A stretch of DNA of 64,000 nucleotides from a bacterium (lineage in GTDB: Bacteria > UBP6 > UBA1177). The position numbers and the translations under genes were made by a program. Under the pieces are notes generated by a model that had not been told where the DNA came from, ran no database searches, and saw only the letters and a list, made by a program, of their open reading frames with translations. The stretch covers positions 1 through 64,000 of the forward strand of contig JAGCUA010000047.1 in NCBI GenBank assembly GCA_017963125.1. The letters run 5' to 3'. Of the stretch, positions 1 through 64,000 are shown one piece after another. Positions within the stretch are counted from its first letter, which is position 1, and each line of letters starts with the position of its first letter.

Positions 1-1143
1 ATCCTCCAATTTACTGTAATAACTGTCATCTTTCTTGTCACAGGAACAGGAACCTTCAGGATACCAGTCATTGGTGGAAAGTTTTCCGTTTTTTTCGCTG
101 ACTTGACATTCCCCGCCGCTTTCTGTCTGCGGACAGTTTTGGATCAAGGTCCTGAGTTCGTCAATCGTAGGCATTCTCCAGTCGGAATATCCGCATTCGG
201 TCAGATTGTTACAGTAACTGGCCGCTTTATGCCAATCCATCCTGACATATCCAAGAGAAGACCACATATTGCCGTCCACTTCAGGACACGCATCCTTACA
301 TCTTCCAGTCTCCTGATCACATTCCCCGCCGCAAACTTTGCCGACTTCCCAAACTCCTAATCTGCAATACATGGAATGGTTTTCGTCTCCGGATTTGACG
401 CACTGATATTCACCTGGAACACACCCTTCGTTTTTACATTTCCCGGTAACAGAGTCGCATTCCTCTTCGCAATCCTGACCAGGCTTAAAATATCCGTATT
501 CACAATATTCCGAGTAGTAATCATATTCCCACATCTGGCCATACGGATCCAGCGGAGTCCCAGAAGCTAAACAGGTATAATTGGGTTTTCCGCCGACACA
601 TTCTGCACCGAAGCATTTGTCTCCTGACGGATGACAGGAGCCGTTGTAACAATCTTTCTCCAGCCGCCAATGACCATTTGCTTTACAAAAAAACAGCGTT
701 CCGCCGAGACAGAAGTATTCACCGTAAAAACATTCACGGTTATCCGCATCGTCATCATCAGAACAACTATATGATTCCCCTTTATATGCCTGCCAATGGC
801 CATCTTGAGCACAGAAAAACGCTACACCAGCGACACAGAGATATTTTTTGTCAGAACATTTGCTGTAATCCGGATAGTCTATCTCGTCATCATACTGAAA
901 ACTTTCGCTATCTGTTGAGGTTCCGCTGTCGTCATCTGATTCCGTGTTTCCGGCATCCGCATCTTCGGTTTCGTCAGTGTCATCCGCGTCGGCATCAACA
1001 TCGCCGTCAGCTGCAATGTCATTGTCGACATCCGTTACGGCATCGCTCTCTGCTGTTTCCTTTTTTGAACTGCCGCAGCCCGTCATCAGCACAAAAAGCG
1101 CCAGAACGGCAAAAACATAAAAAACTGTCGTGATTTTCTTCAT
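1..1143 (-). CDS. Cysteine-rich lipoprotein with DUF1566/Lcl-like segment (3' end outside window)
   Basis: An open frame runs from an ATG at 1143 leftwards off the window edge without a stop, so only the N-terminal ~381 residues are visible. It begins MKKITTVFYVFAVLALF and has a lipobox ending LMTGC, which predicts an outer-surface lipoprotein. A highly acidic Asp/Thr/Glu linker follows (about residues 30-85), then Cys-rich modules of the type CxxxxxxCxxxxxxFCxxxxHW. Near residue 325 comes SDWRMPTIDELRTLIQNC, which matches the DUF1566/Lcl C-terminal style and is nearly repeated in the lipoprotein at 46371-47456. Role unknown; a surface binding or adhesion protein is likely. A TAAAAT at 1186-1181 on the minus strand followed by GCTGTG may be its -10 box. 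Confidence 0.85.
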   Translation of the reverse strand, partial: MKKITTVFYVFAVLALFVLMTGCGSSKKETAESDAVTDVDNDIAADGDVDADADDTDETEDADAGNTESDDDSGTSTDSESFQYDDEIDYPDYSKCSDKKYLCVAGVAFFCAQDGHWQAYKGESYSCSDDDDADNRECFYGEYFCLGGTLFFCKANGHWRLEKDCYNGSCHPSGDKCFGAECVGGKPNYTCLASGTPLDPYGQMWEYDYYSEYCEYGYFKPGQDCEEECDSVTGKCKNEGCVPGEYQCVKSGDENHSMYCRLGVWEVGKVCGGECDQETGRCKDACPEVDGNMWSSLGYVRMDWHKAASYCNNLTECGYSDWRMPTIDELRTLIQNCPQTESGGECQVSEKNGKLSTNDWYPEGSCSCDKKDDSYYSKLED

Positions 1144-1257
1144 CTGGAACCTCGCGAAGTTTCAATTCCAAAAACACAGCATTTTACAAAAACCTAATAA
1201 AAACACCAGTTTTTTAAATTCGCCACGAGAGACAGTTGCAAAAATTGAAGAAAAAAC

Positions 1258-1285
1258 TTGACATTCAAATGTTTCTGACTAAATT
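1258..1285 (+). promoter_or_regulatory. Sigma-70 promoter of the tRNA cluster
   Basis: TTGACA at 1258-1263, 16-bp spacer, TAAATT at 1280-1285. The predicted start lies a few bases before tRNA-Gly at 1299. Confidence 0.55.
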
Positions 1286-1298
1286 GCCGCGTGCCAGA

Positions 1299-1373
1299 GC
1301 GGGAATAACTCAGTGGTAGAGTGCTACCTTGCCAAGGTAGACGTCGCGGGTCCGAATCCCGTTTCCCGCTCCA
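1299..1373 (+). tRNA. tRNA-Gly(GCC)
   Basis: Acceptor GCGGGAA pairs with TTCCCGC. The anticodon stem CTACC/GGTAG encloses a loop with GCC at 1331-1333. The T arm GCGGGTCCGAATCCCGT is present and CCA is encoded at 1371-1373. First of three tandem tRNA genes. Confidence 0.95.
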
Positions 1374-1412
1374 TTTTTTTATGTCCTTTTTCAATCGAAA
1401 TTCTTTTTGGTC

Positions 1413-1486
1413 GGCACCTTAGCCAAGAGGTAAGGCAGAGGTCTGCAAAATCTCCATCTCCGGTTCGAATCCGGAAGGTGCCTCCA
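1413..1486 (+). tRNA. tRNA-Cys(GCA)
   Basis: Acceptor GGCACCT pairs with AGGTGCC. The anticodon loop CTGCAAA carries GCA at 1445-1447. T arm CCGGTTCGAATCCGG; encoded CCA at 1484-1486. Confidence 0.95.
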
Positions 1487-1502
1487 TTCTCAATTTATCT
1501 CC

Positions 1503-1590
1503 GCCGGAGTGGCGGAATTGGTAGACGCAAGGGACTTAAAATCCCTCGGGATAACCTCCTGTACCGGTTCGAGCCCGGTCTCCGGCACCA
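1503..1590 (+). tRNA. tRNA-Leu(TAA)
   Basis: Acceptor GCCGGAG pairs with CTCCGGC. The anticodon loop has TAA at 1537-1539 flanked by AGGGA/TCCCT. The long variable arm is typical of tRNA-Leu. Encoded CCA at 1588-1590. Confidence 0.95.
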
Positions 1591-1634
1591 TTTACAGAAC
1601 TTAATAATAAAAATTTCTTTGTAATAAAAAAAAA

Positions 1635-1690
1635 CCGAATATAATTCGGCAGGCCTTGTGGTATCTTCGCTTGGGCCTGTTTATTCACTT
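1635..1690 (+). terminator. Terminator region after the tRNA cluster
   Basis: A stem CAGGCC (1650-1655) pairs with GGCCTG (1674-1679) and is followed by a T-rich run to about 1695. Just before it, CCGAAT (1635-1640) pairs with ATTCGG (1644-1649) and is preceded by an A run, so it could end transcripts from the other strand. Confidence 0.4.
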
Positions 1691-1711
1691 TTTTTGTTCA
1701 GAGGTATGAAA

Positions 1712-3562
1712 ATGAAGAAATTCAAATGTCTGGTTGTAGTGTTTATTGCGGCTCTGCTCGTTTCCTGCGGCGGCGGGGATAAAGACAAGCCGGAATGTGT
1801 CACTAATTCCGACTGCGGTGACGGTCGTGAATGCAAAGAAGGTTTTTGTTTTGACAAAGAGCCTGAAGAAGAACCGGAAACGAAGCCTGAGTGCGTCACT
1901 TCGGAAGACTGCACGGACGGCAAAGAATGTCAGGACGGTAAATGCGTGATTGTCGAACCTACAGAATACTGCGGAGACGGAATTGTCAACGGCTCCGAAG
2001 CCTGCGACGACGGCAAAGACGCTAATGACGGTCATTACGGCGGCTGCAACGAGGACTGCACTTTGGCAGACTACTGCGGCGACGGCACAGTCAACGGCGA
2101 AGAAGCCTGCGACAAAGGAACAGAAGGAAACGTCGGCGGCTACAACGGCTGCAAGGCTGACTGCACGCTTGACGAAAGATGCGGCGACGGTGTTAAAAAC
2201 GGCACAGAAGAGTGCGATGACGGCGAAAACAACGGTGTTTACGGATATTGCAACGCTCTTTGCACAGGTGCAGGCGACTACTGCGGCGACGGCGTTCAAA
2301 ACGGCGAAGAAGCTTGCGATGACGGTGAAAACAACGGAAAATACGGAAAATGCAATACCGAATGCACCGGTTTAGGCGAAAGATGCGGCGACGCTGTTAT
2401 TCAAAGAGCAGTATGTGAACTGCCGGAAGAAGAAACTGATACAGATGCAGAAACTACAGATACAGAAAATACAGATGCTGATGCAGAAACTACAGACACA
2501 GACACAGAAACTACAGATACAGAAAATACAGATACCGATACGGAAACTACAGACACAGATCCGACTGAGCCGGAAGAAATGTGTGTTGTCAATGAACTGG
2601 CTAACGAAGATTGCGATGAAGGCGAACTCAACGGTGTTTACGGACACTGCAACGCTGAATGCACGGGCTTCTACGGCTGCGGTGACGGAAAGCTCCAGCG
2701 CGAAAACTGCGAAGGCTACGGGGAAGACTGCGTAGTAACTGAAGGCATAAACGAAGAATGCGACTACGGCGTAAACAACGGAACCGAATACTGCAAATAC
2801 GGCGAAGAAGAACAGGAAGGCGTGACCTGCAAACGCTGCACAACCGAATGCAAACTCTCTGAAGAAGACGCGACTCTCAGCTACTGCGGTGATGCGGCTA
2901 TAGTCGGGCTTAACGGTGAAGTCTGCGATGACGGTAAAGCTACAAACGGAACGATTTACGGACAGTGCAATGCAGAATGTACAAGCCTTATGGTTTGCGG
3001 TGACGGAGTCACCCAGCGTGCAGGCTGCACAGGTTACGACAACTGCACCGAAGTCGCAGATGCAAACGAAATATGCGACGGCAATACCAAATCGTGCAAA
3101 GAAATTGCTCCCGTATTTTCGGCAGAAAGCGAAGCCCTTTGCAGCGAATGTTCATCCTGGGATGAATCGACATGCCAGTGCGCGGAATACTACTCCGGTA
3201 ACGGCTGCCTCAGCTGTGACGGAGCTCACTTCTGCAACGGACACGGAACATGCACAGCCGACAGAACCGGCAAGACGACCTGCGCGTGCACGGATCATTT
3301 CACAGGTCCGACCTGCAACGAGTGCGAGGAAAAATACCACCTCAATGATGCAGGCACAAAATGTATCGAAGACTGCCACTCGTCATGCGGACAGGCAAGC
3401 TTCCTCATCAATCCGGCAAGCCACGGCCACTGCGACTACTCCGGCGACAAAGGAGTATGCGCATGCGATCCTTGCTGGATGACAACAGGTGTTGCACTTG
3501 TTCTGCCGACATTTGAAACTCCTGAGTGTGCACAGTACACTCCGAACGTACCCGGCTGCTAA
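1712..3562 (+). CDS. Cysteine-rich lipoprotein with Myxococcus-type repeats and EGF-like modules
   Basis: The start is placed at ATG 1712 because GAGG at 1701-1704 sits 7 nt upstream; ATG 1706 is in frame but too close. The product starts MKKFKCLVVVFIAALLVSC, a lipoprotein signal with a clear lipobox. After two short CxxxxxCxxGxxC modules come many repeats of the form YCGDGxxNGxExCDDG...CNxxC, the Myxococcus cysteine-rich repeat (DUF4215-like). At 2430-2570 a Thr/Asp/Glu-only tract built of TDTE/TDAE units interrupts them. The C-terminal ~170 residues hold EGF-like Cys clusters (CxxHGTC, CxCxxxxxGPxCxxC). This is a surface or secreted, disulfide-rich protein; the ligand is unknown. The family points to Myxococcota-like relatives. 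Confidence 0.85.
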   Translation: MKKFKCLVVVFIAALLVSCGGGDKDKPECVTNSDCGDGRECKEGFCFDKEPEEEPETKPECVTSEDCTDGKECQDGKCVIVEPTEYCGDGIVNGSEACDDGKDANDGHYGGCNEDCTLADYCGDGTVNGEEACDKGTEGNVGGYNGCKADCTLDERCGDGVKNGTEECDDGENNGVYGYCNALCTGAGDYCGDGVQNGEEACDDGENNGKYGKCNTECTGLGERCGDAVIQRAVCELPEEETDTDAETTDTENTDADAETTDTDTETTDTENTDTDTETTDTDPTEPEEMCVVNELANEDCDEGELNGVYGHCNAECTGFYGCGDGKLQRENCEGYGEDCVVTEGINEECDYGVNNGTEYCKYGEEEQEGVTCKRCTTECKLSEEDATLSYCGDAAIVGLNGEVCDDGKATNGTIYGQCNAECTSLMVCGDGVTQRAGCTGYDNCTEVADANEICDGNTKSCKEIAPVFSAESEALCSECSSWDESTCQCAEYYSGNGCLSCDGAHFCNGHGTCTADRTGKTTCACTDHFTGPTCNECEEKYHLNDAGTKCIEDCHSSCGQASFLINPASHGHCDYSGDKGVCACDPCWMTTGVALVLPTFETPECAQYTPNVPGC

Positions 3563-3680
3563 GCTTTTTCATTGAATAAAATCGATCCATTTTCGATAGA
3601 ATCACCATTTCACTCAAAATCTTCATTATTCCTGCAATTCTGATATAAATTCCTGTTTTTTACTGATTTGGAGCTGAATA

Positions 3681-4022
3681 ATGATTGCATACTGCGGGCT
3701 TGACTGCGAAAAATGCGACGCATTCATAGCGACAAAAAACAACGATCAGGTGCTGCGTGAAAAAACCGCAAAACTTTGGAGCGAACCGAACCACACAACA
3801 ATTCTGCCGGAACAGATCAACTGCACCGGATGCCGTGCAGACGGAGTCAAAACCGTTTACTGCGAAGAACTCTGCGCCATCCGCCAGTGTGCGATGAAAA
3901 AAGGGTTTACGACCTGCGGAGACTGCGCCGATATGGGAAAATGCCCTACACTCGGAATGATCACCGCCAACAATCCAGATGCTATGAAAAATCTGGGAAC
4001 CGCATCCTGCGAGAACATCTGA
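3681..4022 (+). CDS. DUF3795 domain protein
   Basis: A 113-residue cytosolic protein starting MIAYCGLDCEKCDAFIATKN, the typical opening of DUF3795 proteins. It has eleven cysteines in CxxC, CxxCR and CxxCxxxGKC arrangements, consistent with metal binding (Zn or Fe-S), but the biochemical role of the family is not known. It stands alone on the + strand, 118 nt after the Cys-rich lipoprotein. A TATAAA about 35 nt before the start may be its -10 box. Confidence 0.85.
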   Translation: MIAYCGLDCEKCDAFIATKNNDQVLREKTAKLWSEPNHTTILPEQINCTGCRADGVKTVYCEELCAIRQCAMKKGFTTCGDCADMGKCPTLGMITANNPDAMKNLGTASCENI

Positions 4023-4124
4023 GCCGATTAAGGAAACAGCGTTTCTTGTAAGGATGAAACTGTCAGAAAATCTCTAGATAAATTAGATAGTTATCTGAAA
4101 AATTCTTCTAAAAAAATCTTTTTT

Positions 4125-4162
4125 TGTCAACTCGCAGATTTTTCACCGCTTATTGATTGTGT
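4125..4162 (+). promoter_or_regulatory. Island element copy A (putative alternative-sigma promoter)
   Basis: TGTCAACT (4125-4132), 6 nt, TTTTTCAC (4139-4146), CGCTT (4147-4151), 7 nt, GTGT (4159-4162). It lies 21 nt before a strong ribosome-binding site and 14-codon ORF, and about 215 nt before viperin. Same layout as the copies at 8654, 16264, 33449 and 35082. Confidence 0.7.
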
Positions 4163-4182
4163 GAGCTGAAAGGAGGAATAGG

Positions 4183-4227
4183 ATGATGGTTCCAACTTAT
4201 TTCATGTCGCTATTATGCGGCTTTTAA
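4183..4227 (+). CDS. 14-residue leader peptide candidate
   Basis: A very strong ribosome-binding site (AAAGGAGGAAT) precedes ATG at 4183. The frame reads MMVPTYFMSLLCGF and stops at 4227. It follows element copy A directly and precedes the structured leader of viperin, so it could be a regulatory leader peptide, a small functional peptide, or the remains of a lost gene. No database support could be checked. Confidence 0.4.
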   Translation: MMVPTYFMSLLCGF

Positions 4228-4246
4228 TTTGCCGAGACTCTAAGTT

Positions 4247-4377
4247 GTTGATTTTATTGTCACAAAAAAAATGTCCTGATTCCTGCACTGCTTTTTCTAC
4301 TCTCACAAACAAGAATGCTTGTGTTTGGGTTCCATGCCACGGAACCTGTTTATTTTTGTTCGTTAAAGGAGAGAAAG
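4247..4377 (+). promoter_or_regulatory. Structured leader, copy 1 (upstream of viperin)
   Basis: This ~130-nt leader is largely repeated at 8198-8329. Both begin GTTGATTTTATTG(T/C)CACA and both contain the stem GGTTCC (4328-4333) / GGAACC (4341-4346) followed by TGTTTATTTTTG, which resembles an intrinsic terminator about 30 nt before the start codon. It may work as an attenuator or a binding site in the RNA. The 4023-4377 stretch otherwise holds only element A and the 14-codon ORF. Confidence 0.5.
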
Positions 4378-5247
4378 ATGGAAAAAACGAATTACGTTTT
4401 CAACTGGCATGTTACTTCAAAATGCAACTACCACTGCCGTTTCTGCTATTCTGAATGGGAGAAGATGCAGGAAATCTGGGACGATCCGCAGAAAGTCGCC
4501 GCACTTCTGAAAAATCTTTCAGAGAGCAGACTTTTCAAAAGAGGTAAAACCCGCCTGAACATTGCAGGCGGCGAAGCAACTATTAACATGAAAAATCTTG
4601 TTTCGGTCATTGAAACGGCATGGAGCAAGGGTTTTGTGCTGTCAATTATCACCAACGGTTCCCGTCTTGAAAATCTGATACCCTTCATCGATAAATTCTC
4701 AATGGTCGGCATATCGGTGGATTCGGCCTGTGATGAAAACAACGTCAAAATAGGCCGCTGCACAGGCAAAGGAGAGGTCATGACTTTTTCAGAACTTTGC
4801 AAAAAGGTTGAGGCACTCAGAGCTGCGAATCCGGGATTGATCATCAAAATCAACTCGGTGGTAAACGCGTTCAACTGGAACGAGAATCTGCTCGGTCAGC
4901 TTAAGTCTGTCGGCGCGCAGAAGTATAAGATCCTGCGCCAGATGCCTTTCAACGGCAATAAAGGTGTAAGCGATGATCAGTGGCAGCATTTCCTCGAACT
5001 CAACCGTCATCCCGAACTGAATGTCGTTGCTGAAGATAATGAGGATATGATCAACAGCTACCTGATGATAGCTCCCGACGGCAGATTCTTCCAAAACGGT
5101 GGCACGGAATATGCCTACAGCTCGCATTCTCTCTGGGAAAGACCTGCCGACGAGCTGCTTTCCGAAATGAAATTTGACGAAGATAAGTTTCAAAGCAGAT
5201 ACACCTGCCCCGATTCCTCTGACGAAGAAAAAAATTCAAATTGTTAA
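4378..5247 (+). CDS. Prokaryotic viperin (antiviral radical SAM enzyme)
   Basis: A 289-residue radical SAM protein. The cluster motif is CNYHCRFC (Cys16, Cys20, Cys23), followed by IAGGEA near residue 63. Segments characteristic of viperin rather than other radical SAM enzymes are ISVDS (about 112), NVKIGRCTGKG (about 122), KINSVVNAFN (about 157) and NSYLMIAPDGRFFQNGG near the end. Viperins convert CTP (or other NTPs) to 3'-deoxy-3',4'-didehydro nucleotides that stop viral RNA polymerases. ATG 4378 is chosen because GGAGAG sits 7 nt upstream. The C-terminal end (SRYTCPDSSDEEKN) lacks the usual aromatic tail of vertebrate viperin. It is followed by a 39-residue ORF and an ankyrin protein. Substrate is not decided by the sequence. 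Confidence 0.85.
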   Translation: MEKTNYVFNWHVTSKCNYHCRFCYSEWEKMQEIWDDPQKVAALLKNLSESRLFKRGKTRLNIAGGEATINMKNLVSVIETAWSKGFVLSIITNGSRLENLIPFIDKFSMVGISVDSACDENNVKIGRCTGKGEVMTFSELCKKVEALRAANPGLIIKINSVVNAFNWNENLLGQLKSVGAQKYKILRQMPFNGNKGVSDDQWQHFLELNRHPELNVVAEDNEDMINSYLMIAPDGRFFQNGGTEYAYSSHSLWERPADELLSEMKFDEDKFQSRYTCPDSSDEEKNSNC

Positions 5248-5257
5248 TGGAGGTGTT

Positions 5258-5377
5258 ATGCTGAATCCGATGAAAATGAAGATGGAACACAAACGCAACG
5301 GCTTGAATTTGGTCAGCGATATAATGTGGAAATCAATTCAAAACGGCGTCTTCGGCGCAGGAGTAAAACATGAGTGA
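5258..5377 (+). CDS. 39-residue protein of unknown function between viperin and the ankyrin gene
   Basis: ATGGAGGTGTT-style ribosome-binding site (GGAGG at 5249-5253) directly precedes ATG 5258. The product MLNPMKMKMEHKRNGLNLVS... is basic, Met-rich at its start, and has no membrane segment. Its stop overlaps the start of the next gene (ATGAGTGA at 5370-5377), so translation is probably coupled. A small partner or regulator of viperin or the ankyrin protein is possible, but nothing proves it. Confidence 0.5.
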   Translation: MLNPMKMKMEHKRNGLNLVSDIMWKSIQNGVFGAGVKHE

Positions 5378-8183
5378 AGAGAACAAAACAAAATTCGGGA
5401 ATATGCCGCTTGGCAGGATCAACGAAATGCTGGTTTCTTTTATCGGTGAAGATGCGTTTCTGGACTACTGTGAAAAGCATCATAAAGACTGGGGGCTTGA
5501 TAACTGGCACTCAAGAGATGCTTTCAGCAAACATCTTCAGAGACTGTTTGAAGAAAAAGAGAGTTCCTATCGTGATTTGAATCCGCATTACGACCAATCG
5601 GTATACAGGATTGCCTTTAAAATTTTGGATGACTTTTGTGAGCAGTATGGTTTATCACCCTACATTTTTAATATCATCGCAAAGATCGGTTGCAATCTTA
5701 TCGCTCGGCTTTGCCACTCAAGTGCACCCGTTTTTGAAACATATTACATCCTCCTTTATGAAATTTGCCAAAATGTTCTGCCCACTCTTCTTGAGAAAGC
5801 CGTTGATGAAATCGGCAAAAACAACGGCTTTTCGTATTTTGATGCAGAAAGAAAATATAATATGGCTTTTAACGAATTAGGCAGGCAATTCGAGAGTCTG
5901 GAAAAATTTTATACCAAATTGTCTGAACACCTTTGGGACAGTCCTACATCGACATGGTATAAAGATTGGTATAAAGAGTCGTATAAACAGAGATACGAAA
6001 AGAGATATAAAGAGATGCATAAAGAGAAGTGGAAGAAGAAGTTGGATGAGAAAATCAATAATAAGCTCGACTGGAAGGATTGCCTTCGCCTTCACTTCAA
6101 AGACATAGTAATTTACAATTGTAAAAAGGGCCAAAATCCAACTCAATGGAATGATATGAAAGCCATTCTCGAATTCTGCAAAAAAGAAGATAAGAAAACA
6201 GAAATGTCGTGTTTAATTGAAGCTTATCTGACAGCCAATATGGAGAATTTTATAAAAGCGGAAATCCCAGATGATACGCTGGAGAAAATAAAAGATTCTC
6301 TTAAAAAAATCGGCGATGTACTAGATAAATCCGTCGCCAGTGGGGAAAAAAACCTGCAAAATCTTTATGATTCGGCAGACAGACTGTTGTACGAAATGGA
6401 ACCGACTATTTTTACAAATTTAAATTTGCCAGAAGACAATTTTAAGCCTATAGATTCGGCTCTTTCGGAGATTCTTATAAATCATATTTACCTTCAGGAT
6501 GAAAAGAGAGCGGAGGATTTAATCTCGAATACTTCCGGTTTTTATTGCAACTGGCTTCTCGCCTATATTGCGGTTGCAAAAGGCGAATTTGAGATCGCGA
6601 AAAAATTCTACAAAGCAGCATTCGACAACATTCACTTTGCAGGAATATGCGCCGCGCCTTTTCTGAAACAGGCGCTTGCTCTTTCCGTTTATTGTGATTT
6701 AAATCCGGATAGCGTCCGCAAAGTGATAGATCCTGAAAAGAATTCCGAAAATCCTTTGCCGCAGGACGGAAAAAGGTTTTGGGAGTACGGCTACGCCATT
6801 GGAGTTTTTGATGAACCAGCTAACGAGACTTTTCCGAAACTTGTATACTGGAGAGAAAATTTTTCTGCTGAGTTTCCGCAGGAAATGTTTTTCCATGACA
6901 TAGAAGTCTCTCCCAACAGAACAAAACCGGCTCCAGCAGGGAATTTTGTTTTTTGTGCAGGAAACATTAAAGAAAAAATAGAAGAATATTATAGCAGTCT
7001 CTCCGCATTAAAAGAAGGGGGTATAAACAAACGTCAGAAAATCTTTGATGGGGACGCACAAAGGAGGCCTCCGCTTTCTGCGGCTATATACCTCCTTACC
7101 ATCTCTTCAATAGAAAAGTTTACTGATTTGGAGGAAAAGTTCCTTGATTTGATAGAAAGGTGGCTTGGGCTCTCCGACCCGGAAACAGCGATCAAAGAAT
7201 TGGATCTCAATGTTATCGCTGATTTAGGCGAAACACCTTTGAATATGGCAACTATAGCGTACAAGGATTTTTGCGCAAAGAACAGCGACCCTGAATCTCC
7301 ATTAAAGAAAAGGCTGAAAAAAATAGTGACCCACATTTTAGGCAAAACCGATAAAAATCACTTGGAGAAGGTCACCGAAAGAAGAAGAATTCATCCTTTG
7401 CAGAATGTCATAGACTCATGCGATATTGAGTTAGTCAAAGAATTTGTCGAAAAATTTCTTGAAGTCAAGCTCGATATTGACAGCATTAGACTTACACCTG
7501 ACGAAATATCGCCGGTATATTACACAATTGGTCGCATTGTCAAGCTTCAAGATCCCAAAGCAAACTACGGACATCATAACACCAATTGGAAATATCTGGA
7601 TGTGCCGGGAATAACTGCAGAAGACAGAAAAAGGAACTTTTTCGACAAAATGAACAATTTGACCCCTGAAATGCAAGCATTGCTTAACGAATATGTCATA
7701 AGAGAAGATTTGGGTGACGAAAGCACATACGGAGAGCAGATAGAAAAGCTGAAAGAAATATGCCTCTATCTTATAGAGCAGACGAAAGATCAAGATGCAT
7801 ACAAATTCAGCAACAACCTTGGAACAGAATGGACAAGCCTTACTTTTGCAGCCGAAACTGATGATGTCGATATTTGCCGCGCATTGCTTGAGCACGGAGC
7901 TGACCCGAACATTTCTCTTAAAGCAGGAGGAGGGGACAAAATTCCGAATACATTTTTGCACAGATGCATCAGGCATGAAGCTTGGTATGTGCTTGAAATG
8001 TTTTTGACGGATTTTAAAGATAAAGCAGAAAAAACAATCAAAGAATACAGTAACTCAGAATATGAACCGCTTGCCTTTTTCAAAGCAAAAAACAAAGAAA
8101 AAAGGGAGGGGTTTATAGATAAATTTACCAAACTGTTCGAATCATGCGGTGCCAACTTCACTATCAACCCGACCGACGAATAA
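5370..8183 (+). CDS. Large protein with C-terminal ankyrin repeats
   Basis: A 937-residue soluble protein. The N-terminal 800 residues match no family that I recognise; there is a charged YKERYKEMHKEKWKKK stretch around residues 205-230 that may form a helix or coiled coil. Residues about 820-880 read SLTFAAETDDVDICRALLEHGADPN...FLHRCIRHEAWYVLEMFL, two ankyrin repeats. It lies in the viperin operon, overlapping the preceding 39-residue ORF by 8 nt. An adaptor or sensor role is an inference from the ankyrin repeats and the context. Confidence 0.75.
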   Translation: MSEENKTKFGNMPLGRINEMLVSFIGEDAFLDYCEKHHKDWGLDNWHSRDAFSKHLQRLFEEKESSYRDLNPHYDQSVYRIAFKILDDFCEQYGLSPYIFNIIAKIGCNLIARLCHSSAPVFETYYILLYEICQNVLPTLLEKAVDEIGKNNGFSYFDAERKYNMAFNELGRQFESLEKFYTKLSEHLWDSPTSTWYKDWYKESYKQRYEKRYKEMHKEKWKKKLDEKINNKLDWKDCLRLHFKDIVIYNCKKGQNPTQWNDMKAILEFCKKEDKKTEMSCLIEAYLTANMENFIKAEIPDDTLEKIKDSLKKIGDVLDKSVASGEKNLQNLYDSADRLLYEMEPTIFTNLNLPEDNFKPIDSALSEILINHIYLQDEKRAEDLISNTSGFYCNWLLAYIAVAKGEFEIAKKFYKAAFDNIHFAGICAAPFLKQALALSVYCDLNPDSVRKVIDPEKNSENPLPQDGKRFWEYGYAIGVFDEPANETFPKLVYWRENFSAEFPQEMFFHDIEVSPNRTKPAPAGNFVFCAGNIKEKIEEYYSSLSALKEGGINKRQKIFDGDAQRRPPLSAAIYLLTISSIEKFTDLEEKFLDLIERWLGLSDPETAIKELDLNVIADLGETPLNMATIAYKDFCAKNSDPESPLKKRLKKIVTHILGKTDKNHLEKVTERRRIHPLQNVIDSCDIELVKEFVEKFLEVKLDIDSIRLTPDEISPVYYTIGRIVKLQDPKANYGHHNTNWKYLDVPGITAEDRKRNFFDKMNNLTPEMQALLNEYVIREDLGDESTYGEQIEKLKEICLYLIEQTKDQDAYKFSNNLGTEWTSLTFAAETDDVDICRALLEHGADPNISLKAGGGDKIPNTFLHRCIRHEAWYVLEMFLTDFKDKAEKTIKEYSNSEYEPLAFFKAKNKEKREGFIDKFTKLFESCGANFTINPTDE

Positions 8184-8197
8184 AAAAGCCCTAACTA

Positions 8198-8329
8198 GTT
8201 GATTTTATTGCCACAAAAAAAGTGTCCGGATTCTCACACTGCTTCCATTCAAAAAATGAATAAAAACAATCGCGGCTGGGTTCCATACCACGGAACCTGT
8301 TTGTTTTTTTCATTAAGAAGGAGAAAAAG
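8198..8329 (+). promoter_or_regulatory. Structured leader, copy 2 (upstream of zinc-ribbon protein 1)
   Basis: Near copy of 4247-4377. It has the same GTTGATTTTATTG opening, the same CACTGCTT block, and the hairpin GGTTCC (8279-8284) / GGAACC (8292-8297) followed by TGTTTGTTTTTTTC and a ribosome-binding site. Confidence 0.5.
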
Positions 8330-8626
8330 ATGAAGGATGATTTTGGAAGAGATTTGAGATGCGAAAGCGAGGGGAAAATCTGTTACTCTAAAAAAGAGGC
8401 CGGAACCGCTATCAACGGGGCAAAACATCACGGCAACAGAGCAAAAAAGATTCCCAAGAGAATGTATCCATGTAAAGAGTGCGGTCATTATCACCTGACA
8501 AGCCAAGCCGTTTCCCACAAAAAAGACGGACATCAGGAAAAATACCGCTTCAAAAAAGAGAAACTTCGCAAGCGTGAAAACAAATATGACTGGCGCGAAG
8601 AATGCCGCCTTCTTTGTGTTGCATAG
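8330..8626 (+). CDS. Small zinc-ribbon protein, paralogue 1
   Basis: A 98-residue basic protein: CESEGKICYSKKEA...KKIPKRMYPCKECGHYHLTS. The pattern GK-x-CY...EA...A..H...KK-P-R..Y-CxxC-x(2)-HLTS is that of small Zn-binding proteins seen in phages and mobile DNA (YxCxxCgxWHLTS). Two paralogues occur at 16337 and 35149; all three end with WREE(C/Y)xLL. Start ATG 8330 follows AAGGAG. Unlike its paralogues it is preceded by the structured leader instead of the 38-bp element. Probably nucleic-acid or protein binding; role unknown. Confidence 0.75.
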   Translation: MKDDFGRDLRCESEGKICYSKKEAGTAINGAKHHGNRAKKIPKRMYPCKECGHYHLTSQAVSHKKDGHQEKYRFKKEKLRKRENKYDWREECRLLCVA

Positions 8627-8653
8627 ATAACACAAGAACCCGTATGGAATTTT

Positions 8654-8691
8654 TGTCAACTTCACCTTTGTTCACCGCTTACAGGAAGTGT
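8654..8691 (+). promoter_or_regulatory. Island element copy B (putative alternative-sigma promoter)
   Basis: TGTCAACT (8654-8661), 6 nt, TTGTTCAC (8668-8675), CGCTT (8676-8680), 7 nt, GTGT (8688-8691). It is 27 nt before the nrdG start, with an AGGAGG site between. Confidence 0.7.
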
Positions 8692-8717
8692 GAACAGTTG
8701 CTAACAGGAGGCACAGA

Positions 8718-9164
8718 ATGAAAAAGACCATCAGAGTTGCTGCTATTAAAGAAGATTCTTTAGGTGACGGTCCGGGATGCAGAACCGTCCTTTTTCTGCA
8801 AGGATGCGATATTCATTGCGACGGATGCCACAACCCGAGCACGTGGAACCCTGACGGAGGCACAGAATACGAGATCAGTGATCTGTGCTCTGAAATCAGA
8901 GCTAAAAGCTGCCGCAAAAAACTGACGATCAGCGGAGGAGAACCTTTGCTGCAAAAGGATGCTGTTCTCGAACTCTGCAAAGCTCTGCAGGATTTTGATA
9001 TATGTCTTTACACTGGACACGATTTTAAAGAGATTCCCGAAGCACTGCGGAAATACCTTAGTTACGTAAAATTCGGTCCGTTTAAGAAAGAATTATTAAT
9101 TCATACCCAAGCGTACTACGGTTCTTCAAATCAAACATTCAGAGAGGTAAAAAAAGATGCTTAA
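8718..9164 (+). CDS. nrdG: Anaerobic ribonucleotide reductase activating protein
   Basis: A 148-residue radical SAM protein with the NrdG cluster motif CDIHCDGCHN (CX3CX2C), LTISGGEPLLQ, and the SLGDGPGCRTVLFLQGC opening. It uses S-adenosylmethionine and a 4Fe-4S cluster to generate the glycyl radical on NrdD. Its stop codon overlaps the nrdD start. Unusually, the pair is placed under the island element B and not with housekeeping genes, so it may be an extra, stress- or phage-induced copy. Confidence 0.93.
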   Translation: MKKTIRVAAIKEDSLGDGPGCRTVLFLQGCDIHCDGCHNPSTWNPDGGTEYEISDLCSEIRAKSCRKKLTISGGEPLLQKDAVLELCKALQDFDICLYTGHDFKEIPEALRKYLSYVKFGPFKKELLIHTQAYYGSSNQTFREVKKDA

Positions 9165-10851
9165 TCAGAACAAAAACGACAATGCGGCAAACCGCAAAAG
9201 CTACATCGGAGCAAATTACAACATCGGAGAAGAAGCGGTAAAAGAGAATGTTCTTGCTTCGCTTCCGAAAGAATTGGCGGAACTTCACAGGCAGGGCTAT
9301 ATTCACATCCACGATCTTGACGCATACGGCCAGACCTACAACTGCCTGACATTCGACATTAAAAACGCTTTTCCTTATGAAAAATTCACAGGACTCGGCG
9401 AAACAAAAATCATTATCGGTGTTTTTGATTTTATAAAAGAAATCTTTGCAAAAATGGGAAACGAGCAGGCAGGCGGAATGGCATTCGCGAATTTTGACAA
9501 AGATTTTGCGGAAATATTTACAAAACTCGGAGTATCATTCGAAAACTTTGAAGATATTTTCAGAGCATCAACAGGATCTCTCATCAAGTGGTGCAACGAC
9601 ATGCACACCAGAATGGGCCAGACCAGTTACTATGTGACGTTCAACATCGGTCTCGGAACCGATAAATTCTCCCGTTTTCTCAGTTTCACTCTCATTGACG
9701 AATTCGAAAACGCAGGAGATATGGTATACAAACCGAATATCGTCTTCAAGATTCACAAGGGCGTCAACCGCTCGAAAGGCGATCCGAATTTCGATCTGTA
9801 CGAAAAAGCTCTTCTCTGCACATCAAAGAAAATGCTTCCGACTTACCTTCTCTGCGACTGCGAAGAAGACAGAGATACAGATCCTGAAAAACTGTCGGTA
9901 ATGGGATGCAGAACAAGAGTCGTCAACGACATTTTCGGTAAAGAGGGAGCTGTCGGACGCGGCAACATCACGAACATTTCGGTCAATCTTCCCCGGCTGG
10001 CACTTGAAGTTGCCAAAAAACACCAGGCGGAGACAGGTGCAGCAAAAATCGAAGAATTGAAAAAACGCTGGCTGGAAATCGCCGGACCGACAGCCATGAT
10101 TCTGCTCGACAGATATGAAAAAACCGTTAAAGCGGACGATTCGCTCTTCCCGACAAACCACGAATATAAATTCTGGTGCGAAGATATGAACACATCCGGC
10201 TTGGAAGGAACTTTCAAACACGGAACTCTTTCGATAGGATTCATCGGCTTAAGTGAAGCCATCGAAATCCTTACCGGATTCAAATACTGGGAAAATGAAA
10301 ACGCCTACAGATACGCTCTCGATTTCGTCGCTTTCATGCGAGACTATACAGATTCCTTAACCAAAAAATATCATCTGAATTTCTCACTGCTTGCAACAAG
10401 CGGAGAATTGATCAGCGGCAGATTCACGGAGATCGACAAAACAATCTTTAACCATCCAGCACTAAAAAAAGACTTCTACACGAACTCGTTTCATGTCAAT
10501 GTTGACAGCGGACTGCCGGCACACAAGAAACTTGAAGCGGAGGGACCTTTCCACAAGTTCGCAAACGGCGGCTCCATTTCCTATATCGAACTCAAAGAAG
10601 CGCCTCTCGGCAACATTGAAGGACTTGCCGATTTAGCGGAAATAGCCATCGAGAGCGGAGTCCGCTACCTTGGATTCAATTTTCCCAAAGACACATGCAA
10701 AGACTGCGGCACTTCAGGAGTATTCGATGTCTGTCCGAAATGCGGCGGGAAAGACATTACAAGAATCAGAAGAGTTTCGGGTTATCTTGAAATTTTGGAC
10801 GGTTTTACTAAAGGCAAAAAAGCGGAAGAAAAAAACAGGAGAGCAAACTGA
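9157..10851 (+). CDS. nrdD: Anaerobic ribonucleoside-triphosphate reductase
   Basis: A 564-residue glycyl-radical enzyme that reduces NTPs to dNTPs without oxygen. Visible features are the YIHDLD-like segment (IHIHDLDAYG), ITNISVNLPRLAL, the C-terminal zinc site CKDC...CPKC (about 514-530) and the glycyl-radical loop RRVSGYL at about 537-543. It lacks an N-terminal ATP-cone, so the usual dATP/ATP activity switch is missing, as is common in shorter or phage-type NrdD. It overlaps nrdG by 8 nt and the next gene by one base. Confidence 0.93.
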   Translation: MLNQNKNDNAANRKSYIGANYNIGEEAVKENVLASLPKELAELHRQGYIHIHDLDAYGQTYNCLTFDIKNAFPYEKFTGLGETKIIIGVFDFIKEIFAKMGNEQAGGMAFANFDKDFAEIFTKLGVSFENFEDIFRASTGSLIKWCNDMHTRMGQTSYYVTFNIGLGTDKFSRFLSFTLIDEFENAGDMVYKPNIVFKIHKGVNRSKGDPNFDLYEKALLCTSKKMLPTYLLCDCEEDRDTDPEKLSVMGCRTRVVNDIFGKEGAVGRGNITNISVNLPRLALEVAKKHQAETGAAKIEELKKRWLEIAGPTAMILLDRYEKTVKADDSLFPTNHEYKFWCEDMNTSGLEGTFKHGTLSIGFIGLSEAIEILTGFKYWENENAYRYALDFVAFMRDYTDSLTKKYHLNFSLLATSGELISGRFTEIDKTIFNHPALKKDFYTNSFHVNVDSGLPAHKKLEAEGPFHKFANGGSISYIELKEAPLGNIEGLADLAEIAIESGVRYLGFNFPKDTCKDCGTSGVFDVCPKCGGKDITRIRRVSGYLEILDGFTKGKKAEEKNRRAN

Positions 10852-11417
10852 TGATTTATTACATCTCCGACCCCCACTTTAAAGACCAGAAAATCTTCGA
10901 CAAGTGCAGCAGACCTTTTGCTTCACTTGATGAAATGGAAAAATTAATTGTTGAGAAGTGGAACAAAAAGGTTAAGAATGACGATACCGTTTATGTTTTA
11001 GGCGATATCGGCAAAGACGATGATCCGTCAACTATCCTGATATTCAGCAGATTAAACGGCCGCAAACACTTGATAGTCGGTAATCACGACCATGAAATAC
11101 TGGAAGAAATTAAAAAATCCGGCATGTTTGAATCAGTCAAATTCATTGATTTGATCGAAGATTCGGGCTTCAAAGTATGTTTGTGCCACTATCCGCTGAT
11201 GGATTGGATGGAATTTAACAGAAACAGTCTGCTTGTCTACGGACACATTCACAACAAAACCGAAAAAAACGGACCGGCATACAAACAGATGAAAGATTAC
11301 TATAAAAATCTACCGGCTTATAACTGCGGAGTTGATGTCACAGATTTTGAACCTAAAACACTGGAAGAACTTATCAACCTTAAAAAGGAGAAGAAAAATG
11401 ATCCATATATCCATTGA
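10851..11417 (+). CDS. Calcineurin-like metallophosphoesterase
   Basis: A 188-residue protein with the full metallophosphoesterase set: SDPHF (DxH), GDI, GNHD, CHYP and YGHIH. Short cytosolic enzymes of this group hydrolyse phosphodiesters or phosphomonoesters, and similar ones occur in phage genomes. The ATG at 10851 shares a base with the nrdD stop, so it is translationally coupled. Given the neighbours, a nucleotide substrate is plausible but unproven. Confidence 0.85.
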   Translation: MIYYISDPHFKDQKIFDKCSRPFASLDEMEKLIVEKWNKKVKNDDTVYVLGDIGKDDDPSTILIFSRLNGRKHLIVGNHDHEILEEIKKSGMFESVKFIDLIEDSGFKVCLCHYPLMDWMEFNRNSLLVYGHIHNKTEKNGPAYKQMKDYYKNLPAYNCGVDVTDFEPKTLEELINLKKEKKNDPYIH

Positions 11418-11979
11418 AGGGATGGACGGAGTCGGAAAATCAACGGTATGTGCTTTGCTGGCAAAGAAACTCGGATACAAATTCATCGAAAAACCGCTGC
11501 ACTATCTTCTTGATGACTCTGAAAATGATATAGCGCAGTACCAGAAAGTCGCAAAACGGGTAAATTCCAATCCGGACAGAAACTTTACGGCATGGTACTA
11601 CGCATTGAACAATATCTACACCTACACACAATTCAAAGGCGAAAACATTGTCACAGACAGACACATCGTCTCGAACTACTGCTGGAGCGGCACAGAATAC
11701 AACAGCGACATCTACGATCTCGTTCTGAAAAAAATCGGAAAGCCGGCACTTACCGTTATCCTCTATGCAAAACCCGATGCGATTTTAAAACGTCTTAAAA
11801 ACCGGAATCCGGAAGACCCTGATATTGCCAAAGTGGAAAAATCTGAAAAAGCCTATGAAAAAATGATCCGATTCTGTAAAGAAAGAGAGTTTAACTACAT
11901 TGTAGTTGATTCTTCGGAAAAGACTCCGGAAGAAATCGTTGATGAAATTTTGAAAAAAGGGGATTTAAACCATGCCTAA
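11398..11979 (+). CDS. Thymidylate-kinase-like nucleotide kinase
   Basis: A 193-residue P-loop kinase: IEGMDGVGKST at residues 5-15, a DRH motif near residue 85 (VTDRHIVSNYCW), and a lid-region RLKNRNPEDP. These features fit the thymidylate kinase/deoxynucleoside kinase group. ATG 11398 is chosen because AAGGAG lies 8 nt upstream; it overlaps the phosphoesterase gene by 20 nt. Viperin genes in animals sit beside CMPK2, and this kinase shares a regulatory element with the viperin locus, so it could feed nucleotides to viperin. Substrate base cannot be told from sequence. Confidence 0.8.
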   Translation: MIHISIEGMDGVGKSTVCALLAKKLGYKFIEKPLHYLLDDSENDIAQYQKVAKRVNSNPDRNFTAWYYALNNIYTYTQFKGENIVTDRHIVSNYCWSGTEYNSDIYDLVLKKIGKPALTVILYAKPDAILKRLKNRNPEDPDIAKVEKSEKAYEKMIRFCKEREFNYIVVDSSEKTPEEIVDEILKKGDLNHA

Positions 11980-14431
11980 ATACTCAATTCAGGAAATAAA
12001 TTCCATCGCAAAAGATATGAAATACGAAGCTCTTTACTGGGCTTTGGGGTTTGAAAAAAAAGACTCCGGCATTTTTCAGAAACAGTATGCAAAAGATCGT
12101 TACGGAGAAATTGATTCAGAAAAACAATCCGCACGTTTTGACGGAATAGACAAAACTATCCCGCTGAACACTCACGAATCTTTTGTTGTGATTGAATGTC
12201 TGGATAAACTTCTCTCCATGGGCTATGAGCCGGAAGAAATTTCAGTGTTTCCTGACGACACCGGATCTGATATTTGCTGCAAAGGACTGCAAATAAAGTG
12301 TTTTGAATGGAATCATATCGAAAATATTGATAAAACGCCTGCCAATCACGAAAACAAATTCATCAATTATCAGTCAAGGCTCGTGAGCGGACTTATCGAG
12401 CGGGAATATTTTGTAAAAAATCACGAAAACGAACTCTATACTTCAGGCATTTTTGAACTAGACAAAAAAGCAGAAGAATACTGTCTTATCAATCCTAAAG
12501 CTGTTAAATCAAAGGATTTTATCATCAAAGGAACAAAAGTTCTGGAACATACCGGTCACCAGAAAAACGTCGTTGTTCCCGACGGAGTAACAGATCTTGC
12601 ATCATGTCTTTTCTGGGACAATCAGGAAATAGAAGAAGTGATTCTTCCGGAATCCTTGATAAATATTGGCGGAGATACCTTCTATAACTGCCGGAATCTG
12701 CGGAAAGTGAACATTCCTGCCAAAGTAAAAATTATGGGCAACAATCCTTTCGCAGGATGTCCCACGGCAGAAATCATAAATAATTCAAGCAACTTCCAAA
12801 TGGAAGACGGGGTTTTGTACGACAGAAATTTCTCCAAACTCATATACTATCCAATATCCAGAAAAGAAAAATCCTACCAAATAAAATCCGGCACAAAGAT
12901 CGTAGGCAAACACGCCTTTTTTCTGTGCAGCAACCTTATTGAACTTACTATTCCTGAATCTGTAATAAAATTGGAAAACAACCCTTTTTCAGGCTGCGAC
13001 AAATTAAGTATCGACAACAGATCAGCTTCATACAAAATCATTGACAAGGTTATTTACGACAGAGAACTTTCGTCGGTAATAGGATGCCTGAATTCCATAA
13101 AAACACAGGAACTGCGCCTTGAAAAAGTAAAGAAAATATGCCGGAACTCTTTCTGGAACTGCAAAGGGATCAAAAAAATCATTTTACCAGAAACCTTGGA
13201 AACTATCGGCTACAATCCGTTTGTCGCCTGCTCTGAAATCGAATTCGTATCAGAATCGGAAAATTTCGTGGTCGAAAACGGTCTCCTTCTTTCAAAAGAC
13301 AGAACCAAACTGATCTGCTGTCCGGCAAAATCCGCCATTGGAGAAATTCATATTCCGGACAGTGTCACGAATCTGGAGCGTGGAGCATTTTCGGGATGCG
13401 GCGAAATGACATCGATAAACCTTCACAATGTTTCCATCATAGGCAAAAGCTGCTTTACGAACTGCGATTCCCTGAAAACCGTTTACTGTTCCGATCTTGT
13501 TGCCTATATCGGGGAGTGGGCTTTCGCTCATTGCAGAAACTTGTCGGAAATTTCAGTTTTCCAAGAGTGTTTCATCGACAAAAATGTTGTTTCCAACACT
13601 CCTGCAAAAATTACTTTCAGAAACATCCGTTCAAATTATGTGATCGAATCAGACAACCTTTTTACGCTGAAATCCATGATAAAAAACTATGAAGGCAAAA
13701 TCAAAGCGATACTGATTGACCCGCCTTACAATTCACATATAGACTACATCGGTTATAAAGACGAATACGAGGGCTCAGGATACGAAAAATTTATGGAAGA
13801 ACGCATCGAACTTAGTAAAACACTGCTTTCAGAAGACGGTTTTCTGGTTATAAACATTGATGAGAACGGATTGGACGACATCGTAAAAGTATGCAAACGA
13901 AATTTCGGCGAAAAGCATGTCTCTGTCAAAAAATGGAAGAAAAAACACGAGTTTTTTGATGCCAACAGAGTCGTTTTAAATCCTAACAAAGTCCAGACCG
14001 ATTTTGAATTTATCGTTTTTGCCAAAAAATCGGAAAAATCGGTTTTTAACAACATCATGCAGCCCTATATTGAAAACGGTGTTTTGCGCGAAAAGCCGTC
14101 GTCACTTCCTGAAATTTTTGATTGTTTCGGTACAACATCGTCCGCAAAAGATGAAATAGAGGAAATTTTTGGCAGGAGAGATTATTTTTCGACACCTAAA
14201 CCTGTAAAATTATTGAAAGAACTTATTCGTGCCACAACAAACAGGGATTCCATAGTTATAGACTTTTTCGCAGGAAGCGGAACTACAGGACATGCAGTTT
14301 TTGAACTCAACAGAGAAGACCGCGGAAGCAGAAAATTCATTCTCGTTTCGAACAGCGAATCCGATATTTGCAGAAATGTCACAATGAAACGGATGGATAG
14401 CATCGGCGTAGAATACACTGCATTATGTTGA
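11972..14431 (+). CDS. Fusion: N-terminal nuclease-like region, BspA-type leucine-rich repeats, DNA methylase
   Basis: An 819-residue fusion. Residues 1-150 contain VVIECLDKLLSMGY and D100...QIK (107-109), which loosely resembles a PD-(D/E)XK fold. Residues about 175-545 are BspA-like LRR repeats (ESLINIGGDTFYNCRNLRKVNIP and similar). From about 560 there is an amino-DNA methylase with DPPYNSHIDYIGYKDEY (about 582) and FFAGSGTTGHAVFELN near the C-terminus, an order typical of type III Mod-like N6-adenine/N4-cytosine enzymes. Overlaps the kinase gene by 8 nt. Repeats may supply target recognition or protein binding. No separate restriction subunit is adjacent. Confidence 0.8.
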   Translation: MPKYSIQEINSIAKDMKYEALYWALGFEKKDSGIFQKQYAKDRYGEIDSEKQSARFDGIDKTIPLNTHESFVVIECLDKLLSMGYEPEEISVFPDDTGSDICCKGLQIKCFEWNHIENIDKTPANHENKFINYQSRLVSGLIEREYFVKNHENELYTSGIFELDKKAEEYCLINPKAVKSKDFIIKGTKVLEHTGHQKNVVVPDGVTDLASCLFWDNQEIEEVILPESLINIGGDTFYNCRNLRKVNIPAKVKIMGNNPFAGCPTAEIINNSSNFQMEDGVLYDRNFSKLIYYPISRKEKSYQIKSGTKIVGKHAFFLCSNLIELTIPESVIKLENNPFSGCDKLSIDNRSASYKIIDKVIYDRELSSVIGCLNSIKTQELRLEKVKKICRNSFWNCKGIKKIILPETLETIGYNPFVACSEIEFVSESENFVVENGLLLSKDRTKLICCPAKSAIGEIHIPDSVTNLERGAFSGCGEMTSINLHNVSIIGKSCFTNCDSLKTVYCSDLVAYIGEWAFAHCRNLSEISVFQECFIDKNVVSNTPAKITFRNIRSNYVIESDNLFTLKSMIKNYEGKIKAILIDPPYNSHIDYIGYKDEYEGSGYEKFMEERIELSKTLLSEDGFLVINIDENGLDDIVKVCKRNFGEKHVSVKKWKKKHEFFDANRVVLNPNKVQTDFEFIVFAKKSEKSVFNNIMQPYIENGVLREKPSSLPEIFDCFGTTSSAKDEIEEIFGRRDYFSTPKPVKLLKELIRATTNRDSIVIDFFAGSGTTGHAVFELNREDRGSRKFILVSNSESDICRNVTMKRMDSIGVEYTALC

Positions 14432-14445
14432 CTCCAGTTATAACT

Positions 14446-16020
14446 CTATATTCTGGTTTTTTTGATGCATTCGAGCAGATATTTGCAGCAGTCGATGGTT
14501 TTTCCCTTATATTCCTCTTTCAGAAGCTCATCATTGTTATGCTGATATTTATTCCTTGCCTTTTTCAAATGACCTGTCGCTTCTTTAAATTTGTCGTGTT
14601 CTTCAAATATTTCTCTTAAATTCAGATTAAAATACTCCAATTCACACAATAAAAACAAACCTCTGGTATATATCGCTTCAAGAATGGTGATCTCTGCGTC
14701 AGGTTTCATACACCCTGAATCCAGTTCCTGCTCATTCTTCATCTTATCTTTCAGCTTTATTGCTTCTTCTAAACAATAGGAAAGAGAGTATTCCTCCATT
14801 GTGTAAGTTTTACCCGTACTTTTATCAGTAAAAGGCTTGGCGTTTTTTCTCGGAATGTCGTTTGGATAGAAATACTTCTGCATTTTCTGCCGAGTCTTTT
14901 CAGAGATTTTCAAAATATATTTGTCAGCGATCCTGTTTTCCCAATCTTCTTCGGAATATACCCTTTTCAATCGGTATTTCAGAATCTTTCTCATTCCAGT
15001 CTCAGTATCATGCCAGAGCGGAAAGAAATTGATATCCCGTTCTTTCATTTTCATATATTCATATAGTTTTCCTGAGATAATTTTCGGATTTTTTCTGTCA
15101 TCAAGAATTCCGTAATCATATAAAGTGTCAATATCGATCTGAGTGCACTTTTCATCCATAGGACCGAAGACTATCTGATAGAGCTTGTTCTTCAGCTCTT
15201 CGCCCAGCAAATTAAGTATTGCCTCAAATTCAGGATATATAATTTTTGCTTTTTCCCTGAATATTGTCTCCATATCCGCAGTTTTGCCATCGTCTTTTGC
15301 CGCTTTATATTCGGCCAGAATAATATCTGACCAGTATGGATGACCTCCGGCAAAGCATTTAAGGAGAGCACGCTCTTCATCATTCAGTTCAATACCTAAA
15401 GTTGAGTTGTAACGATAATAATTAACAAGCTCTTTATCGGAAAATCCGCGTAAATACAGCAAGTTATCCCCAATAAAGTCCAATTCTTTTATCGGGAGTT
15501 CTGAGACAAAAACAAATGAAACACCATATTTTTCGGGATTTGTTAGCAACTCTTTGAAAACAGCAAAAACTCCTGAATAACTCGCCAATAATTCAGATGA
15601 GTTATAAAATTCATCGACAACACAGACCACTCTTCTTTTATAACTATTCATTATCTTAAAAAATTCACACAAAGTGAGATATCCGCCTTTTCCTATACTC
15701 TCGTTTTGGATTTTTTCATTTAGTTGAAGCAGCTTGCTGGAGTAAACCCATGAATCTGAATCCCTCGAAATAACTTTACAAATTGCTCCTATAATATTTT
15801 TGAAAAGATCATCCGCGGAATCAAATACCTTTGCAGATATGTTGGCAACAACAACATTTTTTTGATAATATTCATCGGTTTTAGTCTCAAAAACATTGTA
15901 AACAAGTGAGGATTTTCCAATTTTCGGCATTCCTACCAAATTTACGGAACGACCGTTTTTAATGGTTTGCTTAAGTAATTTCTGCTCTACTTCTTTTCTT
16001 TGGATATAAATCTTTTCCAT
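14446..16020 (-). CDS. P-loop ATPase with C-terminal HEPN-like RNase motif
   Basis: A 524-residue protein when started at ATG 16020 (GGAAG upstream); an in-frame TTG start at 16056 is possible. Walker A is GMPKIGKS (30-37), and Walker B is VVCVVDEFYN near residue 150, as in AAA/STAND-type ATPases. The C-terminal part ends with KKARNKYQHNND, where R489 and H494 form the Rx4H motif of HEPN ribonucleases, in a helical context like Swt1-type HEPN domains. I infer an infection-triggered RNase switched by the ATPase. It is transcribed against the rest of the island, converges on the methylase gene, and forms an operon with the membrane peptide at 16072. Confidence 0.7.
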   Translation of the reverse strand: MEKIYIQRKEVEQKLLKQTIKNGRSVNLVGMPKIGKSSLVYNVFETKTDEYYQKNVVVANISAKVFDSADDLFKNIIGAICKVISRDSDSWVYSSKLLQLNEKIQNESIGKGGYLTLCEFFKIMNSYKRRVVCVVDEFYNSSELLASYSGVFAVFKELLTNPEKYGVSFVFVSELPIKELDFIGDNLLYLRGFSDKELVNYYRYNSTLGIELNDEERALLKCFAGGHPYWSDIILAEYKAAKDDGKTADMETIFREKAKIIYPEFEAILNLLGEELKNKLYQIVFGPMDEKCTQIDIDTLYDYGILDDRKNPKIISGKLYEYMKMKERDINFFPLWHDTETGMRKILKYRLKRVYSEEDWENRIADKYILKISEKTRQKMQKYFYPNDIPRKNAKPFTDKSTGKTYTMEEYSLSYCLEEAIKLKDKMKNEQELDSGCMKPDAEITILEAIYTRGLFLLCELEYFNLNLREIFEEHDKFKEATGHLKKARNKYQHNNDELLKEEYKGKTIDCCKYLLECIKKTRI

Positions 16021-16071
16021 CCGATTTTCTTCCGGAATGGAAACATTTTCCGGCAATTGCTTTTTACGGTA

Positions 16072-16197
16072 TTATGATTTTTTCTCGAACAGGCGTCCCA
16101 AAAAAAATACAATAATAGCAGATATGACAGCAGCAGCTATGCCGAAAAAAATTCCGGAACCGCCTTTACTGTTCCCAATTTTTTTCCGTTCCGCCAT
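16072..16197 (-). CDS. 41-residue single-pass membrane peptide
   Basis: On the minus strand, ATG at 16197 follows GGGAG with a 6-nt gap. The product is MAERKKIGNSKGGSG, then a hydrophobic segment FFGIAAAVISAIIVFFLG, then RLFEKKS. One transmembrane helix is clear. It ends 51 nt before the ATPase-HEPN gene, so both likely share one transcript. It may be a membrane effector or anchor for that ATPase. Confidence 0.6.
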   Translation of the reverse strand: MAERKKIGNSKGGSGIFFGIAAAVISAIIVFFLGRLFEKKS

Positions 16198-16263
16198 TGA
16201 ATTCTCCCACACCTAGAACCAAAGCGGGAAAATATAAACAATCCGAAAAAAATCTCAAAAATA

Positions 16264-16301
16264 TGTCAACTTCCCCGTTTTTCGCCGCTTATACTTCGTG
16301 T
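16264..16301 (+). promoter_or_regulatory. Island element copy C (putative alternative-sigma promoter)
   Basis: TGTCAACT (16264-16271), 6 nt, TTTTTCGC (16278-16285), CGCTT (16286-16290), 7 nt, GTGT (16298-16301). It is 36 nt before zinc-ribbon protein 2. Confidence 0.7.
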
Positions 16302-16336
16302 AAGACGTTTGATTGACAACAAAACACGGAGGCGAC

Positions 16337-16630
16337 ATGAAAGACGAATTTGAAAGAGACATCAGATGTGAAATCGAAGGCAAAATCTGCTACACGGAAA
16401 GAGAAGCTAACGAAGCACTCAAAAATGCCAGACATCACGGTATCAGAGCAAAAAAGACCCCCAAAAGAAAGTATTTCTGCAAAGAGTGCGGATGCTTCCA
16501 TCTGACAAGCCAGAAATCCGAGAAAGAGAGCTGTTCAAAGCGCAATTACGATATGAAGCGGAATAAAATTAAAGCTTTCGAATTCAAAAAACTCTGGCGC
16601 GAAGAATATTCTCTCTTACTGTCAGCCTAA
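16337..16630 (+). CDS. Small zinc-ribbon protein, paralogue 2
   Basis: A 97-residue paralogue of the proteins at 8330 and 35149: CEIEGKICYTEREAN...KKTPKRKYFCKECGCFHLTSQ and C-terminal WREEYSLLLSA. ATG 16337 is preceded by GGAGGCGAC. It is the first gene after element C and precedes the RavA-like gene. Likely Zn-binding; function unknown. Confidence 0.75.
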   Translation: MKDEFERDIRCEIEGKICYTEREANEALKNARHHGIRAKKTPKRKYFCKECGCFHLTSQKSEKESCSKRNYDMKRNKIKAFEFKKLWREEYSLLLSA

Positions 16631-16744
16631 CAAGAAAAAGCCTTTCTTTCCACAAATCCCTTCCTGCTTCCGAAAAATTTGCCATAAATCTCCAACTTTC
16701 TAAAATATTTCGGTTTTTTGAAACAAATTTCAGCGGAGGAACTC

Positions 16745-17650
16745 ATGGAAAGTCACAAAAAGCTGCCTAACAGGATAAAAGATCTGCTTGCTTATTTAAA
16801 CAGTATGCTGAGCGGAAAAGAAGAGGCGATACGTCTCACGCTGCTTTCTGCCATTGCCGGAGAAAACATCTTTCTTCTGGGGCCTTCCCTTCATGATAAA
16901 GGGACTCTGGTCTGCTGCGTCGCAAGAGCTTTTAAAGGTCACCACTACGGCGAAGGTGATTCTAAAACTCATTACAAGGAATATGATAGTTATAAATTGC
17001 ATGACAGTGACTATAAGATAGCCTTCGTAAACTGTGACGTCTCGCCAGTTTACATAGAATCCAACACATTTTTAGCGATAACCTCGCAGAAAACCCAGCC
17101 GTTCAATCTGGCAGACAAGGTTTTAGAGGAATATACGGCACTCCATGTTCAGGTAAACAGCGCTTCAAACGACGAGGCTTTTTTCAAATTCGTAGAAAAT
17201 ACGGATGATTACGTCTCTCCTACTCAGGAAATGTTTGAGACATTGCTGATCAGCGACGAAGATATCAGAAACTGGCGGAATGAAATTGACAAGGTGAGAC
17301 TGAGTAACGACGCAAAAAAACTTATTTCCGAAATCAGAAGAGAGAGTTTCGAGTATTTTGTCAGTGATTTCCGCTGGAGAAAAATCGTCCACGTCCTCAG
17401 AACCTGCGCATTTCTTAACGGCAGGGCAGAAGTTGATCTCATCGACTGTCTGCTTATCGATTACGCGATCCCCAACCATCCTGTTGAAAATATTCTGAAA
17501 CAGAAGGCGGTCAACAGCGAACTGGACAGGAAGCAGCATCCTCAATACAAAATGAACATTTTTACGTGCCAGAAATATTACGAACTCCTAAAGGCTTCAG
17601 TCGACGACACAAAGCTCAAATTAGAACACAAAACTGGAGACCTGTACTGA
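16745..17650 (+). CDS. RavA/MoxR-like protein with degenerate P-loop
   Basis: A 301-residue protein beginning at ATG 16745 (CGGAGGA upstream). The segment EEAIRLTLLSAIAGENIFLLGP matches RavA-type MoxR AAA+ ATPases, but the following P-loop reads SLHDKGTL instead of PGIAKS, and the stretch bearing Walker B (FLDEI) is absent. The C-terminal part ISDEDIRNWRNEIDKVRLS...YFVSDFRWRKIVHVLRTCAFLNGR fits the RavA sensor/lid region. It therefore probably cannot hydrolyse ATP and may be a structural partner or scaffold. MoxR ATPases often work with VWA proteins, and a VWA pair follows at 17881. Confidence 0.65.
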   Translation: MESHKKLPNRIKDLLAYLNSMLSGKEEAIRLTLLSAIAGENIFLLGPSLHDKGTLVCCVARAFKGHHYGEGDSKTHYKEYDSYKLHDSDYKIAFVNCDVSPVYIESNTFLAITSQKTQPFNLADKVLEEYTALHVQVNSASNDEAFFKFVENTDDYVSPTQEMFETLLISDEDIRNWRNEIDKVRLSNDAKKLISEIRRESFEYFVSDFRWRKIVHVLRTCAFLNGRAEVDLIDCLLIDYAIPNHPVENILKQKAVNSELDRKQHPQYKMNIFTCQKYYELLKASVDDTKLKLEHKTGDLY

Positions 17651-17715
17651 TCACAACTTGTAACACTCTAAATTTATTGCGATTTTTATTCTCAAAAATA
17701 TTTTTTTATTTTTTT

Positions 17716-17880
17716 TGTCAACTTATCAATTTTTCACCGCTTATATATAACGTGACGGTTCTTTAAAAGTAACGACTGTTGTTAAACCGATTTGCAATTA
17801 CCGCAAATATTGTTACACTACCGTGCGTTTGTGTTAGCAATCTTTGTGAAGCATTATAAACCAATTTTCAGGAGACCAAA
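17716..17880 (+). promoter_or_regulatory. Island element copy D with long structured leader
   Basis: TGTCAACT (17716-17723), 6 nt, TTTTTCAC (17730-17737), CGCTT (17738-17742), then ATATATAAC before GTG; spacing to GTG is two bases longer than in the other copies. A ~125-nt leader follows, with a stem ATTTGC (17790-17795) / GCAAAT (17803-17808) and a second imperfect inverted repeat TGTTACAC / GTGTTAGCA. It precedes the operon of eight genes at 17881-33417. Confidence 0.65.
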
Positions 17881-18582
17881 ATGGCATTCGATCCTACAAA
17901 GTACACAACGACCAAAGCAAAACCTCTTCCTGTTGTTTTACTGTTAGACACAAGTTCCAGCATGAGAGGCGGCGGAGAACAGTCTAAAATCGCTGAACTT
18001 GAGAAAGCTGTTCGTGAAATGATTAAAGATTTTGCTAGTGAAGAGCAGATTGAAACAGAAATTCAGCTTGCGGTTATCACATTTGGCAGTGAAGTAAAAC
18101 TGGCTCTTCCTTATACAAATGCATCAAAAGTCGAACTGAACAATCTGGAAGCTAGCGGAATGACCCCGATGGGAGGCGCACTCAAAATGGCAAAAGACAT
18201 GATCGAAGACAAGGAAGTTACCCCGGGGAGAGCATACAAACCGCTGGTAATTCTTTGTTCCGATGGTGCTCCGAATGATGTTTGGGAACAGCCGATGCAG
18301 GATTTTATTGCGAACGGACGCTCTTCAAAGTGTGACAGAATGGCTATGGCTATCGGATCGGATGCAAATGAAGATGTTCTGAAACGCTTTATCGCCGGAA
18401 CAGACAACCCTCTGTTTTATGCAAAAGATGCATCTTCTCTGCATAAATTCTTTAAGTTCGTAACAATGAGCGTTACCAGCAGAAGTCGTTCCCAGAGTCC
18501 GAATCAGCTTGTAAAGATAGAGGCGCCCAAAAAACTTCTTGAATCTCCGAAAGAAGTCGGAACAACACAGAATTATTGGTAA
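17881..18582 (+). CDS. terY: TerY-type VWA-domain protein
   Basis: A 233-residue protein, almost entirely a von Willebrand A domain. The metal site DxSxS is D23-S25-S27 (LLLDTSSSM), the conserved Thr is in GMTPMGGAL, and the Asp in LCSDGAPND. This is the TerY1-like member of the TerY-phosphorylation triad (VWA, PP2C phosphatase, kinase), known from comparative genomics of tellurium-resistance-associated systems. Preceded by CAGGAGACC. First gene of the big operon; probably a metal-dependent assembly or phosphorylation-target subunit. Confidence 0.8.
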   Translation: MAFDPTKYTTTKAKPLPVVLLLDTSSSMRGGGEQSKIAELEKAVREMIKDFASEEQIETEIQLAVITFGSEVKLALPYTNASKVELNNLEASGMTPMGGALKMAKDMIEDKEVTPGRAYKPLVILCSDGAPNDVWEQPMQDFIANGRSSKCDRMAMAIGSDANEDVLKRFIAGTDNPLFYAKDASSLHKFFKFVTMSVTSRSRSQSPNQLVKIEAPKKLLESPKEVGTTQNYW

Positions 18583-18607
18583 ACTTATCGTCGGAGACAA
18601 GAGTTAA

Positions 18608-19078
18608 GTGGTTGAAATTTCGGTAATAATCGATTCTTCCGGCAGCATGAGCGCTCTGTCGAAACACGACATTGTACAAAGTGTCTGCCGGAATCTTCTT
18701 CTTCACGAGAACTTTGAGTTCAAATTCTATTCATGGTCAGACTCTGTAAGAGAAATTTCTTATTTAAAAGAAGGTCTTCCCTTAAATTCTGACGGAAAAT
18801 CAAATCTTTCCGAACTTGCAGACTTCATTCAGAGCAACAATTCCAAAAACATCATCCTGCTGACAGACGGCTTCATTGACAAAGAGGCTCCTCAGATAAA
18901 AGACCTGATCGAAAAACTGAATTTCAGACTCGTCGGGATAGGTGCTGATTTTGATAGCGGTTTGGCGTCCCGGCTTTTTCCAAAAAATCTTATAGCGGTC
19001 GATGAAGATAAATTTTTGTTCACTGCATTGGATTTGGAAGCGGCTTTGGACTCTTTTTGTACAACAGAAGACGTATGA
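18608..19078 (+). CDS. Second, short VWA-domain protein
   Basis: A 156-residue VWA protein with DSSGS (D9, S11, S13) and LLTDGFID as the later Asp. The start is GTG at 18608, with CGGAG some 12 nt upstream, a long spacing. The Thr of the metal site is not obvious, so the site may be incomplete. Its stop overlaps the PP2C start (ATGA at 19075-19078). It likely pairs with the VWA protein at 17881 in the same complex. Confidence 0.75.
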   Translation: MVEISVIIDSSGSMSALSKHDIVQSVCRNLLLHENFEFKFYSWSDSVREISYLKEGLPLNSDGKSNLSELADFIQSNNSKNIILLTDGFIDKEAPQIKDLIEKLNFRLVGIGADFDSGLASRLFPKNLIAVDEDKFLFTALDLEAALDSFCTTEDV

Positions 19079-19821
19079 AAAACAAAATTTGGAACGGCTC
19101 CTGTGCGGAATGTATCGGACCTCTGCACTTAAGGCAAAATCTGCCGATGCAGGATTCGCACAGACTCTACTTTTCTGCTAAAAATTTTGTTGCAGCCGTT
19201 TCTGACGGGCTTGGAAGCAGGACTCACTCTGACTTCGGCTCGGATCTGGCTTGCAGATGTTTCGTAAAATCGGCAAAAAAGTGGATAAAGCGAAAATCAA
19301 AATCTCCGCAGAAGCAAATCAGGTTTTTTTATGATTTGTGGTTAAAAAAAATCAACAGATCCGGCTATTCCGTAAAAGAGTGCGCGGCCACATTTCTGGG
19401 AGCTATCTGTGTATCAGACAGGCTTTATCTTTTCAGGCTCGGGGACGGAATGATCGCAGCTTTGTCAAACGGCGGACAGCACATTCTTCTTTCAGACACA
19501 AAAACAGATTCTTTTTCAAACATGACTTCCTGCTTAGAGCAGAAACTTGATTTTTCTAAATGGGAAATCGTTAAGGCAAACGCAGGAAACATCGAAACAG
19601 TATTTATGTGTACCGACGGCATTTCTGATGATTTGGAAAGCGGATGCTCTGTTGATTTTGTAAAGGACCTTTCGGTTCAATATAAAGGTATGAGTGAGCG
19701 GCAGATAGAGAGCGACATGAAAGAATGGATCTCTCATTGGCCTGTTCCGCGTCATACAGATGATAAAACAGCACTCTTTATTCACAAAAAAAGGGAAAAC
19801 TATGGAAGAAAAAACCGATAA
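19075..19821 (+). CDS. PP2C-type Ser/Thr protein phosphatase
   Basis: A 248-residue PP2C: VSDGLGSRTHSDFGS (metal-binding D44-G45), AATFLGAICVSDRLYLFRLGDG, MCTDGISDDL and a C-terminal RHTDDKTALFI with the final metal Asp. It removes phosphate from Ser/Thr and is the phosphatase arm of the TerY-P triad, opposite the kinase at 19802. It overlaps the upstream VWA gene by 4 nt and the kinase gene by 20 nt. Confidence 0.85.
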   Translation: MKNKIWNGSCAECIGPLHLRQNLPMQDSHRLYFSAKNFVAAVSDGLGSRTHSDFGSDLACRCFVKSAKKWIKRKSKSPQKQIRFFYDLWLKKINRSGYSVKECAATFLGAICVSDRLYLFRLGDGMIAALSNGGQHILLSDTKTDSFSNMTSCLEQKLDFSKWEIVKANAGNIETVFMCTDGISDDLESGCSVDFVKDLSVQYKGMSERQIESDMKEWISHWPVPRHTDDKTALFIHKKRENYGRKNR

Positions 19822-21274
19822 AGCTGTAATCGACGTCATTGATACTGACAATCTCAAATATACGCTGGGTGAAAAGATCGGACAGGGCGGACAAGGCGCT
19901 GTATATCACGTGAAAGACGATCTGGATATCGCCGTAAAGCTCGTTGTCGATGCTGACGGAAATCCTGTAAAAGACAACTCTGCCGCAAAAACAGTTTCTG
20001 AAAAACTCCGCCTGATCAGACTTCTTCCTATCCCTGAGAATATAAATCTCTCCAAGCCGCTTGCAATCTTAAAAAGTCATGCCGGCTATGTCATGACTTT
20101 CATGAACGCAATGAAAAGCTTTGATCATTTTCTCAAATTGAATGCAAAAATTGAAGAAAAAGAGGTGCCTCTCTGGTTGAAAGACGATACCGGAAAACAG
20201 ATCCCTAATGCCGAAATATGGGTAAATTATTGCAAAACAGGCAGCCTCAAAACTCGTCTTACGGCATTATACAAAATCTCGGAAGAGATCGCTTCGCTGC
20301 ATTCAAACGGCCTTGTTTACGGTGACATTTCCGGCGGGAACCTGATGTTTAAAAATGACGGAAACAAGATCTCGGCAGGTCTTATTGATGCTGACAACAT
20401 AAATTTCGCAGGGAAAAGCAAAACTTATTTCACACCGGGCTTCGGCGCACCCGAAATCATCAACGGAACAAGCCATGCGACAATTTTCTCTGATGCCTAT
20501 GCGTTCGCAGTGGCGGCATTTTACGTAATCACGATGATGCACCCTTACAAAGGGAAAAGAGTTATCGGAGACGAAAACGAGGACGACGACTGGGCAAAAA
20601 CCGTCGTAAGTCAGAAAAAAGCAGATTACAACAATTTCAACGATGACGGCTCTTTACCGTGGATCTTTGACCAGAACGACGATTCGAATTCTTTCGGAAG
20701 CATCGAGCAGGTCAATTCCTTGTTTCTGACACCGACATTGTTCGCACTTTTTGACAATACATTTTCAGAGGGTCACACAAAACCATTTCTGCGCACTCCT
20801 TTGACCCGGTGGGCAAAAGCTTTTTCGGATGCAGCCGATATGACAGTCAAATGCCCTGAGTGCGGAATGACTTACTACTATGACAACCAGGAAAACGGAG
20901 AGTATTGCTGTCCGTACTGCTCTCAAAAGCGGGGAAAAATCATCGTTGCAAAAAGTTATCTGAAAAATTCTGAAAAACCATCTCATATCTTTGTGCAAGA
21001 AATCGGGACAGAAGAAGCGGTTCTGCCGTCAAGATGTTTCGAGCCCTTCAGGATTCTGAAAAGCGACGAGGATCTTGTCGGGATAAGAACCGAAAATAAT
21101 TTTATAGAGTTCCGTGCTCTCGATGATGAAAAACCGATCACCGTTTCCAAAAACGGCGGTGACGAAAGAATCCTTACAGGCAGAATTCAATTCAATATGC
21201 AAGATCCAAACTTTTCTGTAAGTTTGAGATACAAAAACCGTCACGGATATTCTGTGATTTTGACTGTGGAGTAG
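19802..21274 (+). CDS. Ser/Thr protein kinase with C-terminal zinc ribbon (TerY-P triad kinase)
   Basis: A 490-residue eukaryotic-like kinase. Glycine loop GQGGQGAVY (27-35), Lys46 in IAVKLV, catalytic loop VYGDISGGNLMF (Asp near 174; Y-G replaces the usual H-R), and LIDAD in place of DFG. About residues 350-372 form a zinc ribbon, CPECG...CCPYC. This kinase plus zinc ribbon is the diagnostic form of the TerY-P triad. A beta-rich C-terminal domain follows. Probably phosphorylates a VWA protein or the helicase to switch on the system. Confidence 0.88.
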   Translation: MEEKTDKAVIDVIDTDNLKYTLGEKIGQGGQGAVYHVKDDLDIAVKLVVDADGNPVKDNSAAKTVSEKLRLIRLLPIPENINLSKPLAILKSHAGYVMTFMNAMKSFDHFLKLNAKIEEKEVPLWLKDDTGKQIPNAEIWVNYCKTGSLKTRLTALYKISEEIASLHSNGLVYGDISGGNLMFKNDGNKISAGLIDADNINFAGKSKTYFTPGFGAPEIINGTSHATIFSDAYAFAVAAFYVITMMHPYKGKRVIGDENEDDDWAKTVVSQKKADYNNFNDDGSLPWIFDQNDDSNSFGSIEQVNSLFLTPTLFALFDNTFSEGHTKPFLRTPLTRWAKAFSDAADMTVKCPECGMTYYYDNQENGEYCCPYCSQKRGKIIVAKSYLKNSEKPSHIFVQEIGTEEAVLPSRCFEPFRILKSDEDLVGIRTENNFIEFRALDDEKPITVSKNGGDERILTGRIQFNMQDPNFSVSLRYKNRHGYSVILTVE

Positions 21275-21280
21275 AGAGTC

Positions 21281-24200
21281 ATGAAGTTAAGCGAATTAAG
21301 ATACGGCGAGCATTTTAAGTGCAGGTTCGAGTCTTATTTACCTAAAGACAAAAATGAAAAGCTTACCGACAGAAATAATCCTCTTGGTGTCGTTCAAAAA
21401 TCAAAGAATACAGATGACGCGTACATTTTCCAGTATGGCACAAATTTCAAGATGGTCCGCCTTGTCTCGTGTTCGGATCAGCCTGCCTTGGATAACAGGC
21501 TCAGAGCGGGACAGACGAATCTTTTTGAGGTAGAGAACATTCTTTCAAACGGCCAGGTCGATGTTGAAATCGTATTTTTCCGAGAACTCAGAAGGTTTCC
21601 GGACGGGCTTACAATCAATACTACTGAAGACTTTGTCGATAAAGAAAAGGATCATTCTGCGCCTAAATCGAGATTTTCTACGAAAACCGGCGACGATCTG
21701 TGCAAAGTCCTTTCTTCTCAGTTTGTTCTCGGCAACTCTTCGAATCCGTATTTCCTTTTTATGGCAAATCATAAAAAGTCTGCTGAAGAGGAAAACTCTT
21801 TTACCATCGTAAACAAAGACTGGCAGTTGTCCGTAAGATCTTCAAAACTCAACGATGAAACCGCACTATTCACTGTGGGAATTAAAAATCACACTCCGCG
21901 GAATCATGAGAACCAAATCTGCCTTGCGCAAGGACAGCTGAAATTTTCATACCTTACAAAAGAAAAAATTTCCGGTTTAAATGCTGTAGAAATTCAAAAA
22001 AATATGGCTGAAGGGAAAAGCTATATCGGACAATGGGACGAATATAATGCCGAAATCGGGAAACGCCTTCTGGAAAATGCGAGAAAAACAGGTTATGCCG
22101 ATGTTTCAGGCGAAATCAAACGAGCCAACATTCATGAAATCAAGGTAAGATTTTCTTACAACAACGAAAACTCAGGCAATTTTGACGATTTATCTACAGA
22201 TTGTGACACCGTTGATTTAGTCCGCGAACTTCCGGATTATCTTAAAAATCCGGATATGACTTATGATGAGTGGATCAAAGGGGTGGATGAAGAAATCGAA
22301 GCAGAATCTTTCCTGGGAAAAAATAAATCGAAAGAAGAAAAAAAAGCAGACGATGAAGAGAAAAAATGGAGCAACCTCAAAATAACAGAAATCGCTCCCG
22401 GCTATCTGAGACTTGCATTAAAACCCGGAACAAAAGGTTTTCCCAAACGGGGAGAGCACGGCGAACTGTTCATTGTTCTTTCTATTGCGGGCGATAAAAT
22501 CCAGGTCGAACGGCGCAGACGGGCAAGGCTAAATATCATTGACGGAAGAAGCGCGATCAGTGATCTGGGCTTGATTTTGGACGGAACGCAGAATATTTCT
22601 TCAAACATCCCTGCCATGCAAACTTCCGCAAAAAAAATGTCGATGAAAGTTCAGAAAAAAGTTTTTGAGTACGATCCGACAGAGAACCAGAAAAATGCAG
22701 TTCGTATTGCTCTGAACACTCCTGACATTGCCGTGATCCAAGGACCTCCCGGAACCGGAAAAACGACCGTTATTTGCGCAATCATCGAGGCTTTGAACGA
22801 AGATTTACAAAAAAGCAACGAGCTTGCAGGAAAGATTTTTATCTCAGCTCTTCAGCACGATGCGGTTTACAACATTGCGAGCCGTCTTTCAATCAACGCT
22901 CTTCCGACTGTAAAATTCGGGCGTTCAAGCCAAGATGACGAGCTGAACCTCAGCCTCACACAAAAACGGACTGCAGATTGGAGCCGGAATACTGCTGACG
23001 AAATCGAAAAAAGGATGCCTGAAGTAAAACAATCGATTGAACTTCAATACCTTCGTTCATTGTTCCTTGCCTACAACAAATCTCCGTCTACGGCAATGGA
23101 GATAAAGCTGCTGAAGGGAATCAAAAATATGAGCGAACGTTTTACGACACCGGCAATTATTGAAAGAATAGATTCAATGCTTGAAGATATCGAGGGAAAA
23201 CCATCTTCGGAAAACAAAGACTTTTTAAAAGCGCTGTGCGCTCTCCGGACAGATGAGAAATCTTTCGCAGATGACGGTGCAGAAAGGGCCATGTACCTGA
23301 AGATCCTATTGGAAAACGAAAACTATCCTGTGCCGGAATGCCTGAAAAAAGCTTCAGAATGGAAAGAAGGTATGAGCATGGCTTTCCTTCAGGATTTGGA
23401 GAAATTAAGAATCAATTTAACAGAAGAAAACATTCCGGTTGTCGAGTACCGCCGTAAAAAGGAAAATGCGGTAATTTCAGAAATCGTAAGGGAAGTTTCC
23501 GAACGCATCCAGCAGTATCCTTTTGATCCGAGTGAAAAGAGAAATATCGCCATCGCGGAATTTATTTATGAGCTTCGCAACAATCCTGACGGGATCACAA
23601 ATACCCTGCTCTCCTACAACCCTGTTTTTGCGGCGACAGTCCAGCAAAGCGAGGGAAGAGAAATTTCACAAAAGCGAAAGCAGCTTTCCCTGGACTCACC
23701 AAACGGAAGCACGCCTTACGAATATGTGATAATTGATGAGGCTGCCCGCGTCGCACCGCCGGATCTGCTGATCCCAATGTCAAAAGGCAAACACATAATT
23801 CTTGTGGGCGACCAAAGACAGCTTCCCCAGCAGGTCGATCAGGAAATCGAGCGGAAAATGGAAATGGAAGCGGCAAGTGCAGAAGATGTGAAATATCTTA
23901 ACGAAAGTACTTTCGGGCGGCTTTTTTCGCAACTCGGGACAGACAAAAAAATCACTCTCGACAAGCAGTACCGAATGCATCCGGTTTTAGGAAATTTTGT
24001 GAGCAAAGAATTTTACGAAAAATATGGCGAGGGGTTCCAATCTCCTTTGGGAGCATCTAAATTTATGCACAGGCTGCCGTATATTGAAGGCAAAGCTGCT
24101 ATCTGGTGCGAGCTTCCGAATGACAGCGGACAAGGTTCTGAAAGCAAAAACAGATCAAAAAGCCGTTTCCGTCGCGGCGAAGCAATTTTGGCTGCAAAAT

Positions 24201-24739
24201 TCTTGAAATCATGGCTGGATTTTGACTCGGAAAAGAAAATGACGTTCGGAATCATAAGCTTTTATTCAGCACAATGCACGGAGATCATAAATCAGCTTCA
24301 CTCGTACGGAATTTATAATGATGCCTTTGAAGTTACAGATGAATATAAAACTACTGCCCCGAATGAAAACGGTGAGACCAAAGAAAGAATCCGGATCGGT
24401 ACAGTAGACGCCTTTCAGGGAATGGAATTCGATGTCGTAATTTTGTGTGCCGTCCGGTCCGCAAATGAAAAGAAAATCGGGAACGCATATCTGGAATACC
24501 AAAAAAACGAGGAAGAAGGATTGAAAAGGCAGCAGGGACTTTTCGGTTTCCTGATGTCGAAAAACCGCCTTTGCGTAAGCATGAGCCGTCAGAAAAAGGC
24601 CCTTATGGTAATCGGAGACCAAAATTTATTCACGAGCGAGATTGCAAAAATCGCCGTACCGGAACTTTCCAATTTTTACGAACTTTGCAAAAATGATGCT
24701 GAATACGGTCTTGTTCTGGATTCAAAAGAACTTAACTGA
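21281..24739 (+). CDS. Superfamily 1 (UPF1/Dna2-like) helicase
   Basis: An 1152-residue protein. The N-terminal ~470 residues match no family that I recognise. Helicase motifs are GPPGTGKTT (about 488), VIIDEAARVAPPDLL (II, DEAA, about 817), GDQRQLPQQ (III), LDKQYRMHP (IV), and TVDAFQGMEFDVVILCAVRS (V) followed by SMSRQKKALMVIGD (VI). It should unwind DNA or RNA with 5'-3' polarity by family precedent. It lies 6 nt after the kinase gene and is very likely an effector or processing subunit of the same system. Confidence 0.88.
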   Translation: MKLSELRYGEHFKCRFESYLPKDKNEKLTDRNNPLGVVQKSKNTDDAYIFQYGTNFKMVRLVSCSDQPALDNRLRAGQTNLFEVENILSNGQVDVEIVFFRELRRFPDGLTINTTEDFVDKEKDHSAPKSRFSTKTGDDLCKVLSSQFVLGNSSNPYFLFMANHKKSAEEENSFTIVNKDWQLSVRSSKLNDETALFTVGIKNHTPRNHENQICLAQGQLKFSYLTKEKISGLNAVEIQKNMAEGKSYIGQWDEYNAEIGKRLLENARKTGYADVSGEIKRANIHEIKVRFSYNNENSGNFDDLSTDCDTVDLVRELPDYLKNPDMTYDEWIKGVDEEIEAESFLGKNKSKEEKKADDEEKKWSNLKITEIAPGYLRLALKPGTKGFPKRGEHGELFIVLSIAGDKIQVERRRRARLNIIDGRSAISDLGLILDGTQNISSNIPAMQTSAKKMSMKVQKKVFEYDPTENQKNAVRIALNTPDIAVIQGPPGTGKTTVICAIIEALNEDLQKSNELAGKIFISALQHDAVYNIASRLSINALPTVKFGRSSQDDELNLSLTQKRTADWSRNTADEIEKRMPEVKQSIELQYLRSLFLAYNKSPSTAMEIKLLKGIKNMSERFTTPAIIERIDSMLEDIEGKPSSENKDFLKALCALRTDEKSFADDGAERAMYLKILLENENYPVPECLKKASEWKEGMSMAFLQDLEKLRINLTEENIPVVEYRRKKENAVISEIVREVSERIQQYPFDPSEKRNIAIAEFIYELRNNPDGITNTLLSYNPVFAATVQQSEGREISQKRKQLSLDSPNGSTPYEYVIIDEAARVAPPDLLIPMSKGKHIILVGDQRQLPQQVDQEIERKMEMEAASAEDVKYLNESTFGRLFSQLGTDKKITLDKQYRMHPVLGNFVSKEFYEKYGEGFQSPLGASKFMHRLPYIEGKAAIWCELPNDSGQGSESKNRSKSRFRRGEAILAAKFLKSWLDFDSEKKMTFGIISFYSAQCTEIINQLHSYGIYNDAFEVTDEYKTTAPNENGETKERIRIGTVDAFQGMEFDVVILCAVRSANEKKIGNAYLEYQKNEEEGLKRQQGLFGFLMSKNRLCVSMSRQKKALMVIGDQNLFTSEIAKIAVPELSNFYELCKNDAEYGLVLDSKELN

Positions 24740-24750
24740 GGAAATCAAAA

Positions 24751-26916
24751 ATGAGTGAAAGATCACAGGAATTCCGAAATATTTTGGATAACTACTGCAT
24801 GGGTATTATTTCAAACAAGCCGAATTATGACGGATTCTCTCCTATTGACACTAAAACGAATTTGTTCTGGCCGTGTATCCTTTATCAGGTGGAAGTACAG
24901 GTCGATTCCGTTGATCTGGATATTTTTGAGCGGACGATCTTAAAGCTTGCGGAGTGTAAAATCACAAAAACAAAGGAGCTCGCAGAAACACTCTGCATGA
25001 AAGCAGCAACAGTTGAATTCATTCAGAACAGGCTTGTAATAAAGGGACTTTTAAACGACAGGATTTTTTCACTTTCTAAAGACGGCGAGGCAAAACTTAA
25101 TAAATTCTCTGAAAAAGAATCCGGTGAAATAAAAGTTGTATCGCTTTTAAGGGATCTGAACTCAGGATTTTTCCTTGATTATGTCGAAGAAAATCCTGCA
25201 AGAAACTCTTTTACCGGCAGTTTTTTCAAAAAAGATTTATTGCAGACACGATGCCATCTGCCTGACGGGAAATATTATGAAGGAAATATTGTGATTCCTG
25301 CAAATTTTGACTTACCTGATCCCGAAACATTTCTTATTCTGAGAGCACTTCGAAAATTCCAAAAAATTGCAGGCAAAAACTCTCCTATCCGCTTGAATGC
25401 GATATCAAATTCGGCAGAAATAAAGAGCAAAGAGCGTGTGCTTGTCCATACAAAAGCCTTCCCCACATTGTCAGGCGATATTTTTTCAACGGATGCGGCA
25501 GGATTCGGAATTTCGGACATATTCACTGATTTCATAAAAAAAGCTGATCTCCCGTGGATAAAAGAGATTTATCGCAAAGGAATTGTTGAGAGCGAAGAAA
25601 AATCCGATGAAAATTCGGCTGAAGAGAAACTCCGCTTTGAGCATCCGGCCATCTCGAAACATTTTTACGATTCAGTTCGTGACTTGCTTAATTTACAGGC
25701 GGATATGAAATCTGATCCGAATCTGCACGAAGAGTCAATACGGATCGGCGAAAAAATCATTTATTCCATCTATACAGCTTTTGAACATGCACTTAAACTG
25801 TATTACGCCGATTTTAACGATGCAGGCAAAGAAGATGAAGCGATCACCCTTGCAGACACGGAAGCGCGGGAACTCAACAAAGAAAAAATTTCTGAACTTG
25901 AAGGATTTGACAGCGGAAGATTGTTTTATCGGCTTGCACAAAACTTAGGATTTAGTGTAACGAGCGAGGATCTGCCGCTTCTCAAAGTATATCAAGGAAA
26001 AATAGACGGAATGAGAAATCACGGTGAGCCCGAACTGACTCCTCTGCTTTGCCTGACTTTAGCTTACGCAAATTCAGATCCGGAAAGTCCTCTCGCATTT
26101 CTTGCTAAAGAAAGCCCTGATTTTATTCGTGAAATCTTTGATTTAAAATCCTTGCGCGACAACACTTTGATGGCTCACGGCCCAGGTCTTAAGGCAGCCG
26201 ATGTCTCGGCAGAGAATCTCGAAAAAACGTTGAAAAATGTAATACATTACGCCGGACTCCTGAACGAAAAACTTGAGAAAGATTTCGAAATGATTGATAA
26301 AAAGACGAAAAATGCTTTCCCAAAAAGAGTTTCTGATGCACGGCATATTCGACAAAAGCGCTACAAACAGAAAATAAATCTTTATGATGACTTCGGATAT
26401 TCTGTAATCATGCGGCTGCCGACAAATCTGGTAAATCAGATGATAAACTGGAATATCACGCTGGATGAAAGAAAATCTGTTGCCGGAAGTTCGTGCTCAA
26501 TTGTCCAGCAGTTCTTTGAACGTGCTGTCCTTTCCATTCTGAAAAAAGCATCACCGCCAGCAAAGGAATTGCGAAGTGCAGGATGCGCAGAGGAAAAGTG
26601 CCGTGAAGCAGACTTTTTCCTGGAAAGCGGAAATCTTCCCGATTCTTTGAGATCCGTCAATCCCAAAAGGATAAATCTTGCGGTCACAGGCGGAGGATGT
26701 CAGACACTTGGATCTGCGATAATCGCGTTCGTGCTTTTGCTTTCGCCGGAAGAACTGCAGCATATTGCAACGAACTATGACAGATTTATCCTTGACCTTG
26801 CAAACCTTCTGGACAAGCGGGGACACGCGGATTTGAAAGATTATTCCGGGCAGGAAGTGTCAACTTACAAAAAAATCGTCACTAATATTATAAGGGAATT
26901 AATTCATTACATTTGA
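24751..26916 (+). CDS. Unknown protein with winged-helix-like and HEPN-like segments
   Basis: A 721-residue protein I do not recognise. Residues about 55-115 (CKITKTKELAETLCMKAATVEFIQNRLVIKGLL) look like a winged helix. The central region SIRIGEKIIYSIYTAFEHALKLYY and later RDNTLMAHG (R469, H476) resembles a HEPN-type helical domain with an Rx6H motif, but the spacing is longer than the usual Rx4-6H so the call is weak. It lies 11 nt after the helicase and 13 nt before the McrB-like gene, and is an obligate member of the operon by position. Confidence 0.6.
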   Translation: MSERSQEFRNILDNYCMGIISNKPNYDGFSPIDTKTNLFWPCILYQVEVQVDSVDLDIFERTILKLAECKITKTKELAETLCMKAATVEFIQNRLVIKGLLNDRIFSLSKDGEAKLNKFSEKESGEIKVVSLLRDLNSGFFLDYVEENPARNSFTGSFFKKDLLQTRCHLPDGKYYEGNIVIPANFDLPDPETFLILRALRKFQKIAGKNSPIRLNAISNSAEIKSKERVLVHTKAFPTLSGDIFSTDAAGFGISDIFTDFIKKADLPWIKEIYRKGIVESEEKSDENSAEEKLRFEHPAISKHFYDSVRDLLNLQADMKSDPNLHEESIRIGEKIIYSIYTAFEHALKLYYADFNDAGKEDEAITLADTEARELNKEKISELEGFDSGRLFYRLAQNLGFSVTSEDLPLLKVYQGKIDGMRNHGEPELTPLLCLTLAYANSDPESPLAFLAKESPDFIREIFDLKSLRDNTLMAHGPGLKAADVSAENLEKTLKNVIHYAGLLNEKLEKDFEMIDKKTKNAFPKRVSDARHIRQKRYKQKINLYDDFGYSVIMRLPTNLVNQMINWNITLDERKSVAGSSCSIVQQFFERAVLSILKKASPPAKELRSAGCAEEKCREADFFLESGNLPDSLRSVNPKRINLAVTGGGCQTLGSAIIAFVLLLSPEELQHIATNYDRFILDLANLLDKRGHADLKDYSGQEVSTYKKIVTNIIRELIHYI

Positions 26917-26929
26917 TAGGGAGAAAAAA

Positions 26930-29659
26930 ATGGATTTGTTCGGAAAAAAGAAACTTGAAGCAAAAGAGCAGGAACTGAACCAGGCAAGGGCCGAAATAGA
27001 AAAACTTACCCGTGAACTCGAAGAAATGCATGGCAAAGTCAATGAAAAATATGAAGAACTTGACCTTGAGAAACAAAAACTCGAACACGACAAATCTCTT
27101 TTCGAAAGTCATCAGAAAGAAAAAGAAGAAGCTCTGAAAAAGCAGGAAGAGCAGATGGGACAAGAGATAGATGCCCGCAGAAAAATGCTCGACTCCCAAA
27201 AATCCGCCTTTGACGAGCATCTTAAAACAAGAACTGATGAATATGACAAAAACATCAAGAAATTCGAGGAAGATTCTCTTGCCCTCGAAAAGGCAAAACT
27301 TGAATTCGAGCCGAAACTCCGTGAAGCAGTAAAGGATTTTGCACAAAAAAAAGCTGAAACAGAGCGTGAAATAGAAGCGAGAGTTACAAAGACTTCACAG
27401 GAAAACTTGAAACGACAGGAAGAGTTTGACAAAAAACTTCACGATGCACACCAGCAATCAGAAAAAGAACATGAAGATTTGCTTCTTGAACAGACGAAAA
27501 AGCGTGTAAAAATGACGGACGATGAGCTTACTGAACGCCGGAATCTTCTTGCAGAGCAGGAAAAGGAGCTTCGTACACGGACCCACGCTCTCAATCAGGA
27601 TATTCGGGACTATGAGCAGAAGCTTGCAGTTCAGGAAGCCCAGCAGAAATTCCTTGATAACAGAAAAGCTTCTTTGGACAAAGAGGTTAATGAACTTGCA
27701 GAGGCGAGGATCAATAAACTTACCGCCCAGCTTGAAAATTACAAGGCACAGTACGCAAGATTGAGCGGGGAGCGGGCTGCACTTGAAACACAGGTGAATG
27801 CTTTCAACGAGATAAAAACCCGTCTCGGCAACGAAGATCCTGAAATCATTCTTTTGAAAATACAGGCGTTGGAAAAGCAGATCGCCTCGCTTAAAGAAAA
27901 ACTTGCACAATATCCCGAAGATGTTGAAAAAACATTGGATTCCAAACAAGAAGAAATCGAAACTCTTACTGGCCAGCTCGAAGAATACAAAGAAAAATAT
28001 CGCACTGTACAAAACCTTGCGGCAACAGCTGAAATCAGCGAACTTACAAATTTATCTTTGGAAAGTCAGAAAAAGATTCTCCAGCAGGACAACGAGCGCC
28101 TTGAAACTTTGAATGCCGAACAGGCCGAAACGATCAAGCGTTACCGTGAGCTTTACGACAAGGCAGCAAGTTACGAAGAAAAGATAAAATCGGTTATGGC
28201 TCCGCACGATAATTTTACGGCAGAAAAAATCCGCAGAGAAGCACTTGTTCTGGAGGAGCCGGAAGTCCCGGAAACTCCGGCGGAATCAGAAAATGCTGTC
28301 ATGTTGAGTGAAGCGAAACATCTTGAAGAAAAAGATTCTTCGGTCGCTGACCTTCCTCAAAATGACAGTGATTCAACCGAAAATGCTGCGTCTGCAGAGA
28401 CTGAGGCAAATCCGTCATCAGAGGAAAATGCTGAAAGTAAAAAAAAGCCTGAGCCTGAATTTTTCAATCCGGAACTGAAATGGCTTGAAAATGTGAGCAA
28501 AAAGATTTCTGATTACGGGCTCTCTTTTTCTCAAAGGATCCTGTACGCTTTCCATACCGCGCTCAAAACGGCCGAATGGTCTCCCCTTGCGGTTCTTGCG
28601 GGCGTTTCCGGAACCGGAAAATCGGAACTTCCCCAGCTTTACGCAAAATTCGGCGGGATCAACTGCGTGAATATTCCTGTTCAGCCGAACTGGGACAGCC
28701 AGGAATCTCTTTTGGGATACTACAACACCGTTTCGAGCAAATTTGAAGCTCAGCCGCTCTTGCAGTTCCTTGTTCAGACTCAGCTTGATCATGCTGATGA
28801 CCCGGAAAAAGATACGAGCCTTAAAGATCAGCTGAACATCGTTCTCCTCGACGAGATGAACCTTGCGCACATCGAACAGTATTTTGCGGAATTTTTGAGC
28901 AAACTTGAAGAGCGTCGCGGCAAAAAAGAAGACAATCCTCAGTTCCCGCACCTTTCCGTAAAACTCGGCGGCACAGATTCCTATCCGCTTCCTCTGGGCA
29001 GAAATGTTCTCTGGGTAGGAACAATGAACCAGGATGAAACAACAAAAAGCCTTTCTGACAAAGTTCTTGACCGCGGAATAGTGATAAACTTCCCGAGACC
29101 GAATTCTTTCAAAAGGCGTGTCGAACTTAATTCAAGTGTTGAGGCAGAAGAAAAATATCTTTCTGCAAAAACCTGGGATTCCTGGAAAATGGATCTCACC
29201 AGGCAGCAGATAGAAGATTCAGAGAAAATCATCGCTCCGTACAAGGAATTTGTTGAGGAAATCAACAAGGCTATCTCAAATATCGGGCGTGCAATCGGTC
29301 ATCGTGTATGGCAGTCAATCGAAAACTACATCTGGAATTACCCGACTGTCCGCGATTTTATTATGAGAAACGAAAATGCTTTTACAGATGATTCGCTGAT
29401 GAAAGATTTGAACGCAAAAATCGATCCTGCATTTGAAGACCAGCTTGTTCAGAAAATCATGCCGAAACTTCGCGGAATCGAAACAAGAGGAGAATCAAAG
29501 AAAGTCCTTGAAGAAATCCGGAATAAAATCGATAAATTCAAGGGCGAAGGACACTCCCTCAATATCACCAAAGATTTCAACAACGCTATCAAATTCGGCG
29601 ACGGTCAGTTCCTTTGGGTCACTTCAGAATACCTTAGCATGGAGAACGATAATCAATAA
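26930..29659 (+). CDS. McrB-like AAA+ ATPase with long N-terminal coiled coil
   Basis: A 909-residue protein. Residues about 5-440 are almost continuous heptad-like Glu/Lys/Gln/Leu sequence, a long coiled coil. A low-complexity acidic linker follows (about 430-500). The C-terminal AAA+ module has GVSGTGKSEL (about 557), Walker B VLLDEMNLAHIEQYFAEFL and GTMNQDETTKSLSDKVLDRG, as in McrB-type and related ATPases. It overlaps the next gene by one base, matching the McrB-McrC arrangement. The ATPase probably drives the neighbouring DUF2357 protein. Confidence 0.8.
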   Translation: MDLFGKKKLEAKEQELNQARAEIEKLTRELEEMHGKVNEKYEELDLEKQKLEHDKSLFESHQKEKEEALKKQEEQMGQEIDARRKMLDSQKSAFDEHLKTRTDEYDKNIKKFEEDSLALEKAKLEFEPKLREAVKDFAQKKAETEREIEARVTKTSQENLKRQEEFDKKLHDAHQQSEKEHEDLLLEQTKKRVKMTDDELTERRNLLAEQEKELRTRTHALNQDIRDYEQKLAVQEAQQKFLDNRKASLDKEVNELAEARINKLTAQLENYKAQYARLSGERAALETQVNAFNEIKTRLGNEDPEIILLKIQALEKQIASLKEKLAQYPEDVEKTLDSKQEEIETLTGQLEEYKEKYRTVQNLAATAEISELTNLSLESQKKILQQDNERLETLNAEQAETIKRYRELYDKAASYEEKIKSVMAPHDNFTAEKIRREALVLEEPEVPETPAESENAVMLSEAKHLEEKDSSVADLPQNDSDSTENAASAETEANPSSEENAESKKKPEPEFFNPELKWLENVSKKISDYGLSFSQRILYAFHTALKTAEWSPLAVLAGVSGTGKSELPQLYAKFGGINCVNIPVQPNWDSQESLLGYYNTVSSKFEAQPLLQFLVQTQLDHADDPEKDTSLKDQLNIVLLDEMNLAHIEQYFAEFLSKLEERRGKKEDNPQFPHLSVKLGGTDSYPLPLGRNVLWVGTMNQDETTKSLSDKVLDRGIVINFPRPNSFKRRVELNSSVEAEEKYLSAKTWDSWKMDLTRQQIEDSEKIIAPYKEFVEEINKAISNIGRAIGHRVWQSIENYIWNYPTVRDFIMRNENAFTDDSLMKDLNAKIDPAFEDQLVQKIMPKLRGIETRGESKKVLEEIRNKIDKFKGEGHSLNITKDFNNAIKFGDGQFLWVTSEYLSMENDNQ

Positions 29660-32600
29660 TGGCAGAAATCACCGGCTACTCATCGCTTCTTGAAGAGTTA
29701 AAGAACAACAATAAAAAAGCGGAACTTCTCGTTTCTCTTCGCGACTGGCTCAACCGTATACTGGAGTTTGACCCGGAGAGCGGCGAGGCACTTTCTGACG
29801 ACCTGACTCATTTCCTTGACAAGAATCATGAGTTTTTTCAAAGCGACAACGCTGACAAGAATGTGTTTGATTATATCCACAATATTTTGTCTTACAGCGG
29901 CCGTTCCGTCTTTCATATTTTTGAGTCTCCCCGAAAAGAGATCCTGCGCTTTCATGAGCAGATGAAAGTCTATCAGGCACACGAAATCGATTCTGCGGGA
30001 ATAATCGAAATTTGCCGCCGTCCAGGCCGTACAGTCCGCGAAAAAATAGCGGTAAAACCCAGTGTTCTGGCCGTAAAAAGGCAGCAGAGCATCGATACGC
30101 TCGAAAACCGTCTTTTAAAAAAGCTTATCATAAAACTTTCCTACATTCTCGAAGAGAGAAACAAGGTTTATTCTGAAATCGGACGCGAAGACGAAGATTC
30201 CATGCTTTCTGCTCTGTATGCAAAACTGTGCAGATGGCTCAAAAGCAGCGAAGCCGAGGAAATCGGGGAATGGCAGAAACTTCCGCCCAACAACATTCTT
30301 TTGTGTGATAAATTTTATAAGAAAGTCTGGCGGACCTGGCGTTTCCTTTTGGATCTGGACGATTTTGTTCAGGAAGATTTTGAAAAACTGAACGAAATCC
30401 TTGCTGCGTTCGTTTTCTGGAACACAGCTTCCGATCTGCAGCACAGGGGAGCAAAAATAAAGCAGGCTCCGCTCAATTTCGATTCAAAAAACTTTTTCGT
30501 CGAGACGGTCGGATTTTCAAATTCAGAAATCCGGACAGAAAATTTTGCCCTGACTTTGGAAAAAAACCTTATAAAATTCAAGCCTGTTACCGGGAAAAAA
30601 CACGAAATAAAAATTGAATTCGAAAACTTTGAAGTCGACGGAAAAACTCAGGAAAAACCGGAAACTCTTTTAGATGCACTCAGAATTTCAAAAAATCTTG
30701 CAGACACGATTTATAAATCAGAAGCAGGAAAAGAGCGGGTCATCGTCAAAAATATTTCTGACGAACAGAAATTTGCTGTCATAGATTTTTCGCAAAGCCC
30801 ATACGAGTCAGAGATTTGTTCAACGGACAAAAAACTTACAAGGAATCACTTTCCGAAAGATTTGCTCAGACAGTTTTGGGCAAAAAGTGATTCTTCGGAC
30901 ATTCACAATGTTGACTGCGCCGTTTCGCCTGATCTTTATTCGGAAAATCTTAATGACTGGACTATATCACAAGTCTCTTTTGACGATGTTCTGCACAAAG
31001 AGTGGACCGAAAGCAAAATTCCGGCAGAAATTGAGACGGAAGCCGTTTACAATTTCATGAATTCCCTGCGCGATTTTTACAACACAGGAACTTTTTACTA
31101 TCTGATCCCTGATTATATTGAAGATTTTTCGCTTAAAACGATCCGTTCGTCCGCCAATTCTGTTTTTTCATCCGCAAACCCTGTTCCGCAAAGTATTGGT
31201 GCAGTTTTTGATTTCCAGATGAGCGAAAGATTTAAAAAACTCGGCATCAAAGACAAAGATTTTGTGTTCGTAATCGAAAAGAAAAAGGTTGAAACCGGGG
31301 AAAGTTATAAAGAAATTTTTTCTGTGACCCCCGTTTGTGCAAGAACTGAATACAAAAAGAACGACAAGGAGATAATAAATCTTAAAGATTTCACGGAAAT
31401 TCCCTGCGGAATTCGCTGGGAACATCACCCGCCGCATATTGACAAAGATTATGAGCCCAATAAAGTTTTTGACGACATAAAGTATACGGCAGAACACACG
31501 GAAGGATTAAAAAAAGAATCTTCGCAAGTTTTCATCATCTCGCCTGAAGAATCAATCAAAAACGCACGCCTTGAAATGCCGGATCCGAAATGGCATTTTG
31601 TGAACGAGCCTTTTAATGCAGTCCGGGGACTTGCGGCTTCGATACTGATTCAGGAGAAAGTGCGGGAAATTCCTCTCTGGAGCGAGCATTTACCCGTATT
31701 GCAGATGTCTGTCATCAAAAACGGAAAACGCGACGGAATCGACCTCACGAACGGCAAAGTCGTTCTTCCGATCCGCGGAAGAAGCCAGCCAATCGAAATT
31801 TCAAAAACGTTCACGCTCGGAAAAAATGTCAAAGAATATCATTTCAGGCTTACTCGCGGAGAGGGAGACGCTTCTTCTTCTCTAAAATACGAGGCAGTCT
31901 TGCAAAATCCGGAGTTTCCGCTCAAAAAAGCTGTTGAATGCGAGCTTGAGATGTCCTACACTTACGGTCAGGAGCAGCCTTTTGACTTGCGTTTCCGTCC
32001 GAAATCATCAGCTCCTTTTATCCGCGCACAAGTTCAGTGGAATCCGATCGATGAAAGCGCCTTCCCTGTTCCGAATTTCCCGGAAGAGCGAAAATGGGAA
32101 GAATTCCTCCACTGGAAAGACAACAGGAATCCTGACGGCAAAGACTTGATTGAGTGGGAAGAGAGTAATTTCAGCAGGATCCTCGATTTGCAGAATTTTT
32201 ATCTTGGAAAAGAAAACGGCTTTAACAGATATACGCGTAAATTCCGCAAAATACCGGATTTTCGATACAGAGACAAGCAAGGCCAATATTATTGTTTATG
32301 CCAATTGGACGAAACAAAGCTTGTTAAATTCTACCGAAATCATTTTAATGATATTTACAATATGATAGGTTCAGACTTTTCTTTTTCCTTGAAACCTGAA
32401 ACAAAATCGGTAGATGCTTTAGGAAGAGAAATTTATCAAGTTTCGGGAGTAAAAAAAGGAAAAAATCTATACTCAAAAACTATCATTTCGCTTGCATGCA
32501 GTTTCCGCTTCCCGACAATGCAGATCTGGAATATCAGAAATTCCGTGCTGAACGACGAGAATGTGCCAGATTTATTTAAGGAAAAAACAGCGCGTGTAAA

Positions 32601-33417
32601 AGAAGCTCTTGCTTTCCTTCTGAATAATGAAAATGTGAAAAATCAGGAAAGATTGTGGAATGAGCTGTTCCTGTTTGCCTGTATTTTACATTCCGACAGC
32701 TGTGATTTGACAGCAGATTTTATGAGAGAACTTCTCTCCAAAGAGTTTCCTTTTTTAGAAAATTGGAGAACCATCGAACAAAAGTGCTTCCAATTCGGCT
32801 ATTTTATCGGAGATGCAAGTTCTGAAATCCAAAAAGAAGTCTTTGACTGGGCCCTGGATTTTGAAATCAAAAACAAATTATTAAGGGAGCGCATAAGAGA
32901 TTTCAAACTTCAGGTCCTCACAATTGCCTTGTGGCGCAGCGAAAATCTGCTCAAGGAAATCGAAATCACAAAATTCAAGGCACTTTTTGAACAAACTGTA
33001 AATGCGATTGATTCTGAATTCTCGAACTTGCAGAAAAAATTTATACGGGAGGAAAAAATCTCCAACCGCAAGCTCATCCCGATCCGCTCATATCTGGAAC
33101 TTCTCTGCGCACTTATTCGCTGCCGGCATTACGGCAAGGATTTTCAAGATCTGTTGTCGCCGTTTAATCCCAAAATTCAGGAGACAATCTCAAAGATTGA
33201 AAAAATCTACGAATGGCTCAAAAATATTGGAAAAACTCTCTATACAAGGCAGATCCGCTTCATTTCTTCAGATCAGGATTCTGAAGAAGGTTTTTTGGAT
33301 TATCTTCTGCAGTGGCTCGACGGGCAAAAATCATCAGAAATGCCAAAAATCGAAAGCGCTACGGATGATGATGAAAGCGACGGAAATGGTGATTCCGGAG
33401 ATTCCGAGGATGAGTAA
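29659..33417 (+). CDS. DUF2357-like (McrC-partner) protein
   Basis: A 1252-residue protein. Residues about 120-170 contain RRPGRTVREKI...IDTLENRLLKKLIIKL, the ENR...K signature of DUF2357 proteins, which pair with McrB-like ATPases and often carry a PD-(D/E)XK nuclease. I could not find an unambiguous PD...(D/E)xK set here, so a nuclease activity is inferred from family and context only. It ends in a strongly acidic tail (TDDDESDGNGDSGDSEDE). Last gene of the operon that starts at 17881. Confidence 0.65.
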   Translation: MAEITGYSSLLEELKNNNKKAELLVSLRDWLNRILEFDPESGEALSDDLTHFLDKNHEFFQSDNADKNVFDYIHNILSYSGRSVFHIFESPRKEILRFHEQMKVYQAHEIDSAGIIEICRRPGRTVREKIAVKPSVLAVKRQQSIDTLENRLLKKLIIKLSYILEERNKVYSEIGREDEDSMLSALYAKLCRWLKSSEAEEIGEWQKLPPNNILLCDKFYKKVWRTWRFLLDLDDFVQEDFEKLNEILAAFVFWNTASDLQHRGAKIKQAPLNFDSKNFFVETVGFSNSEIRTENFALTLEKNLIKFKPVTGKKHEIKIEFENFEVDGKTQEKPETLLDALRISKNLADTIYKSEAGKERVIVKNISDEQKFAVIDFSQSPYESEICSTDKKLTRNHFPKDLLRQFWAKSDSSDIHNVDCAVSPDLYSENLNDWTISQVSFDDVLHKEWTESKIPAEIETEAVYNFMNSLRDFYNTGTFYYLIPDYIEDFSLKTIRSSANSVFSSANPVPQSIGAVFDFQMSERFKKLGIKDKDFVFVIEKKKVETGESYKEIFSVTPVCARTEYKKNDKEIINLKDFTEIPCGIRWEHHPPHIDKDYEPNKVFDDIKYTAEHTEGLKKESSQVFIISPEESIKNARLEMPDPKWHFVNEPFNAVRGLAASILIQEKVREIPLWSEHLPVLQMSVIKNGKRDGIDLTNGKVVLPIRGRSQPIEISKTFTLGKNVKEYHFRLTRGEGDASSSLKYEAVLQNPEFPLKKAVECELEMSYTYGQEQPFDLRFRPKSSAPFIRAQVQWNPIDESAFPVPNFPEERKWEEFLHWKDNRNPDGKDLIEWEESNFSRILDLQNFYLGKENGFNRYTRKFRKIPDFRYRDKQGQYYCLCQLDETKLVKFYRNHFNDIYNMIGSDFSFSLKPETKSVDALGREIYQVSGVKKGKNLYSKTIISLACSFRFPTMQIWNIRNSVLNDENVPDLFKEKTARVKEALAFLLNNENVKNQERLWNELFLFACILHSDSCDLTADFMRELLSKEFPFLENWRTIEQKCFQFGYFIGDASSEIQKEVFDWALDFEIKNKLLRERIRDFKLQVLTIALWRSENLLKEIEITKFKALFEQTVNAIDSEFSNLQKKFIREEKISNRKLIPIRSYLELLCALIRCRHYGKDFQDLLSPFNPKIQETISKIEKIYEWLKNIGKTLYTRQIRFISSDQDSEEGFLDYLLQWLDGQKSSEMPKIESATDDDESDGNGDSGDSEDE

Positions 33418-33448
33418 AAATTTTTTTTCAAAAAAAAAGAAAAATTTT

Positions 33449-33486
33449 TGTCAACTCTTTCTTTTTTCGACGCTTGTATATAGTGT
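33449..33486 (+). promoter_or_regulatory. Island element copy E (upstream of the CARF/sigma pair)
   Basis: TGTCAACT (33449-33456), 6 nt, TTTTTCGA (33463-33470), CGCTT (33471-33475), 7 nt, GTGT (33483-33486). It is 77 nt before the CARF-like gene. If the downstream sigma-like protein recognises this element, the operon would activate itself. Confidence 0.7.
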
Positions 33487-33562
33487 CTGGGTTCTTTGAA
33501 ACCATGATGTTTGGGTTATTTATTGGAAACTATTGGACTTTTTATTTATTTGAGGTGAAAAG

Positions 33563-34180
33563 ATGAAAAAAATCGTATTTGCGACACTCCCGCTTAGAGG
33601 AATGGAAAAACGTCACTATCCTGTTGACGGAAATGCTCTGCTTGAAATCAAGGAACCGATTTATTTTGCTGCGACCAGCGCTTTGGCAAACACGCTTAAA
33701 GCCGATGACGAGGTAAAAGTCATCCTTCTTAAAACCGAAGGCGGCGAGAACGCCGGGGACGAAAACGCAAAACTTTTCGAAGAAGAACTTAATCACTTTA
33801 ACACTGTCGGAGCTAAAATCAGTTACGAAACGCTTTCCAACGCTTTCGACCCGTCAAAAACCAACTTTCAGTTCACATTTAAAACCTTAATAAAAAAACT
33901 GGAAGAAGGTGCAGAGATTTATGCTGACATCACTTTCGGACCGAAACCTTTGGCATTCCTTCTTTTCTCTGTTTTTCAGTTCGCCGAAAAATTCTTTGAC
34001 TGCTCCATCGGAAACTTTGTCTATTCCAAAGTTGAATTTAAAGCAGGCAAAATCGTGGACGGCTCTGAAATGATTTATGACATTACCCCGCTCTATCTGA
34101 TGAACAGTCTTACCAACATGATCGAAGCAACAAGCAGTGAACGCGCAATCAGAACGGTTGAAGCATTGTTCGAGGAGTAG
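33563..34180 (+). CDS. CARF-like nucleotide-sensor protein
   Basis: A 205-residue protein with an alternating beta/alpha pattern. GGENAGDENAKLFEEEL (about 60-76) is followed by IYADITFGPKPLAFLLFSVFQFAEKF (about 119-144). The latter resembles the DITHGFR/DxTGGxR region of CARF (CRISPR-associated Rossmann fold) proteins of the TM1812/Csx group, which bind cyclic oligoadenylates or other nucleotides. No effector domain is attached. Start ATG 33563 follows GAGGTG. The downstream sigma-like gene begins 2 nt after its stop. No CRISPR locus is in view, so the signal would have another source. Confidence 0.55.
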   Translation: MKKIVFATLPLRGMEKRHYPVDGNALLEIKEPIYFAATSALANTLKADDEVKVILLKTEGGENAGDENAKLFEEELNHFNTVGAKISYETLSNAFDPSKTNFQFTFKTLIKKLEEGAEIYADITFGPKPLAFLLFSVFQFAEKFFDCSIGNFVYSKVEFKAGKIVDGSEMIYDITPLYLMNSLTNMIEATSSERAIRTVEALFEE

Positions 34181-34182
34181 GC

Positions 34183-35064
34183 ATGGAACAGATATTTAAA
34201 AAAATAAACGAACTTTTTGATGAATATCTGAAAATTCTCGATCTTGAAAACACTGAAAATGCAAAGATGGCGATAGAGCAGAAAATCTATCTTGCCGTAT
34301 GGGACGCCAAAAAAAAGTATAGGGAATATTCCGTAGAAGTTATTGAAACGGTCAAAGAGGCTCTTAAATATTATTTCCCTAATTCAGAGGCATTTAAACA
34401 AGGAATTCCTTTCAGCCAATATCTTTTTTTCTCGCTGGGAAATTCAATAAGCACAAGTGAAGAAAAAACAAATCTGGCAGACCAAAACGGCGGACAACAC
34501 ATTTCTGACGACAAATACAGACGAATCAAAAAAGTGAAAAATTTCTTTGAAGATATCAGAAAAACCTTTCCTGATCAGCATCTCGAAGACTGCGATATCA
34601 TTGAAAAAGCTGTACTGGCACTGGGAATGGATGAGGATGAGATCAGAGAATGTCTGAAAATGTCGAAAGCTGCCACAACGGGAACAGAAAATCCGAATGA
34701 AGACGATGACAGCACAACTCTTATTGAGGAACAGGTTCCTGATATTGTTGATAACAACACGATCGAAACCATGTTCGCTTCACATGAAGCGCTGGAGCAG
34801 ACTCTTTCATTATTAGATTCGGAATGGAAAAAGAAATCGGATCCGATGCTTTCGGAATTACTGACTGTTTTTGCCTTAGAAAACGGTTTGACTAAAGAAT
34901 ACTCCGACTATTCATTTCTGAATAAGGAAATTCTTGACGACTATTTCAAAGATCCCGACTATAAACTTCCGGAACAACAGGAAATCGCTGAGAAATACGA
35001 CCAGACAAAATCTGCAGCAAGCAAGGTTCTCAGCAGATTCTGGGAAAAAATCAGAAAAAAATAA
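34183..35064 (+). CDS. Divergent sigma-70-like transcription factor
   Basis: A 293-residue protein. FSQYLFFSLGN (about 85) could correspond to region 2; HISDDKYRRIKKVKNFFEDIRKTFPDQHLEDCDIIEKAVLALGMDEDEIRECL (about 108-160) follows the sigma region 3 pattern; an acidic DDDSTTLIEEQVPD linker resembles the SLD-type segment before region 4; and the end, LPEQQEIAEKYDQTKSAASKVL followed by SRFWEKIRKK, is a region-4-like helix-turn-helix. The overall order fits a sigma-70 family factor, although similarity is low. It directly follows the CARF-like gene, so its activity may depend on that protein. Alternative: a plain HTH regulator. Confidence 0.5.
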   Translation: MEQIFKKINELFDEYLKILDLENTENAKMAIEQKIYLAVWDAKKKYREYSVEVIETVKEALKYYFPNSEAFKQGIPFSQYLFFSLGNSISTSEEKTNLADQNGGQHISDDKYRRIKKVKNFFEDIRKTFPDQHLEDCDIIEKAVLALGMDEDEIRECLKMSKAATTGTENPNEDDDSTTLIEEQVPDIVDNNTIETMFASHEALEQTLSLLDSEWKKKSDPMLSELLTVFALENGLTKEYSDYSFLNKEILDDYFKDPDYKLPEQQEIAEKYDQTKSAASKVLSRFWEKIRKK

Positions 35065-35081
35065 CAACTTTTAAAAAATTC

Positions 35082-35119
35082 CGTCAACTCCCTCGTTTTT
35101 CATCCCTTTTATTAAGTGT
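35082..35119 (+). promoter_or_regulatory. Island element copy F (putative alternative-sigma promoter)
   Basis: CGTCAACT (35082-35089), 6 nt, TTTTTCAT (35096-35103), CCCTT (35104-35108), 7 nt, GTGT (35116-35119). The most diverged copy, 30 nt before zinc-ribbon protein 3, with an AGGAGG site between. Confidence 0.65.
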
Positions 35120-35148
35120 AAGTTGGTTGTTTTTAGAAGGAGGCAAAG

Positions 35149-35442
35149 ATGAGAAACGATTCCGAAAAAAAGATCAGATGTGAAATCACTGGAAAAATCT
35201 GCTACACGGAAAGAGAGGCTAACGAAACTCTCAAGGGAGCAAAAAGCCACAACAACAGATCAAAAAAGATTCCTGTGAGGAAATATTTCTGCGAGGAATG
35301 CAGATGTTACCATCTTACGCACTACCCTTTTTACGAAAGCAACAAAATGCAGCGCGAATTCAAGCAGAAAATAAAAGAGATCATCGCTTTTGAAGAAAAG
35401 AAGGCTTGGCGCGAAGAATACTCCCTCCTTTTATCAGCTTAA
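35149..35442 (+). CDS. Small zinc-ribbon protein, paralogue 3
   Basis: A 97-residue paralogue of 8330 and 16337: CEITGKICYTEREAN...KKIPVRKYFCEECRCYHLT and a C-terminus WREEYSLLLSA identical to paralogue 2. Started at ATG 35149 after GGAGGCAAAG. It lies after element F as a single-gene unit. Confidence 0.75.
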   Translation: MRNDSEKKIRCEITGKICYTEREANETLKGAKSHNNRSKKIPVRKYFCEECRCYHLTHYPFYESNKMQREFKQKIKEIIAFEEKKAWREEYSLLLSA

Positions 35443-35449
35443 CGACAAC

Positions 35450-35498
35450 AAAACCCGCAAGATCAGGATCATGACAAAATCATCAAGGTTTTCTTATT
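35450..35498 (+). terminator. Probable terminator after zinc-ribbon protein 3
   Basis: AAAACC (35450-35455) pairs with GGTTTT (35487-35492), with further inner pairing, followed by CTTATTT. It marks the right end of the element-controlled island. Confidence 0.35.
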
Positions 35499-35592
35499 TG
35501 TTATTCCGGCTATTCTGAGACGATCCCTTAAAAATTTGCCCATTCACGTGAATTTTATATATTTTTCAGCTTTTTGATTTTTGAAGGTGACT

Positions 35593-36447
35593 ATGAGCGA
35601 ATCAAACAACGAAAAATGGACGACGATAATCACGCCGAAGGATAAGCTTTTCAGGCTAAATCTGCGCGAGCTCTGGCAATACCGCGACCTGGTCAGATCG
35701 TTCGTGAAAAGGGACATTACCTCTGTTTACAAGCAGACGATACTCGGGCCGCTCTGGTTCTTTATCCAGCCGATTTTCACGACTCTGATGTTTCTTCTGG
35801 TATTCGGAAATATCGCAAAGATCCCGACAGACGGCGTGCCGCAGGTCCTTTTTTACATGAACGGGATCATTCTGTGGAACTATTTTTCCTCCTGCCTCAC
35901 TTCGACTTCCAACACTTTCGTGCACAACGCCTACATATTTAAAAAAGTTTATTTTTCGAGGCTTGCGCTGCCGGTTTCTCAGGTGATTTCGGCGCTTGTG
36001 AAATTTTCGATCCAGTTCCTTCTCTTCCTGATAATGCTGCTTGTCTACTGGTTTGCCGGTTCCGCCGTTTCGCCGAGCTGGGCTGTTTTGATAATTCCGT
36101 TTTTCGTTCTTCAGATGGCGATGCTGGGGCTCGGAGTCGGGCTCATTGTTACTTCGCTGACCACAAAATACCGTGATATGGCGCACTTAGTCACTTTTGC
36201 AGTACAGCTCTGGATGTATGCGACCCCTATCGTCTATCCGCTTTCTATGGTACCTGAAAAATGGCGTTCTCTTTATATGCTCAACCCTGTCGTTCCCGTT
36301 CTCGAGGGTTTCAAGCACGCCTTTTTCTCAACCGGAATGCCGAGTTTCACCGAATACGGGATCAGTATTGCTACGACTCTTATCCTGCTTTTCGGCGGGA
36401 TCCTCGTTTTTAATTTAGTCGAAAGAAATTTCGTCGATACGGTGTAA
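35593..36447 (+). CDS. ABC-2 type polysaccharide export permease
   Basis: A 284-residue membrane protein with about six hydrophobic segments. FVKRDITSVYKQTILGPLWFFIQPIFTTLMFLLVFG is the typical N-terminus of Wzm/TagG-type permeases that export O-antigen or teichoic-acid chains. Start ATG 35593 with AAGGTG upstream. The partner ATPase (Wzt) normally follows at once but is not here; the next gene is an unrelated AAA protein. Confidence 0.88.
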   Translation: MSESNNEKWTTIITPKDKLFRLNLRELWQYRDLVRSFVKRDITSVYKQTILGPLWFFIQPIFTTLMFLLVFGNIAKIPTDGVPQVLFYMNGIILWNYFSSCLTSTSNTFVHNAYIFKKVYFSRLALPVSQVISALVKFSIQFLLFLIMLLVYWFAGSAVSPSWAVLIIPFFVLQMAMLGLGVGLIVTSLTTKYRDMAHLVTFAVQLWMYATPIVYPLSMVPEKWRSLYMLNPVVPVLEGFKHAFFSTGMPSFTEYGISIATTLILLFGGILVFNLVERNFVDTV

Positions 36448-36458
36448 TCTTCACAGCC

Positions 36459-36486
36459 GTTTCCGATAAAAAAGAAACATCTTTTT
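36459..36486 (+). terminator. Weak terminator after the permease gene
   Basis: GTTTC (36459-36463) pairs with GAAAC (36474-36478), followed by ATCTTTTT. Short A/T-rich stem. The rest of 36448-36734 is A/T-rich with one promoter and no convincing gene; an ORF at 36527-36757 has no good start site. Confidence 0.3.
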
Positions 36487-36668
36487 AAAAATAAAAAACT
36501 TGATTTTTTTATTCAGTTGAGCTATAATGTCCTATCATGAAAGTGAAAACAGAAGAAAAAAATTACTAAAAAACGGGCTTTCAGTGTACGGATTACAAAA
36601 AAAACCGATAAAAACTCCAGTAATATTGCGTCACCAAGGATATCTATTAAATAAATTAAATAATACAC

Positions 36669-36696
36669 TTGACTTCTGCAAAATTGCGTATATAAC
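36669..36696 (+). promoter_or_regulatory. Sigma-70 promoter of the tandem AAA gene
   Basis: TTGACT at 36669-36674, 16-bp spacer, TATAAC at 36691-36696, about 40 nt before the start codon. Confidence 0.5.
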
Positions 36697-36734
36697 AGCA
36701 AAACGCCTTTCAGAAATAAAAGAGGAGGTCAACA

Positions 36735-39071
36735 ATGAATCTAAAAGACAAACTTAAAAGGAGGTTGGCGATGAGAAGAAGACTTCGTAATTCTGTAGCC
36801 CGCAAAATGAATAATGTTTCGCGCGAAGACTGCATCTGCGCGGCTTATTATCTCTACTGCGTGTCCGAACTTTATGAAGGCAGAAAATACTCTTCGGAAG
36901 ATTCGGTGGAGCTTTTCTGCAAGCTCGCGGCATTCTTCGGGAAAGCAGATGAAGTTGCTGAATTTGTTGAGAAATACGTCAAATCAGCTGAAAAGACAAA
37001 TCTCCTTGAACCGGTCGCGGCTGACACGGAGCGCTGTTTCGAGGATTCAAAAATCCGGTACGAATACCGCGAGGATCGTGATATTGAAAGAAATTTAATG
37101 GTTTCCGGCATTCCGCTCACTGAAAATCTTGTGAACCTTTACCGCTGTTTTTACGCTTCAAATGTTGAATACCGCTTTTTTGCCAGACTTATTGCCAATT
37201 TTCTTCTCAGAAAAAGCTGCGCGGAAAACTTTTCCCTTCTTGAAAAGATCCCGGGGCATGTCGAAAAAGTCCTTTTTGACAAATCGCTCACCGGCTTTAT
37301 TTCGGATTCCGTCGATCTCACCGATTCAGAGCTCAGATATCTCGCGTTAGGATACCGCTGCGCTGTCGTGCCTGACATGAACGGCATTCTTGACGACCTT
37401 TTCCGCAACAGCGCTTCGAAACAGGAGTTTGTGATGAAAGCACTCGGCATAAGTTCGAGTGAATACAGAGCCATTATCGATAAAAACGGCACGCTTTACT
37501 CGTTCGGTTTCATAAATGACTACGGAGAAATTGAAGACGATACAGTCCGCAGCATCGAAACCGGAAGCCTTGAGCCATTCTTCACAGATTTCGTAAAAAA
37601 TGAAGAATTTTCAGATACTTACGAGCTTAACTCTTTCAATGTCAGCGATGATACGACTACTATAATGCAGGGTGCGTTGGCCGGAAAAAGAAGCTTCATG
37701 TTCCTTTTGTACGGAAAGCCGGGAAGCGGAAAAACGGAGTATGCAAAAGCGCTGGCAAAAGCATCAAAACTCAAGACTTTTGTCTTCAAAAATGAGGAAG
37801 AACCCATGCATAACTCGATCCTTTACCGCATGAACCTCTTTCTCAGCATAAACCATCCGGATTCGGTGATCGTTGTCGATGAAGCGGATACTCTTCTGAA
37901 AACGATAGATTTCGGATTTTTCGGTCCTACGCCGTCGAGAAACAAAGGAATCATCAACAAGATGCTGGAGAACAACAAAAACAAAGTCATCTGGATCGTA
38001 AACCACACGAAACAGATAGACACTTCAACCAGACGCCGCTTCAATTTTTCCTGTAAATTCACGACGATGTCGAAAGAACAGCTCAGAAAGATCGCTCAGT
38101 CAAAACTTGCCGTTCTCAATATCGACGAAAATCTCAGGACACGGGTCCTCAAATCGATAGAAAAATACAACGTTACAGGTTCTTCGGTCGATAACGTAGT
38201 GAAAACAATAGAAAATCTTGAGAGTATCGCCTCCACAAAACTTGAAAGGTGCATCGATAAAATTTTCGATGCGAATTCGGCTCTTCTGTGCGAAGGGAGC
38301 AGAAAGTCGAAAATACGCGACACAACAAAATCTGGTTACGATCTGCATGCTCTCAACACTTCCGTAAGTCCCGATTCAATAGTCGAGATGATACAGAATG
38401 CTGAAGAATTTTCGAGATCTAACGGTTCATCCGAAAACGGGATAAGGCTGCTTTTCTACGGGCTCAGCGGAACCGGCAAAACCGAGTTTGCCCGCTATAT
38501 CGCAGAAAAACTCGATAAAAAAATCATCATCAAACGCGCTTCCGATCTTCTGGATAAATATGTGGGTGAAACGGAAAAGAAAATCGCCGAGGCTTTCGAG
38601 GAGGCCGAAGAATCGAACAGCATCCTTCTGCTTGACGAAGCCGACTCGTTTTTCAGAAACAGGGAAAACGCTATCCAAAGCTGGGAAGTCACCAAAGTCA
38701 ACGAATTCCTGACTCAGATGGAGGAGTTTGACGGGATCTTCATCTGCACGACAAATCTGAGAAAGATCTTGGATCCCGCGATGAACCGCCGTTTTCACGC
38801 GATCGTCGAGTTCAAGCCGCTCGAACGCGAGGGGATTGCCGCCCTTCTGAAAAGTTACTTCGGGAAATACGAATTCAGCGACTCCGATGTCGCGAAAATA
38901 GCCGATTTCGACTCGGCGGCTCCCGGAGATTTCGGAGTTCTCGCCCAGAAACTGCGCTTCATGAAGCAGTCGGATATCGATTCCGCGTTCATAGTCGATG
39001 AACTCTGCCGCATCCAGCGCGAGAAAAGTAACGGAAACCAAAAAACCGGAAAAATCGGATACTGCGCGTAA
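36735..39071 (+). CDS. Two-domain AAA+ ATPase
   Basis: A 778-residue protein with two AAA+ modules. The first has LLYGKPGSGKTEYAKA (about 312) and SVIVVDEADTLL; the second has LLFYGLSGTGKTEFARY (about 572), SILLLDEADSFF and ICTTNLRKILDPAMNRRF, close to FtsH/CDC48-like remodelling ATPases. The N-terminal 280 residues are helical and match no family that I recognise. Two in-frame ATGs have strong ribosome-binding sites: 36735 (GAGGAGG) and 36771 (AGGAGG). Role: probably protein unfolding or complex disassembly; substrate unknown. Confidence 0.85.
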   Translation: MNLKDKLKRRLAMRRRLRNSVARKMNNVSREDCICAAYYLYCVSELYEGRKYSSEDSVELFCKLAAFFGKADEVAEFVEKYVKSAEKTNLLEPVAADTERCFEDSKIRYEYREDRDIERNLMVSGIPLTENLVNLYRCFYASNVEYRFFARLIANFLLRKSCAENFSLLEKIPGHVEKVLFDKSLTGFISDSVDLTDSELRYLALGYRCAVVPDMNGILDDLFRNSASKQEFVMKALGISSSEYRAIIDKNGTLYSFGFINDYGEIEDDTVRSIETGSLEPFFTDFVKNEEFSDTYELNSFNVSDDTTTIMQGALAGKRSFMFLLYGKPGSGKTEYAKALAKASKLKTFVFKNEEEPMHNSILYRMNLFLSINHPDSVIVVDEADTLLKTIDFGFFGPTPSRNKGIINKMLENNKNKVIWIVNHTKQIDTSTRRRFNFSCKFTTMSKEQLRKIAQSKLAVLNIDENLRTRVLKSIEKYNVTGSSVDNVVKTIENLESIASTKLERCIDKIFDANSALLCEGSRKSKIRDTTKSGYDLHALNTSVSPDSIVEMIQNAEEFSRSNGSSENGIRLLFYGLSGTGKTEFARYIAEKLDKKIIIKRASDLLDKYVGETEKKIAEAFEEAEESNSILLLDEADSFFRNRENAIQSWEVTKVNEFLTQMEEFDGIFICTTNLRKILDPAMNRRFHAIVEFKPLEREGIAALLKSYFGKYEFSDSDVAKIADFDSAAPGDFGVLAQKLRFMKQSDIDSAFIVDELCRIQREKSNGNQKTGKIGYCA

Positions 39072-39082
39072 ATATTCAGATA

Positions 39083-39129
39083 CCGGCTTCTGTTCCGTGT
39101 GAAAATCCGGAAAGGGGGCCGGCATTTTT
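39083..39129 (+). terminator. Rho-independent terminator after the AAA gene
   Basis: CCGGC (39083-39087) pairs with GCCGG (39118-39122), with inner TTCCG/CGGAA pairing, followed by CATTTTTG. Confidence 0.5.
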
Positions 39130-39215
39130 GTCCACGTCAAAAAAATATAGAAATAAAAATTAATTATAGTAAAATGCTGTGTTCTTTGTTGTTATTGATT
39201 TAAGGAGATTTCGGC

Positions 39216-41177
39216 ATGGGCAGAAAAAAAGGACTCTATATTTCTTTGGGCGAGCATCTGAACAAATCCGGGCAGGATAAAGTGACGCTTACTTTTGGGG
39301 AAATCAACGGAATACTTAAAAATCATAAACTGCCTAAAAGCGCTTACGATCACCGTGAATGGTGGGGCAACTGCAGCTCAAACCCGCAGGCGAGAGAAGG
39401 ATGGCTTGAAAACTATTTAGTGTCCAGTGTCGATTTAGAAAAAAAAGAGGTTACTTTTGTTAAAAAGCAGATTGACGATGATATAAAAATAGAAGTGGAA
39501 GCCGGGGATTTCGGAAAATCTGTCAGAGAAAGTTCCGTTTCTTATCGGTCTGGAGTTGCTACTTACATCAATCCTGGAAACGAGAATTTTAAAGCAGCTC
39601 TGGCAGAGGAAATCTTCGTAGATAAATCATTGATTTTAAAGAAATTCTGCGGTGTACTGAATACGATGTCCTCGAAATTCATCTGTGTTTCGCGTCCTCG
39701 CCGGTTCGGAAAATCGGTTGTCGGCAAAATGATGGCTGCATACTTTTCAAAAGGATGCGATTCAAGAGATCTTTTCAAAGACCTGAAAATCGCCAAAGAA
39801 CCTTGTTTTGAAGAAAACCTCAATAAATTCAATGTAATATCTATTGATTTAGGAGCACTTTACAGCCAGGTTGAGAATAAAAGCGAAGTCGTAAAAAACC
39901 TGAAAACCAAGCTTAAAAAAGATTTCAGAATAGTATTCCCTCACATTGAATTTGACGAAAACGATCCGATTGCGGATATCATCCTGAAAATCTATGCGCT
40001 GACAAAAGAACATTTTATCATAATCATTGATGAATACGACGTTCTGGTCCGCGAGCAGGTGGATGATGGCACTTTGAAAGAATATTTGGAACTTCTGAAC
40101 TCGCTCTTCAAAAACAACGAGCTTTCTCCGGCGATTTCACTCGCTTATTTAACGGGAATTCTGCCGATAATCCGCGATAAGGTGCAATCAAAACTCAACA
40201 ATTTCATAGAATCGACGATGCTTAATCCGTTCGGTTTTGAAGAATATTTCGGCTTTACGAAAGATGAGGTCAAATCGCTCTGTGAGAAATACGGGATGAG
40301 TTTTGAAGAGTGTGAAAGCTGGTACGACGGTTATAAAATCGGTGGTGTGGAGATTTACAATCCGAACTCCGTGGTCCTGTCAATGCTGAATCGCGGCTAT
40401 GCCAATTACTGGCAGGTTTCCGGCTCTTACGAGGCGATATCGGACTACATAAAACTCGACTTTGACGGTGTTAGAAATGTCGTGGCGGATATGATGGGCG
40501 GTGAAGCCGTTCCTGTAAACGTAGTCAATTTCAGAAATTCCATGAACGAAATCAAAAACAGAGACCATGTTCTGACATACCTGATTCACATCGGATACCT
40601 GAATTATGACAAATCGACAGGGCTCTGCAGGATCCCGAACAAGGAAATCAGGCAGGATTGGGAATCGGCTGTAACTGACAGCGAAAATTTCAGCAAAATT
40701 GCCGCAATGCTCCGGGATTCCAACCGCCTTTTGAAATGGACGATTGAAGGTGAGGCCGAAAGAGTTGCGGCAGCGCTTGACAACGCCCATCTGAATGTAG
40801 CCGATCCGCTTGACTACAACGACGAATCGTCGCTTAAAACGGCGATAATCCTTGCTTACTACACAGCGCGTTCGAAATATACGATCGTTAAGGAACTTCC
40901 CTGCGGCTACGGTTTCGCCGATATCGGCTTTATTCCATTGAACCCCAAAGATCCTGCAATGATCGTTGAACTCAAATGGAACAAAAAAGATGCGGACACA
41001 GCAATCAGGCAGATAAGAGCGAAAAAATATCCGGCGGGTTTCGAACATTATCTCGACAACCTTCTCCTTATCGGAGTCAACTACGACAGGGAAACGAAAC
41101 TGCACGAGTGTGTGATCGAGAAATATAACAAGGAAAAACTGCCTCAGGGAAGCGGATATTTTAATTTTTTAGGTTGA
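39216..41177 (+). CDS. AAA-ATPase-like protein with PD-(D/E)XK nuclease domain
   Basis: A 653-residue protein. Residues 1-85 (LYISLGEHLNKS...LTFGEINGIL...SAYDHREWW) resemble the DUF7662-type module. From about 120 it is an AAA-ATPase-like domain with RPRRFGKSVVGKMM (Walker A) and FIIIIDEYDVL (Walker B). The C-terminal PD-(D/E)XK nuclease domain shows IVKELPCGYGFADIGFIPLNPKDPAMIVELKWNK (D...E-x-K). This AAA plus nuclease family is very abundant in gut bacteria; its function is unsettled, with defence or mobile-element roles suggested. The N-terminal fusion is unusual. Preceded by a TAAAATGCTGTG -10 region at 39170. Confidence 0.88.
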   Translation: MGRKKGLYISLGEHLNKSGQDKVTLTFGEINGILKNHKLPKSAYDHREWWGNCSSNPQAREGWLENYLVSSVDLEKKEVTFVKKQIDDDIKIEVEAGDFGKSVRESSVSYRSGVATYINPGNENFKAALAEEIFVDKSLILKKFCGVLNTMSSKFICVSRPRRFGKSVVGKMMAAYFSKGCDSRDLFKDLKIAKEPCFEENLNKFNVISIDLGALYSQVENKSEVVKNLKTKLKKDFRIVFPHIEFDENDPIADIILKIYALTKEHFIIIIDEYDVLVREQVDDGTLKEYLELLNSLFKNNELSPAISLAYLTGILPIIRDKVQSKLNNFIESTMLNPFGFEEYFGFTKDEVKSLCEKYGMSFEECESWYDGYKIGGVEIYNPNSVVLSMLNRGYANYWQVSGSYEAISDYIKLDFDGVRNVVADMMGGEAVPVNVVNFRNSMNEIKNRDHVLTYLIHIGYLNYDKSTGLCRIPNKEIRQDWESAVTDSENFSKIAAMLRDSNRLLKWTIEGEAERVAAALDNAHLNVADPLDYNDESSLKTAIILAYYTARSKYTIVKELPCGYGFADIGFIPLNPKDPAMIVELKWNKKDADTAIRQIRAKKYPAGFEHYLDNLLLIGVNYDRETKLHECVIEKYNKEKLPQGSGYFNFLG

Positions 41178-41290
41178 AGATGATTGCAAAGTATATTTCA
41201 GCTCCATCTGGTTCCGATTCCGCTTCTTTGCTTTTGTTTTTGGAAAAATATGCTATAAACCACCGTTTTTTGTCATTTTGAGAGGAAAAA

Positions 41291-42484
41291 ATGTCAGTTG
41301 TCTCTTCTATCGAAAATCCGAAAACCAACCTTAACAAAATAACTTTCGACGACGGCAAAGTGCTTTATCTCATAGGTACGGCGCACGTTTCAGGCGATTC
41401 CGTGAAGTTCGTCGAAGAGTGCATAAACGAATTCGAACCCGACACCGTAGCGGTCGAGCTCGACAAAAACAGAATGGATGTGCTCAAAAACCGCAAAAAA
41501 TACGAGGAAACCGATATTATCGATATTTTCAAGAAGAAAAAAGTGCTGTTTTTCACGGTTCAGCTCATCATGTCGGGCTATCAGAAGAAAATCGCAGAAA
41601 AAACGGGTTCCGCTCCGGGATCTGAGTTCAAAAAAGCGATCGAACTTGCCGAAGAGAAGGATCTCAAGCTCGTGAATGCAGACCGCGATATTTCGGTCAC
41701 GCTGAAAAGGACCATCAACTCGATGACATTCAAGGAAAAAGTGAAATTCTTTACCGGAATGCTTTTCGGCGATGACAAAGATGTCGATGAAAAAGCGATC
41801 GAAGAGCTGAAAAAAGGCGATATGCTGATGCAGATAATCGGCGAAATGCAGGACGAATTTCCTTCGCTCAAGAGGACGATCCTTGACGAAAGAGACCGCT
41901 ATTTAGCTGCAAATATCGCACAGAATTTAGGTGAAAAAACTGTCGCGGTAGTCGGCGCGGCGCACGTTCCCGGCATTTTGCGCCGTCTTCAGGAAGAAAA
42001 ACCGGAAGAAGACTCTCTCGACGACATAAATTTCGTCCCGAAAGGCTCAAAAGTTACGAAAATAATTCCGTGGATAATCCCGCTTCTCATCATCGGAATG
42101 TTTATCTACGGATTTTTCAACGGAAACGCTCCCGACACGCTTGAAGCAGCTATCTGGTGGGTCGTAATAAACGGCACTCTTTCGGCACTCGGCTGCGCGC
42201 TCGCTTTGGGCCACCCGCTCACGATTTTAGCCGGATTCATCGCCGCTCCGATAACGAGCCTCAATCCCACTATCGGCGCCGGAATAGTCACGGGTCTGGT
42301 CCAGCTCTACCTCGTGAGACCGCGCGTCATCGACCTCGAAACCGTCTCGCAGGACACAATGCACCTCAAAGGCTGGTGGAAAAACAAACTTTCCCGCACG
42401 CTTCTGGTTTCGCTCTTTTCCTCGATCGGCAGTGCAATCGGAACTTTCGCCGCAATTCCTTTCCTCATGAAACTGCTGATGTAG
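41291..42484 (+). CDS. TraB/PrgY family membrane protein
   Basis: A 397-residue protein: LIGTAHVSGDSVKFV, PDTVAVELDKNR and VVGAAHVPGILRRL (catalytic-like GTAHxS and GAAHxxGI) in the cytosolic N-terminal part, then four hydrophobic segments in the C-terminal half. This fits the TraB/PrgY (TIKI/GumN-like) family, linked to pheromone shutdown in enterococci and otherwise uncharacterised. Starts with GAGAGG upstream. Single-gene unit. Confidence 0.9.
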   Translation: MSVVSSIENPKTNLNKITFDDGKVLYLIGTAHVSGDSVKFVEECINEFEPDTVAVELDKNRMDVLKNRKKYEETDIIDIFKKKKVLFFTVQLIMSGYQKKIAEKTGSAPGSEFKKAIELAEEKDLKLVNADRDISVTLKRTINSMTFKEKVKFFTGMLFGDDKDVDEKAIEELKKGDMLMQIIGEMQDEFPSLKRTILDERDRYLAANIAQNLGEKTVAVVGAAHVPGILRRLQEEKPEEDSLDDINFVPKGSKVTKIIPWIIPLLIIGMFIYGFFNGNAPDTLEAAIWWVVINGTLSALGCALALGHPLTILAGFIAAPITSLNPTIGAGIVTGLVQLYLVRPRVIDLETVSQDTMHLKGWWKNKLSRTLLVSLFSSIGSAIGTFAAIPFLMKLLM

Positions 42485-42532
42485 TTATAAAATCACGAAA
42501 AGTCATGTTCAAAACATCATTCCCAAACCGGA

Positions 42533-42630
42533 GATATGTCAAAAAATCGGCATTTTTCACTTGAAGATATGTCGAAAAATCGGCATTTTCCGGCAAAAGA
42601 TATATCGAAAAATCGGCATTTTTTATAAAA
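42533..42630. repeat. Three tandem 33-bp repeats
   Basis: Units at 42533-42565, 42566-42598 and 42599-42630 (32 bp). Each starts GATAT(G/A)TC and contains AAAAATCGGCATTTT. They end about 60 bp before the DUF4143 ATPase gene at 42694 and may be its control sites. Read on the minus strand the period of 11 codons gives repeats such as NADFSTYL. Confidence 0.7.
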
Positions 42631-42693
42631 GCGCTTGATTTTTTTGAATTTTTCAAGACAATACTTCCAGCATTTTTTTGAGAGGTAAAAACG

Positions 42694-44013
42694 ATGCTCA
42701 AAAGAAAGATTTACGACGAACTTCTGAAGTGGAAAAATTCGGCTGAACACAAATCTCTTTTAGTCAAGGGAGCGCGTCAGGTCGGAAAAACATTTATCAT
42801 CGATCTGTTCGGGAAACAGGAATTCAAAAGCTACATTTATCTGAATTTTCTGAAAAACGAGTCATTGAAAGAGATTTTCAACGGAAGTCTCGAACCCGAT
42901 GACATTTACGCACAGATTTCGCTTCGGGTAAACAATGTCGAATTTGTTGAGAACGACACTCTGATATTTTTCGATGAAATCCAGGCATGTCCGAAGGCAC
43001 GGACTGCTTTGAAGTTTCTCAGCATTGACGGGCGGTACCGCATTATCGCGTCGGGATCGCTTCTCGGAATAAAATACAAAGAGCGCGACGAGGAATCGTT
43101 TTCCGTTCCGGTCGGCTACGAAAAGGATATCGAGATGTTTCCGCTTGATTTTGAGGAGTATCTCTGGGCCCGAGGAGTGAATGACTCTGCTGTTTTCGCG
43201 CTGAAAAACTACTTTTTGAAAAGAGAAAAAGTGCCGGATGACATAAATTCGCTTTATATGCGCTATTTCAAGGAATATATCTGCATCGGCGGAATGCCGG
43301 ATGTCGTGAACACTTTCATTGCAACGAACAATTTTCAGGCTGTCAACGAAAAACAGAACGAAATTCTTCAGAACTACCGCGATGACATAATGCACTACGC
43401 CCCGAACACGATGAAGCAGAAAATAACGAACTGCTACAACTCGATTCCGGCGCAGTTTTCCAAGGAATACACAAAATTTCAGTACAGCGTGATCGAAAGC
43501 AAGGGAACAAGCAAAAAATACGAAAGCACGGTCGACTGGCTTCTCGATGCCGGAATGGTGAAAAAGTGCATAAATGTCTCGACTCCGCTTTTTCCGCTGA
43601 AAGGTTACGAAAAACCTAATGAATTCAAACTTTATCTCACCGACACGGGGCTTCTGACTTCAATGTTCGGCTTCAACACGCAGGCGGCAATCATGTCGGA
43701 CGAACTAAAATCGACGGCAAAAGGAGGCATCTTTGAAAACGCTGCGTTTGTCTGCCTTATGAACCGGATAAAAACCCTGCATTATTTCAAAAACTCAAAC
43801 AATACGCAGGAAATCGAGTTCATTTTTGAAAGCAAATCGGGCACGGAAGTGATCCCTGTCGAAGTCAAAGCCAAAAACGGCCAGACAATTTCGCTGAACA
43901 ACTTCATTGAAACATTCAAACCAGCTGTCGCATACAAAGTGATTGACGGAAATATCGGCGTTTCCGGCAAAAAATTCACGATTCCGTTCTATATGTTGCT
44001 TTTTGCGGAGTGA
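42694..44013 (+). CDS. DUF4143 family ATPase 1
   Basis: A 439-residue AAA_14/DUF4143 protein. Walker A is VKGARQVGKTF (about 24-34), Walker B LIFFDEIQACP, and a sensor-like IASGSLLG. The C-terminal DUF4143 domain includes LYLTDTGLL and the nuclease-like VIPVEVKAK. Such ATPases are common in host-associated bacteria; many sit alone and have no proven function. Start ATG 42694 with GAGAGG upstream. It converges with the lipoprotein gene on the other strand, separated by 5 nt. Confidence 0.9.
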   Translation: MLKRKIYDELLKWKNSAEHKSLLVKGARQVGKTFIIDLFGKQEFKSYIYLNFLKNESLKEIFNGSLEPDDIYAQISLRVNNVEFVENDTLIFFDEIQACPKARTALKFLSIDGRYRIIASGSLLGIKYKERDEESFSVPVGYEKDIEMFPLDFEEYLWARGVNDSAVFALKNYFLKREKVPDDINSLYMRYFKEYICIGGMPDVVNTFIATNNFQAVNEKQNEILQNYRDDIMHYAPNTMKQKITNCYNSIPAQFSKEYTKFQYSVIESKGTSKKYESTVDWLLDAGMVKKCINVSTPLFPLKGYEKPNEFKLYLTDTGLLTSMFGFNTQAAIMSDELKSTAKGGIFENAAFVCLMNRIKTLHYFKNSNNTQEIEFIFESKSGTEVIPVEVKAKNGQTISLNNFIETFKPAVAYKVIDGNIGVSGKKFTIPFYMLLFAE

Positions 44014-44018
44014 TAATT

Positions 44019-44939
44019 TTATTTCTCTGGGCAGTTGAGATCAACCCTTTCTCGACATCTCCATACAGAACCGTATTCTTCGTCTTCAAAGCATTTGCAC
44101 CAGTCAACCTCGGTAACTCCGTCCGTGCAGACCCACTTCATTATTTCGCCGATTTCGTAACCGTTTTCTTTTCCCCAGCAACCGTAACAAGTCACATCGT
44201 CTTCAACCCAGTCACCGTCTGAACAGTATGCAGCCTTGCATTCACTGGAAATCATGGCGCCTTCGTTGTATTTTCTCCCTTCGCTGTCTTCACATTGCAG
44301 AAATCCTTCTATTTCCACAACACCGTCAACCAAAATTTGAAACGGAACAGTTGTTGAAGAATCCTCAGATTTGAATGTGGCAGTATTTTCGCCGGTGTCT
44401 ATAGAAAAAGAAAGACCTTTTTCCGCATTGACGGAGCTTAAATAAGCATAAGCTAAATCAGAAGTAGAAGCGGAAATATATCCTTCATAAGGGTGGAAAG
44501 AGACAACTTTAAAAATTTCATTGTCAGTTGAAAAATAAAGGTCAGGACACTCGGCATAGCAGTCAACTTCGCCGTAAACATAATAGATATTACAGCCTCT
44601 AATCTGGGAAAGAGTTATCGAATCCGGAATAAAATCGGGACACTGGACAGGTTCATCGTTTTGTTTGCACTTTTTTTCAAAAACGATCGTTGTTTTCTGC
44701 AACTTTGTGAGAAGAATGTCAGGTTTAAAATAGCAATAACTGTCGTTGGAGTATTTTAATTCCCGGAGACAGTCGTCAAAAACATTACTTTCATCTCTCG
44801 TAAACGAAGTTGAACCGTAAGATTTTATACCGTTGCACGATCCGCCGCCTGATGGCGGTTCCTCCTCATTCGAACTACTACCGCAGCCTGCGAGCAGAAT
44901 CATTGCGAAAATCACACCTATAAAAAGAAGTTTTTTCAT
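44019..44939 (-). CDS. Lipoprotein of unknown function
   Basis: A 306-residue lipoprotein: MKKLLFIGVIFAMILLAGC (lipobox LAGC) followed by a SSSNEEEPPSGGGSC linker. The middle reads like a beta-rich secreted domain (ENTATFKSEDSSTTVPFQILVDG), and the last ~90 residues form a Cys-rich region (CSDGDWVEDDVTCYGCWGKENGYEIGE). It has an AGGAGG site and a promoter shared in sequence with the lipoprotein at 47456. Surface protein; ligand unknown. Confidence 0.8.
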   Translation of the reverse strand: MKKLLFIGVIFAMILLAGCGSSSNEEEPPSGGGSCNGIKSYGSTSFTRDESNVFDDCLRELKYSNDSYCYFKPDILLTKLQKTTIVFEKKCKQNDEPVQCPDFIPDSITLSQIRGCNIYYVYGEVDCYAECPDLYFSTDNEIFKVVSFHPYEGYISASTSDLAYAYLSSVNAEKGLSFSIDTGENTATFKSEDSSTTVPFQILVDGVVEIEGFLQCEDSEGRKYNEGAMISSECKAAYCSDGDWVEDDVTCYGCWGKENGYEIGEIMKWVCTDGVTEVDWCKCFEDEEYGSVWRCRERVDLNCPEK

Positions 44940-44970
44940 TTGAACCTCCTAAACAGCAAAAAATCGAATA

Positions 44971-44998
44971 ATTTTAAGGAAAATCAAGAAAAAAGCAA
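44971..44998 (-). promoter_or_regulatory. Lipoprotein promoter 1
   Basis: On the minus strand TTGCTT (44998-44993), 16-bp spacer, TAAAAT (44976-44971). A 25-bp stretch across the -10 box is identical to that at 47474-47498. Confidence 0.55.
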
Positions 44999-45011
44999 GA
45001 AGTTAAAAAAC

Positions 45012-45078
45012 AAGTTTATCTGGTTATAACCCGATATACTCGTAAAAAATCATAAGTTTATAGGGTTATAATCCGATA
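45012..45078. promoter_or_regulatory. Two palindromic operators upstream of DUF4143 ATPase 2
   Basis: Direct repeats at 45012-45036 and 45054-45078, 42 bp apart (four helical turns). Each holds a near-palindrome TATCtGGTTATAACCcGATA (second copy TATAgGGTTATAATCCGATA). The second contains TATAAT (45067-45072), so a bound regulator would cover the -10 box. Confidence 0.6.
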
Positions 45079-45126
45079 AAGTTGACAAAAAATCTTTTTT
45101 ATTAAAAATTACAGCGGAGGTGGAAG

Positions 45127-46335
45127 ATGATCTACAGAAAAAAATATATGGAAAAAATACTTCCGTTTGTGGACACGCCGTTCGTGAAGATTTTTACCGG
45201 CATCAGACGTTGCGGCAAATCGACAATCATGCAGATGCTTCGCGAGGCTCTGGCTGAGCGCGGGATCAAAGCTGAGCAGATTCTTTTTTACAGGCTTGAT
45301 TCGCTTGAATACGAGAACATGACAAATATTGAACTATTCAACGAAATCAAGGCTCACCTCTGCAAAAACGGAAAAACATACATTTTTCTTGATGAAATTC
45401 AGGAAGTTGAATCGTGGGAAAAGACGGTAAACTCTCTGATGAGCGGTTTTGACACCGATATTTATGTCACTGGCTCGAATTCGAGGATGATGTCTGGCGA
45501 AATCTCGACTTATCTGACGGGAAGATACATCTCTTTCCGCATTTTTCCACTTACTTTTTCTGAATATCTCGATTTTAGGGAAGCATACACCGAAAAAGGG
45601 ACTTTGAAAGAGGAATTCGCCCGTTTCATGCGTTTCGGCGGCTTTCCGGCGATACATCTGCGCAATTATTCGGAGGATGAGGCTTACACGATTGTCCGCG
45701 ATATTTACAATTCCACTATTTTCACAGACATTGTGAAAAGAAACGAAATCCGCAAAGTCGACCAGCTTGAAAGGGTTGTTAAATACGCTTTTGACAACGC
45801 GGGACGGATTTTTTCAGGGCTGACGCTTTCAAAATATATGAAAAAACAGAACCGAACCATGGATCCCGAAACCGTTTACAGCTATCTGGAAAAGCTTGAA
45901 AAAGCCTATATTCTGCACCGCTGCCAGCGCTATGACATAAAAGGAAAAGAGTTTCTTAAAACGCAGGAAAAATTCTATTTAGCCGACACTTCGCTGCGTT
46001 ATTCCGTGCTCGGGTACAATTCTGACACGGTTTCTGCTATGATGGAAAACATCATTTATATCGAGCTTTTGTCTCGCGGTTATTCCGTTTATGTCGGAAA
46101 AATGGATTCTTTTGAAATCGATTTCGTTGCCATCAGACAGAATGAAAAACTCTACATTCAGGTCTGCCGCGAAATAAACACCGCCAAAACCGAAACCCGG
46201 GAATACGAAAACCTTCATAAAATCAAAGACAACTATCCGAAATATGTAGTCAGAATGGATGATTTTGCCTTCGGAAACAGCGAAGGAATCCGCACAATGC
46301 ACATTTCAGATTTTCTCCTGAGCAGTGAGTATTAA
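45127..46335 (+). CDS. DUF4143 family ATPase 2
   Basis: A 402-residue AAA_14/DUF4143 protein with Walker A FTGIRRCGKST (about 20-30), Walker B IFLDEIQEVESWE, YVTGSNSRM, the GRYISFRIFPLTFSEYL motif and the C-terminal FYLADTSLRY...EIDFVAIR...LYIQVCREI nuclease-like part. Start ATG 45127 after GGAGGTGGAAG. Preceded by two palindromic operators. Same superfamily as 42694 but a different subgroup. Confidence 0.9.
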   Translation: MIYRKKYMEKILPFVDTPFVKIFTGIRRCGKSTIMQMLREALAERGIKAEQILFYRLDSLEYENMTNIELFNEIKAHLCKNGKTYIFLDEIQEVESWEKTVNSLMSGFDTDIYVTGSNSRMMSGEISTYLTGRYISFRIFPLTFSEYLDFREAYTEKGTLKEEFARFMRFGGFPAIHLRNYSEDEAYTIVRDIYNSTIFTDIVKRNEIRKVDQLERVVKYAFDNAGRIFSGLTLSKYMKKQNRTMDPETVYSYLEKLEKAYILHRCQRYDIKGKEFLKTQEKFYLADTSLRYSVLGYNSDTVSAMMENIIYIELLSRGYSVYVGKMDSFEIDFVAIRQNEKLYIQVCREINTAKTETREYENLHKIKDNYPKYVVRMDDFAFGNSEGIRTMHISDFLLSSEY

Positions 46336-46370
46336 ACTCGCCGGAATCACGAAAAAGCAGGTTCGGATGC

Positions 46371-47456
46371 TTAATCCGGAACACACTCTTTGCCGTTCCA
46401 GAGCAAATCGCCTTTGCAGTCGCAACGATATTTTGTCTCGCTTTCAGGGTAACAATCATTATCATATGCGTCAGGAATATCCCTGCACGGTTCGGAATTA
46501 CACGGATCGTAGACACATTTTCCCTCAAACCAGAAATATCCGTCAAGACATCTTGTGCAGCGGAGACTTTTGATATCATCGGCATGTTCACTTCCGCAGA
46601 CACTGTCTATCCCGCCATTGCTGAAATTTACCGCCAAAACACATAAAGCATCATCAGTACGTACAAATGAGTTTGACCATAATTCTTCTTTGTCGCCGAA
46701 TTTGCTGTATTCGACTGTCTCGTTTTCTTCGCATGATTCACAGTTTTCAAGGTGACAGTCAAAATACTCACAGATAAATTCACAATCTCCGCCAGGCTGA
46801 GTGTTAGGACAGTTCTGGATCAAAGTCCTCAATTGATCAATATAAGGAGATTCCCAGTCGGGCGATCCTCCTTCTGACAAATCCCCACACTTTTTTTGTT
46901 GCCAGCTGTCTGACATTTTTGACGACCACGCAAGCCAAGTGGCAGAATCTTTGCACGGAGTGGCACTTTCAGGGCTGCATTCAGGAAGTTCGGCACATTT
47001 TTCGCCGTCAAAACTGTATCCGTTTTCGCAAATGCAGAGGAATTGTTCTTTTGATTCAGAAATACACTCTTTCAAATTGGTATCTCCGCATGGGTTCGGA
47101 TCACACGGGGAAACACACTTCAGCTCTGTATCATTCCAAAAATAGCCTTTTTCACATCCGCATTCGTATTCATCGTAGCTCAGCGAAGTGCACTCGCCTG
47201 TTGAATGAGCTATTTTGCACGATTTGCTGTCGCACGGATTTACGCATGCATCCCTTGTGTCCCAGTTCCAGAAATAATTTTCCTCGCATTTGCAGTAAGC
47301 ATTAAAGAAACCCGGATCGCAAACTCCGGTAGAATGACTTACAGTCTCACATTGTTTAAGTTCGCAATCTGTTTTCCAGTCCCAATCATCAAAGAGTTTG
47401 CACGCTGGAAGTGAAAAAATCAAAAACAGTGCAAAAAGCAGAAATAGTTTTTTCAT
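46371..47456 (-). CDS. EGF-like lipoprotein with DUF1566/Lcl-like segment
   Basis: A 361-residue lipoprotein: MKKLFLLFALFLIFSLPAC with lipobox LPAC. It has repeated EGF-like modules (CxxNPC...CxCxxGYFW), then SPDWESPYIDQLRTLIQNC, almost identical to SDWRMPTIDELRTLIQNC in the lipoprotein at the window's left edge. A further Cys-rich module and an EGF-like end follow. Surface exposed; function unknown. Shares its promoter sequence with the lipoprotein gene at 44939. Confidence 0.82.
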   Translation of the reverse strand: MKKLFLLFALFLIFSLPACKLFDDWDWKTDCELKQCETVSHSTGVCDPGFFNAYCKCEENYFWNWDTRDACVNPCDSKSCKIAHSTGECTSLSYDEYECGCEKGYFWNDTELKCVSPCDPNPCGDTNLKECISESKEQFLCICENGYSFDGEKCAELPECSPESATPCKDSATWLAWSSKMSDSWQQKKCGDLSEGGSPDWESPYIDQLRTLIQNCPNTQPGGDCEFICEYFDCHLENCESCEENETVEYSKFGDKEELWSNSFVRTDDALCVLAVNFSNGGIDSVCGSEHADDIKSLRCTRCLDGYFWFEGKCVYDPCNSEPCRDIPDAYDNDCYPESETKYRCDCKGDLLWNGKECVPD

Positions 47457-47486
47457 TTTGCGGCCTCCGTATCAAAAAATCGAATA

Positions 47487-47514
47487 ATTTTAAGGAAATT
47501 TGAGGAAAAGGCAA
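47487..47514 (-). promoter_or_regulatory. Lipoprotein promoter 2
   Basis: On the minus strand TTGCCT (47514-47509), 16-bp spacer, TAAAAT (47492-47487). Matches lipoprotein promoter 1. Confidence 0.55.
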
Positions 47515-47628
47515 GTTAAAGGGTGCAATGTCTGTTTTTTTTCTTGCCGTTATCGGCAAAAAATTGCGTTTTTAAGGTAAATTTTGTAAAATTCTTGCCG
47601 ATAGATTGTTCGGTTTTAAGAGGTTCTT

Positions 47629-48510
47629 ATGGAATATTTGTCAGTGGCTCAGTTTGCAGAAAAGTCCGGCTTAAGCGAAAGGACAGTCCGCAACTACTGC
47701 GCTACCGGAAAGATGGAAGGTGCGTTTCTTGTCGGAAAAACGTGGAATATTCCATCAGATGCGGTTCTGCCAAAGCGCACGAAAACAAAGACAACTCCGC
47801 TTTTGACCGCACTACGCGATCAGAAAGAATCCAAACTTAAAGGAGGAATTTACCACAGGACGCAGGTCGAACTGACATACAGTTCGAACCACATCGAAGG
47901 GAGCCGCCTCACGAAAGATCAGACGCGGTTTATATTCGAGACTAACACGCTCGGATTCGCGTCAAAAAACACAAATGTCGATGATATTATTGAAACCGTC
48001 AATCATTTCAGGTGTATAGACTACGTGATCGACCATGCTCACGAAAAAATCACAGAATCACACATAAAGCAGCTTCACTCGATTTTGAAGGAATCGACTT
48101 CGGACAGCCGCAAATCGTGGTTCGCGGTCGGTGCATACAAGCGTTTCCCGAACGAAATCGGATTTGAGGAAACAACATTGCCTGAGGATGTCCACAGCCG
48201 TGTGAAAACGCTTCTTGCCGCTTACAACGCGCTGAAAGAGGTGAAATTTGACGATATTCTCGATTTTCATGTGCAGTTCGAGCGGATCCATCCGTTCCAG
48301 GACGGAAACGGCAGAGTCGGCAGACTTCTCATGTTCTGGCAGTGCCTTAAATCGGGAATTGTCCCCTTCATAATCACAGAGAATCTGCGCCTTTATTACT
48401 ACCGCGGGATCCAGAACTGGGGAAAACACAACGCATTCCTGCGCGACACCTGCCTTTCGGCACAGGATGACTACAAAGCACTGCTCGATTATTTCAGGAT
48501 CAAATATTGA
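47629..48510 (+). CDS. Fic family protein with N-terminal HTH (class II type)
   Basis: A 293-residue protein. Residues 1-45 (YLSVAQFAEKSGLSERTVRNYCATGKMEGAFLVGKTWNIP) are a MerR/excisionase-like helix-turn-helix. Then TYSSNHIEGSRL carries the S/TxxxEG inhibitory motif of class II Fic proteins, and the active site is HPFQDGNGRVGR. Fic enzymes transfer AMP or related groups to target proteins; the intramolecular inhibitory motif keeps them off. The HTH could allow autoregulation. Confidence 0.9.
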   Translation: MEYLSVAQFAEKSGLSERTVRNYCATGKMEGAFLVGKTWNIPSDAVLPKRTKTKTTPLLTALRDQKESKLKGGIYHRTQVELTYSSNHIEGSRLTKDQTRFIFETNTLGFASKNTNVDDIIETVNHFRCIDYVIDHAHEKITESHIKQLHSILKESTSDSRKSWFAVGAYKRFPNEIGFEETTLPEDVHSRVKTLLAAYNALKEVKFDDILDFHVQFERIHPFQDGNGRVGRLLMFWQCLKSGIVPFIITENLRLYYYRGIQNWGKHNAFLRDTCLSAQDDYKALLDYFRIKY

Positions 48511-48599
48511 AAATCACGAAAAAACCGCCTGTAACGTGTTTTCTTGCAAGGTTTTTCTAAATTCATTAGATTATATTATTGTTTTTTTTGGAGAGTAAA

Positions 48600-49565
48600 A
48601 TGGCGAATTTAGAAAGAATTGCTTACATGAACCACAGGATCAAGACGCGCGGTTTTGTTACGCGGCAGGAAGTTGCGGAACGTTTTGAAGTCCACATCGA
48701 CACGGTTCTTCGGGACATCGGATATATGCGGGACTATCTTTCCGCGCCGATAAAATACAGCCGCGAGCTGGGCGGTTATGTTTACGAATCGCCTTTCGAG
48801 ATGCTTTTCGATTCTTTCGACGATGCTGTTTTCTACTATATTTTCGTTGGTCTGCTGAGTGATTCGATGAATCTGAACGGAATCCCTTATGTGCCTGTTA
48901 TTTCTAAAGAAATCCTTTCAAAAATCTCAAGTTACATTCCGGCAGAATTTGAGGAACTGCTTGATAAAATTTCTTACGATTCTTCCGATCTGGACACGAT
49001 GGAAGTGACCAATTTCAGAAATATTCTGGAATCACTGCTCTTGAAAGTGCGGCTTGAAATAAAGTATCTCGACTCAAAAGGCGACATAACTTTAAGAGCG
49101 ATAGAACCGATAAAGCTCATAAATTATTCGGGGAAATGGTATCTTTTGGCTTACTGCCACAAGCGGCACGGCCTTCGCGAGTTTCTTGTTTCGCGCTTTG
49201 TAGAAAGCCGCATCACGGAAGAGCCTTTTTCCGAAATCTACACGAAATCAGAGATCGATAAATTCGTCGGAAGCACCTTCGGAATATACCCGTCTGAAAA
49301 ATCGGAAACGGCGACCATCCGCATTTTTGAACCTGCGTCCTATTTCTTCCTTAAGCAGAAATGGCACAAAGACCAGGTCACGAAAGAAACCGTTGTTGAC
49401 GGGAAAAAATGTCTTGAAATCACTCTCCCGATCGGTGAATACCACAGTGAGATCATTGCCAGGGTAATGAGATATTCGCCTGAATGCGAGATCGTTTCTC
49501 CGCCGTCGCTTCGCAAAGAGTGGCTTGACCACATCAAAATGATCTACAACAAATACTGTAAATAA
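48600..49565 (+). CDS. WYL-domain transcription regulator
   Basis: A 321-residue protein. The start is set at ATG 48600 with GGAGAG upstream. The N-terminal HTH is FVTRQEVAERFEVHIDTVLRDIGYMR and the WYL domain carries GKWYLLAYCH and REFLVSRF. The C-terminal WCX region follows. WYL regulators bind ligands such as nucleic acids or nucleotides and often control defence loci. It precedes the LRR/FtsK-like/HNH cluster, whose promoter palindrome at 49584 may be its target. Confidence 0.9.
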   Translation: MANLERIAYMNHRIKTRGFVTRQEVAERFEVHIDTVLRDIGYMRDYLSAPIKYSRELGGYVYESPFEMLFDSFDDAVFYYIFVGLLSDSMNLNGIPYVPVISKEILSKISSYIPAEFEELLDKISYDSSDLDTMEVTNFRNILESLLLKVRLEIKYLDSKGDITLRAIEPIKLINYSGKWYLLAYCHKRHGLREFLVSRFVESRITEEPFSEIYTKSEIDKFVGSTFGIYPSEKSETATIRIFEPASYFFLKQKWHKDQVTKETVVDGKKCLEITLPIGEYHSEIIARVMRYSPECEIVSPPSLRKEWLDHIKMIYNKYCK

Positions 49566-49583
49566 TTTTTCAAAAAAATTTCA

Positions 49584-49618
49584 CTACGACGCTATATGTC
49601 GTAGCGGGCTTCTACAAT
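49584..49618 (+). promoter_or_regulatory. Palindromic operator-promoter, copy 1
   Basis: CTACGAC (49584-49590) and GTCGTAG (49598-49604) form an inverted repeat around GCTATAT. A -10-like TACAAT lies at 49613-49618. A related copy is at 53013-53047. Confidence 0.6.
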
Positions 49619-49675
49619 CCGTTTTCAGATTGGGACACTGTTCCCGTGTTTTTAATGATGAAAATGGAGGCGGAC

Positions 49676-50380
49676 ATGACTATTTTGGATGAAAAAATGG
49701 CAAAAGAACTTTTAAACAATGTAAGAAAACATGTGGTTATACCTGATTTTGTGACAGAAATCGGCGATCATGCGTTTGAAGACTGCGAAGAACTGACTTC
49801 GGTGGTTATTCCGAATTCAGTTAGAAAAATCGGTAAAGGTGCATTCCGTTGGTGCGACCACCTGATTTCTGTAGTTATTCCGAATTCAGTCGAGAAAATC
49901 GAATATGGCGCATTTATCAATTGCGCCCAGCTGAAATCAGTAATCATTCCGGATTCCGTGACAGAAATCGGCGAAAATGTTTTTCACTGTTGCTTCGAAC
50001 TGACTTCGATCACCGTTGACAAAAACAATCCGAGATACGACTCACGCGGAGACTGCAACGCAATAATCGAAACAGCCACAAACACTTTGATCAAAGGCTG
50101 TTCAAACACGATAATTCCAGATACAGTGACAACTATCGGTAAAAATGCCTTTGAAAACTGCGACATGACATCCGTGGTCATTCCGAATTCAGTTACAAAG
50201 ATAGAAGATTTCGCATTTTGCTGCTGTCAGGATCTAATATTCATAACGATCCCCGATTCCGTAACACAAATCGGAAAAGCTGCCTTTTGCGGTTGCCCCA
50301 AAATATCGGAAGAAAGCAAAAAACGGCTTAAGGAGCTAGGATATGATTTAGATGAGGATTTAGGCGAAAATGTTTATTGA
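49676..50380 (+). CDS. BspA-like leucine-rich repeat protein
   Basis: A 234-residue protein with about six LRR_5 (BspA) repeats of the form VVIPNSVxKIGxxAFxxCxxLxS. No signal peptide, so probably cytosolic. Start ATG 49676 after GGAGGCGGAC; an upstream in-frame start lacks such a site. First gene of a cluster preceded by the palindromic operator. The same repeat type is fused to the methylase at 11972. Confidence 0.85.
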   Translation: MTILDEKMAKELLNNVRKHVVIPDFVTEIGDHAFEDCEELTSVVIPNSVRKIGKGAFRWCDHLISVVIPNSVEKIEYGAFINCAQLKSVIIPDSVTEIGENVFHCCFELTSITVDKNNPRYDSRGDCNAIIETATNTLIKGCSNTIIPDTVTTIGKNAFENCDMTSVVIPNSVTKIEDFAFCCCQDLIFITIPDSVTQIGKAAFCGCPKISEESKKRLKELGYDLDEDLGENVY

Positions 50381-50401
50381 GTGCGAATAAAGGAGGACAT
50401 C

Positions 50402-51226
50402 ATGACTCACATCATTTACAGAAAAGACCTTAAAAAGATTTTTGACGAACCCAAAAATTTCCTGATTGCCGGGAAAGATGAAGACAATGCGGCCTGCATC
50501 GAAGCTTTACTGGGATCCATTTCCGAGAAGGCTCCGGATGAAGTCAAATTCGTGCTCATCGACACGAGAAACACTTTCAAAAAGTACGAAAACGATCCTC
50601 ACCTCTTCCTGCCGAGGATCACAGATGCTCACGAAGGAGTAAAAACGCTCGAACTTTTAGTTTCCGAGATGGAAAAACATTATCAAATGTTGGACAAAAA
50701 TCATGTCAGCGATATTGCGGAATACAATCAGGAGGCTGATCCGTCCAGCAAAATGCCTTTCATCAACATCATCGTAACCAATTTGGATGATATCATAGCA
50801 CTGGATGATGAAAGTGCAGGAATCTCCATCGCAAGTATCGCGCAAAAAGGAAAATCATGCGGCATCCACGTCTTTGTCGCACTCCGCAACATAAGGAGCG
50901 GAAGAAATAATCTCGGACGTATCAGAGCGAACATCGAGGCGACGATAGTTACCCCGAGACTCGACGATGAAGACAATTTTAAATTCTTTAAAATACACCT
51001 TGACGCATGTTCCTGTCTTTATGCCTTGTTTGAAAGCCCCAGTTATTTGGCAATAGTTCAGGAGAAACTCGGAATAGAGCCGCTTTTCAATGAAATGGTC
51101 GATTTTCTTTTTGCAAACGCTCACGAAATGCTTATGGAAAAATTCAATATCGACTACCACCGCGCAGCCAACGCATTGAAAATAATGAAGGAAACCGTCA
51201 AAAACAACTCGCCCTTCCCTTCTTAA
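50402..51226 (+). CDS. FtsK/SpoIIIE-like protein without Walker A
   Basis: A 274-residue protein. FVLIDTRNTFKKYENDPHLFLPRITDAHEGVKTLELLVSEMEKHY matches the FtsK motor segment (VLIDPK...PHLL-PVVTD), and MPFINIIVTNLDDII matches its Walker B strand, with Asp in the usual place but the first Asp-Glu pair changed. The P-loop is replaced by FLIAGKDEDNAA. The C-terminal RAANALKIMK resembles the end of FtsK gamma domains. It is probably inactive as a motor. ATG 50402 has AGGAGG upstream. It sits 21 nt after the LRR gene. Confidence 0.65.
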   Translation: MTHIIYRKDLKKIFDEPKNFLIAGKDEDNAACIEALLGSISEKAPDEVKFVLIDTRNTFKKYENDPHLFLPRITDAHEGVKTLELLVSEMEKHYQMLDKNHVSDIAEYNQEADPSSKMPFINIIVTNLDDIIALDDESAGISIASIAQKGKSCGIHVFVALRNIRSGRNNLGRIRANIEATIVTPRLDDEDNFKFFKIHLDACSCLYALFESPSYLAIVQEKLGIEPLFNEMVDFLFANAHEMLMEKFNIDYHRAANALKIMKETVKNNSPFPS

Positions 51227-51321
51227 CAATTCCGCAACTTAGCTGAATTTTTTAAAATAAAAGTTATTGGAAATAGTTTTTTGTGTAATATAATGCTGTG
51301 TTTTTCGAGAGGGAGAAAAAA

Positions 51322-51357
51322 ATGACTCTTAAAACCGAAATGAATAAAAATTTTTAG
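51322..51357 (+). pseudogene. Truncated gene start (11 codons)
   Basis: A good promoter (TTGGAA at 51267-51272, 16-bp spacer, TATAAT at 51289-51294) and ribosome-binding site precede ATG 51322, but the frame MTLKTEMNKNF stops at 51357. The A/T-rich HNH gene begins 30 nt later. This looks like the beginning of a gene cut off by insertion of the HNH gene. Confidence 0.35.
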
Positions 51358-51387
51358 CTAAATAAATAATAGGAGGAAGTGATTATC

Positions 51388-52899
51388 ATGGCAACAATTA
51401 TGAAACGTCAATTGAATGACGAGGAAAAACGAACTATTTTGAATCAACATGGCAGGATTTGCTATGCAACAGGGCACCCAATTCCAGAAGGTGAAAAGAT
51501 ACATTTCGACCATATAAAAGCCTATGTAAATAATGGGCCTACAGACTTGAATAACATTGCTCCAATGTGCGAAAAGCACAATTTGCAAAAAGGACAATTG
51601 CCTCTGGAAGATTTTAGGATAAAATTACGAATTGAAGATTTTTTCAATCAAGGGCAAAGATTAACATTAAAAGACTTGCTGAAATATTTAAAGGAAAAAA
51701 AGGACATCGAATCGTTTGGCGAAGCTGTTTCTATAAAAGAGTTCGAGGGAAAAATTATTTTAGAAAACGCATCATTTAAAGAAGAATTTAAAGTTGAAAC
51801 ATGTCCTTTAACAGGGTGGAAATATTTTTACTGCAAATTACCTGTGAATGTGTTAGATAGTGATGATGATAATGAACACTCTCAAGGATTGCAACCTCGA
51901 TATCTAATATCGGAGAAAGTTTTTCAAATGTTTAGACATTTCCAAAATTTTCCTGTCTTACAACCTTCAATTGGAAGAATAGAAAAAGGAAAAATTTTAC
52001 TGTTTGATGGTCAGCATAAAGTAGCAGCCTTATTGTGGACAGGCAGAAAGGATTTTGAATGTAAAATTTACATAAATCCAGACTTAGAAAAATTGAACCA
52101 AGCAAATATCTCTGCCCATGATAAATTTGCTCAAACAAGATTTTTTTCTTCAATTATGGTATTGAAACTGGGCGCGCAATTTGGAAAAGATTTTGATGAT
52201 TATAAGAATAATGAAAGCATTCTTCAGAAAACAGAACAAGGTTTTCTTGAATACATAAGCAATAAAGACGTTGCCCAAACAAAAGGCGAAATAAAGGAAA
52301 AATTTAGGAGTTATCTTTACAATTCAATCTTGGAAGATGAAAATAATAAATGGCGACCTTTAGTATCTACTTCAAACAGAGGATCAAAAGAACAACCTAT
52401 AACATTGGATGTGTTGAAAAAATCTATTTTTGCAAATTTTCTATACACAGAACCATTAACAGACAATATACTTTCAGACAATTACAAAAGGGATGTCGAG
52501 GCCGAAAATGTTATAAAACTTATGAATTTACTTTTTGATCAAACTTTGCAAAACTGGAATTCTTCTGCATCACCAAATGATATGAATCAATTAAAATTGA
52601 CCAGGCTGTTTTCGTCAAAATCAATAATGGCATGGTCGGACATTTTTAAGGATGCTATAAGCGCAAAGTTAGAAATTAATGACACTGAAGAAAGGGCTAT
52701 GTTTTTTTATCGTTACCTAAATGACAGTGATTTAAAGAAGATAAATGATATTATTATTCGTCTTGTTTCTTGGAAAATGTGGAATTCTCCAAAAAATTCA
52801 GATATAGACAACATGATTTCAACTAACAAGGCAACATTAAAAAAATGGTTTAAAGAAAATAACCTCACAACAGGTTATTTAATGGGAGCTTCGGAATAA
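51388..52899 (+). CDS. HNH endonuclease with ParB/DndB-like DGQHK domain
   Basis: A 503-residue protein. The N-terminal HNH nuclease shows RICYATGHPIP...IHFDHIKAYVNNGPTDLNNIAPMCEKHN. The middle contains SIGRIEKGKILLFDGQHKVAALLW, the DGQH(R/K) motif seen in DndB-like and ParB-like NTPase folds. The C-terminal half is helical and unknown. The gene is clearly more A/T-rich than its neighbours, which suggests recent acquisition. Start ATG 51388 is chosen; a GTG at 51379 is also possible. Likely a DNA-targeting defence nuclease. Confidence 0.75.
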   Translation: MATIMKRQLNDEEKRTILNQHGRICYATGHPIPEGEKIHFDHIKAYVNNGPTDLNNIAPMCEKHNLQKGQLPLEDFRIKLRIEDFFNQGQRLTLKDLLKYLKEKKDIESFGEAVSIKEFEGKIILENASFKEEFKVETCPLTGWKYFYCKLPVNVLDSDDDNEHSQGLQPRYLISEKVFQMFRHFQNFPVLQPSIGRIEKGKILLFDGQHKVAALLWTGRKDFECKIYINPDLEKLNQANISAHDKFAQTRFFSSIMVLKLGAQFGKDFDDYKNNESILQKTEQGFLEYISNKDVAQTKGEIKEKFRSYLYNSILEDENNKWRPLVSTSNRGSKEQPITLDVLKKSIFANFLYTEPLTDNILSDNYKRDVEAENVIKLMNLLFDQTLQNWNSSASPNDMNQLKLTRLFSSKSIMAWSDIFKDAISAKLEINDTEERAMFFYRYLNDSDLKKINDIIIRLVSWKMWNSPKNSDIDNMISTNKATLKKWFKENNLTTGYLMGASE

Positions 52900-53012
52900 T
52901 ATCTTTTCATTTAATCTTGTTATTTATCCTAAATTTGCGAAAACCTTTCAGCCCCAAAAATCAAAAAATTTAAATCTATAAAAATTTCTGCACATAAACC
53001 AAAAAATTTCCC

Positions 53013-53047
53013 CTACGACGCTATATGTCGTAGCGGACTCTTATAAT
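53013..53047 (+). promoter_or_regulatory. Palindromic operator-promoter, copy 2
   Basis: CTACGAC (53013-53019) and GTCGTAG (53027-53033) around GCTATAT, and TATAAT at 53042-53047. It is followed only by tiny frames, so this promoter has lost its gene. The surrounding 52900-53136 has no other feature that I can see. Confidence 0.55.
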
Positions 53048-53136
53048 CCGTTTCAGGTCGGAAATGAAAAAATGAAAGATGCCGTCAAACGCAATTCTTA
53101 GTTTCTGCCCTAAAACAAATCTGAATGAGTCCCCGT

Positions 53137-53406
53137 TTATTTTTCCTCGTCTAACGCACTTTTGAATGACGAATATCTTTTGTATTTTTCGGGATGAAGA
53201 AGCATCTCCTGATATTCTCCGAGTGCGGCGAGCGTCTCTTCGTTCGGAACTTTCGTCACCGCGAAAGGAAGACTCTGCGTGCGGACTGCCTGCTTCAGAA
53301 AAATCGTGACAGCAGTCGTGAGATCCATTCCCAAGTCTGCAAAAAGCAGCTGCGCACTCTTTTTTAAATCACTGTCCAGATTGATGTTTGTGCTTACTCT
53401 CGTCAT
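53137..53406 (-). CDS. RelB/DinJ family antitoxin (orphan)
   Basis: An 89-residue protein from ATG 53406 (GGAGGTTATT upstream). MTRVSTNINLDSDLKKSAQLLFADLGMDLTTAVTIFLKQAVRTQSLPF is a RelB/DinJ ribbon-helix-helix. It normally neutralises a RelE-type mRNA-cleaving toxin and represses its own promoter. No RelE gene lies downstream on the same strand, so the antitoxin is solitary here. A nested operator lies upstream. Confidence 0.9.
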   Translation of the reverse strand: MTRVSTNINLDSDLKKSAQLLFADLGMDLTTAVTIFLKQAVRTQSLPFAVTKVPNEETLAALGEYQEMLLHPEKYKRYSSFKSALDEEK

Positions 53407-53434
53407 AATAACCTCCATCAAAAAACAGTGATAT

Positions 53435-53484
53435 TGTGCTTAATATGTGCGTTTTATCAATATATTACGCACAAAAATCGCACA
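53435..53484. promoter_or_regulatory. Nested inverted repeats between relB and fic
   Basis: Half-sites TGTGCT (53435), TGTGCG (53446), CGCACA (53468) and CGCACA (53479) form two nested inverted repeats between the divergent genes. This is the usual layout of a RelB-type autoregulatory operator, and it may also control the fic gene. Confidence 0.55.
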
Positions 53485-53600
53485 TTTGTTGGAGATTAAA
53501 AACTCGGCAGTAACCAAAATCAAAATTAAAGAAGTTTTTTCTTTCAATTTTCATTTTCTTTACTATAATATTCAACGATTTGGTTTTTAGGAGTGCGCAA

Positions 53601-54473
53601 ATGAGCAAAATTTCAATCCGTTTCTTTAATGACCGCGAGGTCAGAGCCGTATGGGACGAGGAAAATTCGAAATGGTGGTTTTCAGCTATTGACATAATTC
53701 AGGCAATTAACAAAGAACCTGACTATGTCAAAGCCGGAAACTACTGGAGATGGTTAAAAAAGAAATTTACAGCTGAAAATATTCAACTCGTGAGTGTCAC
53801 TCACGACTTCAAATTCAAGGCTCCCGACGGAAAAAAACGTGCGGCAGATGCGCTCGACTACGATGCAGTTCAGATTCTGGCAAAAAACTTTCCGAACAAC
53901 AAAGCCGTGAATTTCCTTGATTGGTTTAATTACAGCGACAATACTCTTGACGGTCAGAGCAAGAAAAAAGCATATACTTTTTTGCAAAGCAATCTTATTG
54001 CCGACAAGGATGTCGGAACAACAAAAGCCCTACAACAAATCCACGCATACATTTTCGGCGGTTTGTACGATTTCGCGGGTCAGATCCGCACAAAAACGAT
54101 AAGTAAAGGCGGATTCAAGTTCTGTGTCGCCGAATATCTGGAGAGTGCGCTGAAAAAAATCGAGCAAATGCCCGAAAACACTTTCGATGAAATCGTTGAC
54201 AAGTATGTCGAAATGAATGTCGCTCACCCGTTTATGGAAGGAAACGGCCGAAGCACACGCATCTGGCTTGACATGATATTCAAAAAACGCCTTTTAAAAT
54301 GCGTCGACTGGAGCAGAATCGGAAAGAAAGACTATCTTGATGCCATGAGGGAAAGCCACTACGACCCGGCAAAAATCAAAGAGCTGCTGAGAAATGCTCT
54401 CACCGACAAGATCGACGACCGCGAAATGTTTATGAAAGGTATCGATTATTCGTATTATTACGAAGAAATATAA
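53601..54473 (+). CDS. Fic protein with N-terminal Bro-N-like domain
   Basis: A 290-residue protein from ATG 53601 (TAGGAG upstream). Residues 5-100 (ISIRFFNDREVRAVWDEENSKWWFSAIDIIQAIN) resemble the phage antirepressor Bro-N domain. The Fic core has HPFMEGNGRSTR and a C-terminal GIDYSYYYEE common to this Fic group. No internal S/TxxxE(G/N) inhibitory helix was seen, so inhibition may come from elsewhere. Divergent from relB. Confidence 0.9.
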   Translation: MSKISIRFFNDREVRAVWDEENSKWWFSAIDIIQAINKEPDYVKAGNYWRWLKKKFTAENIQLVSVTHDFKFKAPDGKKRAADALDYDAVQILAKNFPNNKAVNFLDWFNYSDNTLDGQSKKKAYTFLQSNLIADKDVGTTKALQQIHAYIFGGLYDFAGQIRTKTISKGGFKFCVAEYLESALKKIEQMPENTFDEIVDKYVEMNVAHPFMEGNGRSTRIWLDMIFKKRLLKCVDWSRIGKKDYLDAMRESHYDPAKIKELLRNALTDKIDDREMFMKGIDYSYYYEEI

Positions 54474-54487
54474 AAAATATCTGAGGA

Positions 54488-55495
54488 TCAGCTTTTTACC
54501 GCTTTTACTCTGTCTGCGATTTTTTTCGTGAAATTGCGCTCGGAGTAGCGTTTTAATCTCAAAATCGCGTTTTTGAACGCCTTTTTGTCGCTTCTGCCGT
54601 GGCCGATCCCGACAAAGTGGTTGATTCCGAGCAGGAACGCCGTTCCGTAAAGGTTATACTGGAAATTTCTGAAAACTTCGCCGAAAACTTTGTTGAAGAC
54701 AAAAGTCTGCACTTTGGCAAGCTGCGGCGGAGCGATCTTGGCCTTGATGAGCTGCGAAATAGTTTCTGTCAAACCTTCGACAGTTTTCAGCGCGACATTT
54801 CCGGTGAAAGCGTCTGTTACGACGACATCGGTTTCGGGATGCGAAAAAAGGATGTTGCTCTCGATGAAACCGTTGTAATTAAGAATTGATTCCTTAATCA
54901 TTTCAGCGGCTTCGGCAAGTTTTTTGTTTCCTTTCTTTTCTTCCGTGCCGACATTGAGGATAGAAATTCTTGAATCCTCAAGGCCTGTCATGAAAAAGCG
55001 GTAAGCCTCGCCTAATACGCCGAAATCAAAAAGGTTTTCCGCCTTTGGGTCAAGAGTTGCCCCGAGATCTAAAATTATTAGTTTGTGCTTGTCGACCGAA
55101 GGATAACTCGTCGCTAAAGCAGGCCTTGTTATATTCGGGATAACGCCGCTTTTGAAGTATGCTGCCGTCACGATTGCTCCGGTATTTCCCGCTGAAAAAA
55201 AGGCGTCGCCTTTGCCCTGAACAAGCAGATCGAGCGCGACATGGACCGAAGAATTTCCTTTATTCCGGAAAGCAAGAGAAGGAGTTTCACCCATTTCGAT
55301 ACTTTCGCCGGCATCGATAATTTCAAGGTTTTCTGGGATTTTCGCATCGTCCAGAGTGTCTTGGATCAGATTTTCGGAACCGACAAGCAGAATTTTTACA
55401 TCAGGATTTTCGTTGCAGACTTCTAAAGATGAAAAAACGGGAACAACAGGAGCGTTGTCCCCGCCCATAGCATCAACAATGACAGTTGATGTCAT
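54488..55495 (-). CDS. plsX: Phosphate acyltransferase PlsX
   Basis: A 335-residue protein: STVIVDAMGGDNAP, FSAGNTGAIVTAAYF, and VVTDAFTGNVALKTVEG are PlsX signatures. It makes acyl-phosphate from acyl-ACP for phospholipid synthesis. It follows rpmF by 6 nt in the usual DUF177-rpmF-plsX order. Confidence 0.97.
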   Translation of the reverse strand: MTSTVIVDAMGGDNAPVVPVFSSLEVCNENPDVKILLVGSENLIQDTLDDAKIPENLEIIDAGESIEMGETPSLAFRNKGNSSVHVALDLLVQGKGDAFFSAGNTGAIVTAAYFKSGVIPNITRPALATSYPSVDKHKLIILDLGATLDPKAENLFDFGVLGEAYRFFMTGLEDSRISILNVGTEEKKGNKKLAEAAEMIKESILNYNGFIESNILFSHPETDVVVTDAFTGNVALKTVEGLTETISQLIKAKIAPPQLAKVQTFVFNKVFGEVFRNFQYNLYGTAFLLGINHFVGIGHGRSDKKAFKNAILRLKRYSERNFTKKIADRVKAVKS

Positions 55496-55501
55496 TTAAA
55501 C

Positions 55502-55684
55502 CTATTGTTCGGAAACAGAGATTATCTCTTTACCTTTATAGTTGCCGCAGTTCGGGCAAATGCGGTGCGGAAGCATCGGTTCGCCGCATTTCGGGCAAGC
55601 AATAGTAGTCATCGGGTTTGATTTAAGGTGTCCGCCTCTTCTTTTTTTCGAGCGTGCTGAGCAGTGTTTTCTCTTTGGAACCAT
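55502..55684 (-). CDS. rpmF: Ribosomal protein bL32
   Basis: A 60-residue protein starting MVPKRKHCSARSKKRRGGH with the zinc set CPKCG...CPNCGNYKG. Preceded by TAGGAGG. Confidence 0.97.
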   Translation of the reverse strand: MVPKRKHCSARSKKRRGGHLKSNPMTTIACPKCGEPMLPHRICPNCGNYKGKEIISVSEQ

Positions 55685-55703
55685 TGAATCCTCCTAATTT
55701 AGT

Positions 55704-56141
55704 TTATTCGCCGGATCTGTCGCAGCCGCAGTCTCCGAGATTGAGGTCTGCGCCGCACTTTGAGCAGAGACCTTTGCAGTCCTCGCTGCAAAGCACTTTT
55801 CCCGGCATGTTCATAACCAGTGTTTCTCTCACGAAATCGTCAAGCTCTATCTCGTCGCCGGAATAAAAATAGTCGACATCAGGCGTGTTTTCGGGAAAAA
55901 GATAATAATTTTCATCAATATCCATTTCCAGTTCCAGATCTGCCAGACATCTGTCGCAAGCGGTTTTTACAGTCGCATTTCCGAAAAATCTGAGGGAAAT
56001 CGTTCCGGCTGCGCGGTAAAACTCGACTTTTAGCGAGACATTTTTTATTTCGGCACTTTCTCCGAGTTCGTCTCCGGCGATGTGATATTCAACATCGCGC
56101 GTAACCTTCGACTCGGTGATTTCACTGAGATAAAGCAGCAT
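55704..56141 (-). CDS. DUF177 (YceD) family protein
   Basis: A 145-residue protein from ATG 56141. CDRCLADLELEMDIDENYYLFPE and a C-terminal LCSEDCKGLCSKCGADLNLGDCGC fit the DUF177/YceD family, which is linked to 23S rRNA/ribosome assembly and usually precedes rpmF. An in-frame TTG at 56153 would be an alternative start. Confidence 0.9.
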   Translation of the reverse strand: MLLYLSEITESKVTRDVEYHIAGDELGESAEIKNVSLKVEFYRAAGTISLRFFGNATVKTACDRCLADLELEMDIDENYYLFPENTPDVDYFYSGDEIELDDFVRETLVMNMPGKVLCSEDCKGLCSKCGADLNLGDCGCDRSGE

Positions 56142-56168
56142 TTCAACCACCAAAAAAATAACTGCGGG

Positions 56169-56196
56169 AATATACTCGTAAAAGTCGAAATGTCAA
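56169..56196 (-). promoter_or_regulatory. Strong sigma-70 promoter of the DUF177-rpmF-plsX operon
   Basis: On the minus strand TTGACA (56196-56191), 16-bp spacer, TATATT (56174-56169). Confidence 0.7.
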
Positions 56197-56221
56197 GGTA
56201 AATTTGTTTTCCCGTTATTTC

Positions 56222-56257
56222 CGGCAATATAAAACAGCTGAAGATTGCCGCTTTTTT
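56222..56257 (+). terminator. Hairpin after the rlmI-like gene
   Basis: CGGCAAT (56222-56228) pairs with ATTGCCG (56244-56250), followed on the + strand by CTTTTTT. Oriented to stop + strand transcripts but placed right at the 3' end of the minus-strand rlmI-like gene; it may serve both. Confidence 0.35.
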
Positions 56258-57446
56258 ACTCAGCCTCGACGAGCACTCCTTTGAGATATTCCGTTTCGGG
56301 TGCGCTGACACGGATCGGATGATCGGAAGCCTGATGAAGCTGACGCAGAATCTTCAGTTCACGGTTTGCATCGTGCGCTGCAAAAGCGACAGCGCTTCTG
56401 AAATCGGCCAGGCTGACTGCTCCGGAACACGAAAATGTAGCAAAAACTCCGCCTCTTTTTACAAGCCTAAGTGCGTTAAAATTCAAATCTTTATAAGCTC
56501 TTAACCCTTTTTCGAGGTACTTGTTCGAAGGAACGAGTTTCGGCGGATCAAGCACTACCGAATCAAAAGTTTTTCCTTCCGCGGCGAATTTGCGCAGAAG
56601 CTCGAAAACATCTCCTTTTATGAAAGTGTAACGTGACGGATCGATCGAATTGAGCTCCATATTCCGGCGGACAAGTGCCTCGGATTCTTTGGAAATATCC
56701 AATAATGTCGCGTGGTTAGCACCGTTTTTCAATGCATAGACCGAAAATGCGCCTGAAAAAGCGCAGATATCAAGAATCTCTCCGCTAGCGACTTCGCCGA
56801 AAAACCTGCGGTTATCACGCTGGTCGGCATAAAAACCTGTCTTCTGACCTTCGAGATCAGCTTCGAAAAAGAGATTGTTTTCACGTGAAACAATTCTCGG
56901 AGATTCAAGTTTTCCGTAAAGAATTCCGGTTGTTTCAGGAAGACCTTCGATTTTTCTGCCGTCACCGTCACTTTTTTCGAAAACAGCTTCAAGTCCCGCA
57001 GTTTCCGCTATAATCCCGGCAAGAAGCGGTTTTATCCTGTCAAAAGCGGGAGTCGAGATCTGGAGAACTCCCGTTTTTTCAAAAACGTCGCAGACTATTC
57101 CCGGAAGCATATCAGATTCCGAAAAAATAAGCCTGTAAATACCTGTATTTTCAGGAATTATTCTTTTTCTGAGGGAAACCGCCCTTGAAATTTTTTCTTT
57201 CAGCCATTCTTCATCGGGATATTTTGCTTCGTCCCATTCCAGAAGACGCAGTGCGATACCTGATTTTCCGTTGTAGTGAGCCCATGCAACAAAATCTCCG
57301 GCAAAATCGAGAACGGCAACAGTGTCACCGTCCGAAACTCCGTCGGAAATATGCTTTACTGCTTTTGAATAGACCCAGGGATTATGGTTTTTTGCTAATC
57401 TTTCACGGCCCTTTTCAAGCGTGACCGTTTTATTCCGGTTTTTCAT
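56256..57446 (-). CDS. rlmI: RlmI-like 23S rRNA cytosine methyltransferase
   Basis: A 396-residue SAM-dependent methyltransferase from ATG 57446 (AGGG upstream). N-terminal PUA-like region (KNHNPWVYSKAVKH...GDTVAVLD), then FYADQRDNRRF, LDICAFSGAFSVYA (SAM site), and VVLDPPKLVPSNKYLEKGLRAYKDLN. This order fits RlmI-type m5C1962 enzymes, though other RlmI-like specificities are possible. It overlaps the preceding gene by 17 nt. Confidence 0.88.
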   Translation of the reverse strand: MKNRNKTVTLEKGRERLAKNHNPWVYSKAVKHISDGVSDGDTVAVLDFAGDFVAWAHYNGKSGIALRLLEWDEAKYPDEEWLKEKISRAVSLRKRIIPENTGIYRLIFSESDMLPGIVCDVFEKTGVLQISTPAFDRIKPLLAGIIAETAGLEAVFEKSDGDGRKIEGLPETTGILYGKLESPRIVSRENNLFFEADLEGQKTGFYADQRDNRRFFGEVASGEILDICAFSGAFSVYALKNGANHATLLDISKESEALVRRNMELNSIDPSRYTFIKGDVFELLRKFAAEGKTFDSVVLDPPKLVPSNKYLEKGLRAYKDLNFNALRLVKRGGVFATFSCSGAVSLADFRSAVAFAAHDANRELKILRQLHQASDHPIRVSAPETEYLKGVLVEAE

Positions 57447-58845
57447 TTGACATTTCCCTTTCGTCAAGGAATGTGTTAAGGATCTGAACGATTGTTTTTT
57501 CGGGAAGAACCACTCCTGCCGCATCCGGAATATCCAAAACATTTTCAGCAGTTACAGTTCTTCTTTCGCTGACTGAAAGATTTTTGTCAAGAACAAGCAC
57601 TTCAGATTGTTCGAAGAAATTTTTGAATCTCTTGACAACAACGCAGACATTTCCGTCAAAAAGCCGGACAATGCTTCCTATCGGGTAAATACCGGCTACC
57701 GAGATGAACGCTTCGGCAATTTCTTTGTTGAACGAACCTTTTGTGCAGTTTCTTATTATCGAACGGATCGCCTGCGGTCTCGTCATGAGCGGTCCCTTGT
57801 AGAACGAATCTGCCGGCCATTTCCGTGTAACTGCCGAAAAATACGAAACAACTTTGAGTATTTCTCCCGAAAGCGTCTCGCTTGAATAAGATCTTTCGGA
57901 CATCAGAGCTTGATCGGAAAAATCGCCTATTCTGAAAGAAGCGTTGACGGCAGCTTCAATTCTGTCATAGTTGAATTCATCCATTCTCGAAAGCGCGGAG
58001 TAGCCTCTTTCCTTATCTTTTGAAAAATATTGGAAATAAGCCGAAACGGCGACTCTTTTTATCGACTGCATATCGATTTTAAGTTTTTTCGCAACCAGAA
58101 CAGACCAGAAAACTCTTGAAACGGCAAAAGCACTTTCAGTTGAACCTTCAAAAGCGGCGATTGATGCCAAAAACATAATAAATTCAATGGTTTCGATCTT
58201 TTTTGTGTTTGAAACCACGCTTATAAGATCCTGAACTCTGCGTTCCGTCATGCGGAGCGGAATACTTTCTGCGGCATCGATCATTTTGCAGACATCGCCG
58301 AAATCATGAGCTAAAGAACAGTAGATTTTACGAATCGACTGCTCCGGCGTATAGATCGGAAGATTTCCCGATTCCTCAGGATCGTAAGGGTAGATTTCAA
58401 TGTGATCTAACGGCGGAAGGTCGGCCTTGACACGTTCGTAAGCCGCTACTTTCGGTTCACGTCCTACCGGATATTTGCCCATAACGGCAAGAAGAGTCAG
58501 AATTTCTTCGTCACGGACTCCTCTTTTGAAAGATATCCCCGACATACAGAGCGAAAGGAAAAGGTCGTAAATATCTTCAAAGTATTTGTCGTCCTGCCTC
58601 TGACCTCTGATCCTGACTTTATCGACTTTTATGTCTATTCCGTCAAAAGTAATCGAAAGAACATCCCTTTCGGCGAAGAAAAAATCCAAAACCTGCTTGA
58701 AAAACGTGATTTCTTCAGTGATCCTCTCGTTTTTGTCACCGTACATTTTTACGTTTTTCCAGAAAGTGAAAAGCGATTTTGAAAAATTGTAACGCCATTT
58801 TTTAGGCGAATTGTCGTATTCCGGTCTGTTTCTTCTTTCATCCAT
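57430..58845 (-). CDS. Unknown protein with HD-GYP-like C-terminal part
   Basis: A 471-residue soluble protein. The segment IAEAFISVAGIYPIGSIVRLFDGNVCVVVKRFKNFFEQSEVLVLDKN recalls the end of HD-GYP phosphodiesterase domains, but the HD and GYP catalytic residues are not present, so it would be inactive. The rest is helical. It lies between a HEAT-repeat-like gene (2 nt away) and the rlmI-like gene in one operon. Confidence 0.55.
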   Translation of the reverse strand: MDERRNRPEYDNSPKKWRYNFSKSLFTFWKNVKMYGDKNERITEEITFFKQVLDFFFAERDVLSITFDGIDIKVDKVRIRGQRQDDKYFEDIYDLFLSLCMSGISFKRGVRDEEILTLLAVMGKYPVGREPKVAAYERVKADLPPLDHIEIYPYDPEESGNLPIYTPEQSIRKIYCSLAHDFGDVCKMIDAAESIPLRMTERRVQDLISVVSNTKKIETIEFIMFLASIAAFEGSTESAFAVSRVFWSVLVAKKLKIDMQSIKRVAVSAYFQYFSKDKERGYSALSRMDEFNYDRIEAAVNASFRIGDFSDQALMSERSYSSETLSGEILKVVSYFSAVTRKWPADSFYKGPLMTRPQAIRSIIRNCTKGSFNKEIAEAFISVAGIYPIGSIVRLFDGNVCVVVKRFKNFFEQSEVLVLDKNLSVSERRTVTAENVLDIPDAAGVVLPEKTIVQILNTFLDEREMSNEKPE

Positions 58846-58847
58846 GA

Positions 58848-60737
58848 CTAACTCCTCCCCTCAAGAATGGCACGCGTTTCGCTGTCGCCGGTCTTTTTTC
58901 CTTTTTCGACCCAGTTACGCATCGCCATATTCTTCGCGGCTCTCTGCATGACAAACCCGAAAACCTGTTTTTTAAGTGGTAAGTATTTGTTTTTATTGAA
59001 TATATTTCCATGGAGCGTAAACAAAAATTCCAGATGTTCCAGCATCGGCGTTATCATTTCACCTTTCATCAGACCGAGCAGAAGATCTATCTCTTCTTTG
59101 TCCAACGACAGAAATTCCGGACTTGTTATCCTTCTTTTCACCTGCATGAGGACCATCGAAGGATTGCTTAATTTATTTAACGATTTCAATGCAGCGATCC
59201 TTAACTCCCTGTTTTCGGAAAATATCATCGAGCCCGGCAGATCGAAAAACTCATTCCTCCCTGAAGCCAGAATACGGTCCATATAGCGCTCGTAATCGGT
59301 AAGATTGAACTTCGAGCGGTTCGCCGGTTTGAAAATTTCGTTGAAAATGCTCTTTACCTTCATATCCTTGACTTTTACAAGGTTTTCGACAGCCATGATC
59401 CTGACTTCCTCGTCTGGACAAAAAACGGCGCGTTCCCAATATTCAAGGTTCTCGTCTGCGTCATAAATACTTAAAACTCGTGCAGCTTCTATCCTTATCT
59501 GCTTTACCTCGTGGTTCATGACTTCGCGGACCTGTGGAAGAAATTCCGGGTTGTAGGCAAATCTCAGGATGTAAAGGAAATTTCTGACAATGTGCCAGTC
59601 CGGATTTTCAATGAATCTCTGGACAACGTCCTTGTCTTTAAGGTTCTTTGCCAATCCTTCAAGACATGCGAGACGCACTTCTTTGTTATCAAGTTCGCAA
59701 AGCTTGGTGAAGGCCGTTTCAAACTGCTCTTCGCTGATAAGATTGAGCAGATTGCTGAAGCTCCTGATCTGTGAAGAATCTATTCCGTAAGCGACTTCAA
59801 AAACTGTATTGAGAAAATCTTCGGACTTTATTCTGTCAAGGACTTCCTTAATTTTCTGGTAAATTACACTTTTTACATCTTTTATATTTTTCTCTAATAA
59901 AATCAGGTCGTTAATATAAATAAAACCTGAAATGAAATCAGCGTTCTGAATATTCTTGATGGCGTATTCGCATATCTTGCCGACAATATTTCTGTTAGAT
60001 TCCCTGTCTGGATTGGAAAGAATGACATTTACAGCTCTTTCAAGATATTTTTTGACGACGGCATCTTTTCCGCAGCTTTCTGCCCACTTGTTGAATTTTT
60101 CCATGTCAACTACCGGCAGCATATTGAATTCATTGGATATTGCTGAAAGTTCGTTGACGTTCTGAGGACGCATCGAAAAGAGTTCAGCCGGCGTTACAGG
60201 TTTGATATCGCTTTTAAACCAGCTCTCCTGCCACGGCTCCGGATCGCCCATGTCCGGGTCGGAAATAGTTCCGATATGGGTTATTCCGTAATCCCACAGT
60301 CTTGTGTTGAAATCGTAGTCCAGCAGAGTATAGTTCAGTGTTTCCTGAATTACTGCGAAAAAGTTGACTATCTCTTCAGGAGTTATTCCTTTTACAAAAT
60401 ATAACTCTCTGATTTCATTGGTTAAAAATATGTTTCTAAATTTTCTTTCGCCTTCATCGAAGAGCTTGATCTTGCGTTCCTGATAATAAAAACCGACTTT
60501 TTTCGTCGTAACTGTGGCGAAAGGAAGAAGATTGTGTATCACATCCATGTTCTGCTTCATTGTCTCGGTGAATTCGGCAAATATTTTATCGCGCACAGAG
60601 TAGATTTCTGTCATCTTCGACACTTTGACAAGCATTGCCATGATAGAGCGGATACCTCTGTAAAGCTGAGCTTTCTGTTCAAGCGGAATCGATTTGAAGT
60701 ATTCTGTAAGTTCCAGTTTTTTTCCTATATACAGCAT
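58848..60737 (-). CDS. HEAT-repeat-like protein of unknown function
   Basis: A 629-residue soluble protein. The C-terminal half has helical repeats such as VRLACLEGLAKNLKDKDVVQRF, QIRIEAARVLSIYDADENLEYW and VRIMAVENLVKVKDMKVKSIF, typical of HEAT repeats. The N-terminal half is helical and unknown. It probably acts together with the next gene, whose start codon lies 2 nt after its stop. Confidence 0.6.
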   Translation of the reverse strand: MLYIGKKLELTEYFKSIPLEQKAQLYRGIRSIMAMLVKVSKMTEIYSVRDKIFAEFTETMKQNMDVIHNLLPFATVTTKKVGFYYQERKIKLFDEGERKFRNIFLTNEIRELYFVKGITPEEIVNFFAVIQETLNYTLLDYDFNTRLWDYGITHIGTISDPDMGDPEPWQESWFKSDIKPVTPAELFSMRPQNVNELSAISNEFNMLPVVDMEKFNKWAESCGKDAVVKKYLERAVNVILSNPDRESNRNIVGKICEYAIKNIQNADFISGFIYINDLILLEKNIKDVKSVIYQKIKEVLDRIKSEDFLNTVFEVAYGIDSSQIRSFSNLLNLISEEQFETAFTKLCELDNKEVRLACLEGLAKNLKDKDVVQRFIENPDWHIVRNFLYILRFAYNPEFLPQVREVMNHEVKQIRIEAARVLSIYDADENLEYWERAVFCPDEEVRIMAVENLVKVKDMKVKSIFNEIFKPANRSKFNLTDYERYMDRILASGRNEFFDLPGSMIFSENRELRIAALKSLNKLSNPSMVLMQVKRRITSPEFLSLDKEEIDLLLGLMKGEMITPMLEHLEFLFTLHGNIFNKNKYLPLKKQVFGFVMQRAAKNMAMRNWVEKGKKTGDSETRAILEGRS

Positions 60738-60857
60738 TTCTCCCTCCCAAAAAGTCCAGATATTTTATGTTTTTTTGTTATTTATTCAATAAATCGTGCT
60801 TATTTTTTTCCAATGTATAGAATCGGCATTGTTAAGGTTTTGGAAAAGGAGAAAAAA

Positions 60858-61553
60858 ATGATAAAAAAACTTATCGGAGGACACCGCGGAAGCCCGAAAA
60901 AGGCTCACGAAAACACTATTGAAAGTTTTTCAGCCGCAATTTCCGACGGAGCTGATTTCATAGAATTCGATGTCAGGTATTCAAAGGACAGAAAGCTGAT
61001 AATTCATCATGATCCCGCTTTGAAAGGGCATATACTAAAAGAAATGAATTACGACGAAATAGTGAAACTTTCATCAAGTCTCGGCTACAGAGTGCCGCTT
61101 CTCGAAGAAGTTATAAGTATGTGCAAATGGAAAATCATGCTCGATATCGAAATCAAAGAACCTGAGACCACAGAAGAAACAGTTGAAAAAACTCTGAAGT
61201 ACTTTAAACCTGAAGATTTTATAACAACTTCCTTTCACGACAGTGTTATAACAAAAATAAACAGTAATTTTAAAGGTTTAAAGACAGGGCTTCTTTTTGA
61301 CGACTCAACGAAAAAAGACCTTAGAGCAAGGATCATCAATCTAAAACCTGACTTTGTTCTGCCTGACTGCGGAAATTTCGATTTTACTGTCGGAAATCTT
61401 ATTCCTTCCCTTCCTTTTGAGACAGAAGCTGTTTACTGGAACGTCAACAGCGTTGAAGATATGCGGAAAACTCTCGGAAACGACCTTACAAACGGGATAA
61501 TATCGGACTTTCCGGATATTGCTGTCAAAGAAAACCTATGTTTTCAACGGTAA
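60858..61553 (+). CDS. Glycerophosphodiester phosphodiesterase
   Basis: A 231-residue GDPD-fold enzyme. GGHRGSPKKAHENTIESF, GADFIEFDVRYSKDRKLIIHHD and MLDIEIKEPE supply the His/Glu/Asp active site. It releases glycerol-3-phosphate from glycerophosphodiesters; no signal peptide, so cytosolic. Start ATG 60858 is chosen for its AAGGAG site. Confidence 0.88.
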   Translation: MIKKLIGGHRGSPKKAHENTIESFSAAISDGADFIEFDVRYSKDRKLIIHHDPALKGHILKEMNYDEIVKLSSSLGYRVPLLEEVISMCKWKIMLDIEIKEPETTEETVEKTLKYFKPEDFITTSFHDSVITKINSNFKGLKTGLLFDDSTKKDLRARIINLKPDFVLPDCGNFDFTVGNLIPSLPFETEAVYWNVNSVEDMRKTLGNDLTNGIISDFPDIAVKENLCFQR

Positions 61554-61636
61554 TTCAAAAAACTATTTTTTTTCTTGAAAAGTAACGAATATTTTGCAGA
61601 ATAGATGGAACTTTTGTAAGACGTCAAGAGGGCTTA

Positions 61637-62986
61637 ATGTGGAAAACAATAGTAGAAGAGCTTAAAAAAGCCGACAATAAGGAAATCAACACTTTTATAG
61701 ATGTTTTATCTCCAAAAAAAGAGTCAAGAGAAGAGATCATAATAAACTGCAAAAGCAAGTTTGCTTATGATTTTCTCAAAAAAAACAATTACTTATCTAA
61801 AATAGAAAATATAGCTAAAACTCTTTTCGATAAAGATACAGTCGTTAAATTTACCGTAGTTCCTGAAAACGAAGATAAAGTTCAGAATGAAGACATTCAG
61901 CTTGAATTTGATTTCAAAAATAAAGGAAACACCAATAAAAACAATGAAGTCATAGAACAGAACGAAGACTACAAAAACTACACTTTCGACAATTTTGTTT
62001 CAGGTCCTTCAAATGCTACGGTCTATCATGCTGCACAGACAATAGCCAAAAATCCCGGAACAGGATATAATCCTTTCTTCATATTCGGCGATTCAGGACT
62101 CGGAAAAACTCATATAATACATGCCATAGAAAACTACATAATCCAGAATAAGCATAAAAGAGTTTATTATTCTACTGCAAATCAGATGATGACAGACTAT
62201 ATCAAGTCTCTTCAAACTAAAACTGTGTCGGAATTCAGAGAAAATATAACAAAAAACGATGTTCTTCTTATAGATGATATTCAGTTTTTATCAGGAAAAA
62301 ACGGAACTCAGGACGAATTTTTCTATATATTTAACCAGTTTTACGACAAAAAAAAGCAGATAGTCTTAACATCTGATAAACACGTCAACGAAATAAACGA
62401 TATAGACGACAGACTCAGATCGCGTTTCGGTATGGGTGTAATACTCAATATAATCCCGCCCGAATACGAGACCAGAATAGCCATAATCAAAAAGAAATCT
62501 GAGCTTTTTGAGATAAACATAGACAACGAAACAGCTGATTTCATTGCATCAAACCTTAAAAACAACGTCCGTGAAATAGAAGGAGCTCTTAAAACTCTTA
62601 AAATATCCTACGAATTTATAGGAAACGACACCATAGATCTTAAATTTGCCAAAAACATCCTTAAGGACATTATAAAAAAGAAACCTACAGAAGTTGAAGA
62701 TATAATAAAAATAGTCTCTGCAACGACTAAAGTTAAACCCTCAGACATAATATCAAAGAAAAGGACGAAAGGGATTTCAATATCAAGGCAGATAGCTATA
62801 TATCTGACAAGAAAATATACTTCAAAAACTTTCAAGGAAATAGGTGAAATTTTCGGCGGAAGAGACCATTCGACCATAATAACTTCAATTTCAAACGTTG
62901 AAAAACTCATACTTGATGACGAACATATATCAAAACTTGTAGCTAAACTCAGCAACGACATAGAAATGTCAAAAGGAAGTTTATAA
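61637..62986 (+). CDS. dnaA: Chromosomal replication initiator DnaA
   Basis: A 449-residue DnaA. Domain I at the N-terminus (MWKTIVEELK), a short Asn/Glu-rich domain II (about 80-115), AAA+ domain III with IFGDSGLGKTHIIHAI (about 152) and LLIDDIQFL, and domain IV with ISRQIAIYLTRKYTSKTFKEIGEIFGGRDHSTI. It binds DnaA boxes and opens the origin. Lower in G+C than the genes to its left. Confidence 0.98.
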   Translation: MWKTIVEELKKADNKEINTFIDVLSPKKESREEIIINCKSKFAYDFLKKNNYLSKIENIAKTLFDKDTVVKFTVVPENEDKVQNEDIQLEFDFKNKGNTNKNNEVIEQNEDYKNYTFDNFVSGPSNATVYHAAQTIAKNPGTGYNPFFIFGDSGLGKTHIIHAIENYIIQNKHKRVYYSTANQMMTDYIKSLQTKTVSEFRENITKNDVLLIDDIQFLSGKNGTQDEFFYIFNQFYDKKKQIVLTSDKHVNEINDIDDRLRSRFGMGVILNIIPPEYETRIAIIKKKSELFEINIDNETADFIASNLKNNVREIEGALKTLKISYEFIGNDTIDLKFAKNILKDIIKKKPTEVEDIIKIVSATTKVKPSDIISKKRTKGISISRQIAIYLTRKYTSKTFKEIGEIFGGRDHSTIITSISNVEKLILDDEHISKLVAKLSNDIEMSKGSL

Positions 62987-63161
62987 CAAATGTTGAAAGT
63001 TAATATGTGGAAAATTAAGGACCATGAGTAGTACACAAAAAACAAACATATTTTTCAACATCAAAAAACACGATGACTTCTCTGTTTTTATTGACAATTT
63101 TTTAACTTCAAACATTATAACAAAGCTATTTATAACTGTTTTTTTTAATTAGGAGAGAATT
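62987..63161. other. dnaA-dnaN intergenic region, possible part of the origin
   Basis: Very A/T-rich. It holds DnaA-box-like words TGTGGAAAA (63005-63013), TGTTGAAAG (62991-62999) and TTTTTCAACA (63052-63061). These differ from TTATNCACA by one or two bases, so the origin call is tentative. Confidence 0.3.
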
Positions 63162-64000
63162 ATGATTAAATTAACTTTCAAAAAAGAAGAACTTCTCAAA
63201 GCTCTTGATTACTGCAGTTCATGTATCGAGAAAAAGCACCCTATGGTGATCCTTACAAACATTCTTTTCAGCTTCAAAGACAATGAATGTACTCTCAATG
63301 CAACGAATCTCGAAATCACAGTTATTGCAAAAGTCGGTCTTGAAGAACCGGCAGGAGAAGGAAAAATAGCAGTTCCTGCAAGATCTATCCATGATATATG
63401 CCGTCTTTCAAGAGCTGAGGTAATAGTTTTTGAATATGATGAATCTTCAAACGTTCTTGATGTCAAGGCTGACAAGTCAGAATATAAGGTCCCGTGCTTT
63501 GATTCTTCTGATTTTCCTGAAATTTCCGATACTTCAAAAGAATATAAATCAGTGGACATCAGTAAATTCATAAATCTCTACAAGAAAGTCCAGTTCTCAA
63601 TGGGTGATTACTTCTCAACGAACAAGGCTTATTCAGGAGTTCTTATAAAGAAAGTTAAAGATGAAAACGGAGCATCTTCAGTGGATATGGTAACGACGGA
63701 TATTCACAGGCTTTCTGTTTTAAAACTCAAAAACTTTGATGTAGATATTCCTGAGTTCGAAGACGGAATAATCATTCCTGGAAAGAATTTTGCCGAGATA
63801 ACGAAGATATTCGCAGACTGCAAAGAAGCTCAGGTAGCTATAGACAACGACAAAGAAGAAAAAATATTCATAAAGAAAGATAATGTCATATTCATTTCAA
63901 GACTTTTCAAAAATGAGTTTCCTAAATACAGTTCAATAATCAGTTCTTATGAAGTTCTTAACAGCAAGGAATTTGCAGTTATAAACAGAAAAGAACTTAT
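63162..64000 (+). CDS. dnaN: DNA polymerase III sliding clamp (3' end outside window)
   Basis: Open frame from ATG 63162 (AGGAGAG upstream) to the window edge, about 279 residues seen. MIKLTFKKEELLKALDYCSS, TLNATNLEITVIAK, VDMVTTDIHRLSV and the position after dnaA identify the beta clamp, which tethers the replicative polymerase to DNA. Confidence 0.95.
   Translation, partial: MIKLTFKKEELLKALDYCSSCIEKKHPMVILTNILFSFKDNECTLNATNLEITVIAKVGLEEPAGEGKIAVPARSIHDICRLSRAEVIVFEYDESSNVLDVKADKSEYKVPCFDSSDFPEISDTSKEYKSVDISKFINLYKKVQFSMGDYFSTNKAYSGVLIKKVKDENGASSVDMVTTDIHRLSVLKLKNFDVDIPEFEDGIIIPGKNFAEITKIFADCKEAQVAIDNDKEEKIFIKKDNVIFISRLFKNEFPKYSSIISSYEVLNSKEFAVINRKEL

What the first reader, a model, noticed from the sequence alone, without database searches (positions are those of the whole stretch)
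4378..5247. Prokaryotic viperin in an element-controlled unit
The protein shows viperin-specific segments (ISVDS, IGRCTGKG, KINSVVNAFN) beyond the radical SAM motif. Bacterial viperins are known but rare; one controlled by a regulon-wide element and lying with ankyrin and small-protein partners would be new. Its C-terminal tail is unusual.
Basis: partly seen in the sequence, partly recalled or inferred. Interest (0 to 1): 0.8.

Follow-up and report, generated by a model that had tools for sequence, protein, structure and literature searches.

The report
Bacterial viperin in shared-promoter defence island
A rumen spirochaete-like bacterium carries a relative of our antiviral enzyme viperin as one of several swappable gene cassettes, each preceded by the same promoter-like sequence that probably belongs to a dedicated sensor-plus-sigma-factor pair, so the bacterium may switch on a whole set of immune genes together.

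Summary
window:4378-5247 encodes a genuine prokaryotic viperin (NF038283 290 bits, cut-off 180; inside the viperin clade, away from MoaA-like enzymes). The enzyme is a new member of a known family; its setting is new. It heads a unit: element, 14-aa upstream ORF, viperin, 37-39-aa coupled ORF, ankyrin protein. The ankyrin gene occurs in exactly the four genus genomes that have the viperin. The element (TTTTGTCAACT-N9-TTC-N2-CGCTTATA) precedes six units between 4 and 36 kb. Across 15 genomes of the genus (~35 Mb), all 30 exact core matches lie in one island per genome, always facing the downstream genes. Homology between genomes breaks at the element, so units are exchangeable cassettes; the viperin cassette sits at two different positions. 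Islands with three or more elements carry, also behind an element, a TM1812-type CARF protein (33563-34180) and a divergent sigma-70-like protein (34183-35064): 8 of 8 against 0 of 7. The same CARF/sigma-like pair with one exact element lies on a Treponema saccharophilum plasmid. Best reading: a CARF-linked sigma factor reads the element and induces the cassettes, viperin among them. The viperin and the clustering are shown; sigma activity, CARF ligand and antiphage function are inferred.

The parts
4122..4151 (+). Island element copy 1 (0 mismatches), heading the viperin unit; ECF-like -35/-10 arrangement GTCAAC-N15-CGCTTA
4183..4227 (+). 14-codon upstream ORF MMVPTYFMSLLCGF with strong Shine-Dalgarno; unchanged in G001 and G007, MLPTYFLSL in G013
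4326..4348 (+). Terminator-like hairpin GGTTCC-ATGCCAC-GGAACC before viperin; absent from this position in G001, G007 and G013
4378..5247 (+). Prokaryotic viperin (radical SAM nucleotide dehydratase family), 289 aa
5258..5377 (+). 39-aa ORF with Shine-Dalgarno, overlapping the start of the ankyrin gene; 37-aa counterpart in three genomes
5370..8183 (+). 937-aa protein with C-terminal ankyrin repeats; present only in the four viperin-bearing genomes of the genus
8277..8299 (+). Second copy of the terminator-like hairpin, before the zinc-ribbon small protein
8330..8626 (+). 98-aa zinc-ribbon-like small protein; family also heads other cassettes (16313, 35149)
8651..8680 (+). Island element copy 2, heading the NrdG/NrdD/phosphoesterase/dTMP kinase/methylase cassette
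16261..16290 (+). Island element copy 3 (2 mismatches; core exact)
17713..17742 (+). Island element copy 4, heading the CoCoNuT/TerY-P-like cassette
33446..33475 (+). Island element copy 5, heading the CARF/sigma-like pair (suggests autoregulation)
33563..34180 (+). TM1812-type CARF protein, 205 aa
34183..35064 (+). Divergent sigma-70-like protein, 293 aa, with C-terminal HTH
35079..35108 (+). Island element copy 6 (3 mismatches)

Best explanation
A bacterial viperin that should convert a nucleoside triphosphate into a chain-terminating 3'-deoxy-3',4'-didehydro nucleotide is encoded in an exchangeable cassette of a multi-cassette defence/accessory island. Every cassette is transcribed from the same island-specific promoter element (GTCAAC-N15-CGCTTA core). 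The element is read by the island's own divergent sigma factor (34183-35064), whose activity is set by the CARF protein beside it (33563-34180) on binding a nucleotide signal made during infection; the pair is itself behind an element, giving positive feedback. Shown: viperin membership, element clustering and orientation, cassette exchange at the element, co-occurrence with the pair, conservation of pair plus element in Treponema. Inferred: that the element is a promoter, that the sigma-like protein reads it, the CARF ligand, the viperin product and antiphage activity.
For: Viperin. Element: six co-oriented copies at 4-36 kb; 30 of 30 exact core matches in 15 genomes fall in one contig per genome, reversed-pattern control 2; 39 copies, consensus TTTTGTCAACTc....gTTTTtCacCGCTTATA, mostly 20-100 nt before the first gene and often 5-100 nt after the previous one. 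No sigma-70-type promoter on the + strand before viperin. CARF: TIGR02221 hit by 8 of 8 orthologs, best 3e-13; Foldseek top hits are CARF proteins although the model is poor. Sigma: hhalign to the genus's RpoD scores 52 against at most 22.5 in 60 shuffles; PDB profile hits are RpoD/SigA; RpoD_Cterm 1.8e-4 and sigma70-ECF in 5 of 8. Pair in 8 of 8 genomes with three or more elements, in 0 of 7 others of the genus and 0 of 13 others of the phylum. Independent case: T. saccharophilum pTS2 has the CARF (39%), the sigma-like gene next to it (hhalign 96%) and the only exact core match in 382 kb, at their operon. Cassette breakpoints at the element: 26 upstream-only and 67 downstream-only homologous pairs.
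Against: Single-protein scores for the sigma-like protein are weak, two orthologs lack its middle part, and its AlphaFold model is unusable (pLDDT 43). The CARF scores below the curated TIGR02221 cut-off. G005 and G007 keep one element without the pair, and in G007 this is a viperin unit. Seven of the eight pair-bearing genomes have no Cas10 that could make a cyclic oligoadenylate signal. Some cassettes (glycosyltransferases, lipoproteins) are not obviously defence. The viperin on pTS2 itself has no element.
Confidence: 0.6

Rival explanations
1. The element is an operator for an ordinary HTH transcription factor (the 34183 product, or an unseen regulator) and transcription uses the housekeeping sigma factor; the 34183 product only resembles sigma.
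For: C-terminal HTH hits of several non-sigma families; in some glycosyltransferase cassettes a TTGACA..TATAAT-like promoter lies downstream of the element (sequences).
Against: The element has two conserved blocks at fixed 15-nt spacing with a conserved TATA-rich 3' part; sigma region 2-3-like homology far above shuffles; no sigma-70-type promoter on the + strand near viperin.
Confidence: 0.22
2. The element is mainly a recombination site (integron-like attachment site or homology block) that lets cassettes move; its promoter-like look is secondary.
For: Homology between genomes breaks at the element in 26 upstream-only and 67 downstream-only pairs; identical spacer versions recur at different positions.
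Against: No integrase is listed among the island genes examined; cassettes hold several genes and are headed by the element instead of ending in an attC site; no conserved inverted repeat; three or more copies occur only with the CARF/sigma-like pair, and the single copy in Treponema is at that pair's operon.
Confidence: 0.12
3. The viperin is an ordinary constitutively expressed horizontally acquired pVip, and the shared element reflects gene conversion among neighbouring leader sequences without common regulation.
For: The genus genomes mostly lack viperin (4 of 15) and a same-family genome has a viperin of another subclade, so it moves; leaders show homogenised spacers.
Against: The 12-base core and its spacing are conserved where spacer and flanks are not, and recur at the same regulator pair in Treponema, where gene conversion with these islands is implausible.
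Confidence: 0.06

Closest known systems
Prokaryotic viperins (pVips; NCBIfam NF038283)
   Same: Fold motifs, CxxxCxxC, SxDS, IGR, K(I/L)N(S/T)VVN; clade membership; mobile, patchy distribution
   Different: Unit contains an ankyrin protein and a coupled 37-39-aa ORF instead of an adjacent nucleotide kinase (kinase is adjacent in L005 and the cyanobacterial plasmids); GGEA in place of GGEP; island element control
Calp system (CalpL SAVED-Lon protease, CalpT anti-sigma, CalpS sigma; PMC12751052, PMC11229360)
   Same: A sensor of a CRISPR-type nucleotide signal (SAVED there, CARF here) tied to a sigma factor that would give a transcriptional immune response
   Different: Here a stand-alone CARF protein next to a divergent sigma-like protein, with no Lon protease or anti-sigma factor recognised, no Cas10 in 7 of 8 genomes, and a recognisable set of target promoters
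CARF transcription regulators (Csa3; RtcR, a sigma-54 activator; PMC4012209)
   Same: CARF domain coupled to transcription control of defence or repair genes
   Different: CARF and DNA-binding functions on separate proteins, and the partner resembles sigma-70
Chromosomal integrons and defence hotspots
   Same: Exchangeable cassettes at one locus, all in one orientation
   Different: Cassettes are multigene and headed by a promoter-like element; no attC-like site or integrase found among the genes examined

Membership tests
Prokaryotic viperin | Radical SAM CxxxCxxC motif and GGE-type motif | tested here: met
   KCNYHCRFC; GGEA
Prokaryotic viperin | Score over the curated equivalog cut-off | tested here: met
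   NF038283 289.8 vs 180 bits
Prokaryotic viperin | Placement inside the viperin clade, away from MoaA and other radical SAM enzymes | tested here: met
   outgroup split off at 99% support
Prokaryotic viperin | Makes a ddh-nucleotide from CTP, UTP or GTP | not testable with these tools
   needs in vitro assay
CARF (TM1812) | Profile match across the Rossmann-like domain | tested here: inconclusive
   TIGR02221 in 8 of 8, best 3e-13, but 42 bits vs cut-off 76 for the window protein
CARF (TM1812) | Binds cyclic oligoadenylate | not testable with these tools
   no assay
Sigma-70 family | Region 2/3 homology | tested here: met
   hhalign to RpoD 88%, score 52 vs at most 22.5 in shuffles; PDB hits RpoD/SigA at E 0.015-0.11
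Sigma-70 family | Region 4 HTH at the C terminus | tested here: inconclusive
   Sigma70_r4_2 in 1 of 8 at 0.0099, other HTH families in others
Sigma-70 family | Binds RNA polymerase and directs it to a promoter | not testable with these tools
   biochemistry needed
Calp system | SAVED-Lon protease plus anti-sigma factor | tested here: not met
   partner is a 205-aa CARF protein; no protease in the pair
Integron | Integrase and attC sites at cassette ends | not tested
   no integrase among the island ORFs examined; whole genome not searched for IntI

The most novel reading that the evidence does not exclude
A CARF-controlled sigma factor commands an immune regulon made of exchangeable cassettes that all carry its promoter, so any gene set that enters behind the element joins the alarm response. 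A bacterial viperin would then be an alarm-induced gene, parallel to viperin as an interferon-stimulated gene in animals.
Probability: 0.4. Interest if true: 0.92.

Novelty: new variant of a known kind. Interest (0 to 1): 0.78.

Why it matters
Most defence genes are catalogued one system at a time; how a cell switches on many of them together is poorly known. Here the target promoters can be read directly from sequence and lead to one candidate regulator pair, so the link from infection signal to co-ordinated defence becomes testable in a small reconstituted system. It would also show a bacterial viperin under inducible control, as in animals.

Tried and rejected
Rfam: only tRNAs in the window, no known riboswitch. 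Hairpin GGTTCCATNCCACGGAACC as the shared element: only two copies in the genome and absent before viperin in relatives, so not the regulon element. Leader as a structured RNA: folding not beyond shuffles (z -0.83). Viral and phage origin: no viperin relative in phages or viral contigs, and no pair or element in viral contigs. Type III CRISPR as the signal source: Cmr2 over the cut-off only in the window's own genome; weak Csm1 hits, short fragments at either end of the model, stay below cut-off. The T. saccharophilum viperin has no element of its own.

Full report
Observation. NCBIfam NF038283 (viperin_w_prok) scores 289.8 bits against a cut-off of 180, while MoaA models reach only 32-39 bits; PADLOC pVip models match at 1e-80; the closest solved structures are viperins. 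In a maximum-likelihood tree with eukaryotic viperins, plasmid pVips and other radical SAM enzymes, the protein lies among viperins; the outgroup, MoaA-like proteins included, splits off with 99% support. Its nearest relative outside the genus is a Fibrobacter MAG protein (42%), which has a nucleotide-kinase-like gene next to it. Another member of the same family-level lineage (G018) carries a viperin of a different subclade, so viperin has been acquired more than once.

The unit. Between the preceding gene (stop at 4022) and viperin lie the island element (4122-4151) and a 14-codon ORF with a strong Shine-Dalgarno (4183-4227). About 115 nt of this leader are identical in three genomes whose viperins are 91-93% identical; the fourth reads MLPTYFLSL, with conservative or synonymous changes before an earlier stop. 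The window copy alone has a terminator-like hairpin just before viperin. After viperin comes a 39-aa ORF (37 aa in the relatives, length change in frame) whose stop overlaps the ankyrin start, which suggests translational coupling. The 937-aa ankyrin protein occurs in exactly the four genomes of the genus that have the viperin, always next to it.

The element. A search of the window's genome finds six copies at 4-36 kb, all on the + strand, with only control-level matches elsewhere. In 15 genomes of the genus the strict core GTCAAC-N15-CGCTTA has 30 exact matches in about 35 Mb, all 30 in a single contig per genome and in one orientation; about 4 would be expected by chance anywhere, and the reversed pattern gives 2. 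The consensus of 39 copies is TTTTGTCAACTc....gTTTTtCacCGCTTATAt.T.GtGtg. From general knowledge, an AAC-containing upstream block and a CG-containing downstream block about 15-17 nt apart is the pattern of ECF-type sigma promoters; the tRNA promoter-like sequence at 1259 (TTGACA..TAAATT) looks different. No sigma-70-type match lies on the + strand between the preceding gene and viperin.

Cassettes. Gene content between elements is modular and reshuffled between genomes. Comparing 500 nt on either side of element copies from different genomes, 26 pairs share only the upstream side and 67 only the downstream side, against 18 sharing both; upstream identity of 90-99% often runs right up to the element and stops. 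At the first position, for example, the window and G004 are 96% identical upstream and then have viperin and MoxR genes respectively. The viperin cassette sits at the first position in three genomes and at the third in G013.

The regulator candidates. In all eight genomes with three or more elements the island holds a two-gene unit behind its own element. The first gene (33563-34180) is a TM1812-type CARF protein: TIGR02221 matches all eight orthologs, best 3e-13, though below the curated cut-off; Card1 CARF matches two. A single-sequence AlphaFold model is poor, yet its best Foldseek matches are CARF proteins, so this is only supportive. The second gene (34183-35064) is sigma-70-like: its profile's best PDB matches are RpoD and SigA, sigma models match several orthologs, and hhalign against the genus's own RpoD gives a score of 52 where 60 column shuffles reach at most 22.5 and the reversed alignment 22. 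The pair is absent from the other seven genomes of the genus, two of which keep a single element, and from 13 further genomes of the phylum. 8 of 8 against 0 of 7 has probability 1 in 6435 if assigned at random, without correction for relatedness.

Independent case. A plasmid of Treponema saccharophilum (pTS2) carries a 39% identical CARF protein followed directly by a collinear homologue of the sigma-like protein (hhalign 96%). The only exact core match in its 381,873 bases, and the only match at any spacing from 10 to 20, lies at the start of this operon. This is the strongest evidence that the element belongs to the pair. The viperin on the same plasmid has no element.

Mechanism. The best-supported reading is that the sigma-like protein reads the element, that the CARF protein controls it in response to a nucleotide signal, and that the pair's own element gives positive feedback. 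The viperin would then add chain-terminating nucleotides to a wider response that in this genome includes a CoCoNuT/TerY-P-like RNA-targeting system (17881-33417, compared with PMC11090510). The signal is unknown: a type III-B CRISPR system with Cas10 is present in the window's genome but Cas10 was found in no other pair-bearing genome, so another source or ligand is needed. The viperin product cannot be predicted here.

Comparison. The enzyme is an ordinary member of the pVip family. The control resembles Calp, where a SAVED-Lon protease releases a sigma factor (PMC12751052), and CARF regulators such as Csa3 and RtcR (PMC4012209). It differs in using a separate CARF protein and sigma-like protein, without a recognised protease or anti-sigma factor, and in having a readable set of target promoters that delimit exchangeable cassettes. 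The literature searches made here found no such CARF/sigma-70 pair; that is not proof of absence.

Noticed in passing
window:17881-33417 (+): CoCoNuT-like type IV restriction locus with TerY-P triad: two VWA-type ORFs, PP2C phosphatase, Ser/Thr kinase, SF1 helicase, HTH protein, coiled-coil AAA_5 (McrB-like) and DUF2357 (McrC-like) proteins, in one element-headed cassette; found in this genome's island only.
   Followed up: partly
window:8718-14431 (+): Cassette with NrdG-like activase, short NrdD-like reductase, phosphoesterase, dTMP-kinase-like protein and an LRR_5 protein fused to an N6/N4 DNA methylase; also in G001 and G009, without viperin in G009.
   Followed up: partly
L120:269-14053 (own genome contig C48): Type III-B (Cmr) CRISPR locus with a 454-aa TM1812/Csx1-like CARF protein; Cas10 over the cut-off found in no other genome of the genus.
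   Followed up: partly
L065 (minus strand), element at 12171: 1065-aa protein combining a protein-kinase-like N-terminal part with an SF1-helicase-like part, followed by a protein with a possible PLD-type C terminus; recurrent cassette in four islands (G004, G008, G013, G014).
   Followed up: no
window:8330, 16313, 35149; L065, L066, L068, L072: Family of ~100-aa zinc-ribbon-like proteins (MKDEFERxIRCExEGKICY...CKECGHYHLT) that recurs as first gene of many cassettes; role unknown.
   Followed up: partly
L129:8521-8757 and G014 island position 7083: 78-aa small protein between the element and the CARF gene on T. saccharophilum pTS2 resembles a small ORF behind an element in G014; possible further component.
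   Followed up: no
window:14446-16056 (-): AAA_35 ATPase on the opposite strand closing the NrdD cassette; homologues also close other cassettes in the same way.
   Followed up: no
window:1658-3562 (+): Cysteine-rich lipoprotein-like protein with CGDG repeats, next to a tRNA Gly/Cys/Leu cluster (1299-1590); marks the upstream edge of the island in several genomes.
   Followed up: no

Follow-up and report, generated by a model that had tools for sequence, protein, structure and literature searches.

How many acquired defense systems come under common control in bacteria is, to our knowledge, a largely open question. It arises in concrete form at a locus in the window, by which we mean the whole 64,000-nucleotide stretch of DNA analyzed here, where two imperfect direct repeats bracket a cluster of LRR, FtsK-like and HNH genes. 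A sequence-only reading had suggested that this cluster was inserted by recombination at, or by duplication of, a promoter, and that the WYL regulator encoded upstream binds the repeats. What, then, are the repeats, and why do these genes lie between them? The answer that we favor, and consider probable from the sequence comparisons below, is that they belong to a WYL-activated array of interchangeable defense cassettes exchanged by homologous recombination.

Two repeat copies and their surroundings

Pairwise comparison finds 47 of 54 positions identical between 49571–49624 and 53000–53053, which bears out the description of direct repeats of about 55 bp. The best other match of copy 1 in the whole window, on both strands, is 29 of 54, and 300 random 54-mers from the window gave a best match elsewhere of 39, none reaching 47. 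A 24-base core, CTACGACGCTATATGTCGTAGCGG, is the same in both copies; with up to three mismatches allowed, it has no match in 100 dinucleotide shuffles and only these two copies in the entire genome (2.76 Mb). As had been read, both copies contain the palindrome CTACGAC/GTCGTAG and also a -10-like box, which reads TACAAT in copy 1 and TATAAT in copy 2. The block of copy 1 starts 5 bp, and its core 18 bp, past the stop codon of the WYL gene.

Table 1. Features of the repeat-flanked locus, in window coordinates.
Feature	Position	Strand	Basis
WYL regulator WYL-A (HTH-WYL-WCX, 321 aa), candidate repeat-binding protein	48600..49565	+	Pfam WYL, E 1.8e-15
Repeat copy 1, operator-promoter-like block	49571..49633	+	63-bp conserved block of 32 copies
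DriD-type box TACGAC-GCTATAT-GTCGTA, copy 1	49585..49603	+	Pattern scan; published DriD consensus
-10-like element TACAAT, copy 1	49613..49618	+	9 bp past right arm; best -35 match 2/6
BspA-type LRR_5 protein (234 aa), first gene in several cassettes	49676..50380	+	Pfam LRR_5, E 5.8e-48
FtsK-like motor domain, 274 aa	50402..51226	+	Pfam FtsK_SpoIIIE, E 6.4e-16
HNH-domain protein, 503 aa	51388..52899	+	Pfam HNH, E 6.2e-5
Repeat copy 2, operator-promoter-like block	53000..53062	+	Repeat comparison; 32-copy alignment
DriD-type box, copy 2	53014..53032	+	Pattern scan
-10-like element TATAAT, copy 2	53042..53047	+	32-copy alignment
9-codon ORF (MKDAVKRNS) behind copy 2	53072..53101	+	ORF list; copy alignment
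RelB-type antitoxin gene, antisense	53137..53406	-	Pfam RelB, E 6.5e-8
Shared right flank: Fic gene, FA_synthesis/plsX, ribosomal L32	53498..56206		G009 homology resumes (blastn); Pfam

The three genes between the copies differ in their distribution. The LRR gene recurs in nine copies at 78–100% identity in the 15 genomes of the genus, every one behind an operator. The FtsK-like protein, in which a motif search finds no P-loop motif (GxxxxGK[ST]), has a copy about 97–98% identical in G007. The HNH protein is absent from the other genomes of the 15-genome genus set; among 99 genomes its only full-length relative (55%) is in G026, from another family of the phylum, and two further matches (32–33%) cover the HNH region only.

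The right copy was said to drive nothing, and by its sequence this holds here: behind it lie only the 9-codon ORF, a spurious-looking 50-aa ORF 245 nt downstream, and the antisense RelB gene, which no obvious toxin gene adjoins. G004 and G003 each have one copy followed by a leader nearly identical to MKDAVKRNS, and blastn finds stretches homologous to the RelB region in the arrays of G010, G013 and G006. At the RelB position, relatives with the same right flank carry an Lcl_C lipoprotein instead (G004, G007 and G009, and by blastn also G001 and G012). Copy 2 appears to head one more cassette, now decayed.

Insertion linked to a tRNA or another Rfam family was set aside, the only matches in an Rfam scan of the window being three tRNAs at 1.3–1.6 kb. 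So was carriage by phage or plasmid: the 21-base palindrome has no exact match in viral contigs, and the operator-LRR stretch has no plasmid match.

An array of operator-promoter-like copies with variable cargo

The fetched loci of the genus contain 32 copies, from 11 of the 15 genomes, on a single strand within each piece and with up to five per locus in these related gut bacteria. (Among public records of the genus, three are labeled UBP6 and two Spirochaetales.) The copies share a conserved block of about 63 bp, from -13 to +49 relative to the core start, with the pattern TACGAC-N7-GTCGTA-N9-TA(C/T)AAT. The -10-like box, and its 9-bp spacing from the palindrome, are found in 32 of 32 copies; scored against the consensus TTGACA (-35) and TATAAT (-10), the -35 is poor, at best 1–3 of 6 positions. 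Allowing up to one mismatch, the pattern matches 30 times in 11 of the 15 genomes, and the reversed-pattern control not at all. Of the 31 genus copies for which sufficient sequence is available, including both from this genome, 23 have a ribosome-binding site and start codon 45–79 nt past the core; 8% of random places have one within 20–110 nt. Each copy looks like an operator-promoter. Because the copies are few, clustered, one-stranded within each array piece and equipped with a -10-like box in every instance, we reject a dispersed REP- or MITE-type repeat. Nearly every array copy (31 of 32) has the same 7-bp spacer, a uniformity that is not obviously needed for operator function and that recent homogenization or a recombination site would explain.

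What stands between the copies varies, and includes GmrSD, McrBC, PDDEXK, GIY-YIG, HNH, NYN, AbiE and HsdM genes. Besides the LRR genes, the operator heads lipoprotein, AAA_5/McrB-like, AbiEi-like and MTILD genes. By family assignment, many cargo genes belong to defense families, clustered together and differing between species, and a further profile scan of 16 proteins confirmed the Lcl_C, PIN, PDDEXK_4, Bro-N, NYN and plsX labels. PADLOC gave no match for the LRR protein, the HNH protein and one McrBC protein. The Lcl_C lipoproteins and several unknown cargo genes are not known as defense genes. With its clustered known defense families that change between species, the locus can be classed, by gene family, as a defense island. 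The copies mostly precede genes that vary from species to species and can often be recognized as virus defense, and new defense genes may arrive pre-wired to shared control.

Breakpoints at the repeat and behind the LRR gene

Alignments between loci break at preferred places: counting blastn segments, which are non-independent events, and omitting four fetched pieces that lack a core (G008, G006 C31, G003 C19 and G005), 59 of 143 starts are, in both of the loci compared, 5–40 bp left of the core start (permuted mean 0.02), and 28 of 145 ends are no more than 25 bp from the LRR stop codon (permuted mean 0.005). These positions support an exchange, at the repeat element, of the genes between copies. 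In G007 the LRR and FtsK-like genes are followed by a GmrSD nuclease in place of HNH; therefore, part of the exchange occurs behind the LRR and FtsK-like genes. Of the earlier insertion proposal, exchange at the element thus stands, but a single flanked LRR/FtsK/HNH insertion is too narrow a description of an array that has up to five copies and different genes in each species. The empty site for which that proposal would have one look, a single repeat with no cargo, occurs at none of the fetched loci; there are replaced sites instead, as in G004, where two copies surround an NYN gene.

The adjacent WYL regulator and its paralogues

On all nine contigs that hold both, an operator lies at most 1.3 kb downstream of WYL-A. 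Three genomes depart from this arrangement: in G006 WYL-A and the operators are on separate contigs, in G010 five operators accompany an internally deleted WYL-A, and in G012 (83% complete) an operator is present and WYL-A was not found. The WCX and HTH Pfam matches of WYL-A are below their cut-offs. As regards activation by single-stranded DNA in the WYL domain, a feature of DriD-type activators, an alignment of 28 WYL proteins (without L110, a duplicate of L021, and L114, which has stops) shows W180, Y181 and R199 to be invariant. Its PDB profile matches are PafBC (4e-18, top), BrxR (3.7e-12), CapW (9.2e-10) and DriD (8.5e-8), and BrxR and CapW outscore DriD over the WYL domain only. Foldseek, run on a modest model (pTM 0.51), places PafBC and DriD best, above BrxR and CapW, with 13–14% identity between WYL-A and full-length DriD in its alignments.

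The palindrome itself points to DriD. This WYL activator of Caulobacter has the published consensus ATACGAC(X)7GTCGTAT, and its sites keep a single spacing to the -10, covering -35s that match at 1–2 of 6 positions (PMC12340889). The array copies share the half-sites TACGAC/GTCGTA, the 7-bp gap, a poor -35 and a -10 distance that is likewise constant, and WYL-A has the wHTH-WYL-WCX domains and fold, WCX and HTH at sub-threshold scores, but PafBC, BrxR and CapW all score better than DriD in the sequence profile. One regulator serves several promoters in both, but the DNA-damage genes of the DriD regulon, as described there, are at separate promoters (PMC12340889), whereas the array promoters share one locus and bound exchangeable, often defense-related cassettes.

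Single palindromes beside paralogous WYL genes keep the geometry of the array copies but have different arms: TCAGGC/GCCTGA in a clade at 67–68% and TTGGGC/GCCCAA in one at 58%. The HTH residue before RDI is L, M or K, matching the arm type of the WYL clade. In a grid over 27 interrelated loci, the 7/9 geometry matches 22 of 54 WYL-flanking sides (52 distinct, since L110 repeats L021); geometries other than shifted views of the same palindromes match 0–3 sides, except 5/12 with 8. The 7/9 palindrome is absent from six of the nine distinct distant WYL loci scanned and from the 62% relative in G011. A distant clade (31–33%) also has TACGAC arms; therefore, the arms do not follow overall WYL similarity. 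A repeated-palindrome search of paralogue loci with 7-bp perfect arms missed the operators of paralogues B and C, which have 6-bp arms; inspection of the WYL flanks revealed them, and the grid then tested them. Both paralogues have an operator upstream, whereas examination of 13 pieces by eye showed none within 150 bp upstream of WYL-A. In the sister genus, represented by G016, the box precedes a cas3-cas5-csd1 operon and occurs again some 250 bp upstream of hsdM. The suggestion that the WYL protein binds the repeats is thus favored by its adjacency, by a box equal to the DriD consensus as published and by the matching paralogue geometry.

Proposed mechanism and alternatives

We propose that the WYL regulator encoded immediately upstream uses the repeats as its operator-promoters. 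WYL-A would bind TACGAC-N7-GTCGTA as a homodimer, at a site that covers the weak -35 and ends 9 bp short of the -10, and would most likely activate transcription much as DriD does, its signal probably being nucleic acid from infection or DNA damage. Each promoter would serve one cassette, often an LRR gene, sometimes an FtsK-like gene, then a nuclease or other effector with a presumed anti-phage role. Promoter and LRR blocks are so similar across many cassettes and species that homologous recombination could swap effectors between arrays, and newcomers would fall under the same regulator.

The same array could instead be repressed by WYL-A until a phage-derived ligand derepresses it, a reading that we consider rather unlikely. 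BrxR (PMC9122601) and CapW (PMC9122588) are described as WYL repressors of defense operons, and the BREX, CBASS and defense-island loci that they regulate share with this one a WYL protein beside restriction or other defense genes and palindromic operators; both also score above DriD in the sequence profile, restriction cargo may be costly, and a dimer sitting on the -35 could stand in the way of RNA polymerase. Yet that -35 is poor, half-sites and spacer match those of DriD, an activator, and the modest structural model ranks PafBC and DriD higher. A BrxR box consists of 11-bp arms around a 5-bp spacer, with two boxes and no more found by the authors in the pEFER island (PMC9122601), and CapW sites overlap the -10 (PMC9122588); the array operators have arms of 6–7 bp, a spacer of 7 and a place over the -35 position. 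The RptR-controlled restriction island (PMC12255303) is a further case in which a defense island begins with the gene for its own dedicated regulator, but there three short palindromes share one promoter and the regulator is a small alpha-helical repressor.

Two other accounts leave the WYL protein aside, and we think both very improbable. The repeat could be a site for integron- or Xer-like recombination, with 7-bp arms and a 7-bp overlap, and the cassettes mobilized by a recombinase; the left-edge breakpoints, the asymmetric, nearly invariant spacer and the head-to-tail array speak for this, and integrons, chromosomal and mobile, likewise hold repeat-delimited, exchangeable cassettes with anti-phage genes (PMC12409362). 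However, integron cassettes need an integrase and attC and mostly depend on one upstream promoter, whereas the array copies are each promoter-like, their -10-like boxes standing at near-constant distance before genes. No tyrosine recombinase or integron integrase (PF00589) matches on any of the 13 array contigs (4.5–118 kb, partly ending in the array). Elsewhere in 14 of the 15 genomes there are PF00589 matches, mostly two that we read from length and score as XerC/XerD-like; many genomes have an additional protein of about 400 aa, not found in G004 and G006, which have arrays. Nor would such a site explain the breakpoints at the LRR stop or the solitary palindromes beside paralogous WYL genes. 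Alternatively, the repeats could be leftovers of tandem duplication of a constitutive promoter-LRR unit unrelated to the WYL gene, and LRR units are indeed doubled, two per array, in G001, G003 and G007. Against this, the operator also heads the non-LRR genes named above, matches the published WYL box of DriD and shares its geometry with paralogous WYL loci.

Implications

If WYL-A controls the array as we propose, the sequence suggests a simple answer to how acquired modules come under common control: a module either brings the binding site of the regulator and the promoter along or finds them already in place. More tentatively, and as a possibility that we would stop short of calling probable, WYL operator-promoter and LRR blocks may serve as both control element and homology arms of a self-wiring defense array without a dedicated recombinase, in which acquired modules would at once fall under one infection or damage sensor, the same box coordinating CRISPR-Cas and type I restriction in the sister genus. 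Arms that vary with WYL clade at fixed geometry make specificity-swap tests possible, and TACGAC-N7-GTCGTA-N9-TANNAT may be used to seek WYL-controlled defense operons in other uncultured bacteria.

A promoter-like repeat bounds the cluster

The LRR/FtsK-like/HNH cluster had been described in the sequence-only reading as flanked by imperfect direct repeats, and these are borne out: the two 54-base copies align in register with 47 of 54 positions identical. The next-best match to copy 1 in the window reaches 29/54, and among 300 random 54-mers from the window the best match was 39, with none at 47 or more. A 24-base core is exactly the same in both copies, has 0 matches in shuffles, and occurs twice in the whole 2.76-Mb genome (G000), still twice with three mismatches allowed.

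Coordinates of the features (window positions unless a contig is named)
Feature	Position	Strand
Fic-domain gene, left	47629-48510	
WYL-A regulator gene	48600-49565	+
Repeat, copy 1	49571-49624	
FtsK-like gene	50402-51226	
HNH gene	51388-52899	
Repeat, copy 2 (right copy)	53000-53053	
Homology of G000 and G009 picks up again	53498	
Fic-domain gene, right	53601-54473	
Locus L117 (dynamin-like protein)	G000:C65:82500-93500	
Locus L118 (IIGP-like GTPase)	G003:C19:62500-71000	

Judged by its sequence, the element looks like a promoter overlapping an operator (TACGAC-N7-GTCGTA-N9-TA(C/T)AAT, hereafter the operator; the genes behind one operator form a cassette, and several cassettes an array). The pattern CTACGAC-N5..9-GTCGTAGCGG was found in 11 of 99 genomes, every one in this genus. 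With the promoter included and at most one mismatch, there were 30 matches in 11 of the 15 genus genomes and 0 for the reversed pattern in the same 15. Scanned less strictly, the fetched loci yielded 32 copies, spread over 13 array pieces of those 11 genomes and uniformly oriented within each piece. The -10 hexamer, TACAAT or TATAAT (TATGAT once), lies 9 bp past the right arm in 32/32, and the best -35 candidate, with 1-3 of 6 consensus matches, is located within the palindrome. A ribosome-binding site and start codon opening a frame of at least 50 aa follow 45-79 nt past the core in 23 of the 31 copies with enough sequence, against 8% of random positions in the same loci with such a start within 20-110 nt. 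In six other copies the candidate start lies farther off, at 131-247 nt; these include the right copy of G000, where it looks spurious. None was found for two of the 31. That right copy seems to open a terminal cassette: its leader, which has a near-identical counterpart behind one copy in G004 and one in G003, ends in a 9-codon ORF, and an antisense RelB gene comes next.

Arrays follow the WYL-A gene and exchange their contents

Orthologues of WYL-A (92-99% identity, some incomplete) are present in 12 of the 15 genus genomes, its own included. On all nine contigs carrying both, an operator follows the WYL gene at a distance of at most 1.3 kb, and in G000 it stands 18 bp past the stop codon. 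The G008 contig stops 42 bp beyond the WYL coding match, near the expected start of the repeat, as expected if the assembly broke at a repeat. Both elements are present on separate contigs in G006; G012 has the operator, and WYL-A was not found in its genome; WYL-A of G010 is missing about residues 109-245; in G005 part of WYL-A lies at the end of a contig and the operator was not found; and neither was found in G011 and G014. Public records of these loci, where named, are for the most part MAGs of rumen or other ruminant-gut origin, and because their labels differ (UBP6 in three, Spirochaetales in two), the phylum placement is our own reading of mixed labels.

The ORFs between copies vary from species to species. 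The 13 array pieces were compared by blastn, leaving out starts at contig ends; as a control, the landmarks were shifted circularly at random 1000 times. Among the segments, which are non-independent events with most starts and ends falling elsewhere than at operator or LRR edges, 59 of 143 start 5-40 bp left of the core start in both partners (shifted landmarks: mean 0.02, maximum 1), and 28 of 145 end, in both partners, no more than 25 bp from an LRR stop codon, with 18 at most 5 bp from it (mean 0.005, maximum 1). There are therefore two recurrent edges, the left edge of the operator and the LRR stop. G000 and G007 share 97% identity by blastn from behind the LRR gene through the FtsK-like gene, after which G000 switches to HNH.

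Cassette contents (families from Pfam on representatives, the remainder assigned via blastn or by eye)
Genome	Cassettes
G000	LRR, FtsK-like, HNH
G001	LRR, GmrSD; LRR, AAA_5 ATPase with McrBC; lipoprotein
G003	LRR, GmrSD; LRR, PDDEXK_4; Bro-N; lipoprotein
G004	NYN (antisense); Lcl_C lipoprotein
G007	LRR, GmrSD; LRR, FtsK-like, another GmrSD; FtsK-like, Bro-N, NYN (antisense); Lcl_C lipoprotein
G009	LRR, GIY-YIG, NYN (antisense); Lcl_C lipoprotein
G010	AAA_5 with McrBC; PIN (antisense); ORF6N; Lcl_C protein and FtsK-like
G013	LRR, PDDEXK_4; Lcl_C protein
G013, operator on second contig	AbiEi (under Pfam cut-off), AbiEii, HsdM, YhcG

All nine LRR copies in the genus (78-100% identity) lie behind operators, and an antisense Abi_2 gene stands between the WYL gene and the next operator in G004, G002 and G013. 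In a PADLOC scan of ten proteins, the two GmrSD proteins matched strongly (E 1e-77 and 2e-112) and the WYL, AAA_5, FtsK-like and PDDEXK_4 proteins more weakly; the LRR protein, the HNH protein and one McrBC protein had no match. Six loci (G000, G001, G004, G007, G009, G012) share a downstream plsX-rpmF flank, identified by Pfam on the window's copies. Two kinds of Fic-domain gene lie on either side of the array in the window.

The FtsK-like cassette protein lacks the P-loop motif, and its closest non-array relatives are long chromosomal FtsK-like proteins (about 35-37% over residues 37-179); it may derive from the host FtsK and serve as a decoy or regulator. The sole full-length relative of the HNH protein in 99 genomes, at 55%, is in G026, a member of a different family of the phylum; lateral transfer would be consistent with this.

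WYL-A as a candidate activator

According to a preprint (PMC12340889), DriD, a WYL protein of Caulobacter, activates as a homodimer and binds single-stranded DNA; its consensus is ATACGAC(X)7GTCGTAT, and its sites keep one fixed distance to the -10 and are centred on a -35 with 1-2 of 6 matches. The array box is identical to that consensus, as given there, in the 12 inner bases and the spacing. Two WYL paralogue clades in the genus have the same geometry, 6-N7-6-N9 and then a -10, with other arms: TCAGGC/GCCTGA for WYL-B (67-68% identity) and TTGGGC/GCCCAA for WYL-C (58%). The HTH residue preceding the RDI motif is L, M and K in WYL-A, WYL-B and WYL-C, respectively; a 51% relative in G016, a genome of a sister genus, has K and the arms TTGGAC/GCCCAA. 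The 7/9 geometry matches on 22 of 54 WYL-flanking sides; across the grid, geometries that see the same palindromes in a shifted register score high as well, and the others match 0-3 sides, 5/12 excepted (8). Of nine distinct distant WYL loci, six had no 7/9 palindrome, nor was one found beside a 62% relative in G011. C-type operators, with one mismatch, precede a dynamin-like protein and an IIGP-like GTPase, and B-type operators precede Lcl_C proteins (L077, L120), a family that also occupies the last array cassette in several relatives.

Because the box is of DriD type and the -35 is poor, we favour activation of the cassettes by WYL-A. Repression, as by the WYL repressors BrxR and CapW of defence operons, would use the same binder and is less favoured, as those proteins repress from operators of other form. 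Similarity of the proteins does not decide between activator and repressor, since the rankings differ: the sequence profile places PafBC (4e-18), BrxR (3.7e-12) and CapW (9.2e-10) all ahead of DriD (8.5e-8), and Foldseek with the AlphaFold model of WYL-A (mean pLDDT 75, pTM 0.51) ranks PafBC and DriD top. The near-invariant 7-bp spacer would also suit a recombinase site, but this reading is disfavoured, a PF00589 match being absent from every array contig.

Literature searches found no published description of such an array, and a term search of the available text of PMC11834463 returned neither WYL nor cassettes. The closest architectural analogue is the integron defence cassette (PMC12409362).

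The box beyond the genus

Thirteen of 193 genomes, all within three genera of this family, have the form TACGAC-N7-GTCGTA-N9-TANNAT, and 0 of 193 have the reversed pattern. One match in G016 (L159, G016:C201) lies ahead of cas3-cas5-csd1, which we take to be a type I-C operon; the other (L160, G016:C112) is followed after about 250 bp by a type I restriction hsdM, with AbiEii on the opposite side. A distant WYL gene of this genome has a divergent TACGAC-N7-GTCGCA box. In G018, one match lies ahead of a cREC_REC protein and diverges from a WYL gene, and the other is near a contig end. These placements, from few cases, support an association of the box with defence genes.
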